Assembly (NCBI GenBank): GCA_937960435.1
Contig: CALGPN010000002.1
Coordinates: 82,640 to 146,639, forward strand
From: an uncultured Desulfosoma sp.
GTDB taxonomy: Bacteria > Desulfobacterota > Syntrophobacteria > Syntrophobacterales > DSM-9756
Direction of reading: 5' to 3'
DNA: 64,000 nt
The translations under genes and the position numbers were made by a program. Of the stretch, positions 1 through 64,000 are shown piece after piece; position 1 is the stretch's first letter; each line of letters opens with the position of its first letter. The notes below the pieces were generated by a model. That model did no database searches. It was not told the origin of the DNA and worked only from the letters and a program-made list of their open reading frames with translations.

Positions 1-1
1 G

Positions 2-562
2 GGGCAGATCCGCCCGAAGGGCGGCGCCATTCGCTTCGGCGATGTGCGGCTGGACCAAGTGCAGCCCTATGAAATCATTCAATACGGGCTTTCGCACGTC
101 CCGGAGGGTCGGCAGCTTTTCCCGGAGATGTCGGTTTTGGAAAACTTGGAAATGGGTGCCCTCAAATCGGAGGCCAAAGCCAAGCGGAAGGAAACCCTGG
201 AGTGGGTTTTTGAACTGTTTCCGCGGTTGAAAGAGCGCCGCCATCAGATGGCGGGGACGCTTTCGGGCGGCGAGCAGCAAATGTGCGCCATCGCCCGAGG
301 CCTTATGTCGCTTCCCCGGATGGTTTTGTTCGATGAGCCGTCCTTGGGGCTTTCGCCCCGCCTGACCCAAGAAATTTTTCGACTTGTCCAACAAATCCAC
401 AGCCAGGGCATGACCATCCTCATGGTCGAACAAAACGTCAAACAAACCCTCGCCATCTGCGATCGGGCCTACGTCCTGGAAAACGGTCGGATTGTCATGG
501 AAGGCACGGGCCACGACCTCCTCGAGGACGAGAGGGTGAAAGAAGCCTATCTCGGGCTTTAG
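2..562 (+). CDS. livF: Branched-chain amino acid ABC transporter ATPase (LivF-like), 5' truncated by window edge
   Basis: The reading frame is open from base 2, upstream of the GTG the ORF track uses at 44, so the gene enters from the left and its Walker A region is missing. Visible are the Q-loop/helical region, the ABC signature LSGGEQQMCAIARGL, Walker B MVLFDEPSLGLSP and the H-loop region. The signature LSGGEQQM and the C-terminal phrase VLENGRIVMEGTGHDLL are typical of LivF, the second cytoplasmic ATPase of the Liv/HAAT importer for leucine, isoleucine, valine or related amides. The other transporter genes would lie to the left. Substrate is inferred from family only. Confidence 0.88.
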   Translation, partial: GQIRPKGGAIRFGDVRLDQVQPYEIIQYGLSHVPEGRQLFPEMSVLENLEMGALKSEAKAKRKETLEWVFELFPRLKERRHQMAGTLSGGEQQMCAIARGLMSLPRMVLFDEPSLGLSPRLTQEIFRLVQQIHSQGMTILMVEQNVKQTLAICDRAYVLENGRIVMEGTGHDLLEDERVKEAYLGL

Positions 563-660
563 GAAACCGCCCAAGAATCCCGCCGTTATGGAGAATCTGC
601 TCTTTCTTTAAGCCTCAAGCGGAGGGCGTGAGGACTCAAGCTTCTAAGAGGGCCCGCCGC

Positions 661-684
661 GGGAAGGGAGTTACGACCCTTCCC
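661..684. terminator. Hairpin between convergent livF and CBS-ACT genes
   Basis: GGGAAGGG and CCCTTCCC form a perfect 8 bp stem with an 8 nt loop in the 143 bp gap between two convergent genes. There is no clear T-tract on either side, so intrinsic termination is uncertain, but the position suits a shared terminator. Confidence 0.35.
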
Positions 685-705
685 CCGTGCGGTTCCGAGG
701 CGTTC

Positions 706-1386
706 TCAGATGAAGATTTCCCGCCTGTTTTCCCGATGATCCACCAGATAGAGCATCTTGGCTTTTTTCTTCAGGGCTTCCGTGAGCTCACCCAGCGTGG
801 AGCGATCCAGATCATAGGCGCGGATGTAGACATGGCGAAATCCGGAAGGAGCTCGATCGTAGGAGCCGAGGATGCTGGCGATGCGACCGCCGGCGCTTCG
901 AATGAGGTCGGTCAGTTCCTTGATGGAACCCGGACGGTCTTCGATCTCAAAGGCGAACTGGACTCCCCGATGCCGCAGCCCACTGAGGGAAATGAGCACC
1001 TTGAACATATCCGCCCGCGTGATCACGCCTTGAACCTTTCCCGAGGCGTCGACGACGGGAGCTCCGGAAATGCCGTGTTCCAAGAGCCTTTCCGCAGCTT
1101 CCTCGACCGTGAAATCCATGGGGATCGTCACGGGCTTTTTGTTCATGATCTCTTTGACCTTGATGCGGGCAAGAAGATAGAGCAGCTCGTGGATCTCCAG
1201 CAGCGTGGCGTCGGACGGCGAAGCCCGTTTGATGTCGGTCTCGGTCAGGACCCCCACGAGTTCGCCGTTTTTCAGCACGGGCAGCATCCGGATGCCCTTT
1301 TCCTTCATGAGGTTGACGGCTTTCGGCATGGGTTCGTCGGGATCGATGGTGATGGCGGGGGCGGACATCCATTCTTTAATCAGCAT
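706..1386 (-). CDS. CBS-CBS-ACT domain protein, probable metabolite-sensing regulator
   Basis: 226 aa. Residues about 1-60 and 75-135 form a Bateman pair of CBS domains (MLIKEWMSAPAITIDPDEP; VKEIMNKKPVTIPMDF), which usually bind adenosine nucleotides. Residues about 140-215 look like an ACT-type small-molecule domain (VQFAFEIEDRPGSIKELTDLI). There is no catalytic or DNA-binding domain, so it is probably a soluble energy or metabolite sensor acting on a partner. GGAGAC precedes the ATG. It is last in a five-gene minus-strand run, 43 bp after the decarboxylase beta gene, so it may report cell energy state to that pump. The closest named type is AcuB-like; the physiological role is not determinable here. 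Confidence 0.85.
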   Translation of the reverse strand: MLIKEWMSAPAITIDPDEPMPKAVNLMKEKGIRMLPVLKNGELVGVLTETDIKRASPSDATLLEIHELLYLLARIKVKEIMNKKPVTIPMDFTVEEAAERLLEHGISGAPVVDASGKVQGVITRADMFKVLISLSGLRHRGVQFAFEIEDRPGSIKELTDLIRSAGGRIASILGSYDRAPSGFRHVYIRAYDLDRSTLGELTEALKKKAKMLYLVDHRENRREIFI

Positions 1387-1429
1387 GGTCGTGTCTCCGT
1401 CTGTTCAGGTTAAACTGCTGTTGTAAAAA

Positions 1430-2554
1430 TTACATGAAAAAGGACCAAAGGACACCGGCGGCTACCGCGGATCCGATCACCCCGGCGATGTTTGGGCCCA
1501 TGGCGTGCATGAGCAGGTAATTGGACGGGTCTTCCCGGTTGCCGATCATTTGGGCGACACGCGCCGAATCGGGCACGGCCGAGACCCCTGCCGCCCCGAT
1601 GAGCGGGTTGATCTTGTCCTGGCTGAACACGTTCATGAGCTTGGCGAAAAGAATGCCCCCGGCTGTGGCCGCCATAAAGGACGCGGCGCCGAGGAAGAAA
1701 ATCCCCACGGACTTGGCCGTGAGAAAAACGTCCGCCTGGGTCGAGGCCCCGACGGTGATGCCCAGGACGATGGTGACGATGTCGATGAGAGCTGTTCGAG
1801 CCGTTTGGGCCAGCCGGTCCGCAACGAGACATTCCTTCAACAGATTGCCGAAAAACAGCATTCCCAAAAGAGGCAGCGCCGCAGGTGCGAGAAAACAACA
1901 CAGCAAAAACCCGACAATGGGGAAAATGATCTTTTCGCGTTTGCTCACCGACCGAGGGTCGCTCATGCGAATGAGGCGCTCCTCTTTCGTGGTCAAAAGA
2001 TACATGATGGGCGGTTGGATCACCGGCACCAAAGCCATGTAGGAATAGGCCGCGATGGCGATGGGGCCGACGAGTTCCGGAGCCAGTTTGGATGTAAGGA
2101 AAATAGCCGTCGGGCCGTCGGCACCGCCGATGATGCCGATGGAGGCCGCCTCTTTGCTGGGAAAACCCAAGGCCAAAGCGGCTAGGAAGGTGACAAAGAT
2201 GCCCAACTGGGCGGCCGCCCCCAACAGAATGAGTTTGGGCCGACCCAACATGGTGGAAAAATCGGTCATGGCGCCGATGCCGAGAAAGATGAGCGGCGGG
2301 TAGATCCCCTGACGCACGCCGAAATAAAGGTAGTTGAGAACGCTCCCAGGCTCATAGATGCCGAGCCCCAGGCCTTTGAACACGGGAACGTTGCCCATGA
2401 GGATGCCGAAGCCGATGGGAACGAGGAGCAGGGGTTCGTAGTGCTTGGCAATGCCGAGATAGATGAAACCGATCCCCACCGCGATCATGAGCCCATGGCG
2501 GTAATCGGCCAAGCCGAATCCCGTATTTTTAAGAAAATCCAAAACCATGTCCAT
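1430..2554 (-). CDS. Na+-translocating decarboxylase beta subunit (GcdB/OadB/MmdB type)
   Basis: 374 aa from the ATG at 2554, chosen because AAAGGA lies 8 nt upstream; the track start at 2563 sits directly on the Shine-Dalgarno. It is a polytopic inner-membrane protein with the family hallmark GGADGPTAIFLTSKLAPEL and the following SYMALVPVIQPP segment. These regions carry the aspartate and polar residues that couple Na+ export to decarboxylation of a biotin-bound carboxyl group in oxaloacetate, methylmalonyl-CoA, glutaconyl-CoA or malonate decarboxylases. A gamma-like subunit lies 64 bp upstream, but no carboxyltransferase alpha or biotin carrier is in the window, so the substrate cannot be assigned. 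Confidence 0.95.
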   Translation of the reverse strand: MDMVLDFLKNTGFGLADYRHGLMIAVGIGFIYLGIAKHYEPLLLVPIGFGILMGNVPVFKGLGLGIYEPGSVLNYLYFGVRQGIYPPLIFLGIGAMTDFSTMLGRPKLILLGAAAQLGIFVTFLAALALGFPSKEAASIGIIGGADGPTAIFLTSKLAPELVGPIAIAAYSYMALVPVIQPPIMYLLTTKEERLIRMSDPRSVSKREKIIFPIVGFLLCCFLAPAALPLLGMLFFGNLLKECLVADRLAQTARTALIDIVTIVLGITVGASTQADVFLTAKSVGIFFLGAASFMAATAGGILFAKLMNVFSQDKINPLIGAAGVSAVPDSARVAQMIGNREDPSNYLLMHAMGPNIAGVIGSAVAAGVLWSFFM

Positions 2555-2618
2555 AGGCGACATCCTTTTACGAGCGGGTCACGCGCCCCATGTTCCAAAT
2601 CTTTCACCGGCGCCGGGG

Positions 2619-3131
2619 TCAAAGAGGCTCCGCGCCGTGTGGTGCCTTCTCTTCATGTTGGACGATGATTCCGGGCGTCCAGCGGTAAAACCCGCGGTCT
2701 TCTCCCGGGAGTTCTTCGATCAGGCCCAGGCGGAGCAATTCATCCAGGTGGAAGTGGGGGCGGGGGATCCCTCTTTTTTCGGCCTTTTCAAGAACCCGGC
2801 AAAGACTGAACACATCCCCTTCCAGGCGCGTCAGCCATTGAAAATACTGGTAGACTTCCAAGCTCTCCCCGCTCAGGGGAATGGTTGGGGCGGACGAAAC
2901 CTCAAGCGGTTGCCCCGGGCTTTCTTGGGCAAGAGGGCCGGGCGCCGAATACAAGGATTCACGTCTTTTAAGGCGCTGCAGCCAGGCCACCCAGCGGTCC
3001 CAGAAAAAGAGCATCTTCTCGAGCCTGGCAATGAAGGCGGCAAGAACCGCAAGACACGTAAAGACAATGATCAAACCGGCGGCGGTAATGAACCAGCCGT
3101 TGGCTGCGGCGATGGCGGAAAGTCCCGGCAT
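2619..3131 (-). CDS. Decarboxylase gamma-like (OadG-type) small membrane subunit with extra C-terminal domain
   Basis: 170 aa. The track shows a 549-codon frame, but everything before the ATG at 3131 is shadow of the acyl-CoA synthetase gene; GGAGAG stands 7 nt before this ATG. Residues about 10-38 are a single membrane helix (FITAAGLIIVFTCLAVLAA) of the OadG/MmdE kind that anchors the decarboxylase complex. A linker rich in Ser and Pro follows. The last 75 residues (LTRLEGDVFSLCRVLEK..., ELLRLGLIEELPGEDRGFYRW) resemble a small winged-helix-like fold rather than the usual zinc-binding gamma tail. That extension is unusual. Placement directly before the beta subunit supports the call. Confidence 0.7.
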   Translation of the reverse strand: MPGLSAIAAANGWFITAAGLIIVFTCLAVLAAFIARLEKMLFFWDRWVAWLQRLKRRESLYSAPGPLAQESPGQPLEVSSAPTIPLSGESLEVYQYFQWLTRLEGDVFSLCRVLEKAEKRGIPRPHFHLDELLRLGLIEELPGEDRGFYRWTPGIIVQHEEKAPHGAEPL

Positions 3132-3145
3132 GATCGACTCTCCAT

Positions 3146-3577
3146 TCACCCTTGGGAAGTTTGTCCCATCCGGTAAGGTTTTCGTTCCTGAATCAAAGAC
3201 TCGATCTTGGCCGTGATGCGCGTGGCCAGCCCGGCATCCATGCGAAAAAGGCTGAAAAGTTCCGTATTGCTGAATTGATACGTGACCGAATCCGTCAAGC
3301 AGACGGCTGTGGCGGTGTAATGAAAAGGGCTGACCAAGCTGGACCAGCCCAGGGCTTGGCCGGGCCGGCGGACCACGAGCGAGCGACCGTTGGGAAAACA
3401 CAGGAGAACCGATCCCGATTTCAGCAAAAAGAAGTTCTTTGCCAGCCCATTGGCTTGAAAGATGATCTCCCCCTCCCTGAAATGAACCACGACGGCGACC
3501 TCGGCCAGCCTCTGCACATCGCCGTCCGGAATGTCCGCCAGGAAAGGGCTTTGCTGCAGTTCCGACGCTTCCACCAT
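3146..3577 (-). CDS. Single cyclic-nucleotide-binding domain protein, no effector domain
   Basis: 143 aa, almost all one cNMP-binding (CAP_ED) beta-roll: FREGEIIFQANGLAKNFFLLKSGSV, then FPNGRSLVVRRPGQALGWSSLV, then a short helical tail. There is no helix-turn-helix, so it is not a Crp/Fnr transcription factor by itself. It lies 75 bp after the acyl-CoA synthetase and 14 bp before the gamma-like subunit, so co-transcription is very likely. Family knowledge says such stand-alone domains can bind cAMP or other ligands and regulate a partner enzyme; here the natural partners are the acyl-CoA synthetase or the pump. Whether the ligand-binding arginine is present is not clear by eye. Confidence 0.8.
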   Translation of the reverse strand: MVEASELQQSPFLADIPDGDVQRLAEVAVVVHFREGEIIFQANGLAKNFFLLKSGSVLLCFPNGRSLVVRRPGQALGWSSLVSPFHYTATAVCLTDSVTYQFSNTELFSLFRMDAGLATRITAKIESLIQERKPYRMGQTSQG

Positions 3578-3652
3578 AATATCTCAGACTCCCTCCATCC
3601 CTGAGACCAAAAGCCTCTTGCGGAAATTGGCTCTTTGAGCCTTGGCCCGATC

Positions 3653-5800
3653 TTAGCCGATGACGATGCGGCAGTCCACGGCGCAACACCCGTCGGCGGA
3701 GGCGAATAGAGGGTTGATGTCCAGTTCGGCGACTTCCGGGTGATCCCAGGCCAGGTCCGAAAGATGCACGAGAGCGTCCACAAGGGCGTCCAGATGGGCC
3801 GGCGGCTGCCCTCGCACGCCCCGAAGCAGGGGATAAAGCCGCAAGGACATAATCATTTCCCTGGCTTCCTCCATCGACACGGGAGCCAAGGCCCGCCGCA
3901 CATCCTGGAACACCTCGGCATAGATGCCGCCCATTCCCGCCACCAACACCGGCCCGAACTGAGGGTCCCGTTTGATGCCGAAAAGCATTTCCCACCCGCT
4001 CAGATGCTTTTGCACTTGAAGGCCCGTAAGCTCCCCTCGGGGGCTCGCGGTGCGAAAGCGCCGCACCAAATCGTCGAAGGCCCGCCTGAGAGCCTGCGCA
4101 TCCTGAATTCCCGTGACGACGCCGCCCATATCGGATTTGTGGACCCACTGGGGCGATACCACCTTGAGCACCACGGGGAAACCCGCCTCCTGCGCCCACC
4201 GGGCGGCTTCTTGCGGGTCGGTTGTGACGAGGGACGGGGCCGTCGGGATGCCGTAACGGCGGAGCCACTCCAAAGCAGCCTCGCCTAAGAGCACGCCGCC
4301 TTGGGCTTGGTTCTTCTCCTGGGGCGAGGGGGCTGTAGAGGAAACGCCCTCAGGGCCTTGAGCCTTCGCACCGACTGCTGGGCCGATGTCTGCGGCCCTC
4401 TGTTCAGGGACAACTTTCGACGCCCCACGCCGGCTCCGCTGCCGGAACCGATAGGTGGCCGCCAGACCCATCACGGCTTCATCGATGCCGGGAAAACAGG
4501 CGACGCCGGGAATGCGGTCGAGCCGCTCAGCCTCCTCGCGGGCGCCGTCCCCATAGACCCAGCACGCAAAAGGCTTCCGCGAAACGTTCTTTTCCTGCAC
4601 GCGCCGCAGGACTTCTTCAAAGCGCAAGTTGTCGTGAAGCGGGGAAGCCATGCGAGGAAAGATGGCCAGGACGGCGTGGGTGTCCTCATGGGCAAGGACC
4701 GTTTCGGCCGCCTTTTCCAGAACGTCCGGAAAGGACCCGCCCACCATGCCCAAAGGCCAGAGATCCACGGGATTTCCCAGGCGATGCCAGGAGATTTTGG
4801 GATTTTCCAGAAGGCTACGTGCCTTGTCGGGAAAAGGTGCGAGCTGGAGTCCGAAGTCTTCACAAGCGTCGGCGCTCATGATGCCGCAGGCGCCCGTGGC
4901 CGTGAGGACCGCCAGATTGGGGCCTTCCATGGGGCGAAAATGCAGCAACGCCTTGGACACGGCCCGCAGTTCCACCATGGAGCGCACCCGAAGGAGACCG
5001 GCTTTTTGGAAAGCCGCGTCAAAAACGGCGTCTTCCCCCACCAGAGACCCGGTATGGGAAAGAGCCGCCTGAGCTCCGGCGTGGCTCCGCCCCGTTTTCA
5101 GAACCACGATCGGTTTTCGCGTGGCAATGGAGGCGGCGACTTCCACGAAGGTCCTGCCGTCCCGCATGCCTTCCATATGGAGCACAATGATTTCCGTTTG
5201 GGGATCGTCGGCACAATAGCGCAAAGCGTCCACAAAATGGATGTCGCAGCCGTTGCCGATATCGATGGCTTTGCCGAGCCGCCCTGTAAAAGATTCGATC
5301 CCCACCTGAAGGACGCCCGATTGAGCCACCAGAGTCAGCGGAGGCGGGGACGGGTCTCGCGCAATGTCGATGAAAGCCGTAGAGAAGCCATCAAAGGCGT
5401 TCAAAATGCCCATGGTGTTGGGGCCAAGGATGCGGGCGCCGTTTTGGCGGCAGAGTTCGACCAGCGAGTCCTGCAAAGCGCGGCCTTCCGCATCGGCGTC
5501 GGCGAACCCCTGACTGATGACGACGAAATTTCGAATTCCCTTGCGAATGCCGTCTTGGACCACCGGAAGGACGCGATCCCGGCCGACGGAGATCACCGCC
5601 AGTTCCGGCACTTGAGGCACTTCGGCCACGGAGCGATAGGTCCGATGACCGAGAATCTCCGACACAGAGGGGTGGACCACGTAGATGGGCCCCTCGTAGC
5701 CGTAGCGTCGCATGACTTCTAAATTGTTGTAGGACCCGACGCCTGTCTGGCGCGTCACCCCCACAAGAAGCACCGACTTCGGATTGAGAAAAGCTTCCAT
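3653..5800 (-). CDS. Acyl-CoA synthetase (ADP-forming), fused alpha-beta subunits
   Basis: 715 aa. Order of domains: CoA-binding Rossmann (about 1-125, SVLLVGVTRQTGVGSYNN), succinyl-CoA-ligase-like domain, ligase-CoA domain with the SHTGSLVGEDAVFDAA loop carrying the phospho-histidine, then a C-terminal ATP-grasp from about 490 (YGIPTAPSLVTTDPQEAARWA; KVVSPQWVHKSDMGGV). These enzymes interconvert acyl-CoA + ADP + Pi and acid + CoA + ATP, giving substrate-level ATP in fermenting or syntrophic cells. GGAGGG precedes the ATG. It heads the run that continues with the cNMP protein and decarboxylase subunits. Substrate (acetyl, propionyl, aryl acyl) is not readable. Confidence 0.93.
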   Translation of the reverse strand: MEAFLNPKSVLLVGVTRQTGVGSYNNLEVMRRYGYEGPIYVVHPSVSEILGHRTYRSVAEVPQVPELAVISVGRDRVLPVVQDGIRKGIRNFVVISQGFADADAEGRALQDSLVELCRQNGARILGPNTMGILNAFDGFSTAFIDIARDPSPPPLTLVAQSGVLQVGIESFTGRLGKAIDIGNGCDIHFVDALRYCADDPQTEIIVLHMEGMRDGRTFVEVAASIATRKPIVVLKTGRSHAGAQAALSHTGSLVGEDAVFDAAFQKAGLLRVRSMVELRAVSKALLHFRPMEGPNLAVLTATGACGIMSADACEDFGLQLAPFPDKARSLLENPKISWHRLGNPVDLWPLGMVGGSFPDVLEKAAETVLAHEDTHAVLAIFPRMASPLHDNLRFEEVLRRVQEKNVSRKPFACWVYGDGAREEAERLDRIPGVACFPGIDEAVMGLAATYRFRQRSRRGASKVVPEQRAADIGPAVGAKAQGPEGVSSTAPSPQEKNQAQGGVLLGEAALEWLRRYGIPTAPSLVTTDPQEAARWAQEAGFPVVLKVVSPQWVHKSDMGGVVTGIQDAQALRRAFDDLVRRFRTASPRGELTGLQVQKHLSGWEMLFGIKRDPQFGPVLVAGMGGIYAEVFQDVRRALAPVSMEEAREMIMSLRLYPLLRGVRGQPPAHLDALVDALVHLSDLAWDHPEVAELDINPLFASADGCCAVDCRIVIG

Positions 5801-5958
5801 GGTCCCTCCTTCGACTTCCGCATATATCCCGCCCTGTGCGAATTGTTTGGGCGGGCCGACTCGGCTCTCTCCTTCTCCCCCCGCCGAGTGGGACGGCCTT
5901 TGTTCATGATGACGCTCAAGGCCTCAGGCGCGCTTTCCCGGTCGGTTCACTGGGCACC

Positions 5959-6783
5959 TCAACCCGAGGTTTTTTTGACAGCCGTGGTTCCCAGGGCCGA
6001 AGACCGTTCGGTGGCGGCGCGCACGGCCCCCATGACAGCCCCTCGGAAACCGCGAGACTCCAGCACTTCGAGCCCATGAATGGTCGTTCCCCCCGGAGAA
6101 GTGACCATATCTTTGAGCGCCGCGGGGTGTTTTCCGGTCTGCTGGACCATGAGCGCCGTTCCCAAAACCGTTTGGACGACCAAGTCCGCGGCGACGGGCC
6201 GGGGCAGGCCCATGAGGACGCCGCCGTCGATGAGGGCTTCCAGGAAACACAGCACATAAGCGGGCCCGCTTCCCGTCAAGCCTGTGACGGCGTCCAGAAG
6301 CTTTTCCGGCACTTCGTGCGCGACTCCGACGGCACGAAAAACCCTTAAGGCCGTCTCCATATGGGTGTCGTCGGCGAAACGGCCCCGAGCCAAGGCGCTG
6401 GCCCCGGCGAGCACAAGAGCCGGTGTGTTGGGCATGACGCGCACCACCGGGGTCCCTTCCGGCAGTGCGGCCTCCAGCACCGCGATGGGCACGCCGGCGG
6501 CGATGCTGATCACCAACGGCCGGTGGAGAGCCGAACGTCCCAGTTCTTCCAAGACCTCGGGCACGTTCTGGGGTTTGACGGCCACAACGACGCTATCCGA
6601 GGAAAGAACGCACTGGCTCAGTCCCTCCGCTGCTCGGATGCCGTAGGTGCGCGTGAGGTGTTCCGTGCGATCCCGCTGGATGTCATAGACCGTGAGGTGA
6701 TCGGGAGGAACGATCCCGGCGTGGATCAAGCCGCGCACGAGGGCTTCCCCCATGTTGCCGCCGCCGATGAAACCGATTTTCAT
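5959..6783 (-). CDS. proC: Pyrroline-5-carboxylate reductase
   Basis: 274 aa, normal length. The ATG at 6783 begins MKIGFIGGGNMGEALVRGL, the NAD(P)-binding GxGxxG-type motif at the extreme N terminus, so the longer track frame is rejected. The C-terminal dimerisation domain contains VTGLTGSGPAYV and SPGGTTIHGLEVLE, diagnostic of ProC. It performs the last step of proline synthesis, NAD(P)H-dependent reduction of pyrroline-5-carboxylate. It lies 158 bp upstream of the acyl-CoA synthetase on the same strand and diverges from the GNAT gene. Confidence 0.96.
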   Translation of the reverse strand: MKIGFIGGGNMGEALVRGLIHAGIVPPDHLTVYDIQRDRTEHLTRTYGIRAAEGLSQCVLSSDSVVVAVKPQNVPEVLEELGRSALHRPLVISIAAGVPIAVLEAALPEGTPVVRVMPNTPALVLAGASALARGRFADDTHMETALRVFRAVGVAHEVPEKLLDAVTGLTGSGPAYVLCFLEALIDGGVLMGLPRPVAADLVVQTVLGTALMVQQTGKHPAALKDMVTSPGGTTIHGLEVLESRGFRGAVMGAVRAATERSSALGTTAVKKTSG

Positions 6784-6973
6784 GGATGCCTCCGTGGGTT
6801 CGAGGATTGGCATGAAAGAGCGCCGAAGAAACGCGAAGAACCGAAAACGGCAGGCCGTGGGCCGCGCCTTTGGATCTTGTGTGCCGTGACGATTTCCAGT
6901 AAAGGGGAAGAGGTTTTCGTGATCCTTGGATGGGTAGGAGCTCCGCGAGACATGCCCAACGAAAGGTCGGACG

Positions 6974-7567
6974 ATGCCTACGATGATGCGCAGCGAAGTC
7001 CCTAAGCCCAAGGAAAGCCTCCTCAACAACGGCGAGACGGTGATTTTCAAAGCCCTGGTTCGGGACGACGAAGAAGCGGTGCGCGCTTTTTTTCATGACA
7101 TCCCGGACCACGAGGTGGAGGGATTTCGGGATCAAGTGCCGGATCCGCGCACCGTGGGGACATGGATCCGCCAGCTGGACCCGTCCCGAGTCCTTCCTTT
7201 GGCGGCGTGGAACGGCATGCGCACAAAAATCATCGGTCTCGCCTCGCTCAACCGCATGGCGGGAGCCTATAGGCATGTGGCGGAAATCTATGTGGTGGTG
7301 GGATCGCAACATCGCCAACTGGGTCTGGGGTCGTCGCTCATCAAAGAACTCATCGAAATCGGCACGCGCCAAGGCCTTTATTTTCTGAAAGCCAAGGTGC
7401 TCATCGAAAACCAGCTTGCGGTGCGTGCCTTCCGCCAACTGGGTTTCGAAGTCAAAGCCACGTTGGAAGACTATTTCATGACTCGGGACGGCAAGACGAA
7501 AGACGTGGCGCTCATGCTCAAAAGACTCCGCTTTGACCTGGAAGAAGACTTTTTCTACCTGTTTTGA
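6974..7567 (+). CDS. GNAT family N-acetyltransferase
   Basis: 197 aa. GAAAGG stands about 7 nt before the ATG. The acetyl-CoA-binding motif A is readable as AEIYVVVGSQHRQLGLGSSLIKEL (Q/R-x-x-G-x-G/S type), followed by motif B with NQLAVRAFRQLGFE. The N-terminal half resembles the acyltransferase domains attached to ADP-forming acyl-CoA synthetases (lysine acetyltransferase type), and the acyl-CoA synthetase gene is only about 1.2 kb away. Regulation of that enzyme by acetylation is therefore possible but only inferred. Divergent from proC. Confidence 0.85.
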   Translation: MPTMMRSEVPKPKESLLNNGETVIFKALVRDDEEAVRAFFHDIPDHEVEGFRDQVPDPRTVGTWIRQLDPSRVLPLAAWNGMRTKIIGLASLNRMAGAYRHVAEIYVVVGSQHRQLGLGSSLIKELIEIGTRQGLYFLKAKVLIENQLAVRAFRQLGFEVKATLEDYFMTRDGKTKDVALMLKRLRFDLEEDFFYLF

Positions 7568-7618
7568 CCGCCGTTGTGCGCCGACGTGATGGGCGGGCAA
7601 AGCCTAGCCTATATCCCG

Positions 7619-7647
7619 TTGACACACAAGGGCTGATCCGGTAAGCT
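7619..7647 (+). promoter_or_regulatory. Predicted sigma70-type promoter for the response regulator gene
   Basis: A perfect TTGACA (7619-7624), 17 bp spacer, then TAAGCT (7642-7647), about 70 bp before the response regulator ATG. Confidence 0.55.
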
Positions 7648-7719
7648 CAAGAATCATTTCACATGTTCTTGTGCCACCCTTCCCCATGGAAAGGGCCCGA
7701 GAGGCTGGAGGAAGAGCTC

Positions 7720-8142
7720 ATGGCGACCAAGGCAAAGATTCTCATAGTGGATGATGATGCGGATTTCGCCAAGTCGACGAAAATGATCCTGCTTGCCGAC
7801 GGCTATGAAGTGGTCATCGCTTCGGACGGCAAGGAGGGCCTGCGAAAGATCCAAGAGGAAAAGCCCGATCTCGTCATCTTGGACATCATGATGGAAAGCA
7901 TTTTCGAGGGCTTCAGTCTGGTCACCAGCGTGCGGTCCGATCCTCAATTGGCGGCCTTCAAAAATATTCCCATCTTGATGGTCTCCAGCGTCCGTTCGGA
8001 CACAGGGTCGCGATTCAGCTTCGAGGACGAGGAAGACATGGGATCTCTTTCGGAGCCCGACGATTACTTGGACAAGCCCTTCAAGCCCAAAGAGCTCCTG
8101 GATCGGGTCGCCGAGCTCTTGGCGCGTCGTCGGGCCTCCTGA
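7720..8142 (+). CDS. Single-domain response regulator (CheY/DivK-like)
   Basis: 140 aa from the ATG at 7720, which follows GGAGGAAG; the track start at 7663 adds 19 non-family residues. It is one receiver domain: acidic pocket ILIVDDDADF, phosphoacceptor in LVILDIMM, switch region and the DKPFKP lysine loop. An insertion before beta-5 (SVRSDTGSRFSFEDEEDMG) is longer than in CheY and typical of receivers in delta-proteobacteria. No output domain. It lies 268 bp before a REC-histidine kinase gene and may be its partner. Confidence 0.9.
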   Translation: MATKAKILIVDDDADFAKSTKMILLADGYEVVIASDGKEGLRKIQEEKPDLVILDIMMESIFEGFSLVTSVRSDPQLAAFKNIPILMVSSVRSDTGSRFSFEDEEDMGSLSEPDDYLDKPFKPKELLDRVAELLARRRAS

Positions 8143-8410
8143 AAGGGTTTCGGACGGTACCCATAAGCCCTTCCGGCCTTAGAGCGGGCCCCTGTGGAGA
8201 ATGGACCGTTCACGTGAGACACTGGGGATTTTGGAATCCTAGGCCGGGGCCGCGACAGGTCGAGAAGGCGTTGGGGCGACCGGATGAGCGGGGATCCGGG
8301 CGATCCGGACCGCAAGCCCGTGCGTCCTCAAGGGGATAAGCGAAAGACGAAGCCGTTTTGGCGATGGTCTTTTCACGCGCACAGCGGGGAATCGAAAAAG
8401 GCGCTCTCCA

Positions 8411-9511
8411 GTGGATCCTCCCAAGATTTTGGTTATCGACGATGAAGAAATTGCTCGGGTGTCGTGCCGGCGGGTGCTGGCTCGGGAGGGCATGCAGGTC
8501 AGCCTGGCTTCCAGCGGCCGGGAAGGGCTGGAAAAGCTCCTGTGCGAACCGTGCGATCTCGTTCTTGTAGACCTCAAAATGCCCGAAATGGACGGGGTCG
8601 AAGTGGTGCGGCGCATCCGGGACCTGGACCCCAGCATCGTGACGGTGCTCATCACCGGCTATGCGACCATCGAGAGCGCCGTCGCGGCCATGAAAGAAGG
8701 CGCCTACGACTACCTCCCCAAGCCTTTCACCCCTGACGAATTGCTGATCGTAGTGCGCCGCGGATTGGAAAAGCGGCGCCTGGACCTGGAATCCCGGGCT
8801 CTTCGGCAGGAAAAGGAGGCCATGGAGCGCAATTTTGTCACCATGGTCACCCATCAGCTGCGCTCTCCTTTGGCGGCCATCCTGCAGTACTTCGAAGTCC
8901 TTCTGGGAGGCATCGGGGGGGAGCTCAGCGAAGCGCAACAGGAAATGCTCAGCCGGGCCAAGGAACGCCTGGAATCCCTCATGCAGCTCATCAACGACTG
9001 GCTCGACATGAGCCGTCTGAGCGAGGGGGACATCGTCAAAAAGCTGCAGCCGACGCCGTTGGCGGAATGCGTCGATAGTGCGCTGAAAGGTTTGGAGTTT
9101 TCGGCCAGAGAAAAGAAGGTCACGGTCCAGGTGGACCTTCCCGCAGATCTTCCCATGGTGCACGCCGACCCTGATTCGCTGCGGGAAGCTTTGAGCAATC
9201 TCATTGCGAACGCCATCAAGTACAACCGGGAAGGGGGTCGCGTGACCGTTCGAGCGCGCCGGGACGGCTCATGTGTCACCGTGGCCGTGGAAGATACGGG
9301 GGTGGGCATCGACCCCAAAGAGATTCCCTTTGTGTTTGATCAATTTTATCGGGGAAAGGATCGGGAGATCCGATCCCAACCGGGGACGGGTCTGGGATTG
9401 GCCATCGCTCAGAAAGTAGTGCGCGCCCACGGCGGCACGTTGACGGTGACCAGCGAAAAGGGTAAAGGCTCCGTGTTTACTTTGAGGCTGAACGCGGTGC
9501 GGGATTCGTGA
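8411..9511 (+). CDS. Receiver-histidine kinase (REC-HisKA-HATPase)
   Basis: 366 aa; GTG start at 8411 in the only frame giving a receiver N terminus. Residues 1-120 are a receiver (ILVIDDEE, LVDLKMPEMDG, PKPFTPDE). Residues about 138-205 are HisKA with phospho-acceptor His148 in VTHQLRSPLA. The C-terminal ATPase has the N-box NLIANAIKYN, G1 DTGVGID and G2 GTGLGLAI. No membrane segment or sensor domain is present, so it is cytosolic and driven by phosphotransfer to its own receiver, unlike classical sensor kinases. Together with the response regulator just upstream it forms a cytosolic phosphorelay of unknown input. Confidence 0.92.
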   Translation: MDPPKILVIDDEEIARVSCRRVLAREGMQVSLASSGREGLEKLLCEPCDLVLVDLKMPEMDGVEVVRRIRDLDPSIVTVLITGYATIESAVAAMKEGAYDYLPKPFTPDELLIVVRRGLEKRRLDLESRALRQEKEAMERNFVTMVTHQLRSPLAAILQYFEVLLGGIGGELSEAQQEMLSRAKERLESLMQLINDWLDMSRLSEGDIVKKLQPTPLAECVDSALKGLEFSAREKKVTVQVDLPADLPMVHADPDSLREALSNLIANAIKYNREGGRVTVRARRDGSCVTVAVEDTGVGIDPKEIPFVFDQFYRGKDREIRSQPGTGLGLAIAQKVVRAHGGTLTVTSEKGKGSVFTLRLNAVRDS

Positions 9512-9512
9512 A

Positions 9513-9552
9513 TGCACAATTTTTCCCTTGACCCTCGGGGACACGTTGTGCA
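9513..9552. promoter_or_regulatory. Inverted repeat in the nuo upstream region
   Basis: TGCACAA (9513-9519) and TTGTGCA (9546-9552) are perfect inverted arms separated by 26 nt. A TTGACC box lies between them. They sit in the 124 bp gap before nuoE, the only sizeable gap upstream of the long operon, so an operator role is possible. No -10 box is convincing. Confidence 0.3.
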
Positions 9553-9635
9553 AAAAATCACGTGTCACCTCTGGTTTTTGTCACCCGTCCCGCGCGGATC
9601 GGCCCCGACGGAATGATGTGTGGAGGCTCCTTTCT

Positions 9636-10106
9636 ATGGAACAGATTCTTCAGGACGTGGATGCGGTCATCGATCAATGGGGCGCCAAGCCGGAATCCCT
9701 CCTTCAGATCATGTTGGACGTGAACCACAAGTTCAACTATCTGCCGAAGGAGAGCCTGCTGAGGATTTCCGAACGGCTGCGGATGCCCATCAGCCAAGTT
9801 TACAGCGTAGCCAATTTCTTCAAAGTGTTCAGCTTGACGCCTCGTGGGCGCACGATGGTCCAGGTGTGTACGGGCACGGCCTGCCATGTGAAGGGGACGC
9901 CGAAGCTTTTGGACCGCATGCGGCAAGACCTGGGTTTGGAGCCGGGACAGACCACGGAAGATTTGGCCCTCACGTTGGAAACGGTCAACTGTGTGGGGGC
10001 ATGCGCTTCGGCTCCGGTGGTGGTCGTCAGTGGAGAGACCTACAGTGAAATGACCCCGAACAAGATGGCGGCGCTGATCAAAGAAATCAAAGCCAAGAGC
10101 GCGTAG
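9636..10106 (+). CDS. nuoE: NADH-quinone oxidoreductase subunit E, [2Fe-2S] (NuoE/HndA type)
   Basis: 156 aa. ATG at 9636 follows GGAGG by 9 nt; the longer track start is not supported. A helical N-terminal part (ILQDVDAVIDQWG...SQVYSVANFFKVF) precedes a thioredoxin-like domain with four cysteines, CTGTACHVKG and CVGACASAP, that bind cluster N1a. NuoE docks on NuoF in the NADH-oxidising arm. First gene of the nuo operon; nuoF follows after 10 bp. Confidence 0.95.
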   Translation: MEQILQDVDAVIDQWGAKPESLLQIMLDVNHKFNYLPKESLLRISERLRMPISQVYSVANFFKVFSLTPRGRTMVQVCTGTACHVKGTPKLLDRMRQDLGLEPGQTTEDLALTLETVNCVGACASAPVVVVSGETYSEMTPNKMAALIKEIKAKSA

Positions 10107-10116
10107 GTGGAAAACC

Positions 10117-11970
10117 ATGAAGCGGCTCACGAGCATTCAAGATCTGGACGCGTTGCGGCAACAAATTCTCGAAAAGCGCAAACATATTCGCAAGCGCATC
10201 CGCGTCTGCAACGGAACGGGATGCCATTCCCAGGGCAGCCAAAAGCTTGTGGATGCCTTCGAAAAGTTCTTGGAGGAAAAAGGGATCACACGCGAATACA
10301 TGGTGGTTCCCACCGGGTGCAATGGGTTTTGTGCCGCCGGTCCCATAGTGGTCATTGAGCCCGAGGAGGTTTTCTACCAGAAGGTGAAACTCGACCGGGT
10401 CGCGGAGATTGTGGAACGCAGTGTTCTCGGTGGGGAGGTCATCGAGGACCTCCTCTATGTGGATCCTACGACGGGAAACCGCATCGTCCACGAGTACGAA
10501 ATCCCGTTTTTCGCCAAGCAGCAGCGGATTGTTTTCAAAGACACGGGCAGCAATTTCGTTCGGGACATCGAGGATTACATTTCCCGCGGGGGCTATTCGG
10601 CCTTGGCCAAGGTCCTCTCCGGCATGAGCCCTGAGCAGGTCATCGAGGAAGTAAAGATATCGGGACTCCGCGGGCGAGGCGGGGGTGGGTTTCCCACGGG
10701 CGTCAAGTGGGAATCCTGCCGGAGGGCGCACGGGGACATCAAATACGTCATGTGCAACGCCGACGAAGGGGACCCCGGCGCCTATATGGACCGTTCGCTT
10801 TTGGAAGGCAATCCCCACCAAGTGCTGGAAGGCATGATCATCGGGGGGTACGCCATCGGGGCCAGGGAAGGCTACATTTACGTTCGGTTTGAATACCCCA
10901 TGGCCGTGGAAAACGCCATCTGGGCCATCCACCAGGCCAAGGAATACGGCCTGCTCGGGGAAAACATCCTGGGCACCGACTTCAGTTTGGACATCCACGT
11001 GAACCGCGGCGCCGGAGCCTTCATCTGCGGGGAATCTACGGCGCTTATGGCCTCTTTGGAAGGAAAGATCGGCGAACCCCGCGGCAAGCATATCCACACG
11101 GTGGAAAAAGGGTTGTGGAACCGGCCGAGCAATTTGAACAACGTGGAAACCTGGGCCAATGTGCCGTTGATCATCAACAACGGCGGCGCCTGGTACGCCT
11201 CCATCGGCACGGAGCGAAGCAAAGGAACCAAAATCTTCTCCCTGGTGGGCAAGATCAACAACACGGGTTTGGTGGAAGTGGCGATGGGGACGCCGCTGCG
11301 CACCATCATCGAAGACATCGGCGGCGGTATCCCGGGGGGGAAGAAGTTCAAGGCCGTCCAGACGGGCGGTCCGTCGGGAGGCTGTGTGCCGGAGCGGCTC
11401 ATCGATTTGCCTGTGGATTTCGAACGGCTCAAGGAAGCCGGATCCATGATGGGCTCGGGCGGCATGATCGTCATGGACGAAGTGACCTGCATGGTGGATG
11501 TGGCCCGCTACTTCCTGAACTTCCTGGTGGAAGAATCCTGCGGCAAGTGCATTCCCTGCCGGGTGGGTGTCAAGCGCATGCACGAGCTCGTGGTGGACAT
11601 GTGCGAGGGGCGGGGCACGCCGGAGCACCTCACCAAGCTGGAAGAGCTTTGTCACGCCATTGAGGAGACGGCGCTCTGCGGTCTGGGGAAAAGCGCACCC
11701 AACCCCGTTTTGAGCACCTTGAAATATTTTCGGGACGAATATGAAGCCCACGTCTACGAAAAGAAGTGTCCGGCCAAGATCTGCAAGCCTTTGATCCAAT
11801 ACGTCATCGACGTGGACAAGTGCACCGGCTGCGGCGCGTGCCGTCGGCGCTGCCCGGAAAACGCCATCATCGGCGTCAACAAGGAATGCCATGTGATCGA
11901 CGAGGAAGTGTGCGTCCGGTGCGGGATCTGTATTGAAACCTGTAAGTTCAAGGCCATTTATATCGAATAA
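10117..11970 (+). CDS. nuoF: NADH-quinone oxidoreductase subunit F, HndC-like long form
   Basis: 617 aa, far longer than the about 430-450 aa of ordinary NuoF. Domains: N-terminal thioredoxin-like [2Fe-2S] (about 25-110, CNGTGCHSQG and GCNGFCAAGP), FMN/NADH domain (RGRGGGGFPTGVKWE; CNADEGDPGAYMDR), SLBB domain, four-Cys N3 cluster domain (ESCGKCIPCRVG), and a C-terminal tandem 2[4Fe-4S] ferredoxin (CTGCGACRRRCP; CVRCGICIETCK). This build occurs in NADP/NAD-reducing hydrogenases and NADH-dependent ferredoxin oxidoreductases. It oxidises NADH; the extra clusters could pass electrons to a soluble carrier. Between nuoE and nuoA, so it serves complex I. Confidence 0.95.
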   Translation: MKRLTSIQDLDALRQQILEKRKHIRKRIRVCNGTGCHSQGSQKLVDAFEKFLEEKGITREYMVVPTGCNGFCAAGPIVVIEPEEVFYQKVKLDRVAEIVERSVLGGEVIEDLLYVDPTTGNRIVHEYEIPFFAKQQRIVFKDTGSNFVRDIEDYISRGGYSALAKVLSGMSPEQVIEEVKISGLRGRGGGGFPTGVKWESCRRAHGDIKYVMCNADEGDPGAYMDRSLLEGNPHQVLEGMIIGGYAIGAREGYIYVRFEYPMAVENAIWAIHQAKEYGLLGENILGTDFSLDIHVNRGAGAFICGESTALMASLEGKIGEPRGKHIHTVEKGLWNRPSNLNNVETWANVPLIINNGGAWYASIGTERSKGTKIFSLVGKINNTGLVEVAMGTPLRTIIEDIGGGIPGGKKFKAVQTGGPSGGCVPERLIDLPVDFERLKEAGSMMGSGGMIVMDEVTCMVDVARYFLNFLVEESCGKCIPCRVGVKRMHELVVDMCEGRGTPEHLTKLEELCHAIEETALCGLGKSAPNPVLSTLKYFRDEYEAHVYEKKCPAKICKPLIQYVIDVDKCTGCGACRRRCPENAIIGVNKECHVIDEEVCVRCGICIETCKFKAIYIE

Positions 11971-11982
11971 GAGGGACTTTTT

Positions 11983-12372
11983 ATGGTGCCGCAAGCCCTG
12001 CTCGGAGATTTCCTGGCCGTTGCCTTTTACCTTTTGGTCGGCGTGGTGTTCGCGGTCATTCCCATCATCATCTCCCACCTCATTGTGCCGCGAAGCGCGG
12101 GGCGCCGTCGCGACGAAACCTACGAAAGCGGCATGGAAACCATCGGGAGCGCCTGGATCCAGTTTACGGCCGCTTATTACATCTACGCGCTCATTTTCCT
12201 GGCCTTCGATGTGGACGTTCTCTACCTGTTCCCGGTGACCTTGGCCTACGGGCAGTATGCCATCCGCGATTTCATCGAGGTGTTTCTGTTCTTGGGCATT
12301 TTGTCCTTGGCAATTGTCTACGCGTGGCGAAAAGGAGTGTTTGAGTGGAAAACCAAAGAACAGAGCCGGTAA
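11983..12372 (+). CDS. nuoA: NADH-quinone oxidoreductase subunit A
   Basis: 129 aa inner-membrane protein with three predicted helices. The conserved block [20 protein letters not shown] between helix 1 and 2 and the acidic [13 protein letters not shown] of helix 2 are NuoA hallmarks. Its 3' end overlaps nuoB by 28 bp, indicating translational coupling. Confidence 0.96.
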
Positions 12373-12860
12373 TCCAGTTCGCCCTGCTGGAAGACCTCCT
12401 CAATCTGGCACGGGCCAATTCCCTCTGGCCCATGACCTTCGGGTTGGCGTGCTGCGCCATTGAGATGATGGCCGCCGGAGCGTCCCGGTTCGATTTGGAT
12501 CGGTTCGGCGCGGGTGTCTTCCGGCCTTCTCCGCGCCAATCGGACGTCATGATCGTCGCCGGGACGATTTCCAAGAAGATGGCTCCGGCCATCCAGATGC
12601 TCTGGGACCAGATGCCCAACCCCAAGTGGTGCATCGCCATGGGCAACTGCGCCATTTCCGGGGGCCCCTTCGAATACGACGGCCAGTACGCCATTGTTCC
12701 GGGAGCGGACCTGATCGTACCGGTGGACATCTATGTCCCGGGATGCCCGCCCCGGCCGGAAGGGCTCATCCAAGGCATTCTGGCTTTGGAAGACAAGATC
12801 ACCAAGGGGGAAAAGCGCAACGTGTTGCGCCGGTTCGCAAGACTGGAAAGGGTGGGCTGA
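12345..12860 (+). CDS. nuoB: NADH-quinone oxidoreductase subunit B (cluster N2)
   Basis: 171 aa, GTG start at 12345 with AAAGGAG 8 nt upstream, inside the nuoA end. Cluster N2 ligands are readable: the tandem cysteines in [12 protein letters not shown], then [10 protein letters not shown] and the [11 protein letters not shown] motif. NuoB carries the last iron-sulfur cluster that reduces quinone at the NuoB-NuoD interface. Confidence 0.97.
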
Positions 12861-12862
12861 TC

Positions 12863-13336
12863 ATGGCGGCGAAAGACGAGGCGCTGCAGCGCATTCGAGA
12901 ACTTCTCGGCGAAGGGGCGCTCACGGCGGATCCCGATTTCCGCACCGGGGTTTCCTGGACCATCACGTGTCCGAGGGAATCCCTCGTGGCCGTCATGCGC
13001 ATCTTCGAAGAATGCGGTTTCTACTTGGAATCGCTGACGGGTCTGGATTTTCAGGACACCTTGGAATTCGTCTATCACATGAACACTTACGAACCCAGGG
13101 CTCGCATGGCTGTTCGGGTTCTGTGCCCTCACGACGGGGAAATTCCGTCGGTGTCGGGGGTGTTCTCTTCGGCCCTGTGGCAGGAACGCGAAGCGTGGGA
13201 GTTTTTCGGTGTGCGCTTTTCCGGGCATCCGGACCTAAGGCACCTCCTGCTTCCGGAAGACGCGGATTTTCACCCGCTCCGCAAAGACTTCGGCACGGTT
13301 CACGCTTACCGCAAACGGGAAGAGGTTTATGGCTGA
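12863..13336 (+). CDS. nuoC: NADH-quinone oxidoreductase subunit C
   Basis: 157 aa from ATG 12863, two bases after the nuoB stop; the longer track start reads through nuoB. Family motifs are SALWQEREAWEFFGVRFSGH and the C-terminal LLPEDADFHPLRKDF. NuoC is a hydrophilic subunit joining NuoB and NuoD; here it is separate, not fused to NuoD as in E. coli. Overlaps nuoD by 8 bp. Confidence 0.95.
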   Translation: MAAKDEALQRIRELLGEGALTADPDFRTGVSWTITCPRESLVAVMRIFEECGFYLESLTGLDFQDTLEFVYHMNTYEPRARMAVRVLCPHDGEIPSVSGVFSSALWQEREAWEFFGVRFSGHPDLRHLLLPEDADFHPLRKDFGTVHAYRKREEVYG

Positions 13337-14450
13337 ATACTTTCCTCAACCGGCGCAACAGCAGATCTACAGTCTGAACCTGGGGCCCCAGCACCCGAGC
13401 ACCCACGGGGTCTTGCGAGTGCTTCTCACTCTGGACGGCGAATATGTCCTGGAGGCGGACCCCATCATCGGCTACGGGCATCGCGGCCACGAAAAGATGG
13501 GGGAGAACCGCACCTACCTCCAGTTTATGCCCAACGCCAGTCGGATGGATTACCTCTCGGGGCTGCTCTACAACCATGGGTTCTGCCTGGCCGTGGAAAA
13601 GCTGGCAGGGATCGATCCTCCTGAGCGGGCCAAGTACATCCGGGTCATTTGCGCCGAACTCAACCGCATTTCCAGCCACCTCTTGTGGTTCGGCACGTTC
13701 CTCATGGATTTGGGCGCCTTCACCCCGTTTCTGTACTGTTTCGACGATCGCGAAAACATCCTGGACATTCTGGACCGGGTGAGCGGTTCGCGGCTGACCT
13801 ATAGTTATTGCCGGTTCGGCGGGGTGTCCCGCGATGTGGATGAGGTGTTTGTCGAGCAGACCCGTGCCTTCATCAAAAGGCTGCGCAGCCGTTGGCCGGA
13901 CTACCACAATTTGGTGACGAAAAACGTCATCTTTATCCATCGCGTGCGCGATGTGGGCATCATCGACAAGGATCTGGCCCGGCGGTTCGGGGTGACCGGC
14001 CCGAACCTGCGCGCGGCCGGCGTCGCCTTCGACATGCGGAAGGTGGAGCCCTACGAGGTCTACGATCGGTTCGACTTCGAAATCCCCACGGGCACCAAAG
14101 GCGACGCCCTGGACCGGTACCGGGTGAGGCTGGAGGAAATGGAACAGAGCTGCCGCATCATCGAACAGGCGCTGGACCAAATGCCGGCGGGGCCGTACCG
14201 GCAGGAACGGGTGCGGCTCAAAGTCAAGCCGCCACGCGGGGAAGTGTATTTCGCCTTTGAAAGCGCCCGCGGTCAGACGGCCTATTACCTGGTGAGCGAC
14301 GGCAGTCCCTATCCGTATCGGGTTCATGTGCGGGTACCCAGCTTCGGGAACCTCCACTGCCTGACCGATGTCCTGAAAGAAACGCTCGTGGCCGATGCCA
14401 TCGCCATTTTGGGCAGCATCGATATCGTTGTGCCGGAAATCGACCGTTAG
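13329..14450 (+). CDS. nuoD: NADH-quinone oxidoreductase subunit D (quinone site)
   Basis: 373 aa. The N-terminal SLNLGPQHPSTHGVLRVLL holds the quinone-proximal histidines, and YCRFGGVSRDVD and SDGSPYPYRVHVRVPSF are conserved NuoD segments derived from the NiFe-hydrogenase large subunit. Slightly shorter than the usual 390-420 aa. GAGG precedes the ATG within nuoC. A 69 bp gap follows before nuoH. Confidence 0.97.
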   Translation: MAEYFPQPAQQQIYSLNLGPQHPSTHGVLRVLLTLDGEYVLEADPIIGYGHRGHEKMGENRTYLQFMPNASRMDYLSGLLYNHGFCLAVEKLAGIDPPERAKYIRVICAELNRISSHLLWFGTFLMDLGAFTPFLYCFDDRENILDILDRVSGSRLTYSYCRFGGVSRDVDEVFVEQTRAFIKRLRSRWPDYHNLVTKNVIFIHRVRDVGIIDKDLARRFGVTGPNLRAAGVAFDMRKVEPYEVYDRFDFEIPTGTKGDALDRYRVRLEEMEQSCRIIEQALDQMPAGPYRQERVRLKVKPPRGEVYFAFESARGQTAYYLVSDGSPYPYRVHVRVPSFGNLHCLTDVLKETLVADAIAILGSIDIVVPEIDR

Positions 14451-14519
14451 GGAACCTTTTGGACACCCTCTCAAGGGATTGACGGACCGTGCCAACCCCT
14501 GCAAGGAGATCGTCCCGTC

Positions 14520-15509
14520 ATGATGGAAGCCGCCGCAACTTCGGGTGCCTACTGGCTTAGGCTCATTATCGGCCTGGTCATCGTCTTGATTTTCAGCCAG
14601 CTCAATGCGCTTTTTCTCGTGTGGCTGGAGCGGAAAGTGGCCGGGCATATTCAAGTCCGGCTTGGCCCTATGGAAGTGGGTCCGCACGGACTGCTCCAGA
14701 CCATCGTGGACGGCATCAAGCTGGTGGGAAAAGAACTCATCACGCCGGCGCGGGCTGACCGCATCCTTTTCGTCATTGCCCCCGTGCTCGTTTTCACGCC
14801 GGTGTTGGTGGCGTTTCTGGTTTTGCCCTTCGGACCAGATCTCATCATCCGCGACATGAACGTGGGGCTCCTTCTCATCTTTGCCTTTTCCACGTTCAGC
14901 GTTCTGGCGATCCTCGTGGGCGGCTGGGCGTCCAACAACAAGTATGCCCTTTTGGGGGCCATTCGGTCCGTGGCCCAGGCGGTGGCGTATGAAATCCCGC
15001 TGCTCCTTTCGGTGATGAGCGTGGTGCTTATGGTCAATTCTTTCCGCTTCAGCGAACTGGTCATGGCGCAGCAACGCGTGTGGTTCGTGTTCCTGCAGCC
15101 CGTGGCGGCCCTCATCTACTTCATCTGTGCCACGGCGGAAACGAACAGGGCGCCTTTCGACATCCCGGAAGCGGAGTCGGAACTGGTGGCGGGATTCCAC
15201 ACGGAATACAGCGGCATGCGCTTCGGCCTCTTTTTCCTGGCGGAATACACCAACATGTTCATTGTGTGCGCCGTGGCCACAAGCCTCTTTTTCGGCGGCT
15301 GGCACGGCCCGTTCGGGTTCAGTTTCAAGATCCCCGGGGTGGTCTGGTTCTTGGCCAAAACCTACGTCCTCCTTTACGTCCTCATGTGGTTTCGATGGAC
15401 GTTCCCCCGGGTGCGCTTCGATCAGCTCATGAATTTTTCATGGAAGGTGCTCATCCCCTTGAGCATGCTCAACCTGGTGATCACAGCCCTGGTGCTGAAG
15501 CTGATCTAG
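14520..15509 (+). CDS. nuoH: NADH-quinone oxidoreductase subunit H
   Basis: 329 aa with about eight membrane helices. The quinone-chamber loop [24 protein letters not shown] is the NuoH/Nqo8 signature, and [20 protein letters not shown] is the conserved loop after helix 1. GGAG lies upstream of the ATG at 14520. It links quinone reduction to the proton-pumping membrane arm. Confidence 0.97.
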
Positions 15510-15613
15510 AGGGCATCGCGCCGGAGAATGGAATCCTCTCTCTTCGGTGCTGGGGGTGAGGGGGGGCGGAGCGATGATCCAATGAACAAACGAGACGGAG
15601 TCAAAGGGCGGCT

Positions 15614-16054
15614 ATGGGATACTGGAAAGACATTGTCGTAGGGGGCTGGAGCCTCATCGAAGGCATGAAAGTGACGGGCCGGGCGCTCTTCAAGCCTGTC
15701 GTCACGGTGCAGTACCCTCGAAAACATCTGGAGATGTCCCCGGCGTACCGCGGGCACATTGAGCTGAAGATTTTTCCGGAAACGGGCACCCACGGGTGCA
15801 TCGCCTGCGGCACATGCCAAAGAGTGTGCCCGTCGGGGGTGATCAAGGTTCAGGGGGTCAAGAGCCATGCCCGCAGCGGCAAGGTGGCCACACATTACGT
15901 GATCGACTATACGCGCTGCAGCCTCTGTGGGCTGTGTGTGGAAAGCTGCCCGACCCAAACCCTGAAGTTTTCCACGGAATATGAACTGGCTGGCGATTCC
16001 CGGTGGGACGGCGTGGTGGATTTGGTCGCGAGGATGGAGGACAGCCGATCATGA
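15614..16054 (+). CDS. nuoI: NADH-quinone oxidoreductase subunit I, 2[4Fe-4S]
   Basis: 146 aa, a little short for the family. Two ferredoxin motifs, CIACGTCQRVCP and CSLCGLCVESCP, bind clusters N6a and N6b. The N-terminal amphipathic part (VVGGWSLIEGMKVTGRALF) lies on the membrane. AAAGGG precedes the ATG. Overlaps nuoJ by 4 bp (ATGA). Confidence 0.96.
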   Translation: MGYWKDIVVGGWSLIEGMKVTGRALFKPVVTVQYPRKHLEMSPAYRGHIELKIFPETGTHGCIACGTCQRVCPSGVIKVQGVKSHARSGKVATHYVIDYTRCSLCGLCVESCPTQTLKFSTEYELAGDSRWDGVVDLVARMEDSRS

Positions 16055-16578
16055 GCGGAAGTTTCGTCATCGACAGTCTGGCCCACGCGGTTTTTTGGGT
16101 CGTGGTGGGGATCGTGTTTGCCGGGGCCGCCTTGGCGGTTTTTCCGCGAAATATCGTCTACAACGTCTTGGGCCTCATCCTTTGCTTGACCGGTGTCGCG
16201 GCGCTTTTTCTCTACCTGGGAAGTTTCTTCCTGGCTTTGATGCAGCTTTTGATCTACGTGGGAGCCATCTGCATCGCCATCGTCTTCGCCATTATGCTGT
16301 CCCGCCCCTTGCATTTGGAAGTGCCGAAAAGACGCATGCCCAAGCTGGCGGCCGGCATTGGGGCGGCGTCGATTTTCTTTGCGGCCATCGGCGCCGTGGC
16401 GTGGAAAACCGCATGGAAGCCGGCGGCCGAGCGCGGAGCGGATTGGACCATCACGACCATCGGCCATTTGCTCCTGACGCGTTATGCTCTGGTCTTTGAA
16501 GTCATCTCCCTGGTGCTGCTGGTGGCCATCATCGGCGCCATTTTGACCACAGGATTCAGCCGGAGGTTGTCTTCGTGA
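16051..16578 (+). CDS. nuoJ: NADH-quinone oxidoreductase subunit J
   Basis: 175 aa from ATG 16051, which overlaps the nuoI stop; the track start at 16003 is inside nuoI. About five membrane helices, with the conserved third-helix region LMQLLIYVGAICIAIVFAIML that contains the pi-bulge helix of NuoJ. GAGGA upstream. Overlaps nuoK as GTGA. Confidence 0.95.
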   Translation: MSGSFVIDSLAHAVFWVVVGIVFAGAALAVFPRNIVYNVLGLILCLTGVAALFLYLGSFFLALMQLLIYVGAICIAIVFAIMLSRPLHLEVPKRRMPKLAAGIGAASIFFAAIGAVAWKTAWKPAAERGADWTITTIGHLLLTRYALVFEVISLVLLVAIIGAILTTGFSRRLSS

Positions 16579-16883
16579 ATTCGCTCAGCGTGTATTTGAC
16601 CGTCGCGGCGGTGTTGTTCAGCCTGGGTCTTTTCGGGGTGCTCATGCGCCGAAACCTCATCGGCATGCTCATTTCCATCGAACTCATGCTCAACGGCGCG
16701 AACCTCAACTTTATGGCCTTCAACCGCTTCTTGGCGCCCGAGCCGGCCGTGGGGCAGATCATGGCGCTGTTCATTATGGGAATTGCGGCGGCGGAAGCGG
16801 CCATCGGGCTGAGCATCATCCTGGCCCTGTTCCGGCGGCTGCGCTCCATCAACGTGGAAAGGGCGCAGCGTCTGCGGGGTTGA
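16575..16883 (+). CDS. nuoK: NADH-quinone oxidoreductase subunit K
   Basis: 102 aa, three helices, GTG start overlapping the nuoJ stop. The helix with LIGMLISIELMLNGANLNFM carries the conserved glutamate of the proton channel, and IMGIAAAEAAIGLSIIL the second. Mrp-like antiporter subunit. Confidence 0.96.
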   Translation: MNSLSVYLTVAAVLFSLGLFGVLMRRNLIGMLISIELMLNGANLNFMAFNRFLAPEPAVGQIMALFIMGIAAAEAAIGLSIILALFRRLRSINVERAQRLRG

Positions 16884-16952
16884 GGCTCCATGCCTGTGCA
16901 GGTTGGTGGTGTGTTTGTCATCCGTAACTTCAGCGTGTGAAGGACGATGTCC

Positions 16953-18890
16953 ATGATGTGGCTACCGCACGATCCTGTTTTGAGCGCGGCTTTGGCCTGT
17001 GCCACCCTGCCGTTTCTGTCCATGGCGGTGATCCTCATCTTTACCCGACCGTATCAGAGGCTTTCCTGCGCCATTTCGGTGGGGGCCATCACGGTGTGCT
17101 TGGGGTGCGCCCTGTATCTTTTGATCACGCTGCGCCACGCGCCGGCTCCCGTGGAATACCAATGGGCTTGGATCGTCTCCAGCGACATGGTCATCCCCTT
17201 TGGGTTCCTGCTGGACCGGCTGAGCCTGCTCATGCTGACCATCGTGGCCGTCATCAGTTTTCTGGTGCAGGTGTACTCCATCGGTTACATGCATGGGGAT
17301 CCCGGCTTCAGCCGCTACTACGCCTTCCAGTCCCTGTTCGCCTGGGCCATGATGACCATGGTCATCGCCCCGGGGATGCTGCAACTTTACATCTTCTGGG
17401 AATTGGTGGGGCTCGCGTCTTACCTCTTGATCGGCTACTACTATGAAAAATGGAGCGCTTCCCAGGCGGGCAAGAAGGCCTTCGTCATGACCCGCCTCGG
17501 CGACATCGGTTTCTTCCTTGGCATCATCACGGTGCTTTTAGGTTTCGGGGACTTGGGAATCCTGCACATGAACCACGCGGCCCAAGCCGGGGATATCCAC
17601 CCAGCCGTGGTGACCTTGGGCGCGATTTTGATCTTTTGCGGTGTGGTGGGAAAGAGCGCCCAGTTTCCGCTGCTCACATGGTTGCCCGACGCCATGGAAG
17701 GCCCGACCCCGGTGAGCGCGCTGCTCCATTCGGCGACCATGGTCGCCGCGGGCGTCTACCTCATGAGCCGCATCTTCCCCTTCTTTGCCGCTTCTCCTGA
17801 CGCCATGGCCGTCGCCCTCATCATCGGCACCATCACCATGCTGTTGGCGTCCACCATGGCTTTTGTGACCTACGACATCAAGCAGGTGTGGGCCTATTCC
17901 ACCGTGAGTCAGTTGGGGTTTATGGTCATGAGCCTGGCGGCGGGCGGGTACTTCGCCGGCGTGTTTCACCTCACCACCCACGCGGGGTTCAAGGCCTTAT
18001 TGTTCTTGTGCTCCGGTATCTTCATCCATGAGTACCACACCAACGATATGCGTGAGATCGGGCGGGGCGGGGGCCGAAAGCTCACCATTCCCATGATCTG
18101 TATGACGGTCGGGGCGCTGGCCTTGGCGGGCATTTTCCCCTTTTCGGGCTTCTTCAGTAAGGAAGCCATCCTCGGGGTGCTGGCCGAACATCCCAACAAG
18201 CTGTTTCTGGGCGCGGGCCTTTTGGGGGCGGCCATGACCGCTTACTACAGCTTCCGGCTCATCTTCTTTATCCTCTTCCCGCGATCGACGGCCGAAGAGG
18301 CTTCTCATCATGAAGAAGCCCACGGCCACGGGGACGATCACGGCGGGGGGCATCACGGCCATGTGTTTTGGGCCATGGCTTGGCCCGTCATGATCCTCGC
18401 GACCGTGACGCTGGTGCTGGGCTTTTTCCAAAACGAACTGCAAAGTTACCTTCTGGCGCTGGAACCTGCGAGTCATGGACATGAAGCGGTCGAGCACGGC
18501 GGCCACGGCGTGGGGCACTATCTGCTGCTCGTCACGGCGGTATGCCTCGCGGTGGGCGGCGTCTTTTTCGCCTATCTGGAATTCGGCTGGAAGAAAGCGA
18601 CCCAGGAAGGTTTTCTGCGGAAATTTCCCGCTGTGGAAACCCTCTTTGCCAATCGCTGGTACATGGACCATTTCTACCGCAAGGCGTTGGATCTGCTTGT
18701 CTATTGCGGGTTCACCAACGTCTTTACCCGGAACGACCGGCGGGTGATCGACGGCGGCATTGACGGCATCTGCCGGTTCACGGTGGGGGGCGGCCGTGCC
18801 GTGAGCTTCTTGCAGTCCGGGATGCTTCAATACAATTTGGTCCTCATGGTGGCTGCCGTGGGGGTCCTGGTTCTGGTCTTCGCCTTGTAA
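16953..18890 (+). CDS. nuoL: NADH-quinone oxidoreductase subunit L (antiporter-like)
   Basis: 645 aa. ATG 16953 is preferred over 16947 because AAGGA is 8 nt upstream. Antiporter core motifs are FQSLFAWAMMTMVIAPGMLQLYIFWELVGLASYLLIG and TWLPDAMEGPTPVSALLHSATMV. The C-terminal part supplies the long lateral helix. An internal loop is histidine-rich (HHEEAHGHGDDHGGGHHGH), as often seen in NuoL of this kind. Proton pumping subunit at the distal end of the membrane arm. Confidence 0.97.
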   Translation: MMWLPHDPVLSAALACATLPFLSMAVILIFTRPYQRLSCAISVGAITVCLGCALYLLITLRHAPAPVEYQWAWIVSSDMVIPFGFLLDRLSLLMLTIVAVISFLVQVYSIGYMHGDPGFSRYYAFQSLFAWAMMTMVIAPGMLQLYIFWELVGLASYLLIGYYYEKWSASQAGKKAFVMTRLGDIGFFLGIITVLLGFGDLGILHMNHAAQAGDIHPAVVTLGAILIFCGVVGKSAQFPLLTWLPDAMEGPTPVSALLHSATMVAAGVYLMSRIFPFFAASPDAMAVALIIGTITMLLASTMAFVTYDIKQVWAYSTVSQLGFMVMSLAAGGYFAGVFHLTTHAGFKALLFLCSGIFIHEYHTNDMREIGRGGGRKLTIPMICMTVGALALAGIFPFSGFFSKEAILGVLAEHPNKLFLGAGLLGAAMTAYYSFRLIFFILFPRSTAEEASHHEEAHGHGDDHGGGHHGHVFWAMAWPVMILATVTLVLGFFQNELQSYLLALEPASHGHEAVEHGGHGVGHYLLLVTAVCLAVGGVFFAYLEFGWKKATQEGFLRKFPAVETLFANRWYMDHFYRKALDLLVYCGFTNVFTRNDRRVIDGGIDGICRFTVGGGRAVSFLQSGMLQYNLVLMVAAVGVLVLVFAL

Positions 18891-18963
18891 GGGTTCCGAC
18901 GGGGCCCGAAGGCTGCGGTGACGGACGAAGCGAAGGGAACGTTTAAACGCGAGTGGGCATGCT

Positions 18964-20439
18964 ATGACAGCCATGGAATTTGCGCAGTTTCCGATCCTGT
19001 CGGCAATCCTCTTTTCCACACTGCTGGCTCTGCTGGTCATCCTCTTTATCCCCGATGACCGCCCCAAGCTGGTCAAGCAGGTGAGTCTGGGGTTTGCCGC
19101 CGTAGGCCTGGCGCTCAGCCTGTATGTGTACTTCGCTTATGACCCGCACAAGGGCGGGTTGCAGTTCGTGGAGCGGGTGCTTTGGGTGAAAAGCCTGGGG
19201 ATCTACTACTTCCTCGCCGCGGACGGCATCAACGTCCCCATGATCCTTCTGACCGCCGTCGTGCTCTTTACGGGCGTGCTGACCATGTGGGAATTGGATA
19301 AGCGGGTCAAAGAATACTTCGCGCTGACCTACCTTTTGGTGGCGGGCGTCTACGGCGTCTTTATGAGCATGGACCTGTTTTTCATCTTTGTGTGGTATGA
19401 CGTCTCCCTCTTCCCCATGTACCCGCTCATCGCCATCTGGGGGAGCACGCGCAAAGAATACGGCGCCATGAAGCTCACCTTGTACCTGCTGGCCGGAAGC
19501 GCCTTGATCCTGCCGGGGATTTTGTACCTGTGGGCCGTGGCCGGGGGGACGACCTTCGATCTTTTCGAGCTGCAACGGCTCGGCTTCGACGTTCAGGTGC
19601 AGCGCATCGCTTTCGTCATGCTCTATCTGGGCTTCGGGATTCTCGCCGGTGTGTGGCCGTTCCACACATGGTCTCCGGTGGGCCACGTGGCGGCGCCGAC
19701 GGCCGTGAGCATGATCCACGCTGGAGTGCTCATGAAACTGGGCGCTTACGGCATCCTGCGGGTGGGCATGACGCTGTGCCCCGAGGGGCTTGTCTATTGG
19801 GCCGATCTCATGGCGCTTTTGGCCACCATCGGGATCGTCTACGGGGCCTTTGTGGGGCTGGCTCAAACGGACCTCAAATACGTCATCGGTTATTCCAGCG
19901 TCTCTCACATGGGCATCGTGGGCCTCGGGCTGTCCACTTTGACCGTGGATGGCATCAACGGCGCCGTTTTCCAAATGTTTTCCCACGGCATCATGACGGC
20001 CCTATTCTTTTCCGCCGTGGGCTACATCTACGACAAGACCCACACGAAGATGATCCCAGAACTGGGGGGCCTGTCCAAGACCATGCCCAAGGCGTCGGCC
20101 TTTTTTATCTTGGCCGCTTTTTGCGGGATCGGGGTACCGTGCATGAGCAGCTTCTGGGCGGAACTGCTGGTGTTCATCTCTGCGGTGAAGACGTACCCCT
20201 TACGAGGCATCCTGGCGGTTTCGGGTCTGGTGGTGAGCGCGCTGTTCATGCTGCGGGTGGTGCAGAAGACGTTCTACGGGGAAAAGAACCCCAAGTGGGA
20301 GCACATTCCCGATGTGCCGCTCTTTTTAGCCTCTCCGCGCATCATCCTGGTGGGCATCTTGATTTTTTACGGTCTTTTCCCAAGGCTCATTTTGGACATC
20401 ATTCAAAGTGCCGTGGTTCCTTTCGTGAACAGCCTGTAG
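18964..20439 (+). CDS. nuoM: NADH-quinone oxidoreductase subunit M (antiporter-like)
   Basis: 491 aa, about 14 helices. Conserved antiporter phrases: [21 protein letters not shown] (helix with the key acidic region), [36 protein letters not shown] and [13 protein letters not shown]. Separated from nuoL by 73 bp. Confidence 0.97.
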
Positions 20440-20461
20440 CGAGACGAGGGATGATTTGGTC

Positions 20462-21883
20462 ATGATGAAATGGACCCTGTTTACCCCCGAATTGTACTAT
20501 GTGGCCGTTGCGTCCGTGTTCTTCCTCTGTTCCCTTGAGAAGAAGGCGGACCCCAGGCGTCTGTATCGCTGGGCGGTGATCCTGGCGGGTGTGGGGCTGG
20601 CGGTGACCGTGGCTTGCGCCCGCATGGAGGGGTTCCTGTTTTTCGACTCCTACAAGGTGGATCTCTTCAGCCAGGTCTTCAAGATTTTTCTGGCCCTGGG
20701 AATGTTCTTCGTCACCATGGTCTGTAGCGAGCTCTATGGGATCGAACCGAGAAAGCACGCCGAGTTTTATTTCCTTCTTTCCATCTGCACCCTGGCCATG
20801 ATGATGCTGGTGAGCGCCGTGGAACTGCTGACCATCTACATCGCCCTGGAACTGTCGTCGTACTCACTGTACCTGCTGGTTCCCATGCGACATCGGGCCG
20901 ACGAATACGTGGAGACGGGGATCAAGTATTTCATGGTGGGCGCGACGGCCTCGGCGCTCATGATTTTCGGCATGAGCTATCTTTTCGGTATCACGCACAC
21001 TACCTACGTGGCGGACATCATTCGTAAGCTTCCGGAGGTCTTGAACCAGCCGGCGGCCGTGGTGGGCCTCTTGCTGGCCTTGGGGGGCTTTTTCTTCAAA
21101 CAGGCCCTCTTTCCCTTCCACATCTGGGCGCCGGACGTCTACCAAGGGGCGGCCAATCAAGTGACGACCTACATCGCGACGGCCTCCAAGATGGCCGCCG
21201 CCGCCATGGTGATCCGATTTGTGGGAATGAGCACGGGTCAATCGGAGGTGTTCATTCAGGTTCTGGTGGCTTTGTCCATCCTCTCCATGACCTTCGGGAA
21301 CCTGGTGGCCATCGTCCAAAAAGACATCAAACGCTTGCTGGCCTATTCCAGTATCGCCCATGCAGGCTACATGCTCATCGGGATCCTGTGCATGACCCAG
21401 CGGGGTTATTCCAGCGCGGTTTATTATGCGCTGGCGTATTTGGTTATGAATTTTGCCTGCTTCATGGTCATCATCAAGGTGGCGCCGGACGGACACAATT
21501 TGCAGATCAAGGAACTGGCGGGGTTGCATAAGCGCTCGCCCCTATTGGCCATGACCTTGATGCTGGCCCTTTTCGGGCTGGCGGGCATCCCGCCCACGCT
21601 TGGCTTTACGGGCAAGTTTCTGGTTTTCGCCGCGGCTTTGGAAAAGGGATACCTCATGTTGGTCATTATCGGCATGATCAACGCGACCATATCGCTCTAC
21701 TACTATCTCATCGTCATCAAGGCGGCCTATCTGCTGGAACCCGTGCGGGAATATGGCCCGGTTCGGGTGGATCCGTGGACACGGGTGATGAGCGCCGCTC
21801 TCGTCATCGCCATGGTCTATGTGGGCATCTTTCCTGATCGTTTCGTGGCCCTTGCGGAGGCCGCCGTTTCGGTTCTACCTTAG
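20462..21883 (+). CDS. nuoN: NADH-quinone oxidoreductase subunit N (antiporter-like)
   Basis: 473 aa from ATG 20462; the TTG at 20456 is an alternative with poorer spacing. Motifs: [37 protein letters not shown] and [16 protein letters not shown]. Third Mrp-like proton-pumping subunit. Followed after 41 bp by the truncated NuoF paralogue. Confidence 0.97.
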
Positions 21884-21924
21884 CGGCGCAGCCGGTTCAT
21901 CTGGAAAGGGACAAGGATAGGACA

Positions 21925-22806
21925 ATGCTGGAACGGCTTAGGGATCTCAGGCAAGACATTGAAGAAAAAGTCCTGGGCACTGTGCGGTCTGCGGTGAAGC
22001 GTGCGGTTCCTTCACCGAAGGAGCCGGAGCCAACGACACGGCCTATCGGGCAATCTTTTTGCGACCTGCAGTCGAAAAAAGCGTGCCTGACCGTGTGCGC
22101 GCCCCGAGGCGAATGCGAGTGCGAGGGCCCGGCGCTCAAAGAAGCGCTGGAAAAGGCTCTGGCGGAGGCCGGGCTGTCCATCGCGGTGGGGGAAGCGAAG
22201 ACGGGCTGTTCGGGTCGGTGTGAACTCGGGCCTTTTATTGGCTTTCCCCAAAAGGGCTTCTTTTACCTGAAGGTCGCCCCGGAGGCGGCCCGGGAGGTGG
22301 TGCGTGAAACCGTGCAGCGGGGTCGGCTGCTGTTTCCCTATCTTTCCGTCAGCCCGGACCGGTCCTATCGGACGGACATCCTTTACGATCGTTTCAGCGG
22401 GCTTCTCGCTGCCATCGATGACACGGTCTGCATGGTGGAAGTGGCTCGGTACTTCTTGGCCTTCGAGGAAGGGCTTTCCTGCGGCAAATGTGTTCCATGC
22501 CGGCTGGGAATCAAGAGGATTGAAGAGGCTCTGGATCGGATCGTGGCCGGAGAAGGCACGATGGACGATTTGGAACAGATCGGGATCCTCTGCGAGACCC
22601 TGATTTACGCGCCCCATTGCCAATTCGCCATGGCAAGCACAAAGCCTGTGCTCAGTGCCGTCACCTATTTCCGGGATGAATTTATCGAACATATTGAAAA
22701 GAAAGAATGCCGCGCCGGGGTGTGCCCGGCTTTGGTCGAGATCCAAAAGAAGAAAGCTTTTCGTGAACGGATGGCCGAGGCGGCGAAGAAGAAAAAGAAG
22801 AAATGA
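21925..22806 (+). CDS. Truncated NuoF paralogue: thioredoxin-like [2Fe-2S] plus N3-cluster domain, no FMN/NADH domain
   Basis: 293 aa, found between nuoN and nuoG. Residues about 50-140 are a thioredoxin-like ferredoxin domain (KKACLTVCAPRGECECEG; TGCSGRCELGPFIGF). Residues about 165-270 match the C-terminal iron-sulfur domain of NuoF: SCGKCVPCRLGIKR with Cys186, 189 and 192 and a fourth Cys232. The whole FMN/NADH and SLBB region of a real NuoF is absent, as are the tandem ferredoxins of the long NuoF in this operon. It ends in a lysine-rich tail (AKKKKKK). It cannot oxidise NADH itself. A role as an electron wire, an adaptor between NuoF and NuoG, or an alternative input module is inferred from position only. 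Confidence 0.85.
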   Translation: MLERLRDLRQDIEEKVLGTVRSAVKRAVPSPKEPEPTTRPIGQSFCDLQSKKACLTVCAPRGECECEGPALKEALEKALAEAGLSIAVGEAKTGCSGRCELGPFIGFPQKGFFYLKVAPEAAREVVRETVQRGRLLFPYLSVSPDRSYRTDILYDRFSGLLAAIDDTVCMVEVARYFLAFEEGLSCGKCVPCRLGIKRIEEALDRIVAGEGTMDDLEQIGILCETLIYAPHCQFAMASTKPVLSAVTYFRDEFIEHIEKKECRAGVCPALVEIQKKKAFRERMAEAAKKKKKK

Positions 22807-22917
22807 AGCCGGTGCGAGCCAAATCCATCGCACCGGACACTCGAAAGTCGGAGCGGCCGTGGCCGCGATTTCGCAGGAACGTGCTCCCGCGCGTTCGAGA
22901 GAAGAGGGATGGGACAT

Positions 22918-25233
22918 ATGGCGACGATCACGTTAAAGATCAATGGCCAAGAAGTGCAGGTGGAAGAGGGGGCGACCATTCTCGATGCAGCGAAGAAGGC
23001 CGGGGTTTATATCCCCACGCTGTGTTACCATCCTTATCTGCCGCTGGAAGAAGCCTGCCGTATTTGTGTCGTGGAAGACGTCCGCCGGGGCTGGTCCACC
23101 TTGGTGGCTGCCTGCGTTTTTCCGGCCCGCCAAGGGATGGTCATTGAAACGGATTCGGAAAAGGTTCAGGAATCGCGCAAGACCATCCTCGAACTCTTGT
23201 TGTCGGATCATCCCAATGCCTGCATGACCTGCCAGGCGACGGGGGATTGCGAACTGCAGGACTTGGCTTACCGCTTCCGCGTCAAGGCCGACGCGTACCC
23301 GGGGGAACGGCACAAGCATCCGGTGGATTCGGATCCCAACCCCTATCTCCATATCGACATGAACAAGTGCGTCCTCTGTCGGCGGTGCATTCGAGCGTGC
23401 CACGATGTCCAAGGGGCGGACATTTGGACCAAGGTAGGTCGGGGTTTCGAACAGCGCATTTCCACGGCCTTCGAACTCCCGCTTCAGGAGGCCGGCTGTG
23501 AATTTTGCGGCCATTGCGCCGACTTTTGCCCGGTGGATGCCATCGGCTTTCGATCGGGCCGCTATGAAATGCGGGCATGGCAACTCCAAAAAGGCACGAC
23601 CATCTGCCTCCAGTGCCCCATGGGCTGCGGCGCCGTCTATGACACCTATAAGGGCAAAGTGGTGACGGTCCACGGGGATTTCAAGGCGCCGTCCAACACG
23701 GGTGCTTTGTGTAAGGTGGGTCGGTTCAACTACAATTTCGTGAACACGCCGGACCGGCTGCAGACAGCCTACGTCCGAGACGGCTCAGGCGATCACGCCC
23801 CGACCACCGTGGATGCGGCGCTGGATACGGCCGCGGCGAAACTCGCCGAAATCGTGGAAAAACACGGCGGTGCGGCGGTGGGCGTTTTGGCCGGCGGGAT
23901 GCTCACCAACGAAGAATACTACCTGCTGCAGAAACTGGCCCGCGGTGCGCTCAAGACAAACAATGTGGACAACGTGGCCGGGCCTTGGCAGTTGCCGCTC
24001 TATGAAGGCTTAAGCAGCAGCCTCGGCTGGGGGGCCATGACGAATCCTTTGGACGACATCGCTCTGGCCAAGAGCCTCCTGGTGCTGGGATCCAACACCT
24101 TGGAAAAACACGCCATCGCGGCCCTTCGAGCCCGAAAGGCCGTGCGGAACGGCGCGGTGATGATTGTGGCGCATCCGGATCGGGTGGCGCTGACGAAGAA
24201 CGCCGAAAAACACCTGGCCATCCAGCCGGGTTCCGAATCCAGCCTGCTGTGCGGCTTTCTCAAGGTGATCGTCTCGGAAAAGCTTTTTGACGCCGCCTTT
24301 GTGGAAAAACACACCCAGGAATTCGACAAGCTCGAACGAAGCCTGGAAAAAATCACCCTCAAGGATGTGGCCGAACGGACGGGCCTCACCGAAGAGGCTA
24401 TCCAGGACGCCGCACGGCTCTACGCTTCCAAACGGCCGAGTTTCCTCATCTACGGTGCGGACATGGCCCAGGAACCCGCCAACGAATCCCTGTACCGCAT
24501 GGGGGCCGCCCTGCAGATGCTCTTGGGCAGTGTGGGTGTGCCCGGAGGCGGCTTTGCGGCCATGGGGGTGAGCGGAAACGCCCAAGGGGCCGCGGATTTT
24601 GGGGCGTGGCCCAAGTATTTGCCCGGGTATCGAAGCGTCTCCCAGGCAGCTGCCCGAAAGACCGTAAGCAACCTTTGGGGGGTGGAAGTGCCCGGTGAGG
24701 GCGGGTTGAGTTGGCCGCAGATGTTCGAAGCCATCGAAAAGGGAGAGCTGAAAGCCCTGTATGTGGTCGGGGTGAATCCCTTTGAATTGGGGCTGCCGGA
24801 ACGGGCGGTGGAAAGCGCTCTGGCGAAACTCCAACTGCTCGTCGTTCAGGATTGCTCGAAAACCAAGGCGGCCGATTACGCCCATGTGGTGCTTCCCGGG
24901 GCCGCCTTCATGGAAAAGGACGGAACGGCCGTCAACTGCGAACGCCGCGTGCAGAAATTGACCGCGGTCATGGCCCCTTTGGGGGATGCCCGGGCCGACT
25001 TCGACCTTATCCAAGGACTCCTTGGGCGGCTGAAGGCGGATCTCGCTCCGGCGGACCGCGCCCAAGCCTTTGACGAAGCCGTGCAGCTCATCAAAGACAT
25101 GGGCCCCCTGCGCTACGCCGCTCTGGGTGAAAAAGGGCCGTGCTGGCCGATCCGGGAAGACGGCTCGGGCACGGATCGGCTTCCCCTTTCCGAAGACAAA
25201 CCCTCGCTGAAATTCTTCGCCGCCCGCCTCTAA
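22918..25233 (+). CDS. nuoG: NADH-quinone oxidoreductase subunit G (molybdopterin-type)
   Basis: 771 aa; ATG 22918 has GAGGG 9-10 nt upstream, while the track start at 22909 is directly on it. Domains: [2Fe-2S] plant-type ferredoxin (CYHPYLPLEEACRICVVE), the HxxxCxxC cluster region (DHPNACMTCQATGDCELQ), a 2[4Fe-4S] ferredoxin (CVLCRRCIRACHDVQ; CEFCGHCADFCPVDA), then a molybdopterin-oxidoreductase-like body starting CLQCPMGCGAVYDTYKG. NuoG passes electrons from NuoF/E to NuoI. Being last in the operon, far from nuoE/F, is unusual. Ends near two hairpins. Confidence 0.95.
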   Translation: MATITLKINGQEVQVEEGATILDAAKKAGVYIPTLCYHPYLPLEEACRICVVEDVRRGWSTLVAACVFPARQGMVIETDSEKVQESRKTILELLLSDHPNACMTCQATGDCELQDLAYRFRVKADAYPGERHKHPVDSDPNPYLHIDMNKCVLCRRCIRACHDVQGADIWTKVGRGFEQRISTAFELPLQEAGCEFCGHCADFCPVDAIGFRSGRYEMRAWQLQKGTTICLQCPMGCGAVYDTYKGKVVTVHGDFKAPSNTGALCKVGRFNYNFVNTPDRLQTAYVRDGSGDHAPTTVDAALDTAAAKLAEIVEKHGGAAVGVLAGGMLTNEEYYLLQKLARGALKTNNVDNVAGPWQLPLYEGLSSSLGWGAMTNPLDDIALAKSLLVLGSNTLEKHAIAALRARKAVRNGAVMIVAHPDRVALTKNAEKHLAIQPGSESSLLCGFLKVIVSEKLFDAAFVEKHTQEFDKLERSLEKITLKDVAERTGLTEEAIQDAARLYASKRPSFLIYGADMAQEPANESLYRMGAALQMLLGSVGVPGGGFAAMGVSGNAQGAADFGAWPKYLPGYRSVSQAAARKTVSNLWGVEVPGEGGLSWPQMFEAIEKGELKALYVVGVNPFELGLPERAVESALAKLQLLVVQDCSKTKAADYAHVVLPGAAFMEKDGTAVNCERRVQKLTAVMAPLGDARADFDLIQGLLGRLKADLAPADRAQAFDEAVQLIKDMGPLRYAALGEKGPCWPIREDGSGTDRLPLSEDKPSLKFFAARL

Positions 25234-25250
25234 AAACTAGGAAGACCTGC

Positions 25251-25275
25251 GGCCCTGTGCATGCCGCACAGGGCC
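25251..25275 (+). terminator. Hairpin just after nuoG
   Basis: GGCCCTGTGC and GCACAGGGCC form a perfect 10 bp stem with a 5 nt loop, 17 bp past the nuoG stop. No T-tract follows, so either a non-canonical terminator or an RNA 3'-end stabiliser. Confidence 0.5.
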
Positions 25276-25305
25276 CAATGGACGGTCGCCGGCAGGGCCC
25301 TTAAG

Positions 25306-25331
25306 CCGTCGGCGGGCAACGGCGCCGACGG
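25306..25331 (+). repeat. Second hairpin after nuoG
   Basis: CCGTCGGCG and CGCCGACGG are perfect inverted 9-mers with an 8 nt loop, 30 bp beyond the first hairpin. No U-tract. Confidence 0.4.
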
Positions 25332-25647
25332 ATCCCCAGAGCCCGGAAGCTTCACGCCTATGTGAGAACGAGCGGACATCTTCGACCTTCCCACACGGAT
25401 CCGGCCAACCGGACGGTCCACTCGCCGTCGGCGCGGATCTGCCTCCCCGTTGATTGTGTCCTCATCGCCGACTTCCTTTTTTTTCCACGAGATCACAAGG
25501 GATCCCCCATGGAAATCCGGACGCACCTGACGGGTAAACGGCTGGACGAGAATGACTTGTGTGTTAACCTGTTGGAGAGAAAAAGCCCGCAATTTAAAAT
25601 CAACGAGGAAGTGAGCTCTTGAATAAGGCACTTGGAGAGGCACCGCT

Positions 25648-26058
25648 ATGATCGCCCAAGACATTCGACGGATTCAGCGTCTAGGTCATTTTAATAAGGC
25701 ACTGAGTCAATTGACAAAATTTATTGATAAGGGAAAATTGAACGAACTCGAAAAACATGGGTTAATACAGGCTTTTGAGTATACCTATGAACTTTACTGG
25801 AACACTTTAAAGGATTATTTTGAAGGTCAAGGACAAACGAACATTCATGGCAGCAGAGACGCGATCCTCCTCGCTTGTCGGCGCGGCCTGATCGAAGATG
25901 GCGAGACCTGGATGGATATGATGAAAAGGAGAACCCTGACCAGCCACACCTACAACGAAGATGTTGCCGAGCATATTGCCGGAAAAATTATCAACCTTTA
26001 CTTCTCGGAGTTTCTAAGGCTGAAAACCAAAATGGAATCATTGAAAGAGGTGTTCTGA
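25648..26058 (+). CDS. HEPN-type nucleotidyltransferase substrate-binding protein (HI0074 family)
   Basis: 136 aa, all-helical. Family phrases: LEKHGLIQAFEYTYELYWNTLKDYFE, SRDAILLACRRGLIEDGETWMDM and RTLTSHTYNE. The last holds an RX4HXY signature (R-TLTS-H-T-Y), the HEPN RNase-type motif. HI0074 proteins normally pair with a small MNT nucleotidyltransferase encoded next door; here that partner (26061-26288) lacks its catalytic region. The gene is visibly AT-richer than its neighbours, which suggests acquisition. Toxin activity is inferred from the motif, not shown. Confidence 0.88.
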   Translation: MIAQDIRRIQRLGHFNKALSQLTKFIDKGKLNELEKHGLIQAFEYTYELYWNTLKDYFEGQGQTNIHGSRDAILLACRRGLIEDGETWMDMMKRRTLTSHTYNEDVAEHIAGKIINLYFSEFLRLKTKMESLKEVF

Positions 26059-26060
26059 CA

Positions 26061-26288
26061 TTGCGCCTCGGCTTGAAAGAACACTCCATCCGAAAAATTT
26101 GTGCTGTTCTTGCGCGCTATCCCCAAGTGGATCAAGCGATTTTATTGGGTGAGATCGATGATTTGCTTTTGCCTTATACTTTCGATTTATCTATTTTTCA
26201 CCAGATCCGCGACCCCGATGTTCTAGACCATATCCAACGCGTGGGCAAAGTGTTCTACGAGAAAGCTGCAGAAAAGACCTTAGGGTGA
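26061..26288 (+). pseudogene. MNT nucleotidyltransferase with in-frame deletion of catalytic core
   Basis: A 75-codon frame, TTG start at 26061 with AGAGG upstream, two bases after the HEPN stop. The N-terminal part (GLKEHSIRKICAVLARYPQVDQAILLG) and C-terminal part (EIDDLLLPYTFDLSIFHQIRDPDVLDHIQRVG) both match MntA/HI0073-type proteins. The block that should lie between them, with FGSRAKG and the SDIDL metal-binding aspartates, is missing and LLG joins directly to EID. The frame is kept, so a shortened product of about 75 aa could still be made, but it cannot be an active nucleotidyltransferase. The track start at 25875 lies within the preceding gene and is rejected. Confidence 0.8.
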
Positions 26289-26777
26289 TCCCTAGCTTAG
26301 GCGTCTCACGGTGCCGCCATCCACCGATGGAGGAAGCGGCCTTGAGTTTAGGCCCGTGCGGCCTTTTTCGAGAATCCCAAGAGGAACCGAGAATAAAGGG
26401 TTCGTTTATTCCCCCCGGCAGCGGATGGGCCTTTGCTCATGGGGTACTGAGGCGTGATTCGGCCTGCGCCGCTCGTTAGGATTTTGAAATGACCGCCTCT
26501 AACCTTACGGTCTGAGATAGCATAGAGTGTCTTCAAATCATGGACCTTTTGTCCGAGCAACGCGCTGACCTTCCCTCCATCGCAGTGGCAAAATGCCATA
26601 GAGCTTTGTGGACCTATGGGAAACTTTCAACCTCCTTCTAGGCTTGGACGGAGAAAAGCTCAAGGTGTAAAGTAAAAACTAGTGGACTTCTCTTTACTGC
26701 CGCGGGCCTCGGGCAAGGGGCGCACGGTCGCTCCATGCTTTTCCACCTCAAGGCTTTTTTCGGGCATGGAGGTTTAT
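26289..26777. other. Non-coding spacer between the two HEPN/MNT pairs, carrying direct repeat copy 1
   Basis: 489 bp. Apart from the repeat at 26319-26432 no convincing gene is present. The 83-codon minus-strand frame at 26348-26599 overlaps the repeat and is not preserved in the second repeat copy because of an indel, so it is not believed. Confidence 0.5.
26319..26432. repeat. Direct repeat, copy 1 (114 bp)
   Basis: Starts ATCCACCGATGGAGGAAGCG and ends GCAGCGGATGGGCCT. Matches 27596-27708 over its length, with the first about 63 bp identical and the rest carrying scattered substitutions and one indel in a C-run. It contains AGGCCCGTGCGGCCT followed by TTTT, a small terminator-like hairpin. 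Confidence 0.9.
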
Positions 26778-27080
26778 ATGAGTCGGCAAGTGGATATTCC
26801 CAAAGACAAGATTGCCCATTTTTGCCGCCGCAACCATATCCGCTCTCTGTCGCTCTTCGGTTCGGCTTTGCATGGCGACCTTCGCCCGGATAGCGACATA
26901 GACATTCTGGTCGAGTTCAGTCCGGAGCACACCCCCGGCTTGCTTGGTATGGCGCGCCTTGAACGAGAATTATCGCTCCTGCTGGGGCGCCGGGTCGACC
27001 TGCGCACGCCTGAAGACTTGAGCCGCCGTTTTCGTAAACAAGTGCTCGAAGAAGCGGAGGTGTACTATGCGCAAGGGTGA
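26778..27080 (+). CDS. mntA: MntA-type minimal nucleotidyltransferase antitoxin
   Basis: 100 aa. ATG 26778 follows GGAGG by 6-7 nt; the track start 32 codons earlier is not supported. The catalytic motif is complete: [20 protein letters not shown] (GSxxxG...DxD). In characterised MntA-HepT pairs this enzyme AMPylates a tyrosine of the HEPN toxin. Overlaps hepT by 14 bp, so the pair is translationally coupled. Bracketed, with hepT, by the two direct repeats. Confidence 0.92.
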
Positions 27081-27405
27081 TGCCTTCCGCCTCCGGCACA
27101 TGCTGGATGCGGCGTGTGAGGCGGTCTCATTCGCCCGAGGGAGGAGGCGTGCTGATCTCGATCAAGACCGAATGCTGGTATTAGCGTTGGTTAAGGACAT
27201 CGAAATCATCGGCGAGGCCGCTTGCCAAGTCTCGCCGGCAACCCGTGGTCAACTTCCACATATTCCGTGGGAAGACATCATCGGCATGCGCCATCGGCTG
27301 GTGCATGGCTATTTTGACATCAACCTCAACGTTCTCTGGAAGACCATTGAGGAAGACCTGCCACCGCTCATTGCACTGCTCGAGCGGGAGGTCGCTGAGA
27401 AGTGA
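27067..27405 (+). CDS. hepT: HepT-type HEPN toxin (DUF86)
   Basis: 112 aa. DUF86 pattern: [14 protein letters not shown], then [21 protein letters not shown], giving RX4HXY (R-HRLV-H-G-Y) with the catalytic Arg/His of HEPN RNases and the tyrosine that MntA modifies. Directly downstream of and overlapping mntA. An intact, probably active toxin-antitoxin operon by motif; no experimental evidence here. Confidence 0.92.
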
Positions 27406-27595
27406 ACCTTCAAGGAGAAACTGTCCTTCGGCACCGGAGCACATTCCCGCACTACGGGATAAACGAGTCGTCGACTTGGCTTCCTGCTGGACAACATCTT
27501 CGTCATGAGTCTGAACAAAAGTCGCCCTGAAGTTACTAAGGAACGATCGGCCGCCTGCAAAGATCTCATCAGCTCAGGGGGTTGACCCTATCATG

Positions 27596-27708
27596 ATCCA
27601 CCGATGGAGGAAGCGGCCTTGAGTTTAGGCCCGTGCGGCCTTTTTCGAGAATCCCAAGCGGAACTGAGAACAAAGGGTCCGTCTCATCCCCCGGCAGCGG
27701 ATGGGCCT
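27596..27708. repeat. Direct repeat, copy 2 (113 bp)
   Basis: Second copy of the repeat at 26319-26432, same orientation, 1277 bp downstream start to start. The two copies flank mntA-hepT. Confidence 0.9.
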
Positions 27709-27724
27709 GCGCGGCCGAGCGACA

Positions 27725-27760
27725 AAGGCCGGATGCGGGTTTTTCCGGCCTTGAGTTTTT
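27725..27760 (+). terminator. Terminator-like hairpin after the TA module
   Basis: AAGGCCGG and CCGGCCTT form a perfect 8 bp stem with a 12 nt loop, followed by GAGTTTTT. Suits termination of transcripts from mntA-hepT or of read-through before dprA. Confidence 0.5.
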
Positions 27761-28162
27761 CGACATGATCTTCTCGAATCCTCGGCTCGAGAAGCAGCTG
27801 CAGATGGCTCAAGGCCGCCTCCTTTTTGTCCGAATTATGGAAGAAACCATTCGCTGTGTCCTACGGGCAGGTCGAGAATGTCGGGGGCTCTTTTGGGGAC
27901 GGACCACGCCCCCGAGAAGCCCTCTTGCAGCGCCGGATGCCCTGGTATTTCTCCAATATGATAGAGAACCTTCCCGAAATTCGACCGGGCGGCGGGAGGC
28001 CGTATTGGAAAAAACTTCGGCGCCGGCCCCATGGATCCATCCTCGTGGGTTATCGGCCTCACGGGGCCGATACTCCCAGAGTCTGGAACCCCCCGCTCTC
28101 GGAGAAGCTTTCAAGGAGCCTTGTCGCGGCTCGGCCGTGGGGCTTGTCTCTCGGGAAGGGGT

Positions 28163-28191
28163 TTGACAAAAAGGCGGCGGGGCACTAAGGA
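28163..28191 (+). promoter_or_regulatory. Predicted dprA promoter
   Basis: TTGACA (28163-28168), 17 bp, TAAGGA (28186-28191), 36 bp before the dprA start codon. The -35 is perfect; the -10 is weak. Confidence 0.45.
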
Positions 28192-28227
28192 GCATCCCAA
28201 AAAGGGCCGTCTGAGGTTATCTTTGCC

Positions 28228-29376
28228 GTGCGAACCGAGCTGGATGAAAACACCCGAGCCTGGCTTCAGCTGAAGCTCACCCCGGCGCTGGGGAATGTTT
28301 CCCTGCTAAGGCTGTTGGAGCGTTTCGGCTCGCCCGAAGCCGTGTGCGCGGCCCGGGGAAAGGATGTGGCCTCGGTTCCGGGCCTGCGGCGCGAAGCCCA
28401 GGAAGCGCTCGCATCCAAGAGCACGATGCGCCCCGTGGATGACGAATGGCAGGCCCTGCGCGCCCACGGATGGGGACTCGTGTGCCTTGGAGATGCGGAT
28501 TATCCAAACAACTTGAAAAACATCGCGGATCCGCCCGCGGTCCTGTACACAACAGGACCGCTGCAGCCGAGGGACCTGGTGGCCGTCGCGGTTGTGGGCT
28601 CCCGATCGGCGTCGCCCTTGGGCCTTGTTTTCACGGAACGGCTTTGCGCCGATCTGGCCCGCCGCGGCGTGACGGTGGTGAGCGGTTTCGCCTTGGGGAT
28701 CGACAGCGCCGCCCATCGCGGGGCCGTCAAGGCCGGCGGGCGAACTCTGGCGGTTTTGGGCTGCGGCCTTGACGTCATTTATCCCCGGCCCAACGCAGAC
28801 CTTCGAGCCGCCGTAATGGCGCATGGCGGCTTTTTGAGCGAATTTCCCTTGGGCACTCCGCCCTGTGCCGGCCATTTCCCCCAAAGAAACCGCATTATCA
28901 GCGGCTTGAGCCTGGGGGTCGTAGTGGTGGAAGCCACGGCCAAGAGCGGGTCGCTCATCACAGCCCGCTATGCTTTGGAACAAGGCCGGGAGGTCTTCGC
29001 CGTCCCCGGAGCGGCCGGAAACATGCGAAGTCTCGGGCCCCACCTTCTGCTGCGTCAAGGGGCCGTCCTTGTGGAATGCGCCGACGATATCCTGGAGCAC
29101 CTCAAACCCATGATCCGGCCTAGTGTCAAAGCGTCCGCCGCCGAGCCGCCTCCCTCGACAGGGCACGACGAACCCGAGAAAAGCCCCTCTGGCGAAAATC
29201 TTTCCCCGTTAGAAACGACCGTTTTGGGGCTTCTGGGATCGGAACCCGTCCATGCGGACCGGCTCTGCCGAGAAAGCGGGCTGGGGGCGGCTGCGGTCAC
29301 GGCGGCTCTCATGGCCTTGGAAATCAAAGGCCTTGTGCGACAGCTGCCCGGCAAGTATTTTATGCGCCTTTTGTGA
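28228..29376 (+). CDS. dprA: DNA-processing protein DprA
   Basis: 382 aa, GTG start at 28228. An N-terminal helix-hairpin-helix/SAM-like part precedes the Rossmann core: VVGSRSASPLG, VVSGFALGIDSAAHRGAVKAG, LAVLGCGLDVIYPRPN and AKSGSLITARYALEQGREVFAVPG. The C-terminal 60 residues form the DML1-like winged helix. DprA loads RecA on incoming single-stranded DNA in transformation. Followed by topA after 93 bp, an arrangement common in bacteria. Confidence 0.96.
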   Translation: MRTELDENTRAWLQLKLTPALGNVSLLRLLERFGSPEAVCAARGKDVASVPGLRREAQEALASKSTMRPVDDEWQALRAHGWGLVCLGDADYPNNLKNIADPPAVLYTTGPLQPRDLVAVAVVGSRSASPLGLVFTERLCADLARRGVTVVSGFALGIDSAAHRGAVKAGGRTLAVLGCGLDVIYPRPNADLRAAVMAHGGFLSEFPLGTPPCAGHFPQRNRIISGLSLGVVVVEATAKSGSLITARYALEQGREVFAVPGAAGNMRSLGPHLLLRQGAVLVECADDILEHLKPMIRPSVKASAAEPPPSTGHDEPEKSPSGENLSPLETTVLGLLGSEPVHADRLCRESGLGAAAVTAALMALEIKGLVRQLPGKYFMRLL

Positions 29377-29469
29377 ACCAAAGAGGTAGCGGAACCGGCC
29401 GACGAATTCCTTTCAGGATTTTGCCGGAAATGCCGAATCAAAGAGTGATCGACAATTCACGGGGGAAGA

Positions 29470-31812
29470 ATGGCTCCATCTCTTTTGATTGTGGAAAGCC
29501 CAACGAAAGCCAAGACTTTGAACCGGTACTTGGGGAAGGATTTCATCGTGAAAGCCTCCGTTGGCCACGTCAAGGATCTGCCTAAAGCCAAGCTGGGCAT
29601 CGACGTGGAAAACCAGTTCAAGCCCGAGTACCAAGTCTTGCGCACCAAAAAAAAGGTGCTCAGGGAACTGAGTGACGCTGCAGCCAAGGCCGAAGCCGTC
29701 TACCTGGGACCCGACCCGGACCGGGAAGGGGAGGCCATCGCCTGGCACATAGCGGAGGAACTCAAGATCGACGGCAAGCCATTGTACCGCGTGCTGTTTT
29801 ACGAGCTGACCCCGAAAGCCATCCGCGAAGCCCTCCAGAACCCGGGGCGTCTCAACCCGAACCTTTACGACGCCCAACAGGCGCGCCGCATCTTGGATCG
29901 GCTCGTGGGCTACCTCATCTCGCCCATTCTGTGGGAAAAGGTGAAACGAGGTTTGAGCGCCGGACGCGTCCAATCCGTCGCCCTCCGGCTCATCTGCGAA
30001 AGGGAACGGGATATTCAGCGGTTCGTCCCCGAAGAATACTGGACCATCACGGCCCAGGTGTCGCCGAAACACGAACAGGGCCCCAAGGAGAAGGCCGACC
30101 TTTTTCATGCCAAGCTGTGGCGCACGGGATCGAAGAAGGCCGAACTGCGTTCCGAAGAGCAGACATCGGCCGTGCTCCGGGCCCTGGAGGGAAATCTCTT
30201 TCGCGTCTCCAAAGTCGAAAAGAAGCAGCGACGCAAGAACGCGGCGCCGCCCTTCATTACGAGCACGCTGCAGCAGGAGGCGGCCCGCAAGCTGCGTTTT
30301 CCGGCGAAAAAAACCATGCGTGTGGCGCAAAGGCTCTATGAGGGAGTGGAAATTGGCGATGAAGGGGCCGTGGGCCTCATCACCTACATGCGCACCGACT
30401 CCACGCGCCTTGCGGATGAAGCCGTCAAGGCGGCGCGGGATTACATCGCGGATCGGTTCGGGCCGTCCTATGTTCCCGCCAAACCCAACCTTTACAAAGC
30501 CCAGTCCGGGGCTCAGGACGCCCATGAAGCCATCCGTCCGACGGACGTGACGCGAACGCCGGAATCCCTGGAAGGGTTCTTGTCCCGCGATGAATGGGCT
30601 CTTTATAGCCTGATCTGGAAGCGTTTCGTGGCCTGCCAGATGAGCCCGGCCGTCCTTTGGCAAACCACCGTGACCATTGAAGCCGTCCCTCAGGGAGATG
30701 TTTCCGAGGCCGAAACGGGAGGCGCCGACGAAAAGAAAAAACGCGGTCCCGTCCACTGGTTTCGGGCAACGGGGTCCGTGGTGGACTTCCCGGGTTTCAT
30801 GGTGCTTTATACGGAAAGCGAGGACGATGCGTCGGCGGAGAAGGACGAAGGGGCGGGGGAGCGGCTGCCGAGACTTTCCGAAGGCCAAGTTTTGGACGTG
30901 CATCAGCTGATTCCCAAGCAGCACTTCACCCAGCCTCCGCCGCGTTACTCGGAAGCGAGCCTCATCAAGGAATTGGAAGAGCGAGGCATCGGCCGGCCCA
31001 GTACTTACGCCACCATTGTGTCCACCATCGTGGATCGGGAATACGTTCAGGAAAGTAAAAGACAGCTCGTCCCCACGGAATTGGGCCTTCTGATCAACGA
31101 GCTCCTGACGGCCCATTTCCCGGAAATCGTCGATGTGGAATTTACGGCCAAGATGGAAAAAAGCCTGGATGAGGTGGAAAACGGCACCTGCCCGTCCCTG
31201 AAGGTTCTGGAAGAGTTTTACCGGCGTTTCAGCGTGACTTTGAGTCAGGCCCACAAGGCGATGCGGAACCTGAAGGTGGCCGGGCTGCCCACGGGCCTTT
31301 CGTGCCCTCAGTGCGGCGGCGATCTGCACATTCGGTTCAGCCGAAACGGCCCTTTTCTCGCCTGCGCCAATCACCCCCAATGCCGATTCACCTCCAACTA
31401 CCGTCGGGACGACAAGGGGCGGATCGAACTGGTGGAGCGGGAATCATCGGGAGAGACGTGCGACAAGTGCGGCAGTCCCATGGTGCTGAAAAAGGGGCGC
31501 TTCGGGGAATTCCTCGCGTGCAGCGCTTATCCGAAGTGCAAGAACACAAGGCCCGTGAGTTTGGGGGTGCCGTGCCCTCGGGAAGGCTGCGACGGGGAAA
31601 TCGTGGAGCGCATGAGCAAGGCGGGCCGGAAGTTTTACGGCTGCACGCGATATCCCGACTGTGACGTGGTGCTCTGGTCTCGGCCGACGGCAAAAACGTG
31701 CCCCCAGTGCGGGTCCCCCACCATGGTGGACAAGGTCGGGAAAAAAGGGGAAAAATACTCTGTGTGTGCCCGTGCGGGGTGCGGTTACAAGGCCCCGCAG
31801 GAATCCTCCTGA
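29470..31812 (+). CDS. topA: DNA topoisomerase I
   Basis: 780 aa. TOPRIM domain at the N terminus (SLLIVESPTKAKTL; GPDPDREGEAIAWH), active-site Tyr306 in GLITYMRTDSTR, then four C-terminal zinc-ribbon modules each with four cysteines (for example CPQCGGDLHIRF, CDKCGSPMVLKKGRFGEFLAC, CPQCGSPTMVDK). Type IA enzyme relaxing negative supercoils. GGGGGAAG precedes the ATG. Confidence 0.97.
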   Translation: MAPSLLIVESPTKAKTLNRYLGKDFIVKASVGHVKDLPKAKLGIDVENQFKPEYQVLRTKKKVLRELSDAAAKAEAVYLGPDPDREGEAIAWHIAEELKIDGKPLYRVLFYELTPKAIREALQNPGRLNPNLYDAQQARRILDRLVGYLISPILWEKVKRGLSAGRVQSVALRLICERERDIQRFVPEEYWTITAQVSPKHEQGPKEKADLFHAKLWRTGSKKAELRSEEQTSAVLRALEGNLFRVSKVEKKQRRKNAAPPFITSTLQQEAARKLRFPAKKTMRVAQRLYEGVEIGDEGAVGLITYMRTDSTRLADEAVKAARDYIADRFGPSYVPAKPNLYKAQSGAQDAHEAIRPTDVTRTPESLEGFLSRDEWALYSLIWKRFVACQMSPAVLWQTTVTIEAVPQGDVSEAETGGADEKKKRGPVHWFRATGSVVDFPGFMVLYTESEDDASAEKDEGAGERLPRLSEGQVLDVHQLIPKQHFTQPPPRYSEASLIKELEERGIGRPSTYATIVSTIVDREYVQESKRQLVPTELGLLINELLTAHFPEIVDVEFTAKMEKSLDEVENGTCPSLKVLEEFYRRFSVTLSQAHKAMRNLKVAGLPTGLSCPQCGGDLHIRFSRNGPFLACANHPQCRFTSNYRRDDKGRIELVERESSGETCDKCGSPMVLKKGRFGEFLACSAYPKCKNTRPVSLGVPCPREGCDGEIVERMSKAGRKFYGCTRYPDCDVVLWSRPTAKTCPQCGSPTMVDKVGKKGEKYSVCARAGCGYKAPQESS

Positions 31813-31837
31813 CGGGCTGAAATAAAGGATGCGGCGT

Positions 31838-32644
31838 ATGGGGCAGGAAGGCTGGGTGGCATGGCTGGGCCCTGTGGCGGCTCTCCTCATCGGGTGCTGC
31901 CTGGGAAGTTTCTACAATGTGGTCATCTACCGCTGGCCCAAGGGGATGTCCCTTGTTTCCCCGCCGTCGCGATGCCCGAGCTGCGGAACCCCCATCCGCT
32001 GGGTCGATAACATCCCGGTCGTGAGTTTTGTCCTTCTTCGCGGCCGATGCAGGCACTGCCGACAGACCATCTCATGGCGCTACCCTCTGGTAGAGCTCCT
32101 GACGGGACTCATGGCCGCGGCACTCTACCGCACCTTCGGCCTCTCGCCATCGCTGTTCGTCTTCTTCGCCTTCGGCTCCCTTTTGCTCCTCATCACTTTT
32201 ATCGATTTGGACACGTACCTCATTCCCGATGTGTTGTCCGTGGGCGGGCTGGTCTTGGGCCTTGCGGCCGCGGCTCTCTTTTCCCACGTGCATTGGGCGG
32301 ACGCTCTCGGCGGCGCGCTCCTTGGCGGCGCACTTTTCTTCGCCGTCGCGTGGGGCTACCAGAGGCTTCGCCGACAAGACGGGCTTGGGGGCGGAGACAT
32401 CAAGCTCCTGGCCATGATCGGCGCCTTTATCGGTTGGAAAGGTGTGCTCTTTACGGTTTTCTTCTCCTCCGTCATCGGGGCCGCGGTGGGAGTGGCCGTC
32501 ATGGTCCGTTCCCGACAGGGGTTTGCGGCGCGCATCCCTTTCGGGCCTTTTCTTTCTTTGGGCGCGATCACCTATGTGTTTTGGGGAGAAAAGCTGACGG
32601 CGTGGTACCTCGGGGCCATGGGCATGGAAGGGTTTGTCGGATGA
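31838..32644 (+). CDS. pilD: Prepilin peptidase / N-methyltransferase
   Basis: 268 aa; ATG 31838 has AAAGGA 8 nt upstream, whereas 31829 sits on it. N-terminal methyltransferase domain with the two CxxC zinc motifs (RCPSCGTPI; RCRHCRQTI), then the polytopic A24 aspartic protease with its catalytic aspartates in TFIDLDTYLIPD and GGGDIKLLAMIGAFIG. Cleaves and methylates type IV pilins and type II secretion pseudopilins in the inner membrane. Begins 25 bp after topA. Confidence 0.95.
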   Translation: MGQEGWVAWLGPVAALLIGCCLGSFYNVVIYRWPKGMSLVSPPSRCPSCGTPIRWVDNIPVVSFVLLRGRCRHCRQTISWRYPLVELLTGLMAAALYRTFGLSPSLFVFFAFGSLLLLITFIDLDTYLIPDVLSVGGLVLGLAAAALFSHVHWADALGGALLGGALFFAVAWGYQRLRRQDGLGGGDIKLLAMIGAFIGWKGVLFTVFFSSVIGAAVGVAVMVRSRQGFAARIPFGPFLSLGAITYVFWGEKLTAWYLGAMGMEGFVG

Positions 32645-32795
32645 GAGGCTCGAAACCGTGCACGGCGTGGAGCGCAGGCCATCGGGCTGCGGCATGCGGC
32701 ATGGAACGGCAGTTCCCGCCCGAGAGAAAAACGTTTTCTGAAAACGTCCGAGGGGGCTTTTAAGGCATGAACGGTCGGCCTCCCGAAAGAGGGTC

Positions 32796-33593
32796 ATGAC
32801 GCGCCGTCGGTTTTTTGGGGAATTTGAGGACTCGCCGAGTGGAGTCTTCCTTTTGGATGCCGAGGTCTCTCATCACTTGTGGCGGGTGCTTCGATTTCGG
32901 GAAGGGGATGCTCTGGAACTGTGCGATGGGCGGGGGCGGACGGCCGAGGCGAGAATCCGAGGGCACCGGCAAGGGCGGGTGGAGGTGGAGGTCCTGGCGC
33001 TGAACAGGGAAGAACCCGACCCCATTTGGACGGTGCTCATGGTGCCGTGGGCGCGATCGGACCGAATGGACCTTGTGGTGCGTCAGGCTGTGGAGCTGGG
33101 CGTTGCCGAGTTATGGTTCTTTGAGGCGGAACGCAGTCAATACGCCTTGCAAGGATCCCGCAAGGAAAAAAGACTGGGGCGCTACGAAAAGATCGCTCGA
33201 GACGCCCTATGCCAGAGCGGGCGGGCGTGGCTTCCCGTGTTCCGCTGCGAGGATTCGACGGAGGAAGCTTTGAACGAATGGGTCCCTGGGTTTCCTGGGG
33301 ACGATGAAGTCCGGATCCTCGCTTGCGAGACGGAACCGCGGGAAACCTTGTTCGCTCTTCGGCATTGGCGCCCGTGGGTGACGCGGATCGTCGCGGCTGT
33401 AGGCCCCGAAGGGGGATGGACGGACGCCGAACGGCGAGCTTTTGATTCTCGGGGATTTTCTCCGGTGAGTCTCGGCCGGTACGTGCTGCGTTTCGAAACC
33501 GCCTGCACGGCCATTTTGGCCGCCGTGGAGGTGCTTTGGAAACAAGCGTTTTCTCAAAAGTCCCAACCTGCAGCGAGGATGGAGACACCATGA
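32796..33593 (+). CDS. rsmE: 16S rRNA m3U1498 methyltransferase
   Basis: 265 aa. N-terminal PUA-like domain (HHLWRVLRFREGDALELCDGRG) and C-terminal SPOUT knot with VGPEGGWTDAERRAF and LGRYVLRFETACTAI, the RsmE signatures. GAAAGAGG precedes the ATG. Its stop overlaps the next start as ATGA. Confidence 0.95.
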   Translation: MTRRRFFGEFEDSPSGVFLLDAEVSHHLWRVLRFREGDALELCDGRGRTAEARIRGHRQGRVEVEVLALNREEPDPIWTVLMVPWARSDRMDLVVRQAVELGVAELWFFEAERSQYALQGSRKEKRLGRYEKIARDALCQSGRAWLPVFRCEDSTEEALNEWVPGFPGDDEVRILACETEPRETLFALRHWRPWVTRIVAAVGPEGGWTDAERRAFDSRGFSPVSLGRYVLRFETACTAILAAVEVLWKQAFSQKSQPAARMETP

Positions 33594-34636
33594 AATGTCC
33601 CAAATGCGGTTTCATCGGATTTGACCATCTCAGCACTTGTGCCAAATGCGGCAAAGAGCTGGATTCGGTGCGTCGGGATCTCAACCTGTTTGACTTTGCG
33701 CCGGCGGTTCCGGCCTTTGTTCTGGAGGCCGTTCTGGCTTTGACCCAAAGGAGTGTCGGGGCTTCTGCCGCGGCGGCCGCCGTTTCTATGGCAGCCGGAG
33801 AACCGGGCGCATCGTTGGACCTCCTGGGCGAAATCGACCTCAAGGTGGACGTGGATGAAAAGCCCGAGGAGATCACCTTGGAACTCCTCGACGAAGGTGA
33901 GGACTCTTCCGTAGTGCCTGAGCCGACGGTTGAGATGCCCTCTGAAAGCTTCACCGTAGGTGGGCCTTCGGCGACAGCGACCGAGTGGGAAGAAAAGCCG
34001 GTGTTGATTGAGAGCGAGCCCGACGATCTCGACCTGAAAATCGACGCGGATCTCGAGGAGACTCAGGAACCGGGGGTTTTCGATCTTTCCGATGTGGAAG
34101 ACGAAACGGCGTTTGAGGAAACGTTGGATGAAGAGGCCATGACCGATGAGGCTTTGGAGCGGCTTCGCCGTGAGCTGGAATCGGCCGGCGGAATCCTGAA
34201 AGAGATTGAAAAGGGCGAGCCTTCGGGGGACGAAGCGGAATCCCCAACGGCTGAGGTGTTGGAACCGGAGCCCACTGAAGAAGCGATGGAGATCGAAGAG
34301 GATGCGGAGCTTTCCGATCTCGGTTTCGGTCATCCTGTGGTTGATGAAGAGAAAAAAGAGGAAAAAGACGAGGACGTTTTCATCCTCATGGAAGAAAGAG
34401 ACGGTGGGCTGGCCGTTCAGGAATTCAGCTTGGAGGAAAGCCCTTCTGGGGAAGAAAAACACGGGGAAAAGGACGGCGAGACGCTTGTCTTGGATCTGGA
34501 TGCCTTGATGGACGAAGAGGAACTCAAGCCGGACAGGGAGACAACTTCAAAGAAGGAAGAACCCGAGATCGACGGACTGGTCTTGGAGTTGGAGGACGGC
34601 TTTTATATAGAGCCGGACGACGAGGAAGAAGGGTGA
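33590..34636 (+). CDS. Acidic zinc-ribbon protein of unknown function
   Basis: 348 aa, start ATG 33590 overlapping the rsmE stop. An N-terminal zinc ribbon (MKCPKCGFIGFDHLSTCAKCGKEL) is followed by about 300 residues very rich in Glu and Asp with short hydrophobic repeats of the type LDLLGEIDLKVDVD / VLDLDALMDEEEL. No membrane segment is clear and no known catalytic domain is seen. Probably cytosolic and largely disordered. Similar zinc-ribbon/acidic proteins occur in delta-proteobacteria but I do not recognise a characterised member. Confidence 0.75.
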   Translation: MKCPKCGFIGFDHLSTCAKCGKELDSVRRDLNLFDFAPAVPAFVLEAVLALTQRSVGASAAAAAVSMAAGEPGASLDLLGEIDLKVDVDEKPEEITLELLDEGEDSSVVPEPTVEMPSESFTVGGPSATATEWEEKPVLIESEPDDLDLKIDADLEETQEPGVFDLSDVEDETAFEETLDEEAMTDEALERLRRELESAGGILKEIEKGEPSGDEAESPTAEVLEPEPTEEAMEIEEDAELSDLGFGHPVVDEEKKEEKDEDVFILMEERDGGLAVQEFSLEESPSGEEKHGEKDGETLVLDLDALMDEEELKPDRETTSKKEEPEIDGLVLELEDGFYIEPDDEEEG

Positions 34637-34644
34637 CAAAGTGC

Positions 34645-34674
34645 TTGACAAGGGTTCGAACGATCCTGTAAGTT
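34645..34674 (+). promoter_or_regulatory. Predicted tRNA-Phe promoter
   Basis: TTGACA (34645-34650), 18 bp spacer, TAAGTT (34669-34674); the tRNA begins 13 bp after the -10. Confidence 0.6.
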
Positions 34675-34687
34675 CGCCCACGGCTTT

Positions 34688-34763
34688 GGCGAGGTAGCTC
34701 AGTCGGTAGAGCAGTGGACTGAAAATCCTCGTGTCCCCAGTTCGATTCTGGGCCTCGCCACCA
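34688..34763 (+). tRNA. tRNA-Phe (GAA)
   Basis: 76 nt with encoded CCA. Acceptor GGCGAGG pairs with CCTCGCC, D-arm GCTC/GAGC, anticodon loop CTGAAAA (anticodon GAA), T-arm CCCAG TTCGATT CTGGG. The anticodon stem GTGGA/TCCTC has one U-U mismatch at position 28-42, where most Phe tRNAs have an A-U or G-C pair. Confidence 0.95.
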
Positions 34764-34805
34764 CGAGCACTCATCAAATTTCGGGGTTACCGCCCCAATC
34801 ATAGA

Positions 34806-34836
34806 AAAGCCCGCCACCAGCGGGCTTTCCTCTTTT
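34806..34836 (+). terminator. Intrinsic terminator after tRNA-Phe
   Basis: AAAGCCCGC/GCGGGCTTT, a 9 bp perfect stem with loop CACCA, followed by CCTCTTTT. Confidence 0.8.
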
Positions 34837-34851
34837 CAGGAGGGAGTGACC

Positions 34852-35466
34852 ATGGAATGGCGAATCGCCAAGGTGCAGTATCGTCCTGAAGGAGATTTGC
34901 TGGAGCGGCTTCGTCACGTCACACTGCTCAAACGCCCCGATGTGTATGTCTATCGGGATGCGGCCATCAGCCTTGAGAAAATCCCCGTGGAAGATCTCTA
35001 TCCCGCGCAACGTTACGTCTTGGTTCAAGAACTGCAAAAGGTTCGACACCTGAAGTGGGAATTGGAACGCTTCGGCTTCGATCTGTTTGAGCTCAACGGA
35101 TATCTGAAAATCTGGCTCGACGGCGAAGACGAGGCCGTCGATCTTTTGCCCCCCGTGGTAGAAGAGTCTCTGGAGCGCAACGGCCGCATGGTGAACCTCA
35201 TCAACGACGGCATGCACCGCCTTTATCTCGCCTATTTGGAATGGGTGATCCCTCAGGTCATTCTGGTTCGGGGCGTGCCGGAGGATTTGCCCTATTACGC
35301 GTATCCCATCCCGGAGAAATGGAAGGGCGTCCAGATGGTGAAGGATCTGCCGCCCGGATACATCAAAAAATGGCATCGCATTCAAGACCACCATTCCCTT
35401 TATCGCAACTTCAATTCCGCTTTTGACAACGTGGGGGCGCCTCGAGGCTACTTCACGGTCTCGTAG
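34852..35466 (+). CDS. Conserved hypothetical with ParB-like DGMHR motif
   Basis: 204 aa. AGGAGGGAG lies just upstream of the ATG at 34852; the GTG at 34846 overlaps that site. No signal peptide or membrane helix. The central segment VEESLERNGRMVNLINDGMHRLYLAYLEW resembles the DGxHR box of ParB/sulfiredoxin-fold nucleotide-binding domains; the rest is not recognised. It follows the tRNA terminator and is 28 bp before a membrane protein gene on the same strand. Function unknown. Confidence 0.7.
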   Translation: MEWRIAKVQYRPEGDLLERLRHVTLLKRPDVYVYRDAAISLEKIPVEDLYPAQRYVLVQELQKVRHLKWELERFGFDLFELNGYLKIWLDGEDEAVDLLPPVVEESLERNGRMVNLINDGMHRLYLAYLEWVIPQVILVRGVPEDLPYYAYPIPEKWKGVQMVKDLPPGYIKKWHRIQDHHSLYRNFNSAFDNVGAPRGYFTVS

Positions 35467-35494
35467 GCCGACACTCCGAGGATTGTACCGCGCC

Positions 35495-36442
35495 ATGGAG
35501 ACAACGAAAGACGTCCTGCGGCAAGGGCTGCTCAAAGGGCTTTCAGGGTTTTTCTGGATGGCCAAGATCGTTGTCCCCGTGTCCTATGGCACGGCGCTCC
35601 TTGCGTGGAGCGGGGTGCTGGATACCCTCACGGTCCTTCTCAAGCCCTTCATGCATCACTTGGGCCTTCCGGCCGTGGGTGCGGTGCCCTTGATCGTGGG
35701 AGCCTTAAGCAGCGTTTACGGCGGTATCGCCGCCATGTCCGTGTTGCCGTTCACCACGGCCCAGATGATTCTTCTGGCCAATTTCATTCTCATCTGTCAC
35801 AACATGATCCAAGAGACCATCATTCAGTCCCGGTCGGGCATCAAGGCATGGAAAGCCGTGGCGGTGCGAGTTGTCGCCGCCGTGGTCACCGTCTACGTTT
35901 TGCAGTTTTTCGTGGGCGCCACGCCGCAGGATGGGCCGGCGGGAGACGTTCCCCAGGCGATCCGGCAGGGGTTCGTGAGCATGACGCTGTCGTGGGCGGC
36001 GGCGACGGCTAAACTCTGCCTGAAGATCTTCGTGATCATCATGGGCATCATGACGGTGTTGGAAGTGGCGAAAGCCCGCCATTGGATCACCTGGATCGTC
36101 AGGGCAACGGGACCCCTTTTGAGGCTTCTAGGGCTTTCCCATCGCGTCGGGGTGCTGTGGATGACGGCGGTGGTTTTCGGGTTGGCCTACGGTGGCGCGG
36201 TCATTGTGGAAGAAGCGAAAAATTCGGATCTCACGCCTGAAGATCTAGAATCGCTCCATCTTTCCGTCGGCGTCAACCACTCCATGGTGGAAGACCCTAT
36301 GCTCTTTCTCCCTTTGGGGCTCCCGGCCTTTTGGCTGTGGGTTCCGCGCCTTGTCACGGCCGTGTGTATCACGTGGTGCCTGTCCCTTGGGGTTCACCTC
36401 CTGTCTTCCAGGGCCAGGGCGATGAGCCGGTCCAGCAGCTGA
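35495..36442 (+). CDS. Nucleoside recognition (Gate) domain membrane protein
   Basis: 315 aa from ATG 35495. About eight hydrophobic helices. The two Gate halves are readable (AVGAVPLIVGALSSVYGGIAAM...AQMILLANFILICHNMIQE and GVLWMTAVVFGLAYGGAVIVEE...LHLSVGVNHSMVEDPMLF), as in SpmA/B- or FeoB-like transporters. Its substrate is unknown. The weak ribosome site suggests coupling to the previous gene. Its last 49 bp overlap the end of ddl on the other strand. Confidence 0.8.
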   Translation: METTKDVLRQGLLKGLSGFFWMAKIVVPVSYGTALLAWSGVLDTLTVLLKPFMHHLGLPAVGAVPLIVGALSSVYGGIAAMSVLPFTTAQMILLANFILICHNMIQETIIQSRSGIKAWKAVAVRVVAAVVTVYVLQFFVGATPQDGPAGDVPQAIRQGFVSMTLSWAAATAKLCLKIFVIIMGIMTVLEVAKARHWITWIVRATGPLLRLLGLSHRVGVLWMTAVVFGLAYGGAVIVEEAKNSDLTPEDLESLHLSVGVNHSMVEDPMLFLPLGLPAFWLWVPRLVTAVCITWCLSLGVHLLSSRARAMSRSSS

Positions 36443-37341
36443 GGGAAGGGGATGCCCGCGGCGGCCGCGGCCTGCGGGAAAAGGCTCGTTTGTGTCATGC
36501 CGGGAATCGTGTTAGTTTCCAGCACATAAATTTTTTCTTCCGCCACCTGGACCATCATGTCCGTGCGGCTATATCCCCGGCAGCACAAGGCTCGGTGCGC
36601 TCTGAGAGCCAACTCCTGGGCCTTTCGGGTAAGTTCCGTCGGGAGCCGTGCCGGGCAGATCTCCCTGGTTGCCCCCGGCGTGTATTTCGCTTCGTAATCG
36701 AAAAAATCGAATTGTTCCCCCGGCACGATCTCCACCAGCGGCAAGGCCTGCAGGTCGTCGTTACCCAAAACGCCTCCGGTGACTTCAATGCCCGGGATAT
36801 ATTTTTCGACCAAACATCGCCGGTCGTAGCCCCACGCTTTTTGAAGAGCGTCGGGCAGAGCCTCTTTTCGGCGGACAATGCTCAAACCGATGCTGGATCC
36901 CTCGTGTTCCGGTTTGACCACCACGGGCAAGCCCAACCGTTCCACGATGGCTCCGGACGCAGGGGGATGGGCGCGGTCGGCAATGACGTAAGGGGCGACG
37001 GGGAGGCCTTCCTGTTCGTAGAGCCGTTTACTGACGATTTTGTTCATGGCCAGGGCGCTTCCCAACACACCGCTTCCTTGGTAGGGGATGCCCAAGGAGT
37101 CGAGAAAGCCTTGGATGGTGCCGTCCTCGCCCAGGCGGCCGTGGAGGATGATCAGAGCCACATCGATCCGGGGTGCATCCTGGACAAGACGCGGCAGATC
37201 GTCCCGCGGGTCGTAGCGGGTGATGATATATTTTTCCTTGTCGAGAGCGTGATAGACCTGCTGGGCGCTTTTCAGGGACACCTCTCTTTCCGCGGAGACG
37301 CCTCCGGCCAGCAAGGCCACTCGGAGTTTGGTCGTCGCCAT
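36394..37341 (-). CDS. ddl: D-alanine--D-alanine ligase
   Basis: 315 aa from ATG 37341 (GAGGG 5 nt upstream); the GTG at 37359 is less likely. ATP-grasp enzyme: RVALLAGGVSAEREVSL at the N terminus, HGRLGEDGTIQGFLDSLGIPYQGSGVL, PVVVKPEHEGSSIGL and the C-terminal LETNTIPGMTQTSLFP. Makes the peptidoglycan dipeptide. Here it is separate from murC/ftsQ and lies 18 bp after an HD hydrolase gene. Confidence 0.96.
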   Translation of the reverse strand: MATTKLRVALLAGGVSAEREVSLKSAQQVYHALDKEKYIITRYDPRDDLPRLVQDAPRIDVALIILHGRLGEDGTIQGFLDSLGIPYQGSGVLGSALAMNKIVSKRLYEQEGLPVAPYVIADRAHPPASGAIVERLGLPVVVKPEHEGSSIGLSIVRRKEALPDALQKAWGYDRRCLVEKYIPGIEVTGGVLGNDDLQALPLVEIVPGEQFDFFDYEAKYTPGATREICPARLPTELTRKAQELALRAHRALCCRGYSRTDMMVQVAEEKIYVLETNTIPGMTQTSLFPQAAAAAGIPFPQLLDRLIALALEDRR

Positions 37342-37359
37342 GGGACCCTCTTGCTCCAC

Positions 37360-37947
37360 TCATGCCGTTTCGGCGCCATCGAAGAGCACCGGAGGCCAGG
37401 GGACCTTGCGGGCTTCTTCGGCGAGCCGTTCCGGACTGATGGATGTGTGGAAGAACAGTTTGCGCTCCAAAGTCTGATAAAGCCTCCAGCGGCGTTCCAG
37501 GAGCGCTTTCCTTTCGGCGGTCGTGCCGTATCGGGTCACAAGGTCCGCAAAACGCTCGTCCAGGGTGACGATCTCATCGTGTTTGACACGCTTGTCCGCG
37601 TAGTTGACCACCAGCGATTCCGAGAAAGGCTCTTGGAGCATGGACGGATCAAGTTCAATGTGATCGCGCACAATGGGCGCCACGGCGGGGAATCCCCATT
37701 GTTCCAAAAGGGCGGCGCCTAGCCGAGCGTGGTTTTCGCCGGTTTTCAGCGAAAGTTCTTTGGCGACGTCGTGCAGCAGTCCACCGGCCCACACCAACGC
37801 TTCATCCAACCGATGGCTGTTGGCGTTGAGCCGGCGGGCCAAAGCCACCGCGCATCGGGCCACTTCGGCACTGTGCGCCACGATGTGGGGCGGGACACGC
37901 GCCGTGCGTAAAAGCTCCAAGCATTGGATCATGGTCGGGATTTTCAA
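37360..37947 (-). CDS. HD-domain phosphohydrolase
   Basis: 195 aa, TTG start at 37947 supported by GGGGTGAG 4-5 nt upstream (alternative ATG 37932 has no site). Metal ligands: HIVAHSAEVARCAVALA, then GGLLHDVAKEL (HD), then IVRDHIEL. HDIG-type hydrolase of unknown substrate, often nucleotides or cyclic nucleotides. Precedes ddl in a two-gene operon. Confidence 0.85.
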   Translation of the reverse strand: MKIPTMIQCLELLRTARVPPHIVAHSAEVARCAVALARRLNANSHRLDEALVWAGGLLHDVAKELSLKTGENHARLGAALLEQWGFPAVAPIVRDHIELDPSMLQEPFSESLVVNYADKRVKHDEIVTLDERFADLVTRYGTTAERKALLERRWRLYQTLERKLFFHTSISPERLAEEARKVPWPPVLFDGAETA

Positions 37948-38499
37948 TGGCTCACCCCCTTGGGTGCTTGCTTTTCGCTGCAGCCTACCACAAACGATAG
38001 AAGATTCAAGACGTGAGCGTGTTGAGAGCGCCGTCTGTCAAAATTGAGTGAAAATTTCCGAAAAGAGGAGAACGGACGAGTTTCGAGAAAGAGGCCCGGT
38101 GCCGTTTCCCCGGAGGGATGGGGTCAAAAAAGCGATATCGCGACGGAAAACGTCTCATCCATAAAGAAATTCCGAATCGAGCACTTGCATGCGATGGCTC
38201 GGTAACATCTGTGCATTGCAAAAAATTTTCCAACCGTGCGCGGCCTCGGCGCCGGCACCGGACAGCCGCAGACGGGCTTTGACCTCCGGCCCCGAAAACA
38301 GTATCAGAGAGCCCGACAATGTGCGGGTGCGAGTCGTCACTCGATCGGTTTTTCAAAACATTCCGGACAGTTCCACTCGCGAGGACTCCTTCTTTCCTTA
38401 CGCCCTTCGCAGGATTGACCCAAGGCGTTGTTTGGCCGAGCCTTTTCTGCGGGCTTTCAAGGGTGGAAGGGGTGAACAGGTTCGAGAGGGGGCGTGTTC
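37948..38499. other. 552 bp divergent intergenic region before the DnaA paralogue
   Basis: Between the divergent HD hydrolase and dnaA-like genes. No gene with a family match; frames on both strands overlap and have no ribosome sites. I looked for DnaA boxes (TTATNCACA) and found none, so there is no evidence of a replication origin. Confidence 0.5.
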
Positions 38500-39864
38500 A
38501 TGCAGAACGAATGGGATGCCGTCTGTGAGAGGCTCAAGCAAGGGCTTTCTAAGGGACAATACGATTTTTATGTCGCCACCTTGACATTCGTTCGCTTTGA
38601 TGGGCGGTGCCTCACTTTGGGTTGTCGGAACAAATTCCATGCCGACTGGGTGCGCGTCAACCTGTCTCGAAGGATTTTTGAGGCGGCGCGGGAGCGTTTC
38701 CCTCAGCTGGCGGAATGCCGGTTCGAAATCCAGCCGCAAACGCCGGCGACCGGAAAAGAAGACGAAGACACTCGGGAAGACGATTTCCCCTCAGCCCAGC
38801 TTTCCTTTCTTGACATCGGTCAACCAGCGCGGTGCGTCTTCAATCCCCGGTTCACCTTCGACCAATTCGTCGTGGGCCATTCCAATCATTTCGCCTATGC
38901 CACGTGCCGCGCCCTCACAGGGCAGCGGGGTTTCCATCATCAGTCCGTCTACCTCATGTCCGATCCCGGTCTGGGCAAGAGCCACCTCACCCATGCGGTG
39001 GGAAACTTCCTGGTCCAGCAGGCGCCTGCCGTGCGCGTGCGTTACGTCACGGCGGAACAGTTCGCCAACGAAATGGTTTCGGCCCTCAAGCGAGATCGCA
39101 TCGAAGATTTCAAGAAAACGTATCGCGACGGGTGCGACGTGCTCTTGCTGGAAAAGGTGGAGTTTTTCAGCGGCAAGCGAAAGATTCAGGATGAGCTCAT
39201 CTACACGCTCGACGAACTGCTGGACCGAGGCAGGCGGATCATTTGCACGGGAAAGAACTCCCCAAAAGATATCCCCAAGCTCAACCGGGAACTGCGCTCC
39301 CGCCTCGGGGGGCTTCTGGTGGCTCCCATCGATCGGCCGGACTTCGACACCCGCAAAGAAATCATCCGACGCAAAGCGGCCTACGACAATGTGCAGCTGC
39401 CCATGGACGTGGTGGAATTCCTGGCCGATCGGGTGACGAGCGACATCCGTCAGCTGGAAAGCTGCCTCGTCGGGATCATGGCCAAAAGCAGCATCCTGGG
39501 CGTGCCCATTACGTTAGGGCTGGCTCACGAGGTCACCCAGACGATCTTGGAGTACCTCCCCACGTTGGATATCGGCCATGTCAAGACGGCGGTGTGCAAG
39601 AGTTTCGGCTTAAGCGAGCAAGACTTGCAGTCCAAGGCGCGAAGCCGCCGCATTTCGGAAGCCCGCCAGCTGGCCATGTATTTGTGCCGCAAGTACACCA
39701 AGGAATCCTTGAACGTCATTGCCCAGGCCTTCGGCCGGAGCCACAGCACCGTGATTTACGCCATCAAGAAAGTGGACCAAGAGCTGAACCGCAAAAACAG
39801 CCCCATGAAAAAGCACGTGGAACACGTTTCCCGGCGGATTGAAACACGGTGCCTGGACGAATGA
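38500..39864 (+). CDS. DnaA paralogue with degenerate Walker A and Walker B
   Basis: 454 aa; ATG 38500 has GAGAGGGGG 6-8 nt upstream, better than GTG 38494. Domain I (1-85), AAA+ domain III (about 125-330) and DnaA-type DNA-binding domain IV (about 350-440, SEARQLAMYLCRKYTKESL...FGRSHSTVIYAIKKV) are all recognisable. Walker A reads SDPGLGKSH with Lys160, where DnaA has GGVGLGKTH. Walker B reads VLLLEKVEFF, with Glu218-Lys219 replacing the Asp-Asp. The Arg-finger region LRSRLGGLL is present. DNA binding is probably retained but ATP hydrolysis is doubtful. There is no dnaN or origin next to it, so it is probably a second, regulatory DnaA. Confidence 0.85.
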   Translation: MQNEWDAVCERLKQGLSKGQYDFYVATLTFVRFDGRCLTLGCRNKFHADWVRVNLSRRIFEAARERFPQLAECRFEIQPQTPATGKEDEDTREDDFPSAQLSFLDIGQPARCVFNPRFTFDQFVVGHSNHFAYATCRALTGQRGFHHQSVYLMSDPGLGKSHLTHAVGNFLVQQAPAVRVRYVTAEQFANEMVSALKRDRIEDFKKTYRDGCDVLLLEKVEFFSGKRKIQDELIYTLDELLDRGRRIICTGKNSPKDIPKLNRELRSRLGGLLVAPIDRPDFDTRKEIIRRKAAYDNVQLPMDVVEFLADRVTSDIRQLESCLVGIMAKSSILGVPITLGLAHEVTQTILEYLPTLDIGHVKTAVCKSFGLSEQDLQSKARSRRISEARQLAMYLCRKYTKESLNVIAQAFGRSHSTVIYAIKKVDQELNRKNSPMKKHVEHVSRRIETRCLDE

Positions 39865-39999
39865 AGCCTCGCGGGGTCGGGACGGGGAAAGGGATGGCAG
39901 GCCCTGCGCGCCGCTCCCGAGGCCGCTTTCTCGAACGGGGTCCGACCTGCCGCCGATGTGGGCCATGGGATCCGGGCGATGACGAAATGGCCCGGAAGG

Positions 40000-40641
40000 C
40001 TAGGGCGTTGTCGATCCGATGCCGTCCAGGGGTGATTCGCACAAGTCGCGGGTGAGCTCCGAGAGCCATCGCGCGACGGCCCTATTCATGGCTTCGGCGA
40101 ACCCCTGCGGTGACGTTCCGTCGGGGACCGGTTCGGCAAACCGGTAGTCCTTTTCGAAGACCAGCCTTTTCGGCGCCGTCTCCCGCCAGAGGAAGACCCG
40201 GACATCCAGCACCGCTTCCCCTGGGCCTTCGCCCGGGTGAAAGGCGAATTCACGCACATGGCCTCCGAGGTGCAGTTGGGGCACAAAACCCGGACTGCCG
40301 GGCCGATCCACGACGGAAAAGATGCGGGCCCGGGAGACGGCTTCCGCAATGGCTTGAGCGGCCATTTCCCCCGGTGCGGCGATCCAGCGATGTCGAGAGG
40401 ACAGTTCCACTACGTTGGCATTCCGGAGAATCACGAAATCCGTTCGATCATAGGGAGGCGCCCCGTTCAGGGGCCAGACCCGAAGAGGTTCGGATTTCTT
40501 CTGGGGGCACGGGACCGACGCGGGTCCGTGCCCCTGAACCTGATAGTAAACGGGAGGCGTCCCGGGAGGGAAAAGGGGCCCGCAGCCTCCGACCATGACC
40601 GCACCGAGAAACACGCACAGAACGGGAAGATTTTTTTTCAT
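40000..40641 (-). CDS. ABC-type transport auxiliary lipoprotein (Mce/Mla system)
   Basis: 213 aa with a type II signal peptide and lipobox VGGC at the N terminus (LPVLCVFLGAVMVGGCGPL). The body matches the PqiC/YmbA-like auxiliary family found with Mce transporters (LRVWPLNGAPPYDRTDFVI; LSSRHRWIAAPGEMAAQAI). Overlaps mlaD by 4 bp (ATGA). Anchored at the outer membrane by inference. Confidence 0.85.
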   Translation of the reverse strand: MKKNLPVLCVFLGAVMVGGCGPLFPPGTPPVYYQVQGHGPASVPCPQKKSEPLRVWPLNGAPPYDRTDFVILRNANVVELSSRHRWIAAPGEMAAQAIAEAVSRARIFSVVDRPGSPGFVPQLHLGGHVREFAFHPGEGPGEAVLDVRVFLWRETAPKRLVFEKDYRFAEPVPDGTSPQGFAEAMNRAVARWLSELTRDLCESPLDGIGSTTP

Positions 40642-41606
40642 GGTTTAGGCTTTTCGAAAGGGTCTTGGGATCGTCCGGGAAAGATCATCTTTTCGGGTTC
40701 GTCCCGGATGGTTTTCACCGTCATGGTGAGCTGATCCAACAAATTTTTAAGGGCATAAAGGTCCTGATTGAGCAAAAGGAGCGTTTCTTGGGTTTGTGTC
40801 TTCCATTGGGTCATGGCCTGCCGGGTTTCGTCCGCCAGTTGGGCCAGGTGGCGGCTCGTTTCATCCAACCGTCCCGGTGGGATCTCCTCCAGTCTGCGCA
40901 AGAGGGTCTGACTTGCGTGGCGGACGACGGCCACAGTGGTCCCGAACTCTTTCACCCCGGCCTGAAACTCGGCAGAGCCCACGGCCTTTTCCAAACCGGC
41001 GGCCGTTCGGACCAGGCTTTCCGTTCCCTGGCGGATGTTTTTCATCGTCAGGGTCATGTCCTCGCCGCTGAGAAACATCGTGACGGAGTTTCCAAGCTTT
41101 TTCCATTGTTCGACAAGACCTTCCAGATCCATGGAGAGCACTTTGCCGTGAAGGCTTTCCAGGGCCATTTTCAATTCCTGGATTTCGGAAGGACAGGATC
41201 GGATGAGCCGATAAGGGGGTTGAAAAGCGATCTTTGGCGTCAGGGCGTCGATGTTGGCAGGGGCCGTGTCGATTTCCAAATAACGCAATCCCGTGAGGCC
41301 CTGTTCCCGAAGCCTTATGGCCAGGGTCTCGTCGATGGCGAAATCCGGCCGAAGGTGCATGACGACCTCAATGAGGCGTCCGTCCGGGCCGAGTCCGACG
41401 GAAACGACCCGCCCGACGGCGACACCGCGGTAGTTGACGATGGCGTCTTTCTGAAGGCCTTTGACGGATTCGGCAAAATAGGTCACGTAGACTTCTTTGG
41501 CTTCGAAGACGTGGGAGGCCCCGAGCCAGATGAGAGCCGCAATACCGACGATGCCGCACAAAAGGACAAAAAGACCGATTTTGAAAGAACTTACAGGGCG
41601 ACCCAC
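40638..41606 (-). CDS. mlaD: Mce/MlaD-type lipid-binding protein
   Basis: 322 aa. One N-terminal membrane helix (FKIGLFVLLCGIVGIAALIWLG) and one MCE domain (YFAESVKGLQKDAIVNYRGVAVGRVVSVGL...LTGLRYLEI), then a long helical tail. It is longer than E. coli MlaD (about 183 aa). MCE hexamers move phospholipids between membranes. 10 bp after mlaF. Confidence 0.92.
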   Translation of the reverse strand: MGRPVSSFKIGLFVLLCGIVGIAALIWLGASHVFEAKEVYVTYFAESVKGLQKDAIVNYRGVAVGRVVSVGLGPDGRLIEVVMHLRPDFAIDETLAIRLREQGLTGLRYLEIDTAPANIDALTPKIAFQPPYRLIRSCPSEIQELKMALESLHGKVLSMDLEGLVEQWKKLGNSVTMFLSGEDMTLTMKNIRQGTESLVRTAAGLEKAVGSAEFQAGVKEFGTTVAVVRHASQTLLRRLEEIPPGRLDETSRHLAQLADETRQAMTQWKTQTQETLLLLNQDLYALKNLLDQLTMTVKTIRDEPEKMIFPGRSQDPFEKPKP

Positions 41607-41616
41607 AAAATCCTCC

Positions 41617-42429
41617 TTAGCCTTCGGGGGCGACCGACGCGGCCTCAGGCCGCATTAGGCTGGGTTGGCGATGGAAGAAAGCGCGGACCCGGGGATCCGC
41701 ACTGTGATTCTTGAGATCCTCGGGACGCCCCACGGCGATAATGCCTTGGGCGGATTTATCGAGCATGATACACCGTGTGGCGATGGCTTCGATGCTCGCC
41801 AATTCGTGGGTAATGACCACCATGGTGATCCCCAGGGCGCGATTGCACTCCAGCAGCAGTTCATCCAGTTCCGCCGCCGTGATGGGGTCCAAGCCCGCCG
41901 ACGGCTCATCGCAAAAAAGAATCTCCGGATCCAATGCCATCGCCCGGGCCAGAGCCGCCCGTTTGCGCATCCCGCCGCTCAGTTCCGCCGGCATGAAATG
42001 GGCGTAATCGGCCAATCCCACCGTATCCAATTTGAAGTGCACAAGGTCGGCGATCAAAGACCGGGGCAGATCCGTGAACTCCTCCAAAGGCAGAGCCACA
42101 TTGTCCGCGATGGAAAGAGACCCTAGGAGGGCCCCGTATTGAAACAACACGCCGATATGCCGCCGAATGGACTCCAAAGCGGCCTCTCGGTCCGACCCGG
42201 TGATGCAGGCGCCGCGGATTCGGACCGATCCTCTGAGGGGACGGATGAGACCGATCAAGGCCTTGAGCAGAGTGCTCTTACCGCATCCGCTGCCGCCGAG
42301 CACGGTGACGATTTCCCCGGCGTGGACCGTAAAGGTCACATCCTTGAGCACCGGGCGCTCCCCGTAGCCGACGGTCAGCCCTTCGGCGTGGATCATCACG
42401 TCTTCGGCCGGAGGTTTCAGGGCGCCCAT
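41617..42429 (-). CDS. mlaF: Phospholipid ABC transporter ATPase MlaF
   Basis: 270 aa. Walker A GGSGCGKSTLLKALIG, Q-loop GVLFQYGALLGSLSI (the MlaF FQ-x-GALFDS-like phrase), signature ELSGGMRKRAALARAMALDPE and Walker B LFCDEPSAGLDP. The LSGGMRKR signature is specific to MlaF/Ttg2A. Drives lipid transport with mlaE and mlaD. Confidence 0.96.
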   Translation of the reverse strand: MGALKPPAEDVMIHAEGLTVGYGERPVLKDVTFTVHAGEIVTVLGGSGCGKSTLLKALIGLIRPLRGSVRIRGACITGSDREAALESIRRHIGVLFQYGALLGSLSIADNVALPLEEFTDLPRSLIADLVHFKLDTVGLADYAHFMPAELSGGMRKRAALARAMALDPEILFCDEPSAGLDPITAAELDELLLECNRALGITMVVITHELASIEAIATRCIMLDKSAQGIIAVGRPEDLKNHSADPRVRAFFHRQPSLMRPEAASVAPEG

Positions 42430-42444
42430 GGGACGGCCTCGCGC

Positions 42445-43575
42445 TCAAATGTCAAACACATGGAACAGCACCGTAAAGACCGCATCCGCCAAGATGATGA
42501 GAAAAATGGACGACACCACGGCCGATGTGGTCATGCGGCCCACGCTATCGGCCGATTTTTCCGTTTGTAGGCCTCGAAGACAGCCCACCATGGCCACGAG
42601 GATCGAGAAAGCGAGGCTCTTGGCCAGCCCGGAAACGACATCGGTAAGGGAAAGGATTGCCACGACTTCCGTAAGGAAGCTGGCCGGGGTGAGGTCCAGA
42701 CCCAAGGCGCCGACCACCATGCCGCCGAAGATGCCCGAGGCGTTGGCGAAAAGAGTGAGCAGAGGCCCCGAAAAGGCCAAGGCGTTCACCTTGGGCATGA
42801 TGAGGAATTCGGTGACGTTGAAACCCATGACCGTGAGAGCGTCCACTTCCTCGTTGACCTTCATGGTGCCGATTTCGGCGGCGAACGCCGCGGCCGAACG
42901 CCCGGCAAGGATGATGGCCGTCATGAGGGGGCCCAGTTCCCGAGTGAGGGCCAAGCTCACCAAGTCCGCGACAAAAATATTGGCGCCGAACTGCCTCAGT
43001 TGGACGGCGGCCTGGAAAGCCATGATCAACCCCATGAGAAAGCTCACGAGAAAGACGATGGGCATGGCTTCGGATCCCGAGCGCTGCACATAATACAGGA
43101 CCTCTTTGAGGCGGAAACGCTTGGGGTGCAGGCAGCAGGGAAGAAAGGCGACGGTGACGCTGCCGACAAATTCGATAAGCTCGCCGATATCCTGAAGTGT
43201 CTCCATGGTGAGGCGGCCGAGCCGCTCCAGGGCGTTCTCGCCGACTCTTGTCGTTGAGGGCTTTTCGTGTGTCGGCCGGTCTAAACCGCCGAAGACGAAA
43301 AAAGGGCGAAAAGGTTCAGGGACATGGGCGAGCTCATAGGCAATGGAGGCGGCCGCGCACCGATCCCGAAGACCTTTCAACAGCACCAGGCCGGCACTGT
43401 CCACGGCCTCTACACCGGACAAGTCCACGACCAAAGCTTTTACCGCGGGGTCTGAAAGAAGGTTTTGGAAGGTTTTCCAATGATCGGAGACGGTTTTCAA
43501 GGTCAGGGGGCCGCTGGGCGCCCACACACGGCGCCCCGTCCCCCCGGCTTCCGTCGTCGATTGAGGGCCCATCAT
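42445..43575 (-). CDS. mlaE: MlaE-type permease with N-terminal STAS-like domain
   Basis: 376 aa. Residues 1-110 look like a STAS domain (VKALVVDLSGVEAVDSAGLVLLKGL), which in E. coli is the separate MlaB protein. Residues about 125-376 are the MlaE permease (FLVSFLMGLIMAFQAAVQLRQFG, LTRELGPLMTAIILAGRSAAAFAAEIGTMKV). The fused STAS-permease is frequent in delta-proteobacteria. Ends 15 bp before mlaF. Confidence 0.95.
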   Translation of the reverse strand: MMGPQSTTEAGGTGRRVWAPSGPLTLKTVSDHWKTFQNLLSDPAVKALVVDLSGVEAVDSAGLVLLKGLRDRCAAASIAYELAHVPEPFRPFFVFGGLDRPTHEKPSTTRVGENALERLGRLTMETLQDIGELIEFVGSVTVAFLPCCLHPKRFRLKEVLYYVQRSGSEAMPIVFLVSFLMGLIMAFQAAVQLRQFGANIFVADLVSLALTRELGPLMTAIILAGRSAAAFAAEIGTMKVNEEVDALTVMGFNVTEFLIMPKVNALAFSGPLLTLFANASGIFGGMVVGALGLDLTPASFLTEVVAILSLTDVVSGLAKSLAFSILVAMVGCLRGLQTEKSADSVGRMTTSAVVSSIFLIILADAVFTVLFHVFDI

Positions 43576-43599
43576 GGATCAAAGCCTGGGGTCATTTCT

Positions 43600-43887
43600 T
43601 TATCCATCGTGGTTGATGCGGTCCCGCAAGACCCCGGAGCATTTGAACGTCACTACACGGCGCGGCGGCAGAAGGATCGGGTCCCCCGTTTGGGGGTTTC
43701 GGCCGCGGCGTTGGTTTTTCTGCTTGACGCTGAATTTGCCGAATCCGCTGATGAGCACGTCGTCACCGTCTTCGAGGGTCTGCTTGATGATCTCGAAGAG
43801 AGTTTCCACAATCTGGGCGGATTCGGCTTTGGTGAAGACGTTTTCCGCAAAGAGGTTTTCGACGATCTGAGCTTTGGTCAGGGTCAT
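43600..43887 (-). CDS. ihfA: Integration host factor alpha-type DNA-bending protein
   Basis: 95 aa from ATG 43887 (GGAAAGGAC upstream); the track frame adds 37 spurious residues. HU/IHF fold with MTLTKAQIVENLF, the GFGKFSVKQKNQRRGRNPQTGD DNA-binding arm and RRVVTFKCSG. The RGRNPQTG stretch and length fit IHF-alpha better than HU. Lies 24 bp upstream of mlaE on the same strand, so it may share the transcript. Confidence 0.92.
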   Translation of the reverse strand: MTLTKAQIVENLFAENVFTKAESAQIVETLFEIIKQTLEDGDDVLISGFGKFSVKQKNQRRGRNPQTGDPILLPPRRVVTFKCSGVLRDRINHDG

Positions 43888-44059
43888 TGTCCGTCCTTTC
43901 CCTTTCCGAGGATCGATGCGGCCACGGGTTTCCCGTGCGCACACGGACCAAAGACCGAATCTTCCATCCAGCTCCATAACTCTTAAAGGATAATTCACTG
44001 GATTTCAATACAAAATTGGGACCGCCGCTTCCCCGACGGTCCCAATGTCTCAAACACGG

Positions 44060-44136
44060 TGGTGGCGGTGCAGGGCTTCGAACCCCGGACACTGCGGATA
44101 TGAGCCGCATGCTCTGACCGACTGAGCTACACCGCC
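44060..44136 (-). tRNA. tRNA-Met (CAU), elongator-like
   Basis: 77 nt, CCA encoded. Acceptor GGCGGTG/CACCGCC, D-arm GCTC/GAGC, anticodon loop CTCATAT, stem TGCGG/CCGCA, T-loop TTCGAAG. A CAU anticodon could be Met or lysidine-Ile; the acceptor and anticodon stems look like elongator Met. Confidence 0.9.
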
Positions 44137-44148
44137 ATTTTCCGGCCC

Positions 44149-44177
44149 TTTCTAAAGAATTCCGCCATCCCTGTCAA
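44149..44177 (-). promoter_or_regulatory. Predicted tRNA-Met promoter
   Basis: On the minus strand TTGACA (44177-44172), 17 bp, TAGAAA (44154-44149), 12 bp before the tRNA. Confidence 0.55.
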
Positions 44178-44343
44178 TAGTCAAAAAATGACGCCGCCCC
44201 GCGCCGGTGTCCATGGCGATTGACAAAGGGAAGGGTCTTGAGTTTAATGCGCTAAGGGCTTGAAGGGAGAAAACATTTAGACTTGCGGCGTCGAACGGGC
44301 TTTCGGGGCGCTTTGAAAGGATCGGGGAGGTTCGAAAGGACCC

Positions 44344-44730
44344 ATGTACGAAGTCAAGGTGATGGCCGATTTTGCGGCAGCGCACAATCTGCGCAATTTT
44401 CGAGGCCGCTGCGAAAACCTTCACGGCCACAACTGGAAAGTGGAAGTGACGGTCCGCGGAAACCGGCTGGAAGACAGCGGAGTGCTTGTGGATTTCGGCG
44501 AGGTCAAGGACGCGCTGCGCAAAGCCCTGCATCAGCTGGATCATCAGTACCTCAACGATCTGCCTTATTTCCAGGACAAGAACCCTTCTTCCGAGCTGAT
44601 CGCCCGGTTCCTTTTCGACACCTTGGCTGCCGTCGTCGACGGGCCGCACCGCCGGATCTACAGTGTGTCCGCATGGGAATCCAAGGATTCGTGTGCCACA
44701 TACTACGGGGATCGCGAGCAGCCGCTTTAG
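44344..44730 (+). CDS. queD: 6-carboxy-tetrahydropterin synthase QueD
   Basis: 128 aa. Zinc ligands are the His in ADFAAAHNLRNF and the pair in CENLHGHNWKVEV; the catalytic Cys is CENLHGH. Also VLVDFGEVK and LDHQYLND. First committed pterin step in queuosine/preQ0 synthesis. GAAAGGA precedes ATG. 18 bp before the DUF2333-like gene. Confidence 0.94.
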   Translation: MYEVKVMADFAAAHNLRNFRGRCENLHGHNWKVEVTVRGNRLEDSGVLVDFGEVKDALRKALHQLDHQYLNDLPYFQDKNPSSELIARFLFDTLAAVVDGPHRRIYSVSAWESKDSCATYYGDREQPL

Positions 44731-44748
44731 GGAAAAAAGGAGCAGATC

Positions 44749-45948
44749 ATGAGTCGACGCGTGCAATGTCCCGCCCCAGCTGTGAACTTTGTGAAAATGA
44801 GGGTTTTGAGGCTCCTTGTCCTGAGCGTTTTCTGCCTGTTTGGGGTTCTTTCTCCGGGCGGGGATTCTTTAGCGCTCCAAAAGCATACTCTGGAATCGGG
44901 GGCACCTTCGGTTTCGCACGGCGCCTCCGCCCAAGCCACGTCTCCTGCGCCCCCAAGCCAGTTCCCGCCGTCGAGCCCCGCCCCTGAAACGACCCATGGG
45001 CCGTCACAACCTGCGGCAAGTCCCGCCGCGGAACTGAAGCCGAGCACTGGGGCTCCTTCCCAAGCGGCGCCGCCCAAAACGTCGGCAGCTCCGGAAGGCT
45101 CTCCGGGGCTGAAAGTGGAACCGCACCCGGCGACCCTGCCCGGACATGCTGAAGAGGAAAAACACGAAAAGCACGGGGTGGTCCTTCCCCAAATTTCTCC
45201 CACACCCGGCGTCACCTTCGTGGAAACCATGATCGCGCTCATGGAATATGAACTGAAAGGCCGCTTTTGGGGGTGGCGCCCCAACGACCTCATCGTGGGT
45301 CGGTTCACCGACAACATCAACAACTACCAACTGGGCGTGTTGGAGGCCATGCGCTTTACCACATTGCGCCTCAAAGACAGCCTGACGCGCATGGGCGAAG
45401 CGGACACCTACGACCGGGATCTGGAAGACGCCCTGAACCTTTTCATGAACAAGGCCACGTTGTTCTGGTTCCCGTCGGCGGAAACCTCCTACGGCGAAGC
45501 GGTGGACCACCTGAAAAAGTTCTTGGAAAAACTCAAGACGGGACGGCGAAGCTTTTATTACCGGGTCGATAACCTCTTGTCTCTCTTGAAATCCTACGGC
45601 GATCTCCTCGGCAATGTGAACAAAAGCCTCATCATTGACCGATACCCCGACGGGCGCCCTGTCAGTTGGTTTGCCGTGGACGATTATTTTTACTACGCCA
45701 AGGGCGTCGCCCACGTCATGTACGAAATCTTGAGAGTCGTGCGTGTCGGTTTTTATGAGCAGCTGGTGACCCTGGATGCCGTGGATATCATGGATGAAAT
45801 CCTCCACGAGCTTTACCGCGCGGAACAAATGGACCCGTGGATTGTGTTGGACGGTGATCTGGACGGTTTCCTGGCCAATCACCGCGCCAATCTCAACGCG
45901 CCTCTTTCGGAGGTGGCTCACTTGATCACCATTGTGAGCCGGTTCTAG
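44749..45948 (+). CDS. DUF2333-like exported or membrane-anchored protein
   Basis: 399 aa; GGAG 6 nt upstream of ATG 44749. A hydrophobic N-terminal segment (LRLLVLSVFCLFGVLSPGG) can be a signal peptide or anchor. Residues about 45-135 are a low-complexity Pro/Ala/Ser linker. The C-terminal 260 residues, with WRPNDLIVGRFTDNINNYQLGVLEAMRF and FWFPSAETSYGEAVDHLKKFL, look like DUF2333, whose function is unknown. Assignment is from remembered family phrases. Confidence 0.6.
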   Translation: MSRRVQCPAPAVNFVKMRVLRLLVLSVFCLFGVLSPGGDSLALQKHTLESGAPSVSHGASAQATSPAPPSQFPPSSPAPETTHGPSQPAASPAAELKPSTGAPSQAAPPKTSAAPEGSPGLKVEPHPATLPGHAEEEKHEKHGVVLPQISPTPGVTFVETMIALMEYELKGRFWGWRPNDLIVGRFTDNINNYQLGVLEAMRFTTLRLKDSLTRMGEADTYDRDLEDALNLFMNKATLFWFPSAETSYGEAVDHLKKFLEKLKTGRRSFYYRVDNLLSLLKSYGDLLGNVNKSLIIDRYPDGRPVSWFAVDDYFYYAKGVAHVMYEILRVVRVGFYEQLVTLDAVDIMDEILHELYRAEQMDPWIVLDGDLDGFLANHRANLNAPLSEVAHLITIVSRF

Positions 45949-45983
45949 CCCCGCGGGGAGCATCCACCAAGTGCAACGGGATG

Positions 45984-46050
45984 TTTTTCCGGGGAACGCC
46001 GGCCCCCACGGGTGCCTCTGCCGTTAAGCCGCCGCCGTTCCCTGGAAAAA
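45984..46050. terminator. Long inverted repeat between convergent genes
   Basis: TTTTTCCGGGGAAC (45984-45997) pairs with GTTCCCTGGAAAAA (46037-46050) with one mismatch and a 39 nt loop. A second short hairpin GGAAAAA-AG-TTTTTCC follows at once, so two exclusive structures are possible. Position suits a shared terminator. Confidence 0.45.
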
Positions 46051-46069
46051 AGTTTTTCCCGAAAGCCTT

Positions 46070-47896
46070 CTAGGGCATCCCCTTCTCCAAGGCGTCCAAA
46101 AACTTCTTTTCCTGCCCGAGATAATAAGAAAGCCTTTCCGGCTTTTGAGCGATGGCCTGCCGAATGGCGGTGAGCGCCTCCTCGTAGCGGCCGTTGACGT
46201 AGTACGCTTCCGCCAACGTATCCAGCACATAGGGGTCCGGCTGTTGCGCGGCGGCTTTTTGAGCCAGTTCCAAAGCCCTTTGCGGGTTGCGGTAGGGTGG
46301 AGGAGCCGTGGCGTAAAGCCACGCCAGATTGTTCAGGATGCCGGGGTGATGGGGAGCCAGACGCAACCCTTTTTCCAAAATTAGCCGCGCGTAATGATAA
46401 CGTTGCCGCTGCATGAGCAACCCGCTGTAGGCCATGTAAAGTTCCGGCCGTTTTTCGTCCAGTTGCAGCTGCGCTTCCAAAATATGGAGCTGAATGTCCT
46501 GCCGCCAGGCCTGCGCCTTTTCGGAGTGCCGAAATTGGACGGCCCCGTGGATCAGCACGCCGAGCCCTAGGAAAAACAGGGCTGCGGAACGCAGCAGTTT
46601 CCGATCATGGCCCGAGATGAGATCCGGATTCTCGGCGGCGGCCAAAAGCATGTGGATCCGCTCACGGATACTGTAATGATGCCAGCTGGGCACATCTTCG
46701 ATGCGCCCGCTGTGGAAGGCGATCTTTTTCAGGGAGGAGACCAGGGGATAGGGGCTGCCGAGGGTTTTCAAGGCGAAAAGGTCGGCCTGCCGTTCGCACG
46801 TCCTCATGAAATAGCCGAAGAGGTAACGAAAATAGAGGACCAGTAAAGCCAGAACAGGGACGCTGTACGTCAGGCTGAAGAGATTCCGAGACAAGTTATC
46901 CTTGGAAAGGGCCCATTCCAGGATCCATTTCTGCTTGAGAAAGGCCAGAAGCACGATGTCATGGAAAGCGTACGAGGCGACAGCGTAGGCGAGAAAAAGA
47001 GTTAAGTAGAAAAGGGCGTGAAAGCGCTTGACGTGTCCCATTTCATGGGCGACGACGCCTTCGAGTTCTTCAGCGTTGAGCAGATCCAGGAGTCCTCGAG
47101 TCACGAGGATGTATCGGAATCGAGGCACGATCCCCAAAATGGCCGCCGATAAATGATCTCCCCCGTGGAGCGGCCAGAGAAGAAAGTCCCCGAGTTGAAA
47201 CCGGCGGGACCGGCAGAAATCTTCCAAACGGCGGCGAACGGGCGAGTCGGGGATGGGCCGGCACCGCCAAAATCGGATGATGAGGGGCGGCGCAAAGCAA
47301 AGAAAAAGGCTGAAGACCAACCCGAACAGGACGATTTGCCCCAGTTCCGAGCCGAAAAACGGGGGCAGATGCACCCATTGCAGCCCGTCCAGCACCAAGG
47401 CGATAAAGAACCAGGGGAGGAGCAGGGCCGTGTAAAAACTGAGATGCCCTTTCATAAAGACCGCTCGCCCCGGGCTCGTGCCAGTCAAACGCCGGTGGAG
47501 TGGATAGGCCCAAAACCAGACGGCGGCCAGGTGCAAAAAATAGATCACCAAGCCCACGAAGCCTGAAATTGTCGTAGACCGAGAGAAACCCGGCACCCAT
47601 TGAAAGAAGTCTTTGATGTTGAGGACGAAAACGTCGACGGCGAGAAACACCAGGGCCAAGACGGCAAGGTGCCCCTGAAGCCTGTGAAACCGCGCCGCTA
47701 CGAGCTCCGGCGGTACGCCTTTGCGCAAGGCCGCGCGCAATCGGCCGAAAAGCACCCCGCACAGAAGGACGAAGAGAGCGAAAACCGCCGCCGTCAAAGA
47801 CAACGTCTTTACCGGCGGCCGTAACGTCTCGTTTCCCGGCTCCTGAAGAGAGAAGAGCACCAACGCCACGATGAAGGTGAGGATTTGCCCGTACAT
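46070..47896 (-). CDS. Membrane M48 metallopeptidase with C-terminal TPR-like repeats
   Basis: 608 aa. About seven hydrophobic segments in the first 240 residues, zinc motif H284-E-M-G-H288 in VVAHEMGHVKRFH, then the third-ligand region CERQADLFALKTLG. Residues about 470-600 form TPR-type helical repeats (YHYARLILEKGLRLAPHHPGILNNLAWLYA; DPYVLDTLAEAYYVNGRYEEALTAIRQAI). Related to Ste24/HtpX proteases of membrane quality control. Start overlaps the stop of the DapA-like gene by 1 bp (TGATG). Confidence 0.88.
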   Translation of the reverse strand: MYGQILTFIVALVLFSLQEPGNETLRPPVKTLSLTAAVFALFVLLCGVLFGRLRAALRKGVPPELVAARFHRLQGHLAVLALVFLAVDVFVLNIKDFFQWVPGFSRSTTISGFVGLVIYFLHLAAVWFWAYPLHRRLTGTSPGRAVFMKGHLSFYTALLLPWFFIALVLDGLQWVHLPPFFGSELGQIVLFGLVFSLFLCFAPPLIIRFWRCRPIPDSPVRRRLEDFCRSRRFQLGDFLLWPLHGGDHLSAAILGIVPRFRYILVTRGLLDLLNAEELEGVVAHEMGHVKRFHALFYLTLFLAYAVASYAFHDIVLLAFLKQKWILEWALSKDNLSRNLFSLTYSVPVLALLVLYFRYLFGYFMRTCERQADLFALKTLGSPYPLVSSLKKIAFHSGRIEDVPSWHHYSIRERIHMLLAAAENPDLISGHDRKLLRSAALFFLGLGVLIHGAVQFRHSEKAQAWRQDIQLHILEAQLQLDEKRPELYMAYSGLLMQRQRYHYARLILEKGLRLAPHHPGILNNLAWLYATAPPPYRNPQRALELAQKAAAQQPDPYVLDTLAEAYYVNGRYEEALTAIRQAIAQKPERLSYYLGQEKKFLDALEKGMP

Positions 47897-48804
47897 CAGT
47901 CGGTGACGTTCTCCAGGAAACGGGCTAAGCGTTTCGCGGACTCTTCAGAAATGCTGTGACGGGACAAAAGGAAGCCCAAGCGATGCAAGGCCCAGGGGAC
48001 TGTGTGAAGCGGATCGGGTGCGACGGCGTTCAGACCTTCCTGGAGAACCTTCATGAGGGCCATGTATCCCTGAGTGTCCTGAGCCCGCCTGCTCACACTC
48101 TTTCGGTCCATGAGTTTTCGCCACAGACGGGGCGCTAGGTTGACCGTCATGGACACCACGCCCGTGGTGCTGGGGTATTCCAAAAAGGTGCGCTCTTCGC
48201 CGTCCATCAAGGCGAAATCGGGGCGTTTCACCACGGCTTTGGCGTAGTGGAAAATGCGTTTGAGGGATCCATGGTGAATGAGCCCCCGGATGCGGGGGTT
48301 GAGGGCCAACGTTTTGAGAACACTGGTGCGCAGGTCCACGTGCCTGCCCCAGCCCTTTACGGGACGGACCCGTTCGGGATCGTTTTCCAAAAGAAACGGC
48401 CGATGGGATAAGGCACTCAGCTGTTGGTACACGCTGGGAAGACCCCGATTGCCGTGGTAAAAAAGAGGGGTATCCAGCCAGAGCAGCGAAGCGAAGCGAG
48501 CGTCCTTTTCCAGCTGTTCCTCCAGGCTTTGGACATTTTCGAAGGTTTCGGCAGGGTCCCGACCCGTGATGCGCACGGCCACAGGCTGATAATCGGGCAG
48601 GCGTGCCACCACCTGCGGGATGTGATCCAGGTCGTGAGCCTGCAGATGCGGCCCGCGAAAGGCAGGGTTCCAAAAAGGCGGGTCGATCACCCACCCGTCC
48701 ACATACGGGGCCGTGGCTCCGAGAAACGCCGCCCAATCCATGGCGTCCGGGTCTTGCGGAATGTAGAGGCGACACCAAAGGCCCCGCAGTCGACATTCGG
48801 CCAT
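47896..48804 (-). CDS. DapA/NAL-superfamily protein lacking the Schiff-base lysine
   Basis: 302 aa. The body aligns by eye with dihydrodipicolinate synthase: TPLFYHGNRGLPSVYQQLS, LLENDPERV, LNPRIRGLIHHGSLKRI and GVVSMTVNLAPRLWRKL (DapA: GVISVTTNVA). The lysine of the GIKEATGN motif is replaced by Ile176/His177, and the tyrosine of YNVP by Glu140. The TTGES glycine-rich loop is also missing. It is probably not an aldolase/lyase. It sits 9 bp after kdsD and overlaps the peptidase gene, so belongs to the kdsB-carAB-purF-kdsD operon. Function unknown. Confidence 0.6.
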   Translation of the reverse strand: MAECRLRGLWCRLYIPQDPDAMDWAAFLGATAPYVDGWVIDPPFWNPAFRGPHLQAHDLDHIPQVVARLPDYQPVAVRITGRDPAETFENVQSLEEQLEKDARFASLLWLDTPLFYHGNRGLPSVYQQLSALSHRPFLLENDPERVRPVKGWGRHVDLRTSVLKTLALNPRIRGLIHHGSLKRIFHYAKAVVKRPDFALMDGEERTFLEYPSTTGVVSMTVNLAPRLWRKLMDRKSVSRRAQDTQGYMALMKVLQEGLNAVAPDPLHTVPWALHRLGFLLSRHSISEESAKRLARFLENVTD

Positions 48805-48813
48805 TAGCGTGTC

Positions 48814-49872
48814 CTAGTGCGCAAAGCGGATTTGTCCTTTTCCCAGAAGGTCGTGGAGGTGCAGGATGCCCACAATCCGACCGGAACCGTCCAGGACGGG
48901 AAGAACCGTGACCAAATGCTTTTCCATCAGTTCAATGGCCTCCCCCACCTTTCGATCCGGCTCCACCACCTTGGGATTGGGGCTCATGACCTCCTGGACC
49001 CGCAAATCTTCAAGGGATGAATGCCGTTCCAAAGCTCTTCGAAGATCCCCATCCGTCACAATGCCCATGAGCTTGTGCTGGGTGTCTGCGACCAAAACGG
49101 CGCCCAGGCCCTTTTGCGACATGACGCGGATGGCCTTGGGCAAAGGGCAATCGGCCGGAACCATGGGGATATCGTCCCCGCGGCGCATGATGTCCTTCAC
49201 GTGAGTCTGCAGCCTTTGGCCCAATTGGCCGCCGGGATGGTAGCGCCGGAAATCGCCCACCGTGAAATCGCGCTTTTTGATCAAAGCCACGGCCAAAGCG
49301 TCCCCCATGGCCAGCATGGCCGTGGAACTGGCCGTGGGCGCCAGCCCGAAGGGGCACGCTTCCCGAGGCACCCCGGTGAAGATGGCCAAGTCGCTGTGCC
49401 GGGCCAGTGTGGATTGCAGGTTTCCCGTAAACGCGACGATTTTGGTGCCGATGGCGCGGAGGCTTGGCAGGATGAAGTTGATCTCGTCGGTCTCGCCGCT
49501 GTTGGATAGGGCCAGCACGATGTCTTCAGGCCGCACCATGCCCAAATCGCCGTGCATGGCTTCCACCGGGTGCAGAAAAAGAGCCGGGGTGCCTGTGCTG
49601 CTGAGCGTCGCCACGATCTTTCGGCCCACGATGCCCGATTTCCCCACACCGGTGACGATCACCCGCCCCGTGGAGGCATAGATCCATTCCACCGCCCGGG
49701 CGAAGTTCTCGTCCACATGTTCCATGAGGGTGAGGAGCCCTTCGGCTTCGATGTGCAGGACGTCCTTGGCAATCCGCACCAGATCGCGGGCGCTTAAGGC
49801 ACCGTCGCGCCCGGCGGCCCGGCCGGACGTCTTGGACTCCGAGGCTACGGCCTGCGATGCCCTTTTACTCAA
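48814..49872 (-). CDS. kdsD: Arabinose-5-phosphate isomerase (KdsD/KpsF)
   Basis: 352 aa from the TTG at 49872, which has AAAGGA 9 nt upstream and overlaps the purF stop; the track start is inside purF. SIS domain (VIVTGVGKSGIVGRKIVATLSSTGTP, LSNSGETDEI, APTASSTAMLAMGDALAV) and two C-terminal CBS domains (IMRRGDDIPMV; EVMSPNPKVV). Makes arabinose-5-phosphate for Kdo. Confidence 0.95.
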   Translation of the reverse strand: MSKRASQAVASESKTSGRAAGRDGALSARDLVRIAKDVLHIEAEGLLTLMEHVDENFARAVEWIYASTGRVIVTGVGKSGIVGRKIVATLSSTGTPALFLHPVEAMHGDLGMVRPEDIVLALSNSGETDEINFILPSLRAIGTKIVAFTGNLQSTLARHSDLAIFTGVPREACPFGLAPTASSTAMLAMGDALAVALIKKRDFTVGDFRRYHPGGQLGQRLQTHVKDIMRRGDDIPMVPADCPLPKAIRVMSQKGLGAVLVADTQHKLMGIVTDGDLRRALERHSSLEDLRVQEVMSPNPKVVEPDRKVGEAIELMEKHLVTVLPVLDGSGRIVGILHLHDLLGKGQIRFAH

Positions 49873-51295
49873 AGCAGTCCTTTCGCACCTCTTCGTGAAA
49901 CGCCACCGGGTAATTTCCCGTAAAGCACGCAAGGCAATAAGGATGGGCCTGCGGGGTCGCCCCGGCTCCTTTCAGGAGCCCCTCCAAAGAAAGGTAAGAC
50001 AGCGAATCCAAACCGATGAAAGCGCGGATTTCTTCCACGGTGTGTTGGGCGGCGATGAGTTCCCCTTTGGTGGAAAAATCGATGCCGTACGGGCATGGAT
50101 GCCGGTGCGGCGGGCAACTGACCACCATGTGCACCTCACGGGCCCCCGCCTCCCGTAGTGTTTTGATCCGTGTGCGGGTGGTCGTCCCGCGAATGATGGA
50201 ATCTTCTACGATGATGACACGCTTCCCCTTGAGGATCTCGCGGACGGGGTTCAGTTTGATTCGCACGCTGAAATCGCGCATGGTCTGAGACGGCTGGATG
50301 AACGTCCGGCCCACGTAATGATTTCGGATCACCCCCATCTCCAGCGGGATCCCTGATTCTTCCGAATACCCCAACGCGGCGTAGGTGCCGGAATCGGGGA
50401 AGGGCATGACGAAATCCGCCTCGATGGAATTTTCCCGCGCCATGAGATGCCCGAGGCGCTTTCGGCAACTGTAGACGTTTTGCCCGAAGATGGTGCTGTC
50501 GGGTCGTGCGAAATAGATGAATTCGAAGATGCAGAAAGCACTGGGCACCGGCTCCAGCGCCTTGATGGATCGCAATCCGTTTCGGTCGATGACGACGATT
50601 TCCCCGGGTTCCACATCGCGGATGTAACTCGCTTCGATGAGGTCCAAGGCGCATGTTTCCGAGGACAACACATAGCTTCCGTTCATCTGCCCCAGGCACA
50701 AAGGCCGAAAGCCTCGGGGATCGCGAGCCCCGATGAGCGTGTCCCGGGTGCAGAGGACCAGGGAGTAGGCCCCTTCCACCTGAGCCAAAGCGTCCGCTAG
50801 GGCTTCTTCCAAGCCGTAGCGGAGCCGACGGGCCAGGAGGTGGACGATGACTTCCGTGTCCATGGTGGACTGAAAGATGGTCCCTTCCCGTTCCAGTTCC
50901 CGGCGAAGGCGCGCGGCGTTGACCAGATTGCCGTTATGGGCGATGCCGTAATACTCGTTTTTGTGGAGCACCACGAAAGGTTGAGCGTTGGCGAGCCGAG
51001 AGGATCCGGTGGTGGAGTAGCGCACATGGCCGATGGCCAGGTGGCCTCTGAGTCCCTGGAGAGTGTCTTCCTTGAAAACTTCGGAAACCAGCCCCATGTG
51101 CTTGTAGTCATAGATGTGGCACCCATCCGAAGTGGTGATCCCGGCGCTTTCCTGGCCGCGGTGCTGCAGGGCGTACAAGCCGAAGTAAGTGAGCTTGGCG
51201 GCTTCCGGATGGCCGAACACGCCGAAGACTCCGCATTCTTCACGCCGGCTGGGCCAATGGGGATTTTGGGGGGGAAGGACCGTGCGTGCCTTCAT
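49865..51295 (-). CDS. purF: Amidophosphoribosyltransferase
   Basis: 476 aa. A 20-residue propeptide precedes catalytic Cys21 (REECGVFGVFGHPEA) of the N-terminal glutaminase, and LQHRGQESAGI follows. The PRPP loop is VIIVEDSIIRGTTTRTRI. First step of purine synthesis. Four cysteine-rich positions for the [4Fe-4S] cluster of Bacillus-type PurF are partly visible (CPPHRHPCPYG, ACFTGNYPV). 14 bp after carB. Confidence 0.97.
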   Translation of the reverse strand: MKARTVLPPQNPHWPSRREECGVFGVFGHPEAAKLTYFGLYALQHRGQESAGITTSDGCHIYDYKHMGLVSEVFKEDTLQGLRGHLAIGHVRYSTTGSSRLANAQPFVVLHKNEYYGIAHNGNLVNAARLRRELEREGTIFQSTMDTEVIVHLLARRLRYGLEEALADALAQVEGAYSLVLCTRDTLIGARDPRGFRPLCLGQMNGSYVLSSETCALDLIEASYIRDVEPGEIVVIDRNGLRSIKALEPVPSAFCIFEFIYFARPDSTIFGQNVYSCRKRLGHLMARENSIEADFVMPFPDSGTYAALGYSEESGIPLEMGVIRNHYVGRTFIQPSQTMRDFSVRIKLNPVREILKGKRVIIVEDSIIRGTTTRTRIKTLREAGAREVHMVVSCPPHRHPCPYGIDFSTKGELIAAQHTVEEIRAFIGLDSLSYLSLEGLLKGAGATPQAHPYCLACFTGNYPVAFHEEVRKDCFE

Positions 51296-51309
51296 GAGCC
51301 GTTTTCCCT

Positions 51310-54300
51310 TCAGATTTTCCTACCCGATGCGGCAAAGGTTCCGATGCTCCCAGCCTCTTGGTGATAGTCCTGGATCGCCTGCACATCCCAGTGCCCCGCG
51401 CGGAGTTCCGCAACGGCCTGAGCCATGGCCTTCGCCCCGGCGATGGTGGTCGCATAGGGGAGGTTGTAGACGATTGTCGCCCGTCGGATGTGGTAGGCAT
51501 CGGAATAGGTTTTCGTGCCGAAACTCGTGTTCACGACGAGCTGCACCTGCCCGTTTTTGATGTAGTCCAGCACGTGGGGCCGCCCTTCGCTCAGTTTGGG
51601 CACTTTTCGGGCCGGCACGCCGTGGTCGGTGAGGAAATCCCGGGTGCCCGCGGTGGCGATGAGGGAAAAGCCCATTTCGTAAAATGAGCGGGCGATGGAG
51701 ACCACCGCCGCCTTGTCCTTGTCGTGGACGCTCACGAAAAGGGTTCCCGAGAGAGGCAGCGTGTACCCTGCGGCCATCTGGGCTTTGGCGTACGCAAGAC
51801 CGAAGCTCCGGTCGATGCCCATGACTTCCCCGGTGGACTTCATTTCCGGTCCCAGGAGGATATCCACGCCGGGGAATCGGGAAAAGGGGAAAACGGATTC
51901 CTTCACGGACACGTGGCGCGGTTCCCGTTCGCGGTCGAACCCCAAATCCCGGAGTTTGTGCCCGAGCATAATCTTGGTGGCAAGCCTGGCCAGGGGCACT
52001 CCCGTCGCCTTGCTCACAAAGGGGACCGTGCGGGATGCCCTCGGGTTGACTTCCAGCACATAGATCTTCTCGTTCTGGATGGCGAACTGGATATTCATGA
52101 GCCCCACGACGCCGAGCTCGTGGGCCAAAAGGCGCGTCTGCCGCTTGATTTCCTCCTGAAGATCCCGGGAAAGATGGATGGGCGGCAGAACGCAGGCGCT
52201 GTCTCCCGAATGGATCCCGGCGGCTTCGATGTGTTCCATAATGCCGCCGATGACGGTGATGTCCCCATCGCACAGGGCGTCCACATCCAGTTCCACGGCG
52301 TCTTCCAGAAACCTGTCGATGAGAATGGGGTGTCCCGGGGAAACTCGGGCCGCTACGTCCGTAAAACGGCGCAGTGAAGGCTCATCGTAGACGATTTCCA
52401 TGGCTCTGCCGCCTAGCACGTAAGACGGGCGCACGACCACGGGATAGCCGATCCGCCGGGCCGCCTCCGCCGCTTCGTCGGCCGTGAAGGCCGTGGCGTT
52501 TTCCGGCTGTCTGAGCCCGAGTTTTTGGATCAACTGCTGGAAGCGTTTGCGGTCTTCGGCCAAGTCGATGGCGTCCGGCGGTGTGCCGAGAATGGGGACT
52601 GCGGCCCGTTCCAGCGGGACGGCCAGATTGAGAGGTGTCTGGCCGCCAAATTGGACGATGAGCCCCCGGGGTTTTTCCGTTTCCACAATGTGGAGGACGT
52701 CTTCGCGGGTGAGAGGTTCGAAGTAGAGCTTGTCCGAAGTGTCGTAGTCCGTGGACACCGTTTCGGGGTTGGAGTTGACCATGATGGATTCGATGCCCAG
52801 TTCCTTGAGGGCGAAGGAGGCGTGGACGCAGCAGTAATCGAATTCGATGCCCTGGCCGATGCGGTTGGGGCCGCCGCCCAGAATCATCACTTTGGGCCGC
52901 GACGAAGGTCGGGATTCGTCTTCTTCCTCGTACGTCGAATAGAAATACGGGGTGTAGGCTTCAAATTCCGCGGCACAGGTATCCACGAGCTTGTAGACCG
53001 GGCGGATGCCCCAACGGCGCCGCTCCTCCCAGACGGCTTCTTCCGCCTTGCCCGTCAGTTCTCCAAGACGTCGGTCCGAAAAGCCCCAGCTCTTAGCCAG
53101 CCGCATCCCTTCCGGGTTGCCGATGAGGTTTTCCCGTCGGATGGCTTCTTCCATCTGGACGATGTCGCGGATGTGTTCCAAAAACCAGGGGTCGATGGCC
53201 GTCAGGGCGGCCACCTCTTGGACGGAAAACCCCAACGCGAAGGCTTCGGCGATCTGGAAGAGCCTCTTGGAATTGGGACGGCGCAAAGCCTGGCGCAAAG
53301 CATCCATGTCTTCCGGAGGGATTCGGGGCGAAGGGTCCGGAAAACCGTAACGGCCGATTTCCAGGGAGCGCACCGCTTTTTGCAAGGCCTCTTTGAAGGT
53401 GCGGCCGATGGCCATGGTTTCGCCGACGGATTTCATGGAGGTGGTGAGGAAATCCTGGGTCTCGGGAAACTTTTCGAAGGTGAACCGAGGGATTTTCACC
53501 ACCACGTAATCGATGGTGGGTTCGAAGGAGGCTTTGGTTTCCCGCGTGATGTCGTTGGCCAGTTCGTCCAAGGAATAGCCTATGGCGAGCTTGGCGGCGA
53601 TCTTGGCGATGGGGAAGCCCGTCGCCTTGGAAGCCAGGGCGGAGGAACGGGACACCCGCGGGTTCATTTCGATCACGACCATGTCCCCGTCTTTGGGGTT
53701 GACGGCGAACTGAACGTTGGATCCGCCGGTTTCCACCCCGATTTCCCGAAGGATGGCGATGGCGGCGTCCCGCATCTTTTGGTATTCCCGGTCCGTCAGG
53801 GTCTGTGCGGGGGCCACGGTGATGGAATCGCCCGTATGAACGCCCATGGGGTCCACGTTTTCGATGGAACAGATGACGACCGCATTGTCCATGCGGTCCC
53901 GCATGACTTCCAGTTCGAATTCCTTCCAGCCGAGGACCGACTCTTCCAGCATGACCTGATGGATCAAACTGGCGTCCAAACCGGCTCGCGCCAGTTCCAT
54001 GAGTTCTTCCCGGTTGTAGGCGACACCGCCTCCGGTGCCTCCCAGGGTGAACGCGGGTCGCACAATGAGGGGAAAGCCGATCCTTTCGGCGATGTCCTCG
54101 ACATCTCTTTCCGTGTAGGCGATCCCGCTTCGGGGCACGCGCAACCCGATGCGCTCCATGGCGTCCCGAAAAAGCTGCCGGTCCTCGGCTTTTTTGATGG
54201 CCTCGGCGCGGGCCCCGATCATTTCCACCCCGAACCGATCCAAGACGCCCGATTCCGCCACACGCACGGCGGTGTTGAGCGCCGTCTGGCCGCCCAAGGT

Positions 54301-54564
54301 GGGAAGGAGCGCGTCGGGTCGTTCCTTTTCGATGATTTTGGCCACGGCTTCCGGCGTGATGGGTTCGATATAGGTGCGGTGGGCCATTTCGGGATCGGTC
54401 ATGATGGTCGCCGGGTTGCTGTTGATGAGGACGACCTCGTAGCCTTCTTCTCGCAAGGCTTTGCAGGCCTGAGTGCCCGAATAGTCGAATTCGCACGCCT
54501 GGCTGATGACGATGGGGCCCGATCCGATAATGAGAATCTTGTGAATGTCCGTCCTTCTGGGCAT
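51310..54564 (-). CDS. carB: Carbamoyl-phosphate synthase large subunit
   Basis: 1084 aa from ATG 54564 ([20 protein letters not shown]), with GGAG upstream; full length. Two homologous ATP-grasp halves ([26 protein letters not shown] and [22 protein letters not shown]) and the C-terminal allosteric MGS-type domain ([15 protein letters not shown]). Makes carbamoyl phosphate for pyrimidines and arginine with carA, 24 bp upstream. Confidence 0.98.
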
Positions 54565-54588
54565 GGAGAAAAGCTCCATTGAAACGGC

Positions 54589-55767
54589 CTAGGGCCTTTC
54601 GGGGTGAGGGGTGTCGTCGGGGCTGAGGCCTCTATCGCGCCGCATCAGGGCGATGAACCGGTCGAAGAGGTAGGTCGCATCATGCGGGCCCGGGGCCGCT
54701 TCCGGGTGGTACTGCACGCTGTAAGCCGGAATTTCCAGATGTTCCATGCCCTCCAACGTGTTGTCGTTAAGATTGATGTGGGTCGGGCGCAACGGGACAT
54801 GTTTCATGGATTCCATATCGACGCAGAAGCCGTGGTTTTGACTGGTGACTTCCACGCGCCCCGTGCGCAGATCTTTTACCGGCTGATTGGCCCCTCGATG
54901 GCCGAACTTGAGCTTGAACGTATGCGCTCCAAGGGCCAATCCCATGAGCTGATGCCCGAGGCAGATGCCGAACATGGGCTTTCGGCCGAGAAGGCGCCGC
55001 ACCGTGTCGATGGCGTAGGTCACGGCGGCCGGATCTCCGGGCCCGTTGGAAAGAAAAATCCCGTCGGGGTTCGTCGCCAAAACGGCCTCCGCCGGTGTTT
55101 CGGCGGGCAAGACGAGGATCTGGCACCCGCACCGCTCCAAATTTCGCAAGATGTTGTATTTGATGCCGAAATCCAAAGCGGCCACCCGAAAGCCCGGATG
55201 GTCTTCCCGCCACGACGCGTCGGGCTGCGGGCCGTTTTCCCACCGGTACGGCGCGGGGCACGTCACCTTTTGAACCATGTCCACGCCCACCAGGCCTGGA
55301 AAAGCGCGCACCTGTTCCAAAAGTTCCCGGACGTTGTCCGTGTCGGTAGCAAGGATGCCGCGCATGGCGCCGATGGATCGGATGTGTCGGGTAAGGCGCC
55401 GCGTGTCGATCCCTTCCACACCCATGACCCCTTGGGATTCCAAGAATTCGGCGAGGGAGCGACGGCTGCGCCAATTGCTGGGAAAGTCTTGGTATTCTTT
55501 GACCAGGAAGGCTTCCACCTGGATCCGCGCCGACTCCATGTCCTCGTCGTTGATCCCGTAGGTGCCCGTCAAAGGGTAGGTCATGGTGAGGATCTGACCT
55601 TTGTAGGACGGGTCTGTGAGGACTTCCTGGTATCCGGTCATGGCCGTATTGAACACGACTTCGCCGAGTACGCGGCCCTGTTCCGAAGCGGCGAAAGCCC
55701 TGCCTCGGAACACGGTGCCGTCTTCCAAAACCACAAGAGCCGGAGGCCTCTGCCAGGGCTTCTTCAT
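54589..55767 (-). CDS. carA: Carbamoyl-phosphate synthase small subunit
   Basis: 392 aa from ATG 55767. N-terminal CPSase domain (ALVVLEDGTVFRGRAF, GEVVFNTAMTGYQEVLTDPSY) and class I glutaminase with nucleophile in FGICLGHQLMGLALG and C-terminal YSVQYHPEAAPGPHD. Supplies ammonia from glutamine to carB. 84 bp after kdsB. Confidence 0.97.
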   Translation of the reverse strand: MKKPWQRPPALVVLEDGTVFRGRAFAASEQGRVLGEVVFNTAMTGYQEVLTDPSYKGQILTMTYPLTGTYGINDEDMESARIQVEAFLVKEYQDFPSNWRSRRSLAEFLESQGVMGVEGIDTRRLTRHIRSIGAMRGILATDTDNVRELLEQVRAFPGLVGVDMVQKVTCPAPYRWENGPQPDASWREDHPGFRVAALDFGIKYNILRNLERCGCQILVLPAETPAEAVLATNPDGIFLSNGPGDPAAVTYAIDTVRRLLGRKPMFGICLGHQLMGLALGAHTFKLKFGHRGANQPVKDLRTGRVEVTSQNHGFCVDMESMKHVPLRPTHINLNDNTLEGMEHLEIPAYSVQYHPEAAPGPHDATYLFDRFIALMRRDRGLSPDDTPHPERP

Positions 55768-55851
55768 ACGTTTCACTTTCTTTGGATGCGGGGGCGATCG
55801 TTTCAAAATCGCGCCATTGTATCGGGAAAATCCGCTCTGACAAGACGCATC

Positions 55852-56622
55852 TTACCCCCTCGGCGCAGCGGGTTCTCTCCGTGTCTTGGCCCGCCAACGG
55901 GCTTCAAGCCTTGCGAGATCTTCCGGCGTGTCGACCCCTTGGGAATCCTTTGGGGAAAGGCCCACACGGACGGCGTAACCGTGTTCCAGAGCTCGGAGCT
56001 GTTCCAGCTTTTCGGTGCTTTCCAAGGGGGTGGGCGGCAGAGCGGCGAAGGTATGCAAAAAATCCGCACGGTAGGCGTAAAAACCCAAGTGTTTGAGGAA
56101 GCGCACCGGGGTATCGGCGGCATCGCGACGGCAGGGGATGGGGGCTCGGGAAAAATACAGAGCATATCCCCTTCGATTCGTCACCACTTTGACCACGTTG
56201 GGGTTGGCGTATTCCGTGGGGTCGTCGGTTTCGTAGGCCAGAGTGGCCATGGGCACAGGGGGGGCCGCCAGGGCGGTTCGAACCAGGGTTTCCACCGTGG
56301 CCGCCTCGACTTCGGGTTCGTCCCCTTGGATGTTCACGACCCAGTCGGTCGGGTCGAGGCCGAGTTTTTGGGCCGCTTCGGCCAGACGATCGGTGCCGCT
56401 CGGATGATCCGCCCGGGTCGGGACGGCGTCCACGCCGAGGGAACGCACCACGGCCAGAATGCGTTCGTCGTCGGAAGCCACGGCGATGCGGTCCAAAAGG
56501 CTGCAGCCCCGAAGGCCTTCCAAGACCCACTGGATCATGGGTTTTCCCAAAATGGGCGCCAGCGGCTTTCCAGGAAAACGCGTGGACGCATATCGTGCCG
56601 GAACAATGGCCGTGACCGCCAT
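55852..56622 (-). CDS. kdsB: 3-deoxy-manno-octulosonate cytidylyltransferase
   Basis: 256 aa, ATG 56622 with GGGAGGG upstream. The track frame adds 62 residues that read through the palindromic repeats and are rejected. Motifs: AIVPARYASTRFPGKPLAPI, VASDDERI, HPSGTDRLAEAA and NIQGDEPEV. Activates Kdo as CMP-Kdo for lipid A core. First gene of the long minus-strand run. Confidence 0.96.
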   Translation of the reverse strand: MAVTAIVPARYASTRFPGKPLAPILGKPMIQWVLEGLRGCSLLDRIAVASDDERILAVVRSLGVDAVPTRADHPSGTDRLAEAAQKLGLDPTDWVVNIQGDEPEVEAATVETLVRTALAAPPVPMATLAYETDDPTEYANPNVVKVVTNRRGYALYFSRAPIPCRRDAADTPVRFLKHLGFYAYRADFLHTFAALPPTPLESTEKLEQLRALEHGYAVRVGLSPKDSQGVDTPEDLARLEARWRAKTRREPAAPRG

Positions 56623-56687
56623 GAAACCCTCCCACACCGAGTTCTCTTCTGCTATGGTGCCAACCCTCACCCCTCGGCCCTTAGCCC

Positions 56688-56722
56688 GTAGGTTGGGGTG
56701 AGCGCAGCGAACCCCAACAATT
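56688..56722 (+). repeat. Palindromic repeat family A, copy 1
   Basis: 35 bp beginning GTAGGTTGGGGTGAGCGCAG and ending GAACCCCAACAATT. Arms TTGGGGT/ACCCCAA can pair. Confidence 0.9.
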
Positions 56723-56751
56723 CCGTGATGCTCCGCCCCAAGGGGCCGACC

Positions 56752-56786
56752 GTAGTTTGGGGTGAGCGCAGCGAACCCCAACAATT
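56752..56786 (+). repeat. Palindromic repeat family A, copy 2
   Basis: Same 35 bp as copy 1 with one substitution (GTAGTTTGGGG), 64 bp downstream, same orientation, in the divergent gap between kdsB and prmA. Confidence 0.9.
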
Positions 56787-56828
56787 GGGGCTTCACCGAT
56801 ACATCCAATCAAGGGAGGAACATTAGCA

Positions 56829-57749
56829 TTGCCAAGGCCTCACGCAAAGAAAGGAATGGACGCCGGACGTCCCGGAGCCTCGGGATGGTGGGTGGCCGAG
56901 GTGCCTTGCCGTGCGGATTTCGCCGAGGAATTGGCGGCGGTGCTCGCGGAAAGATTCGCCGTGGGCGTCCAGGTGGAAGACGCTTTGGTGCGGCTCTACC
57001 TTCCGGCGCACCATGCCCCCGCCGATTGGAAACACGTGCTGGAAAACACCGTGGAGCACTTTCGAAGTGCCTGGGGGTTGCCACCGACCGATCCCGTGCG
57101 CTATGGGTTTTGCGAAGACGTGGATTGGAACGCCAAATGGAAGGAAGGGCTTACACCCCTTCGGGTCGGCCGCCGCCTGGTGATCGTTCCTACGTGGGAA
57201 CTCTACACGCCGGAGCCTGAGGATCTGGTTCTCACTATCGACCCGGGCATGGCCTTCGGAACCGGCCACCACGAAACGACGCGGTTGTGCCTGCGATGGC
57301 TGGAAGACGTCATGGGGGATTGGCGTGGGCCATCCCCTCCGTCCCTGTTGGACGTGGGCACCGGGTCGGGCATTTTGGCCATGGCCGGGGCTCTCTTAGG
57401 GTTTCACCCCGTGGTTGGCGTGGATAACGACCCCGAGGCGGTCGCCGTCGCCGAAGAAAACCTCGGAATGAACCCTAAGGCCGCCTCGGTGCGTTTTCTC
57501 GTTGGCTCGGCAGATGAGGTGGCCGAGACCTTCGACGTCGTGGTGGCCAACATCCAGGCGGGGCCTCTTGTGGCCATGGCGGAATCCCTCGGCCGAAAGG
57601 TCAAACCCGAAGGACGGCTGGGTCTCTGCGGCGTGCTTTCGGAACATGCGGATTCGGTGGTTGCCCGCTACGAACCGCTGGGCTTCGAGATGCTGCGCCG
57701 GTGGCAGGACGGCGAATGGGTGCTCATAGAGTTCCGCGCCTGCCCATAA
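56829..57749 (+). CDS. prmA: Ribosomal protein L11 methyltransferase
   Basis: 306 aa, TTG start at 56829 with GGGAGGA about 10 nt upstream (alternative ATG 56856). SAM fold: [41 protein letters not shown] and the NPPF-like [13 protein letters not shown]. The PrmA hallmarks are the FGTGHHETT loop and the N-terminal substrate domain. Confidence 0.94.
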
Positions 57750-57781
57750 AACCTCAAAGGACAAGAGAAAGGACGAGAAGA

Positions 57782-59020
57782 GTGCAGACCGGGGGCAATG
57801 AAGGGCAATGGATCACCGTGGATGAGGACGGGCGCATGCATGTGCCCGATCGGCCCATCATCGGTTTTATCGAAGGGGACGGCACGGGGCCGGACATTTG
57901 GGCCGCCTCCCAGAGGGTTCTGGATGCGGCGGTTCGTGCAGCCTACGGTGGGACCAAGGAAATTCAGTGGATGGAGCTCCTTGCTGGCGAAAAGGCCTTG
58001 GCGCAGACCGGAAAATGGCTTCCGGATCAAACCGTTCAGGACCTCCGCCGCTGCGTTGTGGCCATCAAAGGGCCTCTCACCACACCGGTCGGCGGCGGCA
58101 TGCGGAGCCTCAACGTGACCCTTCGTCAGGTGCTTGATCTGTACGCCTGTGTGAGGCCTGTGCGCTGGATTCGAGGGGTGCCTTCCCCCATGAAACACCC
58201 TGAGAAAGTGAACATGGTGGTGTTTCGAGAAAACACGGAAGACCTTTACGCGGGAATCGAATGGCCGGCCGGATCCAAGGAAGCGGAAAAGATGCGGGCG
58301 TTTCTCTGCGAAGAAATGGGCGTTTGCCTTCGCGAGCACTCAGGCATCGGGGTCAAACCCATGAGCCGCTTCGGCACGGAACGGCTGGTGCGCCGAGCTA
58401 TCCAGCACGCCTTGAGACACGGCATGCCCTCGGTCACCTTGGTGCACAAGGGAAACATCATGAAATACACGGAGGGGGCTTTTCGTCAGTGGGGCTACGA
58501 ACTGGCCGCCCGCGAGTTCGCCGAAAACACCGTCACGGAAGACGAGGTCACCGCTCGGTTCGGCGGGCAAGCCCCTGCGGGCAAAATCGTCATTAAGGAC
58601 CGGATCGCCGACGCCATGTTTCAGCAGGCGCTGCTTCGCCCGGAAGAATACCACGTCCTGGCGACCCCGAACCTCAACGGAGACTATCTTTCCGATGCGC
58701 TGGCAGCGCAGGTGGGCGGCTTGGGCATGGCTCCCGGCGCCAACATCGGCGACCGATGTGCCCTCTTTGAAGCCACCCACGGCACGGCGCCCAAATACGC
58801 CGGCTTGGATAAGGTGAACCCGGCATCGGTGATCCTATCCGGCGCCATGATGCTGGAACACATGGGCTGGGTGGAAGCGGCCCGACTCGTGGAAAAGGGG
58901 CTGGAACGCACCGTGTCCGAAAAAATCGTCACCTACGACCTGGCCCGCCAGATGGACGGGGCTCGGGAAGTGAAATGCTCCCAATTCGCCGATGCCATCC
59001 TGGAACGATTGAGCGATTAA
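57782..59020 (+). CDS. icd: Isocitrate dehydrogenase (NADP+)
   Basis: 412 aa, GTG start at 57782 with AAAGGA upstream. [13 protein letters not shown], the substrate-binding serine loop [58 protein letters not shown] and [11 protein letters not shown] are all diagnostic. 32 bp after prmA. Gives 2-oxoglutarate and NADPH. Confidence 0.97.
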
Positions 59021-59062
59021 ACGCTGGGCAGGCCGCCGCGCGTTGACGTTCCGGAGGTCGCG

Positions 59063-59878
59063 ATGTTTTTCCCTTTCTTTAGGCGCCCTCACGCCGAAGC
59101 GACATGGAAAGCCCTTGGGCGAATCCTTTCCTGGACGGCCGACGTCCTTTTCCCTCACCGGTGCGCCGCATGCGGCGCACCGTCGGGAGAGGGCCCCGAT
59201 CCCGCGTGGTGCCCCGCCTGTTTCAAAAACCTCCCCTTCATCGCCCCTCCCCTGTGCCCTGTCTGCGGTCGCCCCTATGTTCCCACGGAAGCCATGCCCG
59301 ATCATCGCTGCAGCGAATGCCTTCTCGATCGCTTCCGATTCGATGCGGCCCGATCCGCAACGATCTATCAAGGGGGTGTCCGCCGCGGGATCCTGCAGCT
59401 CAAATTCGGCGGCAAACTCCACTGGGCGCCGGCTCTGGGTAAGCTTGCGGCGCTTCACGACGAAACCCGCCGCATTTTGGATCGCGGAAAGGTGATTGTC
59501 CCCGTCCCCATGCACCTTCGTCGGGTGCGGCGCCGAGGGTTCAACCAAGCGGCGCTTCTGGCACGGTTTGCCGGCCGATGCTGTTCTCGACCGGTTGAGG
59601 TGAACGCGCTTGTTCGGGCGCGGGTGACGAAACCGCAGACGCGCCTTTCGCGCGCGGAACGATTGCGAAACGTGCGCGGTGCTTTCGCGGTCGTCCGCCC
59701 CGAGGTCGTTGCCGGAAAGTCGGTGGTCCTGATGGACGACGTTTTCACCACGGGGACGACGCTCAGCGAATGTGCGGACGCTTTGAAGAAAGCCGGAGCC
59801 GACTGGGTCGGCGCGGTGACCGTAGCTCGGGTCATCTTGGGACCCGGGACGCCGGTGGGGAAAGAAGACCCGTCGTGA
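59063..59878 (+). CDS. comF: ComF-type phosphoribosyltransferase-like protein
   Basis: 271 aa; CGGAGG upstream of ATG. N-terminal zinc ribbons (HRCAACGAPS, WCPACFKNL, LCPVCGRPY, RCSECLLD), then a PRT domain with VIVPVPMHLRRVRRRGFNQAALLA and the PRPP loop VVLMDDVFTTGTTLSECADAL. Linked to DNA uptake in transformable bacteria; dprA is also in this window. Overlaps the next gene by 4 bp. Confidence 0.94.
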   Translation: MFFPFFRRPHAEATWKALGRILSWTADVLFPHRCAACGAPSGEGPDPAWCPACFKNLPFIAPPLCPVCGRPYVPTEAMPDHRCSECLLDRFRFDAARSATIYQGGVRRGILQLKFGGKLHWAPALGKLAALHDETRRILDRGKVIVPVPMHLRRVRRRGFNQAALLARFAGRCCSRPVEVNALVRARVTKPQTRLSRAERLRNVRGAFAVVRPEVVAGKSVVLMDDVFTTGTTLSECADALKKAGADWVGAVTVARVILGPGTPVGKEDPS

Positions 59879-60360
59879 ATCACAAAACAGAGCCCATCTT
59901 TAAAAGGATCGTCTCGGGAGGACAAACGGGGGCCGACCGCGGCGCCCTCGACGCCGCCCTGGCTGTGGGTCGGCCCTGTGGCGGGTGGTGCCCCAAGGGG
60001 CGACGGGCGGAAGACGGGCGGATCCCCGACCGATACCCCCTACAGGAACACGAATCCAGTGCATACCACGCTCGAACGGAAGCCAACGTCTTGGATTCCG
60101 ATGGAACCCTCGTGTTTACGAGGGGAAAACCCAGCGGAGGCACGGCGCTCACCATTCGATTGGCCCAGCAGCACAAAAAGCCGCTTCTCGTGGTCTCCTT
60201 GGACGAGGCGGACGATCTGAACGCTCTGGCCCGGCACATCCGGCGATGGGGGGAAGCCTACCGCATCGGGGTGCTCAACGTGGCGGGCCCTCGAGAAAGT
60301 GAAAAACCGGGGATGCAGCGCGCCGTCGAAACCGTCTTGCGCCGCGTTCTGGAACTCTAG
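59875..60360 (+). CDS. SLOG-family protein (putative molybdenum carrier-like/YpsA-related)
   Basis: 161 aa, GTG start at 59875 overlapping the comF stop (GTGA). N-terminal RIVSGGQTGADRGALDAAL is the nucleotide-binding loop of the cpYpsA/MoCo-carrier-like SLOG family, followed by GWCPKGRRAEDG and the FTRGKPSGGTALTIRLA segment. It is a Rossmann-like ligand-binding protein; the ligand is unknown. The family is related in fold to DprA. Confidence 0.8.
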   Translation: MNHKTEPIFKRIVSGGQTGADRGALDAALAVGRPCGGWCPKGRRAEDGRIPDRYPLQEHESSAYHARTEANVLDSDGTLVFTRGKPSGGTALTIRLAQQHKKPLLVVSLDEADDLNALARHIRRWGEAYRIGVLNVAGPRESEKPGMQRAVETVLRRVLEL

Positions 60361-60480
60361 CCGAAGGGTCGACCGCGCCCGCCGATGCCCGCCGATGCCC
60401 GCCGGGACTCTGCCTTTGGGAGCTCAGGCGCCCGGGCCCCGTCGTGCGGCGGGCAAGGCTCTTTTCCCGGAGGTCTCACC

Positions 60481-61248
60481 ATGCAGGTTCAGTCCCTCAT
60501 CTTTCCAAACCGGGAAGGCCGAAAACTTTCGGCCCGCCTGGACACCCCGTCGGAAGGGCCGCCCCGAGCGGTCGTGCTCTTTGCCCATTGCTTCACGTGT
60601 TCCAAGAACCTGAGCGCGGTGGTGCACATTTCCCGCGCCCTGACCGATGCCGGTTATGCGCTTTTCCGGTTCGACTTTACGGGTCTCGGGGAGAGCGAAG
60701 GCGATTTCGCCGAAACGGGCTTCGTCTCTCACGTGGACGACGTGGTAGCGGCGGCGTCCTTTCTCACCGAAAGGGGCATGGCGCCCGCGGTTCTGGTGGG
60801 ACATTCTCTGGGCGGTGCGGCGGTGCTCCAGGCGGCGCCGGCCGTTGCCTCCTGTCGGGCGGTGGCCGTCATCGGGGCCCCTTTCAACCCCGGGCACGTG
60901 GCACGCCTGCTTCGGCCCTTTCGGGATTCTTTGCAGCGCGAAGGCGCGGTGGCGATCCATCTGGGAGGCAAAACGGTTCGGGTGGGGCGGGGTTTCCTGG
61001 AAGAGACGCCTGATGACGAAGTGAGACAGCGCCTCGCCGCCTTGAACAGGGCCCTTCTGGTGCTCCACGCCCCGGAAGACACCGTGGTGCCCGTCGAAAA
61101 CGGGGAACGCCTCTTTCACGCGGCGCGGCACCCCAAAAGCTTTATTGCTGTGAACGGGGCGGATCACCTCCTGTCCGACAAACGGGATGCCCGGTATGTG
61201 GGCGAGGTCCTTGCGGCGTGGGCCGGCCGGTTTATTTTGAACGAATAA
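60481..61248 (+). CDS. Alpha/beta hydrolase
   Basis: 255 aa from ATG 60481 (CGGAGG upstream); the track start is 32 codons earlier without a site. Nucleophile elbow GHSLGGAAVL with Ser, oxyanion region VLFAHCFTCSKNL, and catalytic Asp/His in APEDTVVPVENG and NGADHLLSD. Resembles OsmC-associated/serine esterase hydrolases; substrate unknown. 26 bp before gltA. Confidence 0.85.
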   Translation: MQVQSLIFPNREGRKLSARLDTPSEGPPRAVVLFAHCFTCSKNLSAVVHISRALTDAGYALFRFDFTGLGESEGDFAETGFVSHVDDVVAAASFLTERGMAPAVLVGHSLGGAAVLQAAPAVASCRAVAVIGAPFNPGHVARLLRPFRDSLQREGAVAIHLGGKTVRVGRGFLEETPDDEVRQRLAALNRALLVLHAPEDTVVPVENGERLFHAARHPKSFIAVNGADHLLSDKRDARYVGEVLAAWAGRFILNE

Positions 61249-61274
61249 ACCCAACAACACACAGGAGGACATTC

Positions 61275-62483
61275 ATGACCGAGAGAACCGTTCGCACCAA
61301 GAACATCGGGCTCCGAGGGATCGCCGTGGCCGACACCAAGATCAGCTACATCGACGGGGAACGGGGCGTGCTCATTTACCGCGGCTATCGCATCGAAGAT
61401 CTGGCCGAAAACTCCACTTTCCCTGAAACGGCTTATCTCCTCTTTTACGAAAATCTTCCGACTCCGGAACAATTGACGGCCTTCGAAGCCGATCTTCGCG
61501 CAGCGCGAACTCTTCCCGACTTTGTCGTCGAAAGCATGCAACGTTGGCCGCGTTCGGCCCACCCCATGGATGCCCTTCAGGCGGCGGTGCCTCTCCTGGC
61601 TATGGCCGATCCGGAACTCTTCGACGAAAGTCGCCCGGCGAATCTGAAGAAGGCCCTGCGGCTTACGGCCCGCATCCCGGCCGTTGTGGCGGCATGGCAC
61701 CGCATCCGCCAGGGGTTGGATGTGCTGCCGCCCAACGACACGCTGACCCATGCCGGCAATTTCCTGTGGCAGACCTTCGGCGTCGTCCCCGATGCGGAAA
61801 CGGCCCGCGTCATGGACATCTGCCTCATCCTCCATGCGGACCATACCTTCAATGCCTCCACCTTTGCGTGTCGCGAAGTGGTTTCTACCCGAGCGCACAT
61901 GTACGCCGGCGTGGCGGCGGGAGTCGGGGCCCTGTCCGGGGAACTGCACGGGGGCGCCAACGCCCGCGTCATGGAAATGCTCCAAAACCTCGTAGAAGAC
62001 CGCGTGACGGATATTCAGGCATGGGTGCGGGATCGGCTGGAGCGCAAAGAACGGATCATGGGCATGGGCCATGCCGTCTACAAGACCATGGACCCTCGGG
62101 CGAAAATCCTCAAGAAGCTGGCCTTTCAACTGGGGGAAAAGACCGGCCTGCGCATCTGGCCCGAACTCACGGAAGCCGTCGAAAAGGCGGCCATGGCCGA
62201 ACTGAGCGCCCGCGGAAAGACGGATATACAACCTAACGTGGATTTTTACAGCGCTTCCGTCTACCACATCCTGGGCTTTCCGGGAGATCTCATGACGTGC
62301 ATCTTCGCCGCCTCACGGATCGCCGGCTGGTGCGCGCACATCATCGAAGAAAAGTACGGGGACGCTCAAGGAAAACCGGCTCTTTACCGGCCGCAGGCCG
62401 AGTATGTGGGCGATTACTGCGGCAAATTGGACTGCGAATACATCCCCCCGGAAAAGCGAAGGGACGCCGGGGCGCCGGCATAG
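61275..62483 (+). CDS. gltA: Citrate synthase (citrate/2-methylcitrate synthase family)
   Basis: 402 aa from ATG 61275 (AGGAGGA upstream); the track start lies in the hydrolase gene. Catalytic residues: His in LSGELHGGANARVMEM, His in GMGHAVYKTMDPRAKIL and Asp in NVDFYSASVYHILG. Condenses acetyl-CoA with oxaloacetate, or propionyl-CoA in the methylcitrate variant; the two cannot be separated by eye. Confidence 0.92.
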   Translation: MTERTVRTKNIGLRGIAVADTKISYIDGERGVLIYRGYRIEDLAENSTFPETAYLLFYENLPTPEQLTAFEADLRAARTLPDFVVESMQRWPRSAHPMDALQAAVPLLAMADPELFDESRPANLKKALRLTARIPAVVAAWHRIRQGLDVLPPNDTLTHAGNFLWQTFGVVPDAETARVMDICLILHADHTFNASTFACREVVSTRAHMYAGVAAGVGALSGELHGGANARVMEMLQNLVEDRVTDIQAWVRDRLERKERIMGMGHAVYKTMDPRAKILKKLAFQLGEKTGLRIWPELTEAVEKAAMAELSARGKTDIQPNVDFYSASVYHILGFPGDLMTCIFAASRIAGWCAHIIEEKYGDAQGKPALYRPQAEYVGDYCGKLDCEYIPPEKRRDAGAPA

Positions 62484-62611
62484 AGCCGGATCTGAGGGGG
62501 CCTTCTCTCTTAGGGGCAGAGCGCTTTCTCTCCTTCGGCAAAGATTGTCCCAAAGTCTTCGCGTGCCTTCAGCGTGCGGGGGAAAACGGGGCAAAAACGC
62601 CGGCCCTCTTC

Positions 62612-62640
62612 ACCCCGCGCTTTCGTCTAAAGCGGGGGGT
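62612..62640. terminator. Hairpin between convergent gltA and porin-like gene
   Basis: ACCCCGCGCTTT...AAAGCGGGGGGT forms an imperfect stem about 60 bp before the end of the minus-strand gene. No T-tract on either strand. Confidence 0.3.
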
Positions 62641-62701
62641 GTGGGCGGTGGATTATGGATAGCTCGGGTGAGGCTTCTTGCGCACGCACCCCTGTGTGCC
62701 T

Positions 62702-63685
62702 TCAGAAATGGTGGACAATCCGGAAGTTCAGCCGTTCGCCTTCCGGCCGGTTTTCCGCCGCCGTCTCGAAGTACAAATTGAAAAAGAAGTGGGTATCCTT
62801 GGAAAAATGGATCACGAATCCCGGCCCCAAGGCGAACACCTGCTCTTTTCGACCGCCCACATCACGGCCGTTCACCTGGGTGTCGGTGAGCTGCCTGAGG
62901 TAATAGCCGTTGAGGCCCAGGCGCAGCCTGTTCGGGAGGATTTCATAGGCCGAAGCAAAGTTCAGATGCATGGCTTGGCCCGCTTGGGTATCGTCGGCCC
63001 CTGAGAACGCTCGGTTGGGGTCGGTGTTTTTCGCGTTCCAGAGGTAATGGATGCGGGTGCTGGCCGTCCACCGCGGGGTGATGAACAAAGTTCCGGCCCA
63101 ATAGGGGTTGAAGCTGAAAAAGTTACTCCCCGGGTTAATTTCCCGGTTGGAATCATATTTTCCCGTAGGGAAGATGAGCTGGAATTCCACGCGGTGCATG
63201 AATCGAGGTCCGGCAGGGCCCATGATGGGATCCCACTGCAGATACGGTCCGATGAGGATATCCCCGAACCCGGAGCTGTTCGCTTGAGGCAAAGGCGCGT
63301 TGATCGCGTAGTCCAAGTCGGCGGACACATAAGGGATGATAAGATCCAGGCCCCATTTTCCCCCGAGAAGGATGGGCCGGTTACTCTGGTAGATGAACTG
63401 CGTGAGGCTGATCCAGACGGAGAGGTCTTCGTCCACCACGCCGGGAAAGAGACGGTCGCCGTTTTTGTCTCTAAAAGAGTCGGATGTCCAGGATTGGACA
63501 TATTGGGCGAAGTAGAATCCAGGTCCGGCGGGCGGCGCGCCGTCCAGGAAGCTCGTAAAGCCGAGGTTCACGGGGGGAAGATCATAGGCCGATGCGGGGG
63601 CGGGGAAAAGGGCGCCGAAACAGCACAGGAGATAGAACGCCGCGATTCTTTGAAAATGTTTCGCCGAATGGGTCGTGCTTTTCAT
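62702..63685 (-). CDS. Outer-membrane transporter-like protein (MetA-pathway phenol degradation/SphA type)
   Basis: 327 aa with a cleavable signal peptide ([20 protein letters not shown] then YDLPP). GAAAGGAGCG precedes ATG. Beta-strand pattern ends in ...LNFRIVHHF, a C-terminal aromatic typical of outer-membrane barrels. Phrases such as [28 protein letters not shown] and [18 protein letters not shown] match the SphA/MetA-pathway outer-membrane family. Substrate unknown. Confidence 0.8.
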
Positions 63686-63732
63686 GGGACGCTCCTTTCG
63701 TTGAGGTTTCGGTCTTTGGTCCTTTGGGAGTA

Positions 63733-63763
63733 GTTGGGGTTCGCTGCGCTCACCCCAACCTAC
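63733..63763 (-). repeat. Palindromic repeat family A, copy 3
   Basis: Reverse complement of the family A core (GTTGGGGTTCGCTGCGCTCA...). Confidence 0.9.
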
Positions 63764-63826
63764 GGCTCACGCAATCGACGGCTCCCCCGTCGGGGCCGAC
63801 GGCATCCCCCCATGCGAACGAATGCG

Positions 63827-63860
63827 CGACCGAGTGTAGGGGCGGGCCTTGTGCCCGCCC
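63827..63860 (+). repeat. Palindromic repeat family B, copy 1
   Basis: 34 bp CGACCGAGTGTAGGGGCGGG..., with GGGCGGGC/GCCCGCCC hairpin arms; identical to copy 2. Confidence 0.9.
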
Positions 63861-63903
63861 AGAGGGTTCCAGGCCGAGGACACCCTTCCAGCGCCGCGAA
63901 TCA

Positions 63904-63937
63904 CGACCGAGTGTAGGGGCGGGCCTTGTGCCCGCCC
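63904..63937 (+). repeat. Palindromic repeat family B, copy 2
   Basis: Perfect 34 bp copy of family B, 77 bp after copy 1, same orientation. Confidence 0.9.
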
Positions 63938-63965
63938 GCAGTATGTGATGCGAGGGGCGTTTTTG

Positions 63966-63997
63966 TGTTGGGGTTCGCTGCGCTCACCCCAACCTAC
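63966..63997 (-). repeat. Palindromic repeat family A, copy 4
   Basis: Reverse-orientation family A copy next to the window end, 233 bp after copy 3. Confidence 0.9.
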
Positions 63998-64000
63998 GGC

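Follow-up and report, generated by a model that had tools for sequence, protein, structure and literature searches.

A flavin-free NuoF/HydB-like iron–sulfur protein encoded with complex I in Desulfobacterota

The PF10589 cluster of HydABC, StnABC and complex I is an electron relay linking FMN with the NuoG-type subunit (PMC8880783, PMC10482914), and in the Stn transhydrogenase StnC passes electrons to StnB (PMC10482914), whose PF10589 domain is kept in the protein described here. A further Cys3His site is a Zn hinge in Thermotoga maritima HydB (PMC9499530) and the [2Fe-2S] cluster B2 in HydABCSL (PMC8880783), and is not conserved in the Thermus complex I subunit Nqo1 (PMC9499530). Anaerobes also contain an 11-subunit complex I whose electron donor is an acknowledged open question (PMC11238625). 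The window, by which we mean the whole stretch of 64,000 nucleotides analysed here, contains a complete operon for complex I in the order nuoE, nuoF, nuoA–D, nuoH–N, X, nuoG, where X is a gene for a NuoF/HydB-like protein in which no flavin domain is found (Table 1).

The full NuoF that the original prediction had placed in this operon is present, with FMN and SLBB domains by Pfam, and because it is of the HydB/Bfu type the complex falls within the predicted ‘Nuo-Bfu’ kind. X lies between nuoN and nuoG, as had been stated, separated from the nuoN stop by 41 bases and from nuoG by about 100; no sigma-70-type promoter match was found between these two flanking genes of the window, and nuoN, X and nuoG might, on weak evidence, share one transcript. 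Just upstream of nuoE and on the same strand, translations suggest a response regulator and a receiver–histidine kinase hybrid (7663–9511), while small open reading frames 3′ of nuoG (25648–27405) resemble by eye nucleotidyltransferase (MNT) and HEPN/DUF86-type pairs, possibly toxin–antitoxin modules. A second complex I operon lies in the same genome (L069, G000:C4:40000-56240); one of its products, of 654 aa, matches NuoE as well as NuoF, and a NuoG-like protein of 894 aa is encoded between nuoD and nuoH.

Table 1. Features of the window's complex I operon and of X, in window positions
Feature	Position	Strand	Basis or remark
nuoE, thioredoxin-like [2Fe-2S], operon start	9636..10106	+	PF01257, 1.4e-44; start codon inferred
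nuoF, bifurcating (Bfu/HydB) type	10117..11970	+	Pfam: N-terminal 2Fe-2S_thioredx, FMN, SLBB, PF10589, C-terminal 2x[4Fe-4S]
nuoA, B, C, D, H, I, J, K, L, M (with nuoN, the 11-gene core)	11983..20439	+	Open reading frames; order conserved in relatives
nuoN	20456..21883	+	Constant upstream neighbour of X, 38/41 loci
Gene X, flavin-free NuoF/HydB-like iron–sulfur protein	21925..22806	+	Open reading frame, ATG start, 293 aa
X, thioredoxin-like N-domain, residues 46-136	22060..22332	+	HydB N-domain match; strands and helices 54-131 in model
X, third metal site, C169, H256, C262, C267	22429..22725	+	Alignment to 7t2r_B; near-invariance
X, PF10589 NADH_4Fe-4S domain, residues 172-256	22438..22692	+	Pfam 5.6e-24; Foldseek; ligand audit
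X, C-terminal lysine run KKKKKK	22786..22803	+	Sequence
nuoG	22909..25233	+	Downstream neighbour; 2Fe-2S, NuoG 4Fe-4S, dicluster and Mo-type domains

Judged by its sequence, X is a NuoF/HydB subunit without the FMN/NADH, SLBB and C-terminal ferredoxin domains. The only Pfam domain found in it is PF10589; Complex1_51K (FMN/NADH-binding) and SLBB, both present in the window's NuoF, are absent by Pfam, and by Pfam and the structural model the C-terminal 2x[4Fe-4S] ferredoxin domain is absent as well, only a helix and the lysine tail following residue 267. The N-domain falls under the Pfam threshold, yet it matches that of the solved HydB 7t2r_B in phmmer (45 bits, i-E 9e-11) and that of the window's NuoF in BLASTP (44.7 bits, 32%), and both comparisons align the N-domain and the C-domain as separate blocks, the FMN part between them being absent from X. 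An AlphaFold2 model (mean pLDDT 76, pTM 0.52) consists of an N-terminal helix, a small α/β domain (54–131), a helical bundle (170–259) and a terminal helix; its input comprised many N-pieces and four C-pieces, and the placement of the two domains relative to each other is unreliable. Models from full-length and mixed alignments misplaced the N-domain and were not used. Foldseek aligns the modelled C-domain to StnB, HydB and NfnB over 112–113 columns at 1.5–1.9 Å. The domain content first proposed, a thioredoxin-like N-domain and PF10589 with neither FMN nor SLBB, is thus borne out by Pfam, phmmer, BLASTP and Foldseek, whereas the lysine tail holds for X of the window and is common in close families but is absent from the homologues of families f5, f6, f14 and f20.

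Three metal sites are predicted in X, their occupancy by clusters being presumed from the ligands. The putative [2Fe-2S] ligands of the N-domain are C58, C64, C95 and C99 in the ligand audit; the motif had been given as C-x4-C, the spacing of bifurcating HydB/BfuB, but it reads C-x5-C-x-C, with C-x5-C in place of C-x4-C and with additional conserved cysteines at C46, C54 and C66. All four cysteines of the PF10589 site are present (C186, C189, C192 and C232), predicting an N3/B1-type [4Fe-4S] cluster. The third site is, by alignment, equivalent to the Zn/B2 hinge site of HydB; because Thermus Nqo1 does not conserve this site, the likely ancestor of X is a HydB/NuoF of the bifurcating type. All three ligand sets are intact in X of the window and in most of 45 homologues and, outside a few variants considered below, the ligands are near-invariant in both the alignment and the ligand audit.

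The genomic surroundings of X were annotated at 41 loci, each from a different genome, with the Nuo proteins of the window as reference. X directly follows nuoN in 38 of them; two others have nuoF-X-nuoG (L044 and L182), and one ends at a contig edge. In L182, where the order is nuoN-nuoE-nuoF-X-nuoG, NuoF (1858–4968, 1036 aa) carries a C-terminal GltD-like Fer4_20/Pyr_redox_2 module. The proposal that this domain order should be sought next to nuoG in other Desulfobacterota found an answer in the window's family and part of family f3, where the arrangement is EF-ABCDHIJKLMN-X-G, but most loci have no nuoG there: part of f3, f5, f6 and part of f14 have nuoABCDHIJKLMN-X with no nuoEFG adjoining, and in part of f3, f6 and part of f14 the gene after X is usually on the opposite strand. 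With neither nuoF nor nuoG adjoining X at most loci, the suggested shunt between NuoF and NuoG is disfavoured as a general role; in many complex I operons that lack NuoF, X is the only NADH-module-like gene. X is optional, since the same 11 core genes occur without it in close relatives (genus g13, families f11 and f55); it is tied to the complex I core and not dependent on NuoF.

X is patchily distributed and, among the phyla sampled, was found only in Desulfobacterota. A nuo-type X occurs in about 20 of 394 genomes of the phylum (nuoN is matched in 229 at the chosen cut-off); at E <= 1e-44 it was absent from 148, 199 and 151 genomes of three other phyla, samples for which Nitrospirae, Acidobacterium and Dehalococcoidia loci served as entry points and which contain no positive control, and a plasmid search gave no full-length match. 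The genome of the cultivated model Syntrophobacter fumaroxidans encodes X: for strain MPOB one NADH dehydrogenase is given as Sfum_0199-209, eleven genes (PMC3570798), and X would be the next gene after Sfum_0209. A divergent X-like protein with 28–29% identity is found outside nuo operons (L189 9651–10355, L190, L191), its neighbours being formate–THF ligase, FolD, a Prismane/CODH-family protein and a flavoprotein.

We propose, with a probability of roughly 55%, that X is a flavin-free docking and electron-relay adaptor, an accessory subunit of the anaerobic, bifurcation-type complex I; its presence in the complex, its docking site, its donor and the direction of electron flow we infer from sequence. 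A relay adaptor is the simplest reading because X keeps the PF10589 relay domain but no flavin. A HydB/NuoF subunit would have lost its FMN/NADH, SLBB and C-terminal ferredoxin domains, leaving as X an electron-wire core of [2Fe-2S]-type N-domain, N3/B1-type [4Fe-4S] cluster and HydB Zn/B2 hinge site. X would most likely occupy the N-module end of the 11-subunit core, next to NuoG or, where present, a StnC-like NuoG, and would let donors other than NuoF's NADH/FMN feed the NuoG–NuoI–quinone chain. Candidate donors would be at the level of ferredoxin where X stands alone; where X is linked to a StnC-like protein, the candidate would be the GltD-type NAD(P)H dehydrogenase that this NuoG carries as a fusion. 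The iron–sulfur adaptor of the original prediction thus acquires a conserved, constrained family tied to complex I, often without NuoF, while its donor and docking stay at the level of a proposal. Several considerations speak against the adaptor: X is optional, some X proteins have lost a whole metal site, StnC-like proteins are also encoded where X is absent, and NuoF and X in the window would compete if they shared a single NuoG surface.

Alternatively, X might be mainly a structural or assembly subunit, capping the exposed NuoG/NuoI end of the hydrophilic arm or helping to attach NuoG, with clusters that were inherited from NuoF and are only sometimes redox-active. The main argument for such a partly structural role comes from the site-loss variants, each of which has lost one full site and kept the other site or sites, and in each of which X is retained at the same place in the operon: X of S. 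fumaroxidans (L050) has lost all four [4Fe-4S] cysteines of PF10589, L046 and L048 have lost all four Zn/B2 ligands together, and L055 has lost the cluster cysteines of the N-domain. Because some homologues have lost a whole site, not every metal site is required everywhere. Long acidic Pro/Ala-rich tails on the f3 variants of X that have no adjacent NuoEFG fit the same reading, as does the precedent of StnC, in which two clusters that lie outside the electron path are required solely for assembly (PMC10482914). However, the ligands are near-invariant elsewhere and none of the homologues examined has lost all three sites, and we consider a chiefly structural X unlikely, if worth keeping in view. 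The S. fumaroxidans protein (L050 9463–10968) has gained a long acidic tail as well as losing its PF10589 cysteines.

A special case of the adaptor reading is that X forms part of an exchangeable second N-module, NuoG with X or a StnC-like protein with X, so that one 11-subunit core would be served alternately by NuoEFG (NADH/ferredoxin) and by the X-based module. In three f20 genomes (L185, L187 and L188) X lies directly upstream of a StnC-like NuoG–GltD fusion, and in f5 genomes (L196, L198 and L247) a fusion of the same type is divergent to nuoA. These proteins, of 1171–1255 aa, are NuoG with an inserted GltD-like module of NAD(P)H dehydrogenase architecture, in the order Fer2 / Fer4_20–Pyr_redox_2 / dicluster / Mo-type, and with the 11-gene core they are candidates for an NAD(P)H-driven complex I. 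The window's genome itself encodes, besides NuoEFG and X, an orphan StnC-like NuoG–GltD protein (L239 10550–14212, G000:C45:19591-23133). Its gene follows those of a PAS histidine kinase and a response regulator; no StnA or StnB was found beside it, and contig C45 has no HydB-type match.

By a hand count over 44 genomes, uncorrected for kinship, a full-length (or contig-cut) non-Sec StnC-like protein is encoded in 23 of the 37 genomes with X and in none of the seven without. Against the exchangeable module, the StnC-like gene is unlinked to X in f1 and f3, where it stands elsewhere beside a histidine kinase gene and often also a response regulator gene; no StnC-like protein is encoded in five of the f3 genomes that have X; and StnC-like or Sec-formate-dehydrogenase homologues are many in genomes of other families that have no X. 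The two genes before the StnC-like gene in f1 and f3, at first suspected to encode HdrA and MvhD, are the histidine kinase and the response regulator. A universal partnership of X with StnC-like proteins is therefore not upheld, given linkage in f20 and f5, its absence or that of the partner elsewhere, and StnC-like proteins without X in other families; the association is suggestive only, and we hold the exchangeable module as a doubtful refinement of the adaptor.

The remaining alternative turns on ancestry and constraint. Full-length orthologues of X are many among 60 relatives, are spread across several families and are all without FMN. In a tree of the PF10589 domain (118 columns, no outgroup root, inner forks weak), 44 X-type rows are parted from 30 NuoF rows by one branch with support of 99/96, recovered in 100% of bootstrap trees, a pattern with which a single origin of X may be reconciled, though it falls short of proof. 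The dN/dS of X between the window and two genomes of the same genus is 0.047–0.059, and between those two 0.076, values that are rough because dS is high; the nuoC pair of the window and G002, being out of frame, was left out of the comparison. X is under purifying selection, and the constraint is clear. That X is a decaying duplicate of NuoF, for which its missing catalytic domain might speak, or a local deletion under relaxed constraint, is rejected as scarcely credible in view of that single branch, the FMN-less orthologues in several families, dN/dS of about 0.05–0.08 and the conserved metal ligands.

We found no description of X in the literature searched, which consisted largely of open-access papers, and X is apparently an undescribed protein, a HydB/NuoF derivative that lacks the flavin domain and would serve as an accessory protein of complex I. 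It is a lineage-specific iron–sulfur protein lying exactly where a donor adaptor for the 11-subunit core would be expected. If X is such an adaptor, the flavin head of complex I would be swappable while the pump stays unchanged, and NADPH or ferredoxin may power the pump in sulfate reducers and syntrophs. A bolder version, which we offer only tentatively and do not favour, is that X represents a new input module for NuoF-less complex I, a HydB remnant without flavin that would couple either ferredoxin-level donors or, for NADPH, a StnC-like NuoG–GltD protein to the 11-subunit proton pump, so that Desulfobacterota would have a complex I driven by NADPH or ferredoxin.

Among described systems, HydB, BfuB and StnB (of T. 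maritima HydABC, A. mobile HydABCSL and S. ovata StnABC, respectively) share with X the thioredoxin-like N-domain, the PF10589 bundle and the Cys3His Zn/B2 site, and the C-domain of X has about 37–45% identity to the solved structures of HydB/StnB type; unlike X, they have FMN/NADH, SLBB and C-terminal 2x[4Fe-4S] domains, and the N-domain motif of X is altered and richer in cysteine. The StnC-like fusions of f20 and f5 share the domain order of StnC of the Stn transhydrogenase (PMC10482914), but whereas StnC stands with StnA and StnB, the fusions adjoin complex I core genes and X. The ‘Nuo-Bfu’ complex I (Schut et al. 2022, PMC9304861) resembles the window's operon in its Bfu-type NuoF, NuoE, NuoG and 11 core genes; in the parts of that account available to us it is a predicted complex of 14 subunits with no fifteenth gene described, and X is additional in the window. 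The 11-subunit complex I without NuoEFG, for example that of Desulfitobacterium (PMC11238625), has the same core, and many X loci are likewise without EFG; no common donor protein is reported to have been found for the 11-subunit type (PMC11238625), whereas these X loci end in a dedicated iron–sulfur protein.
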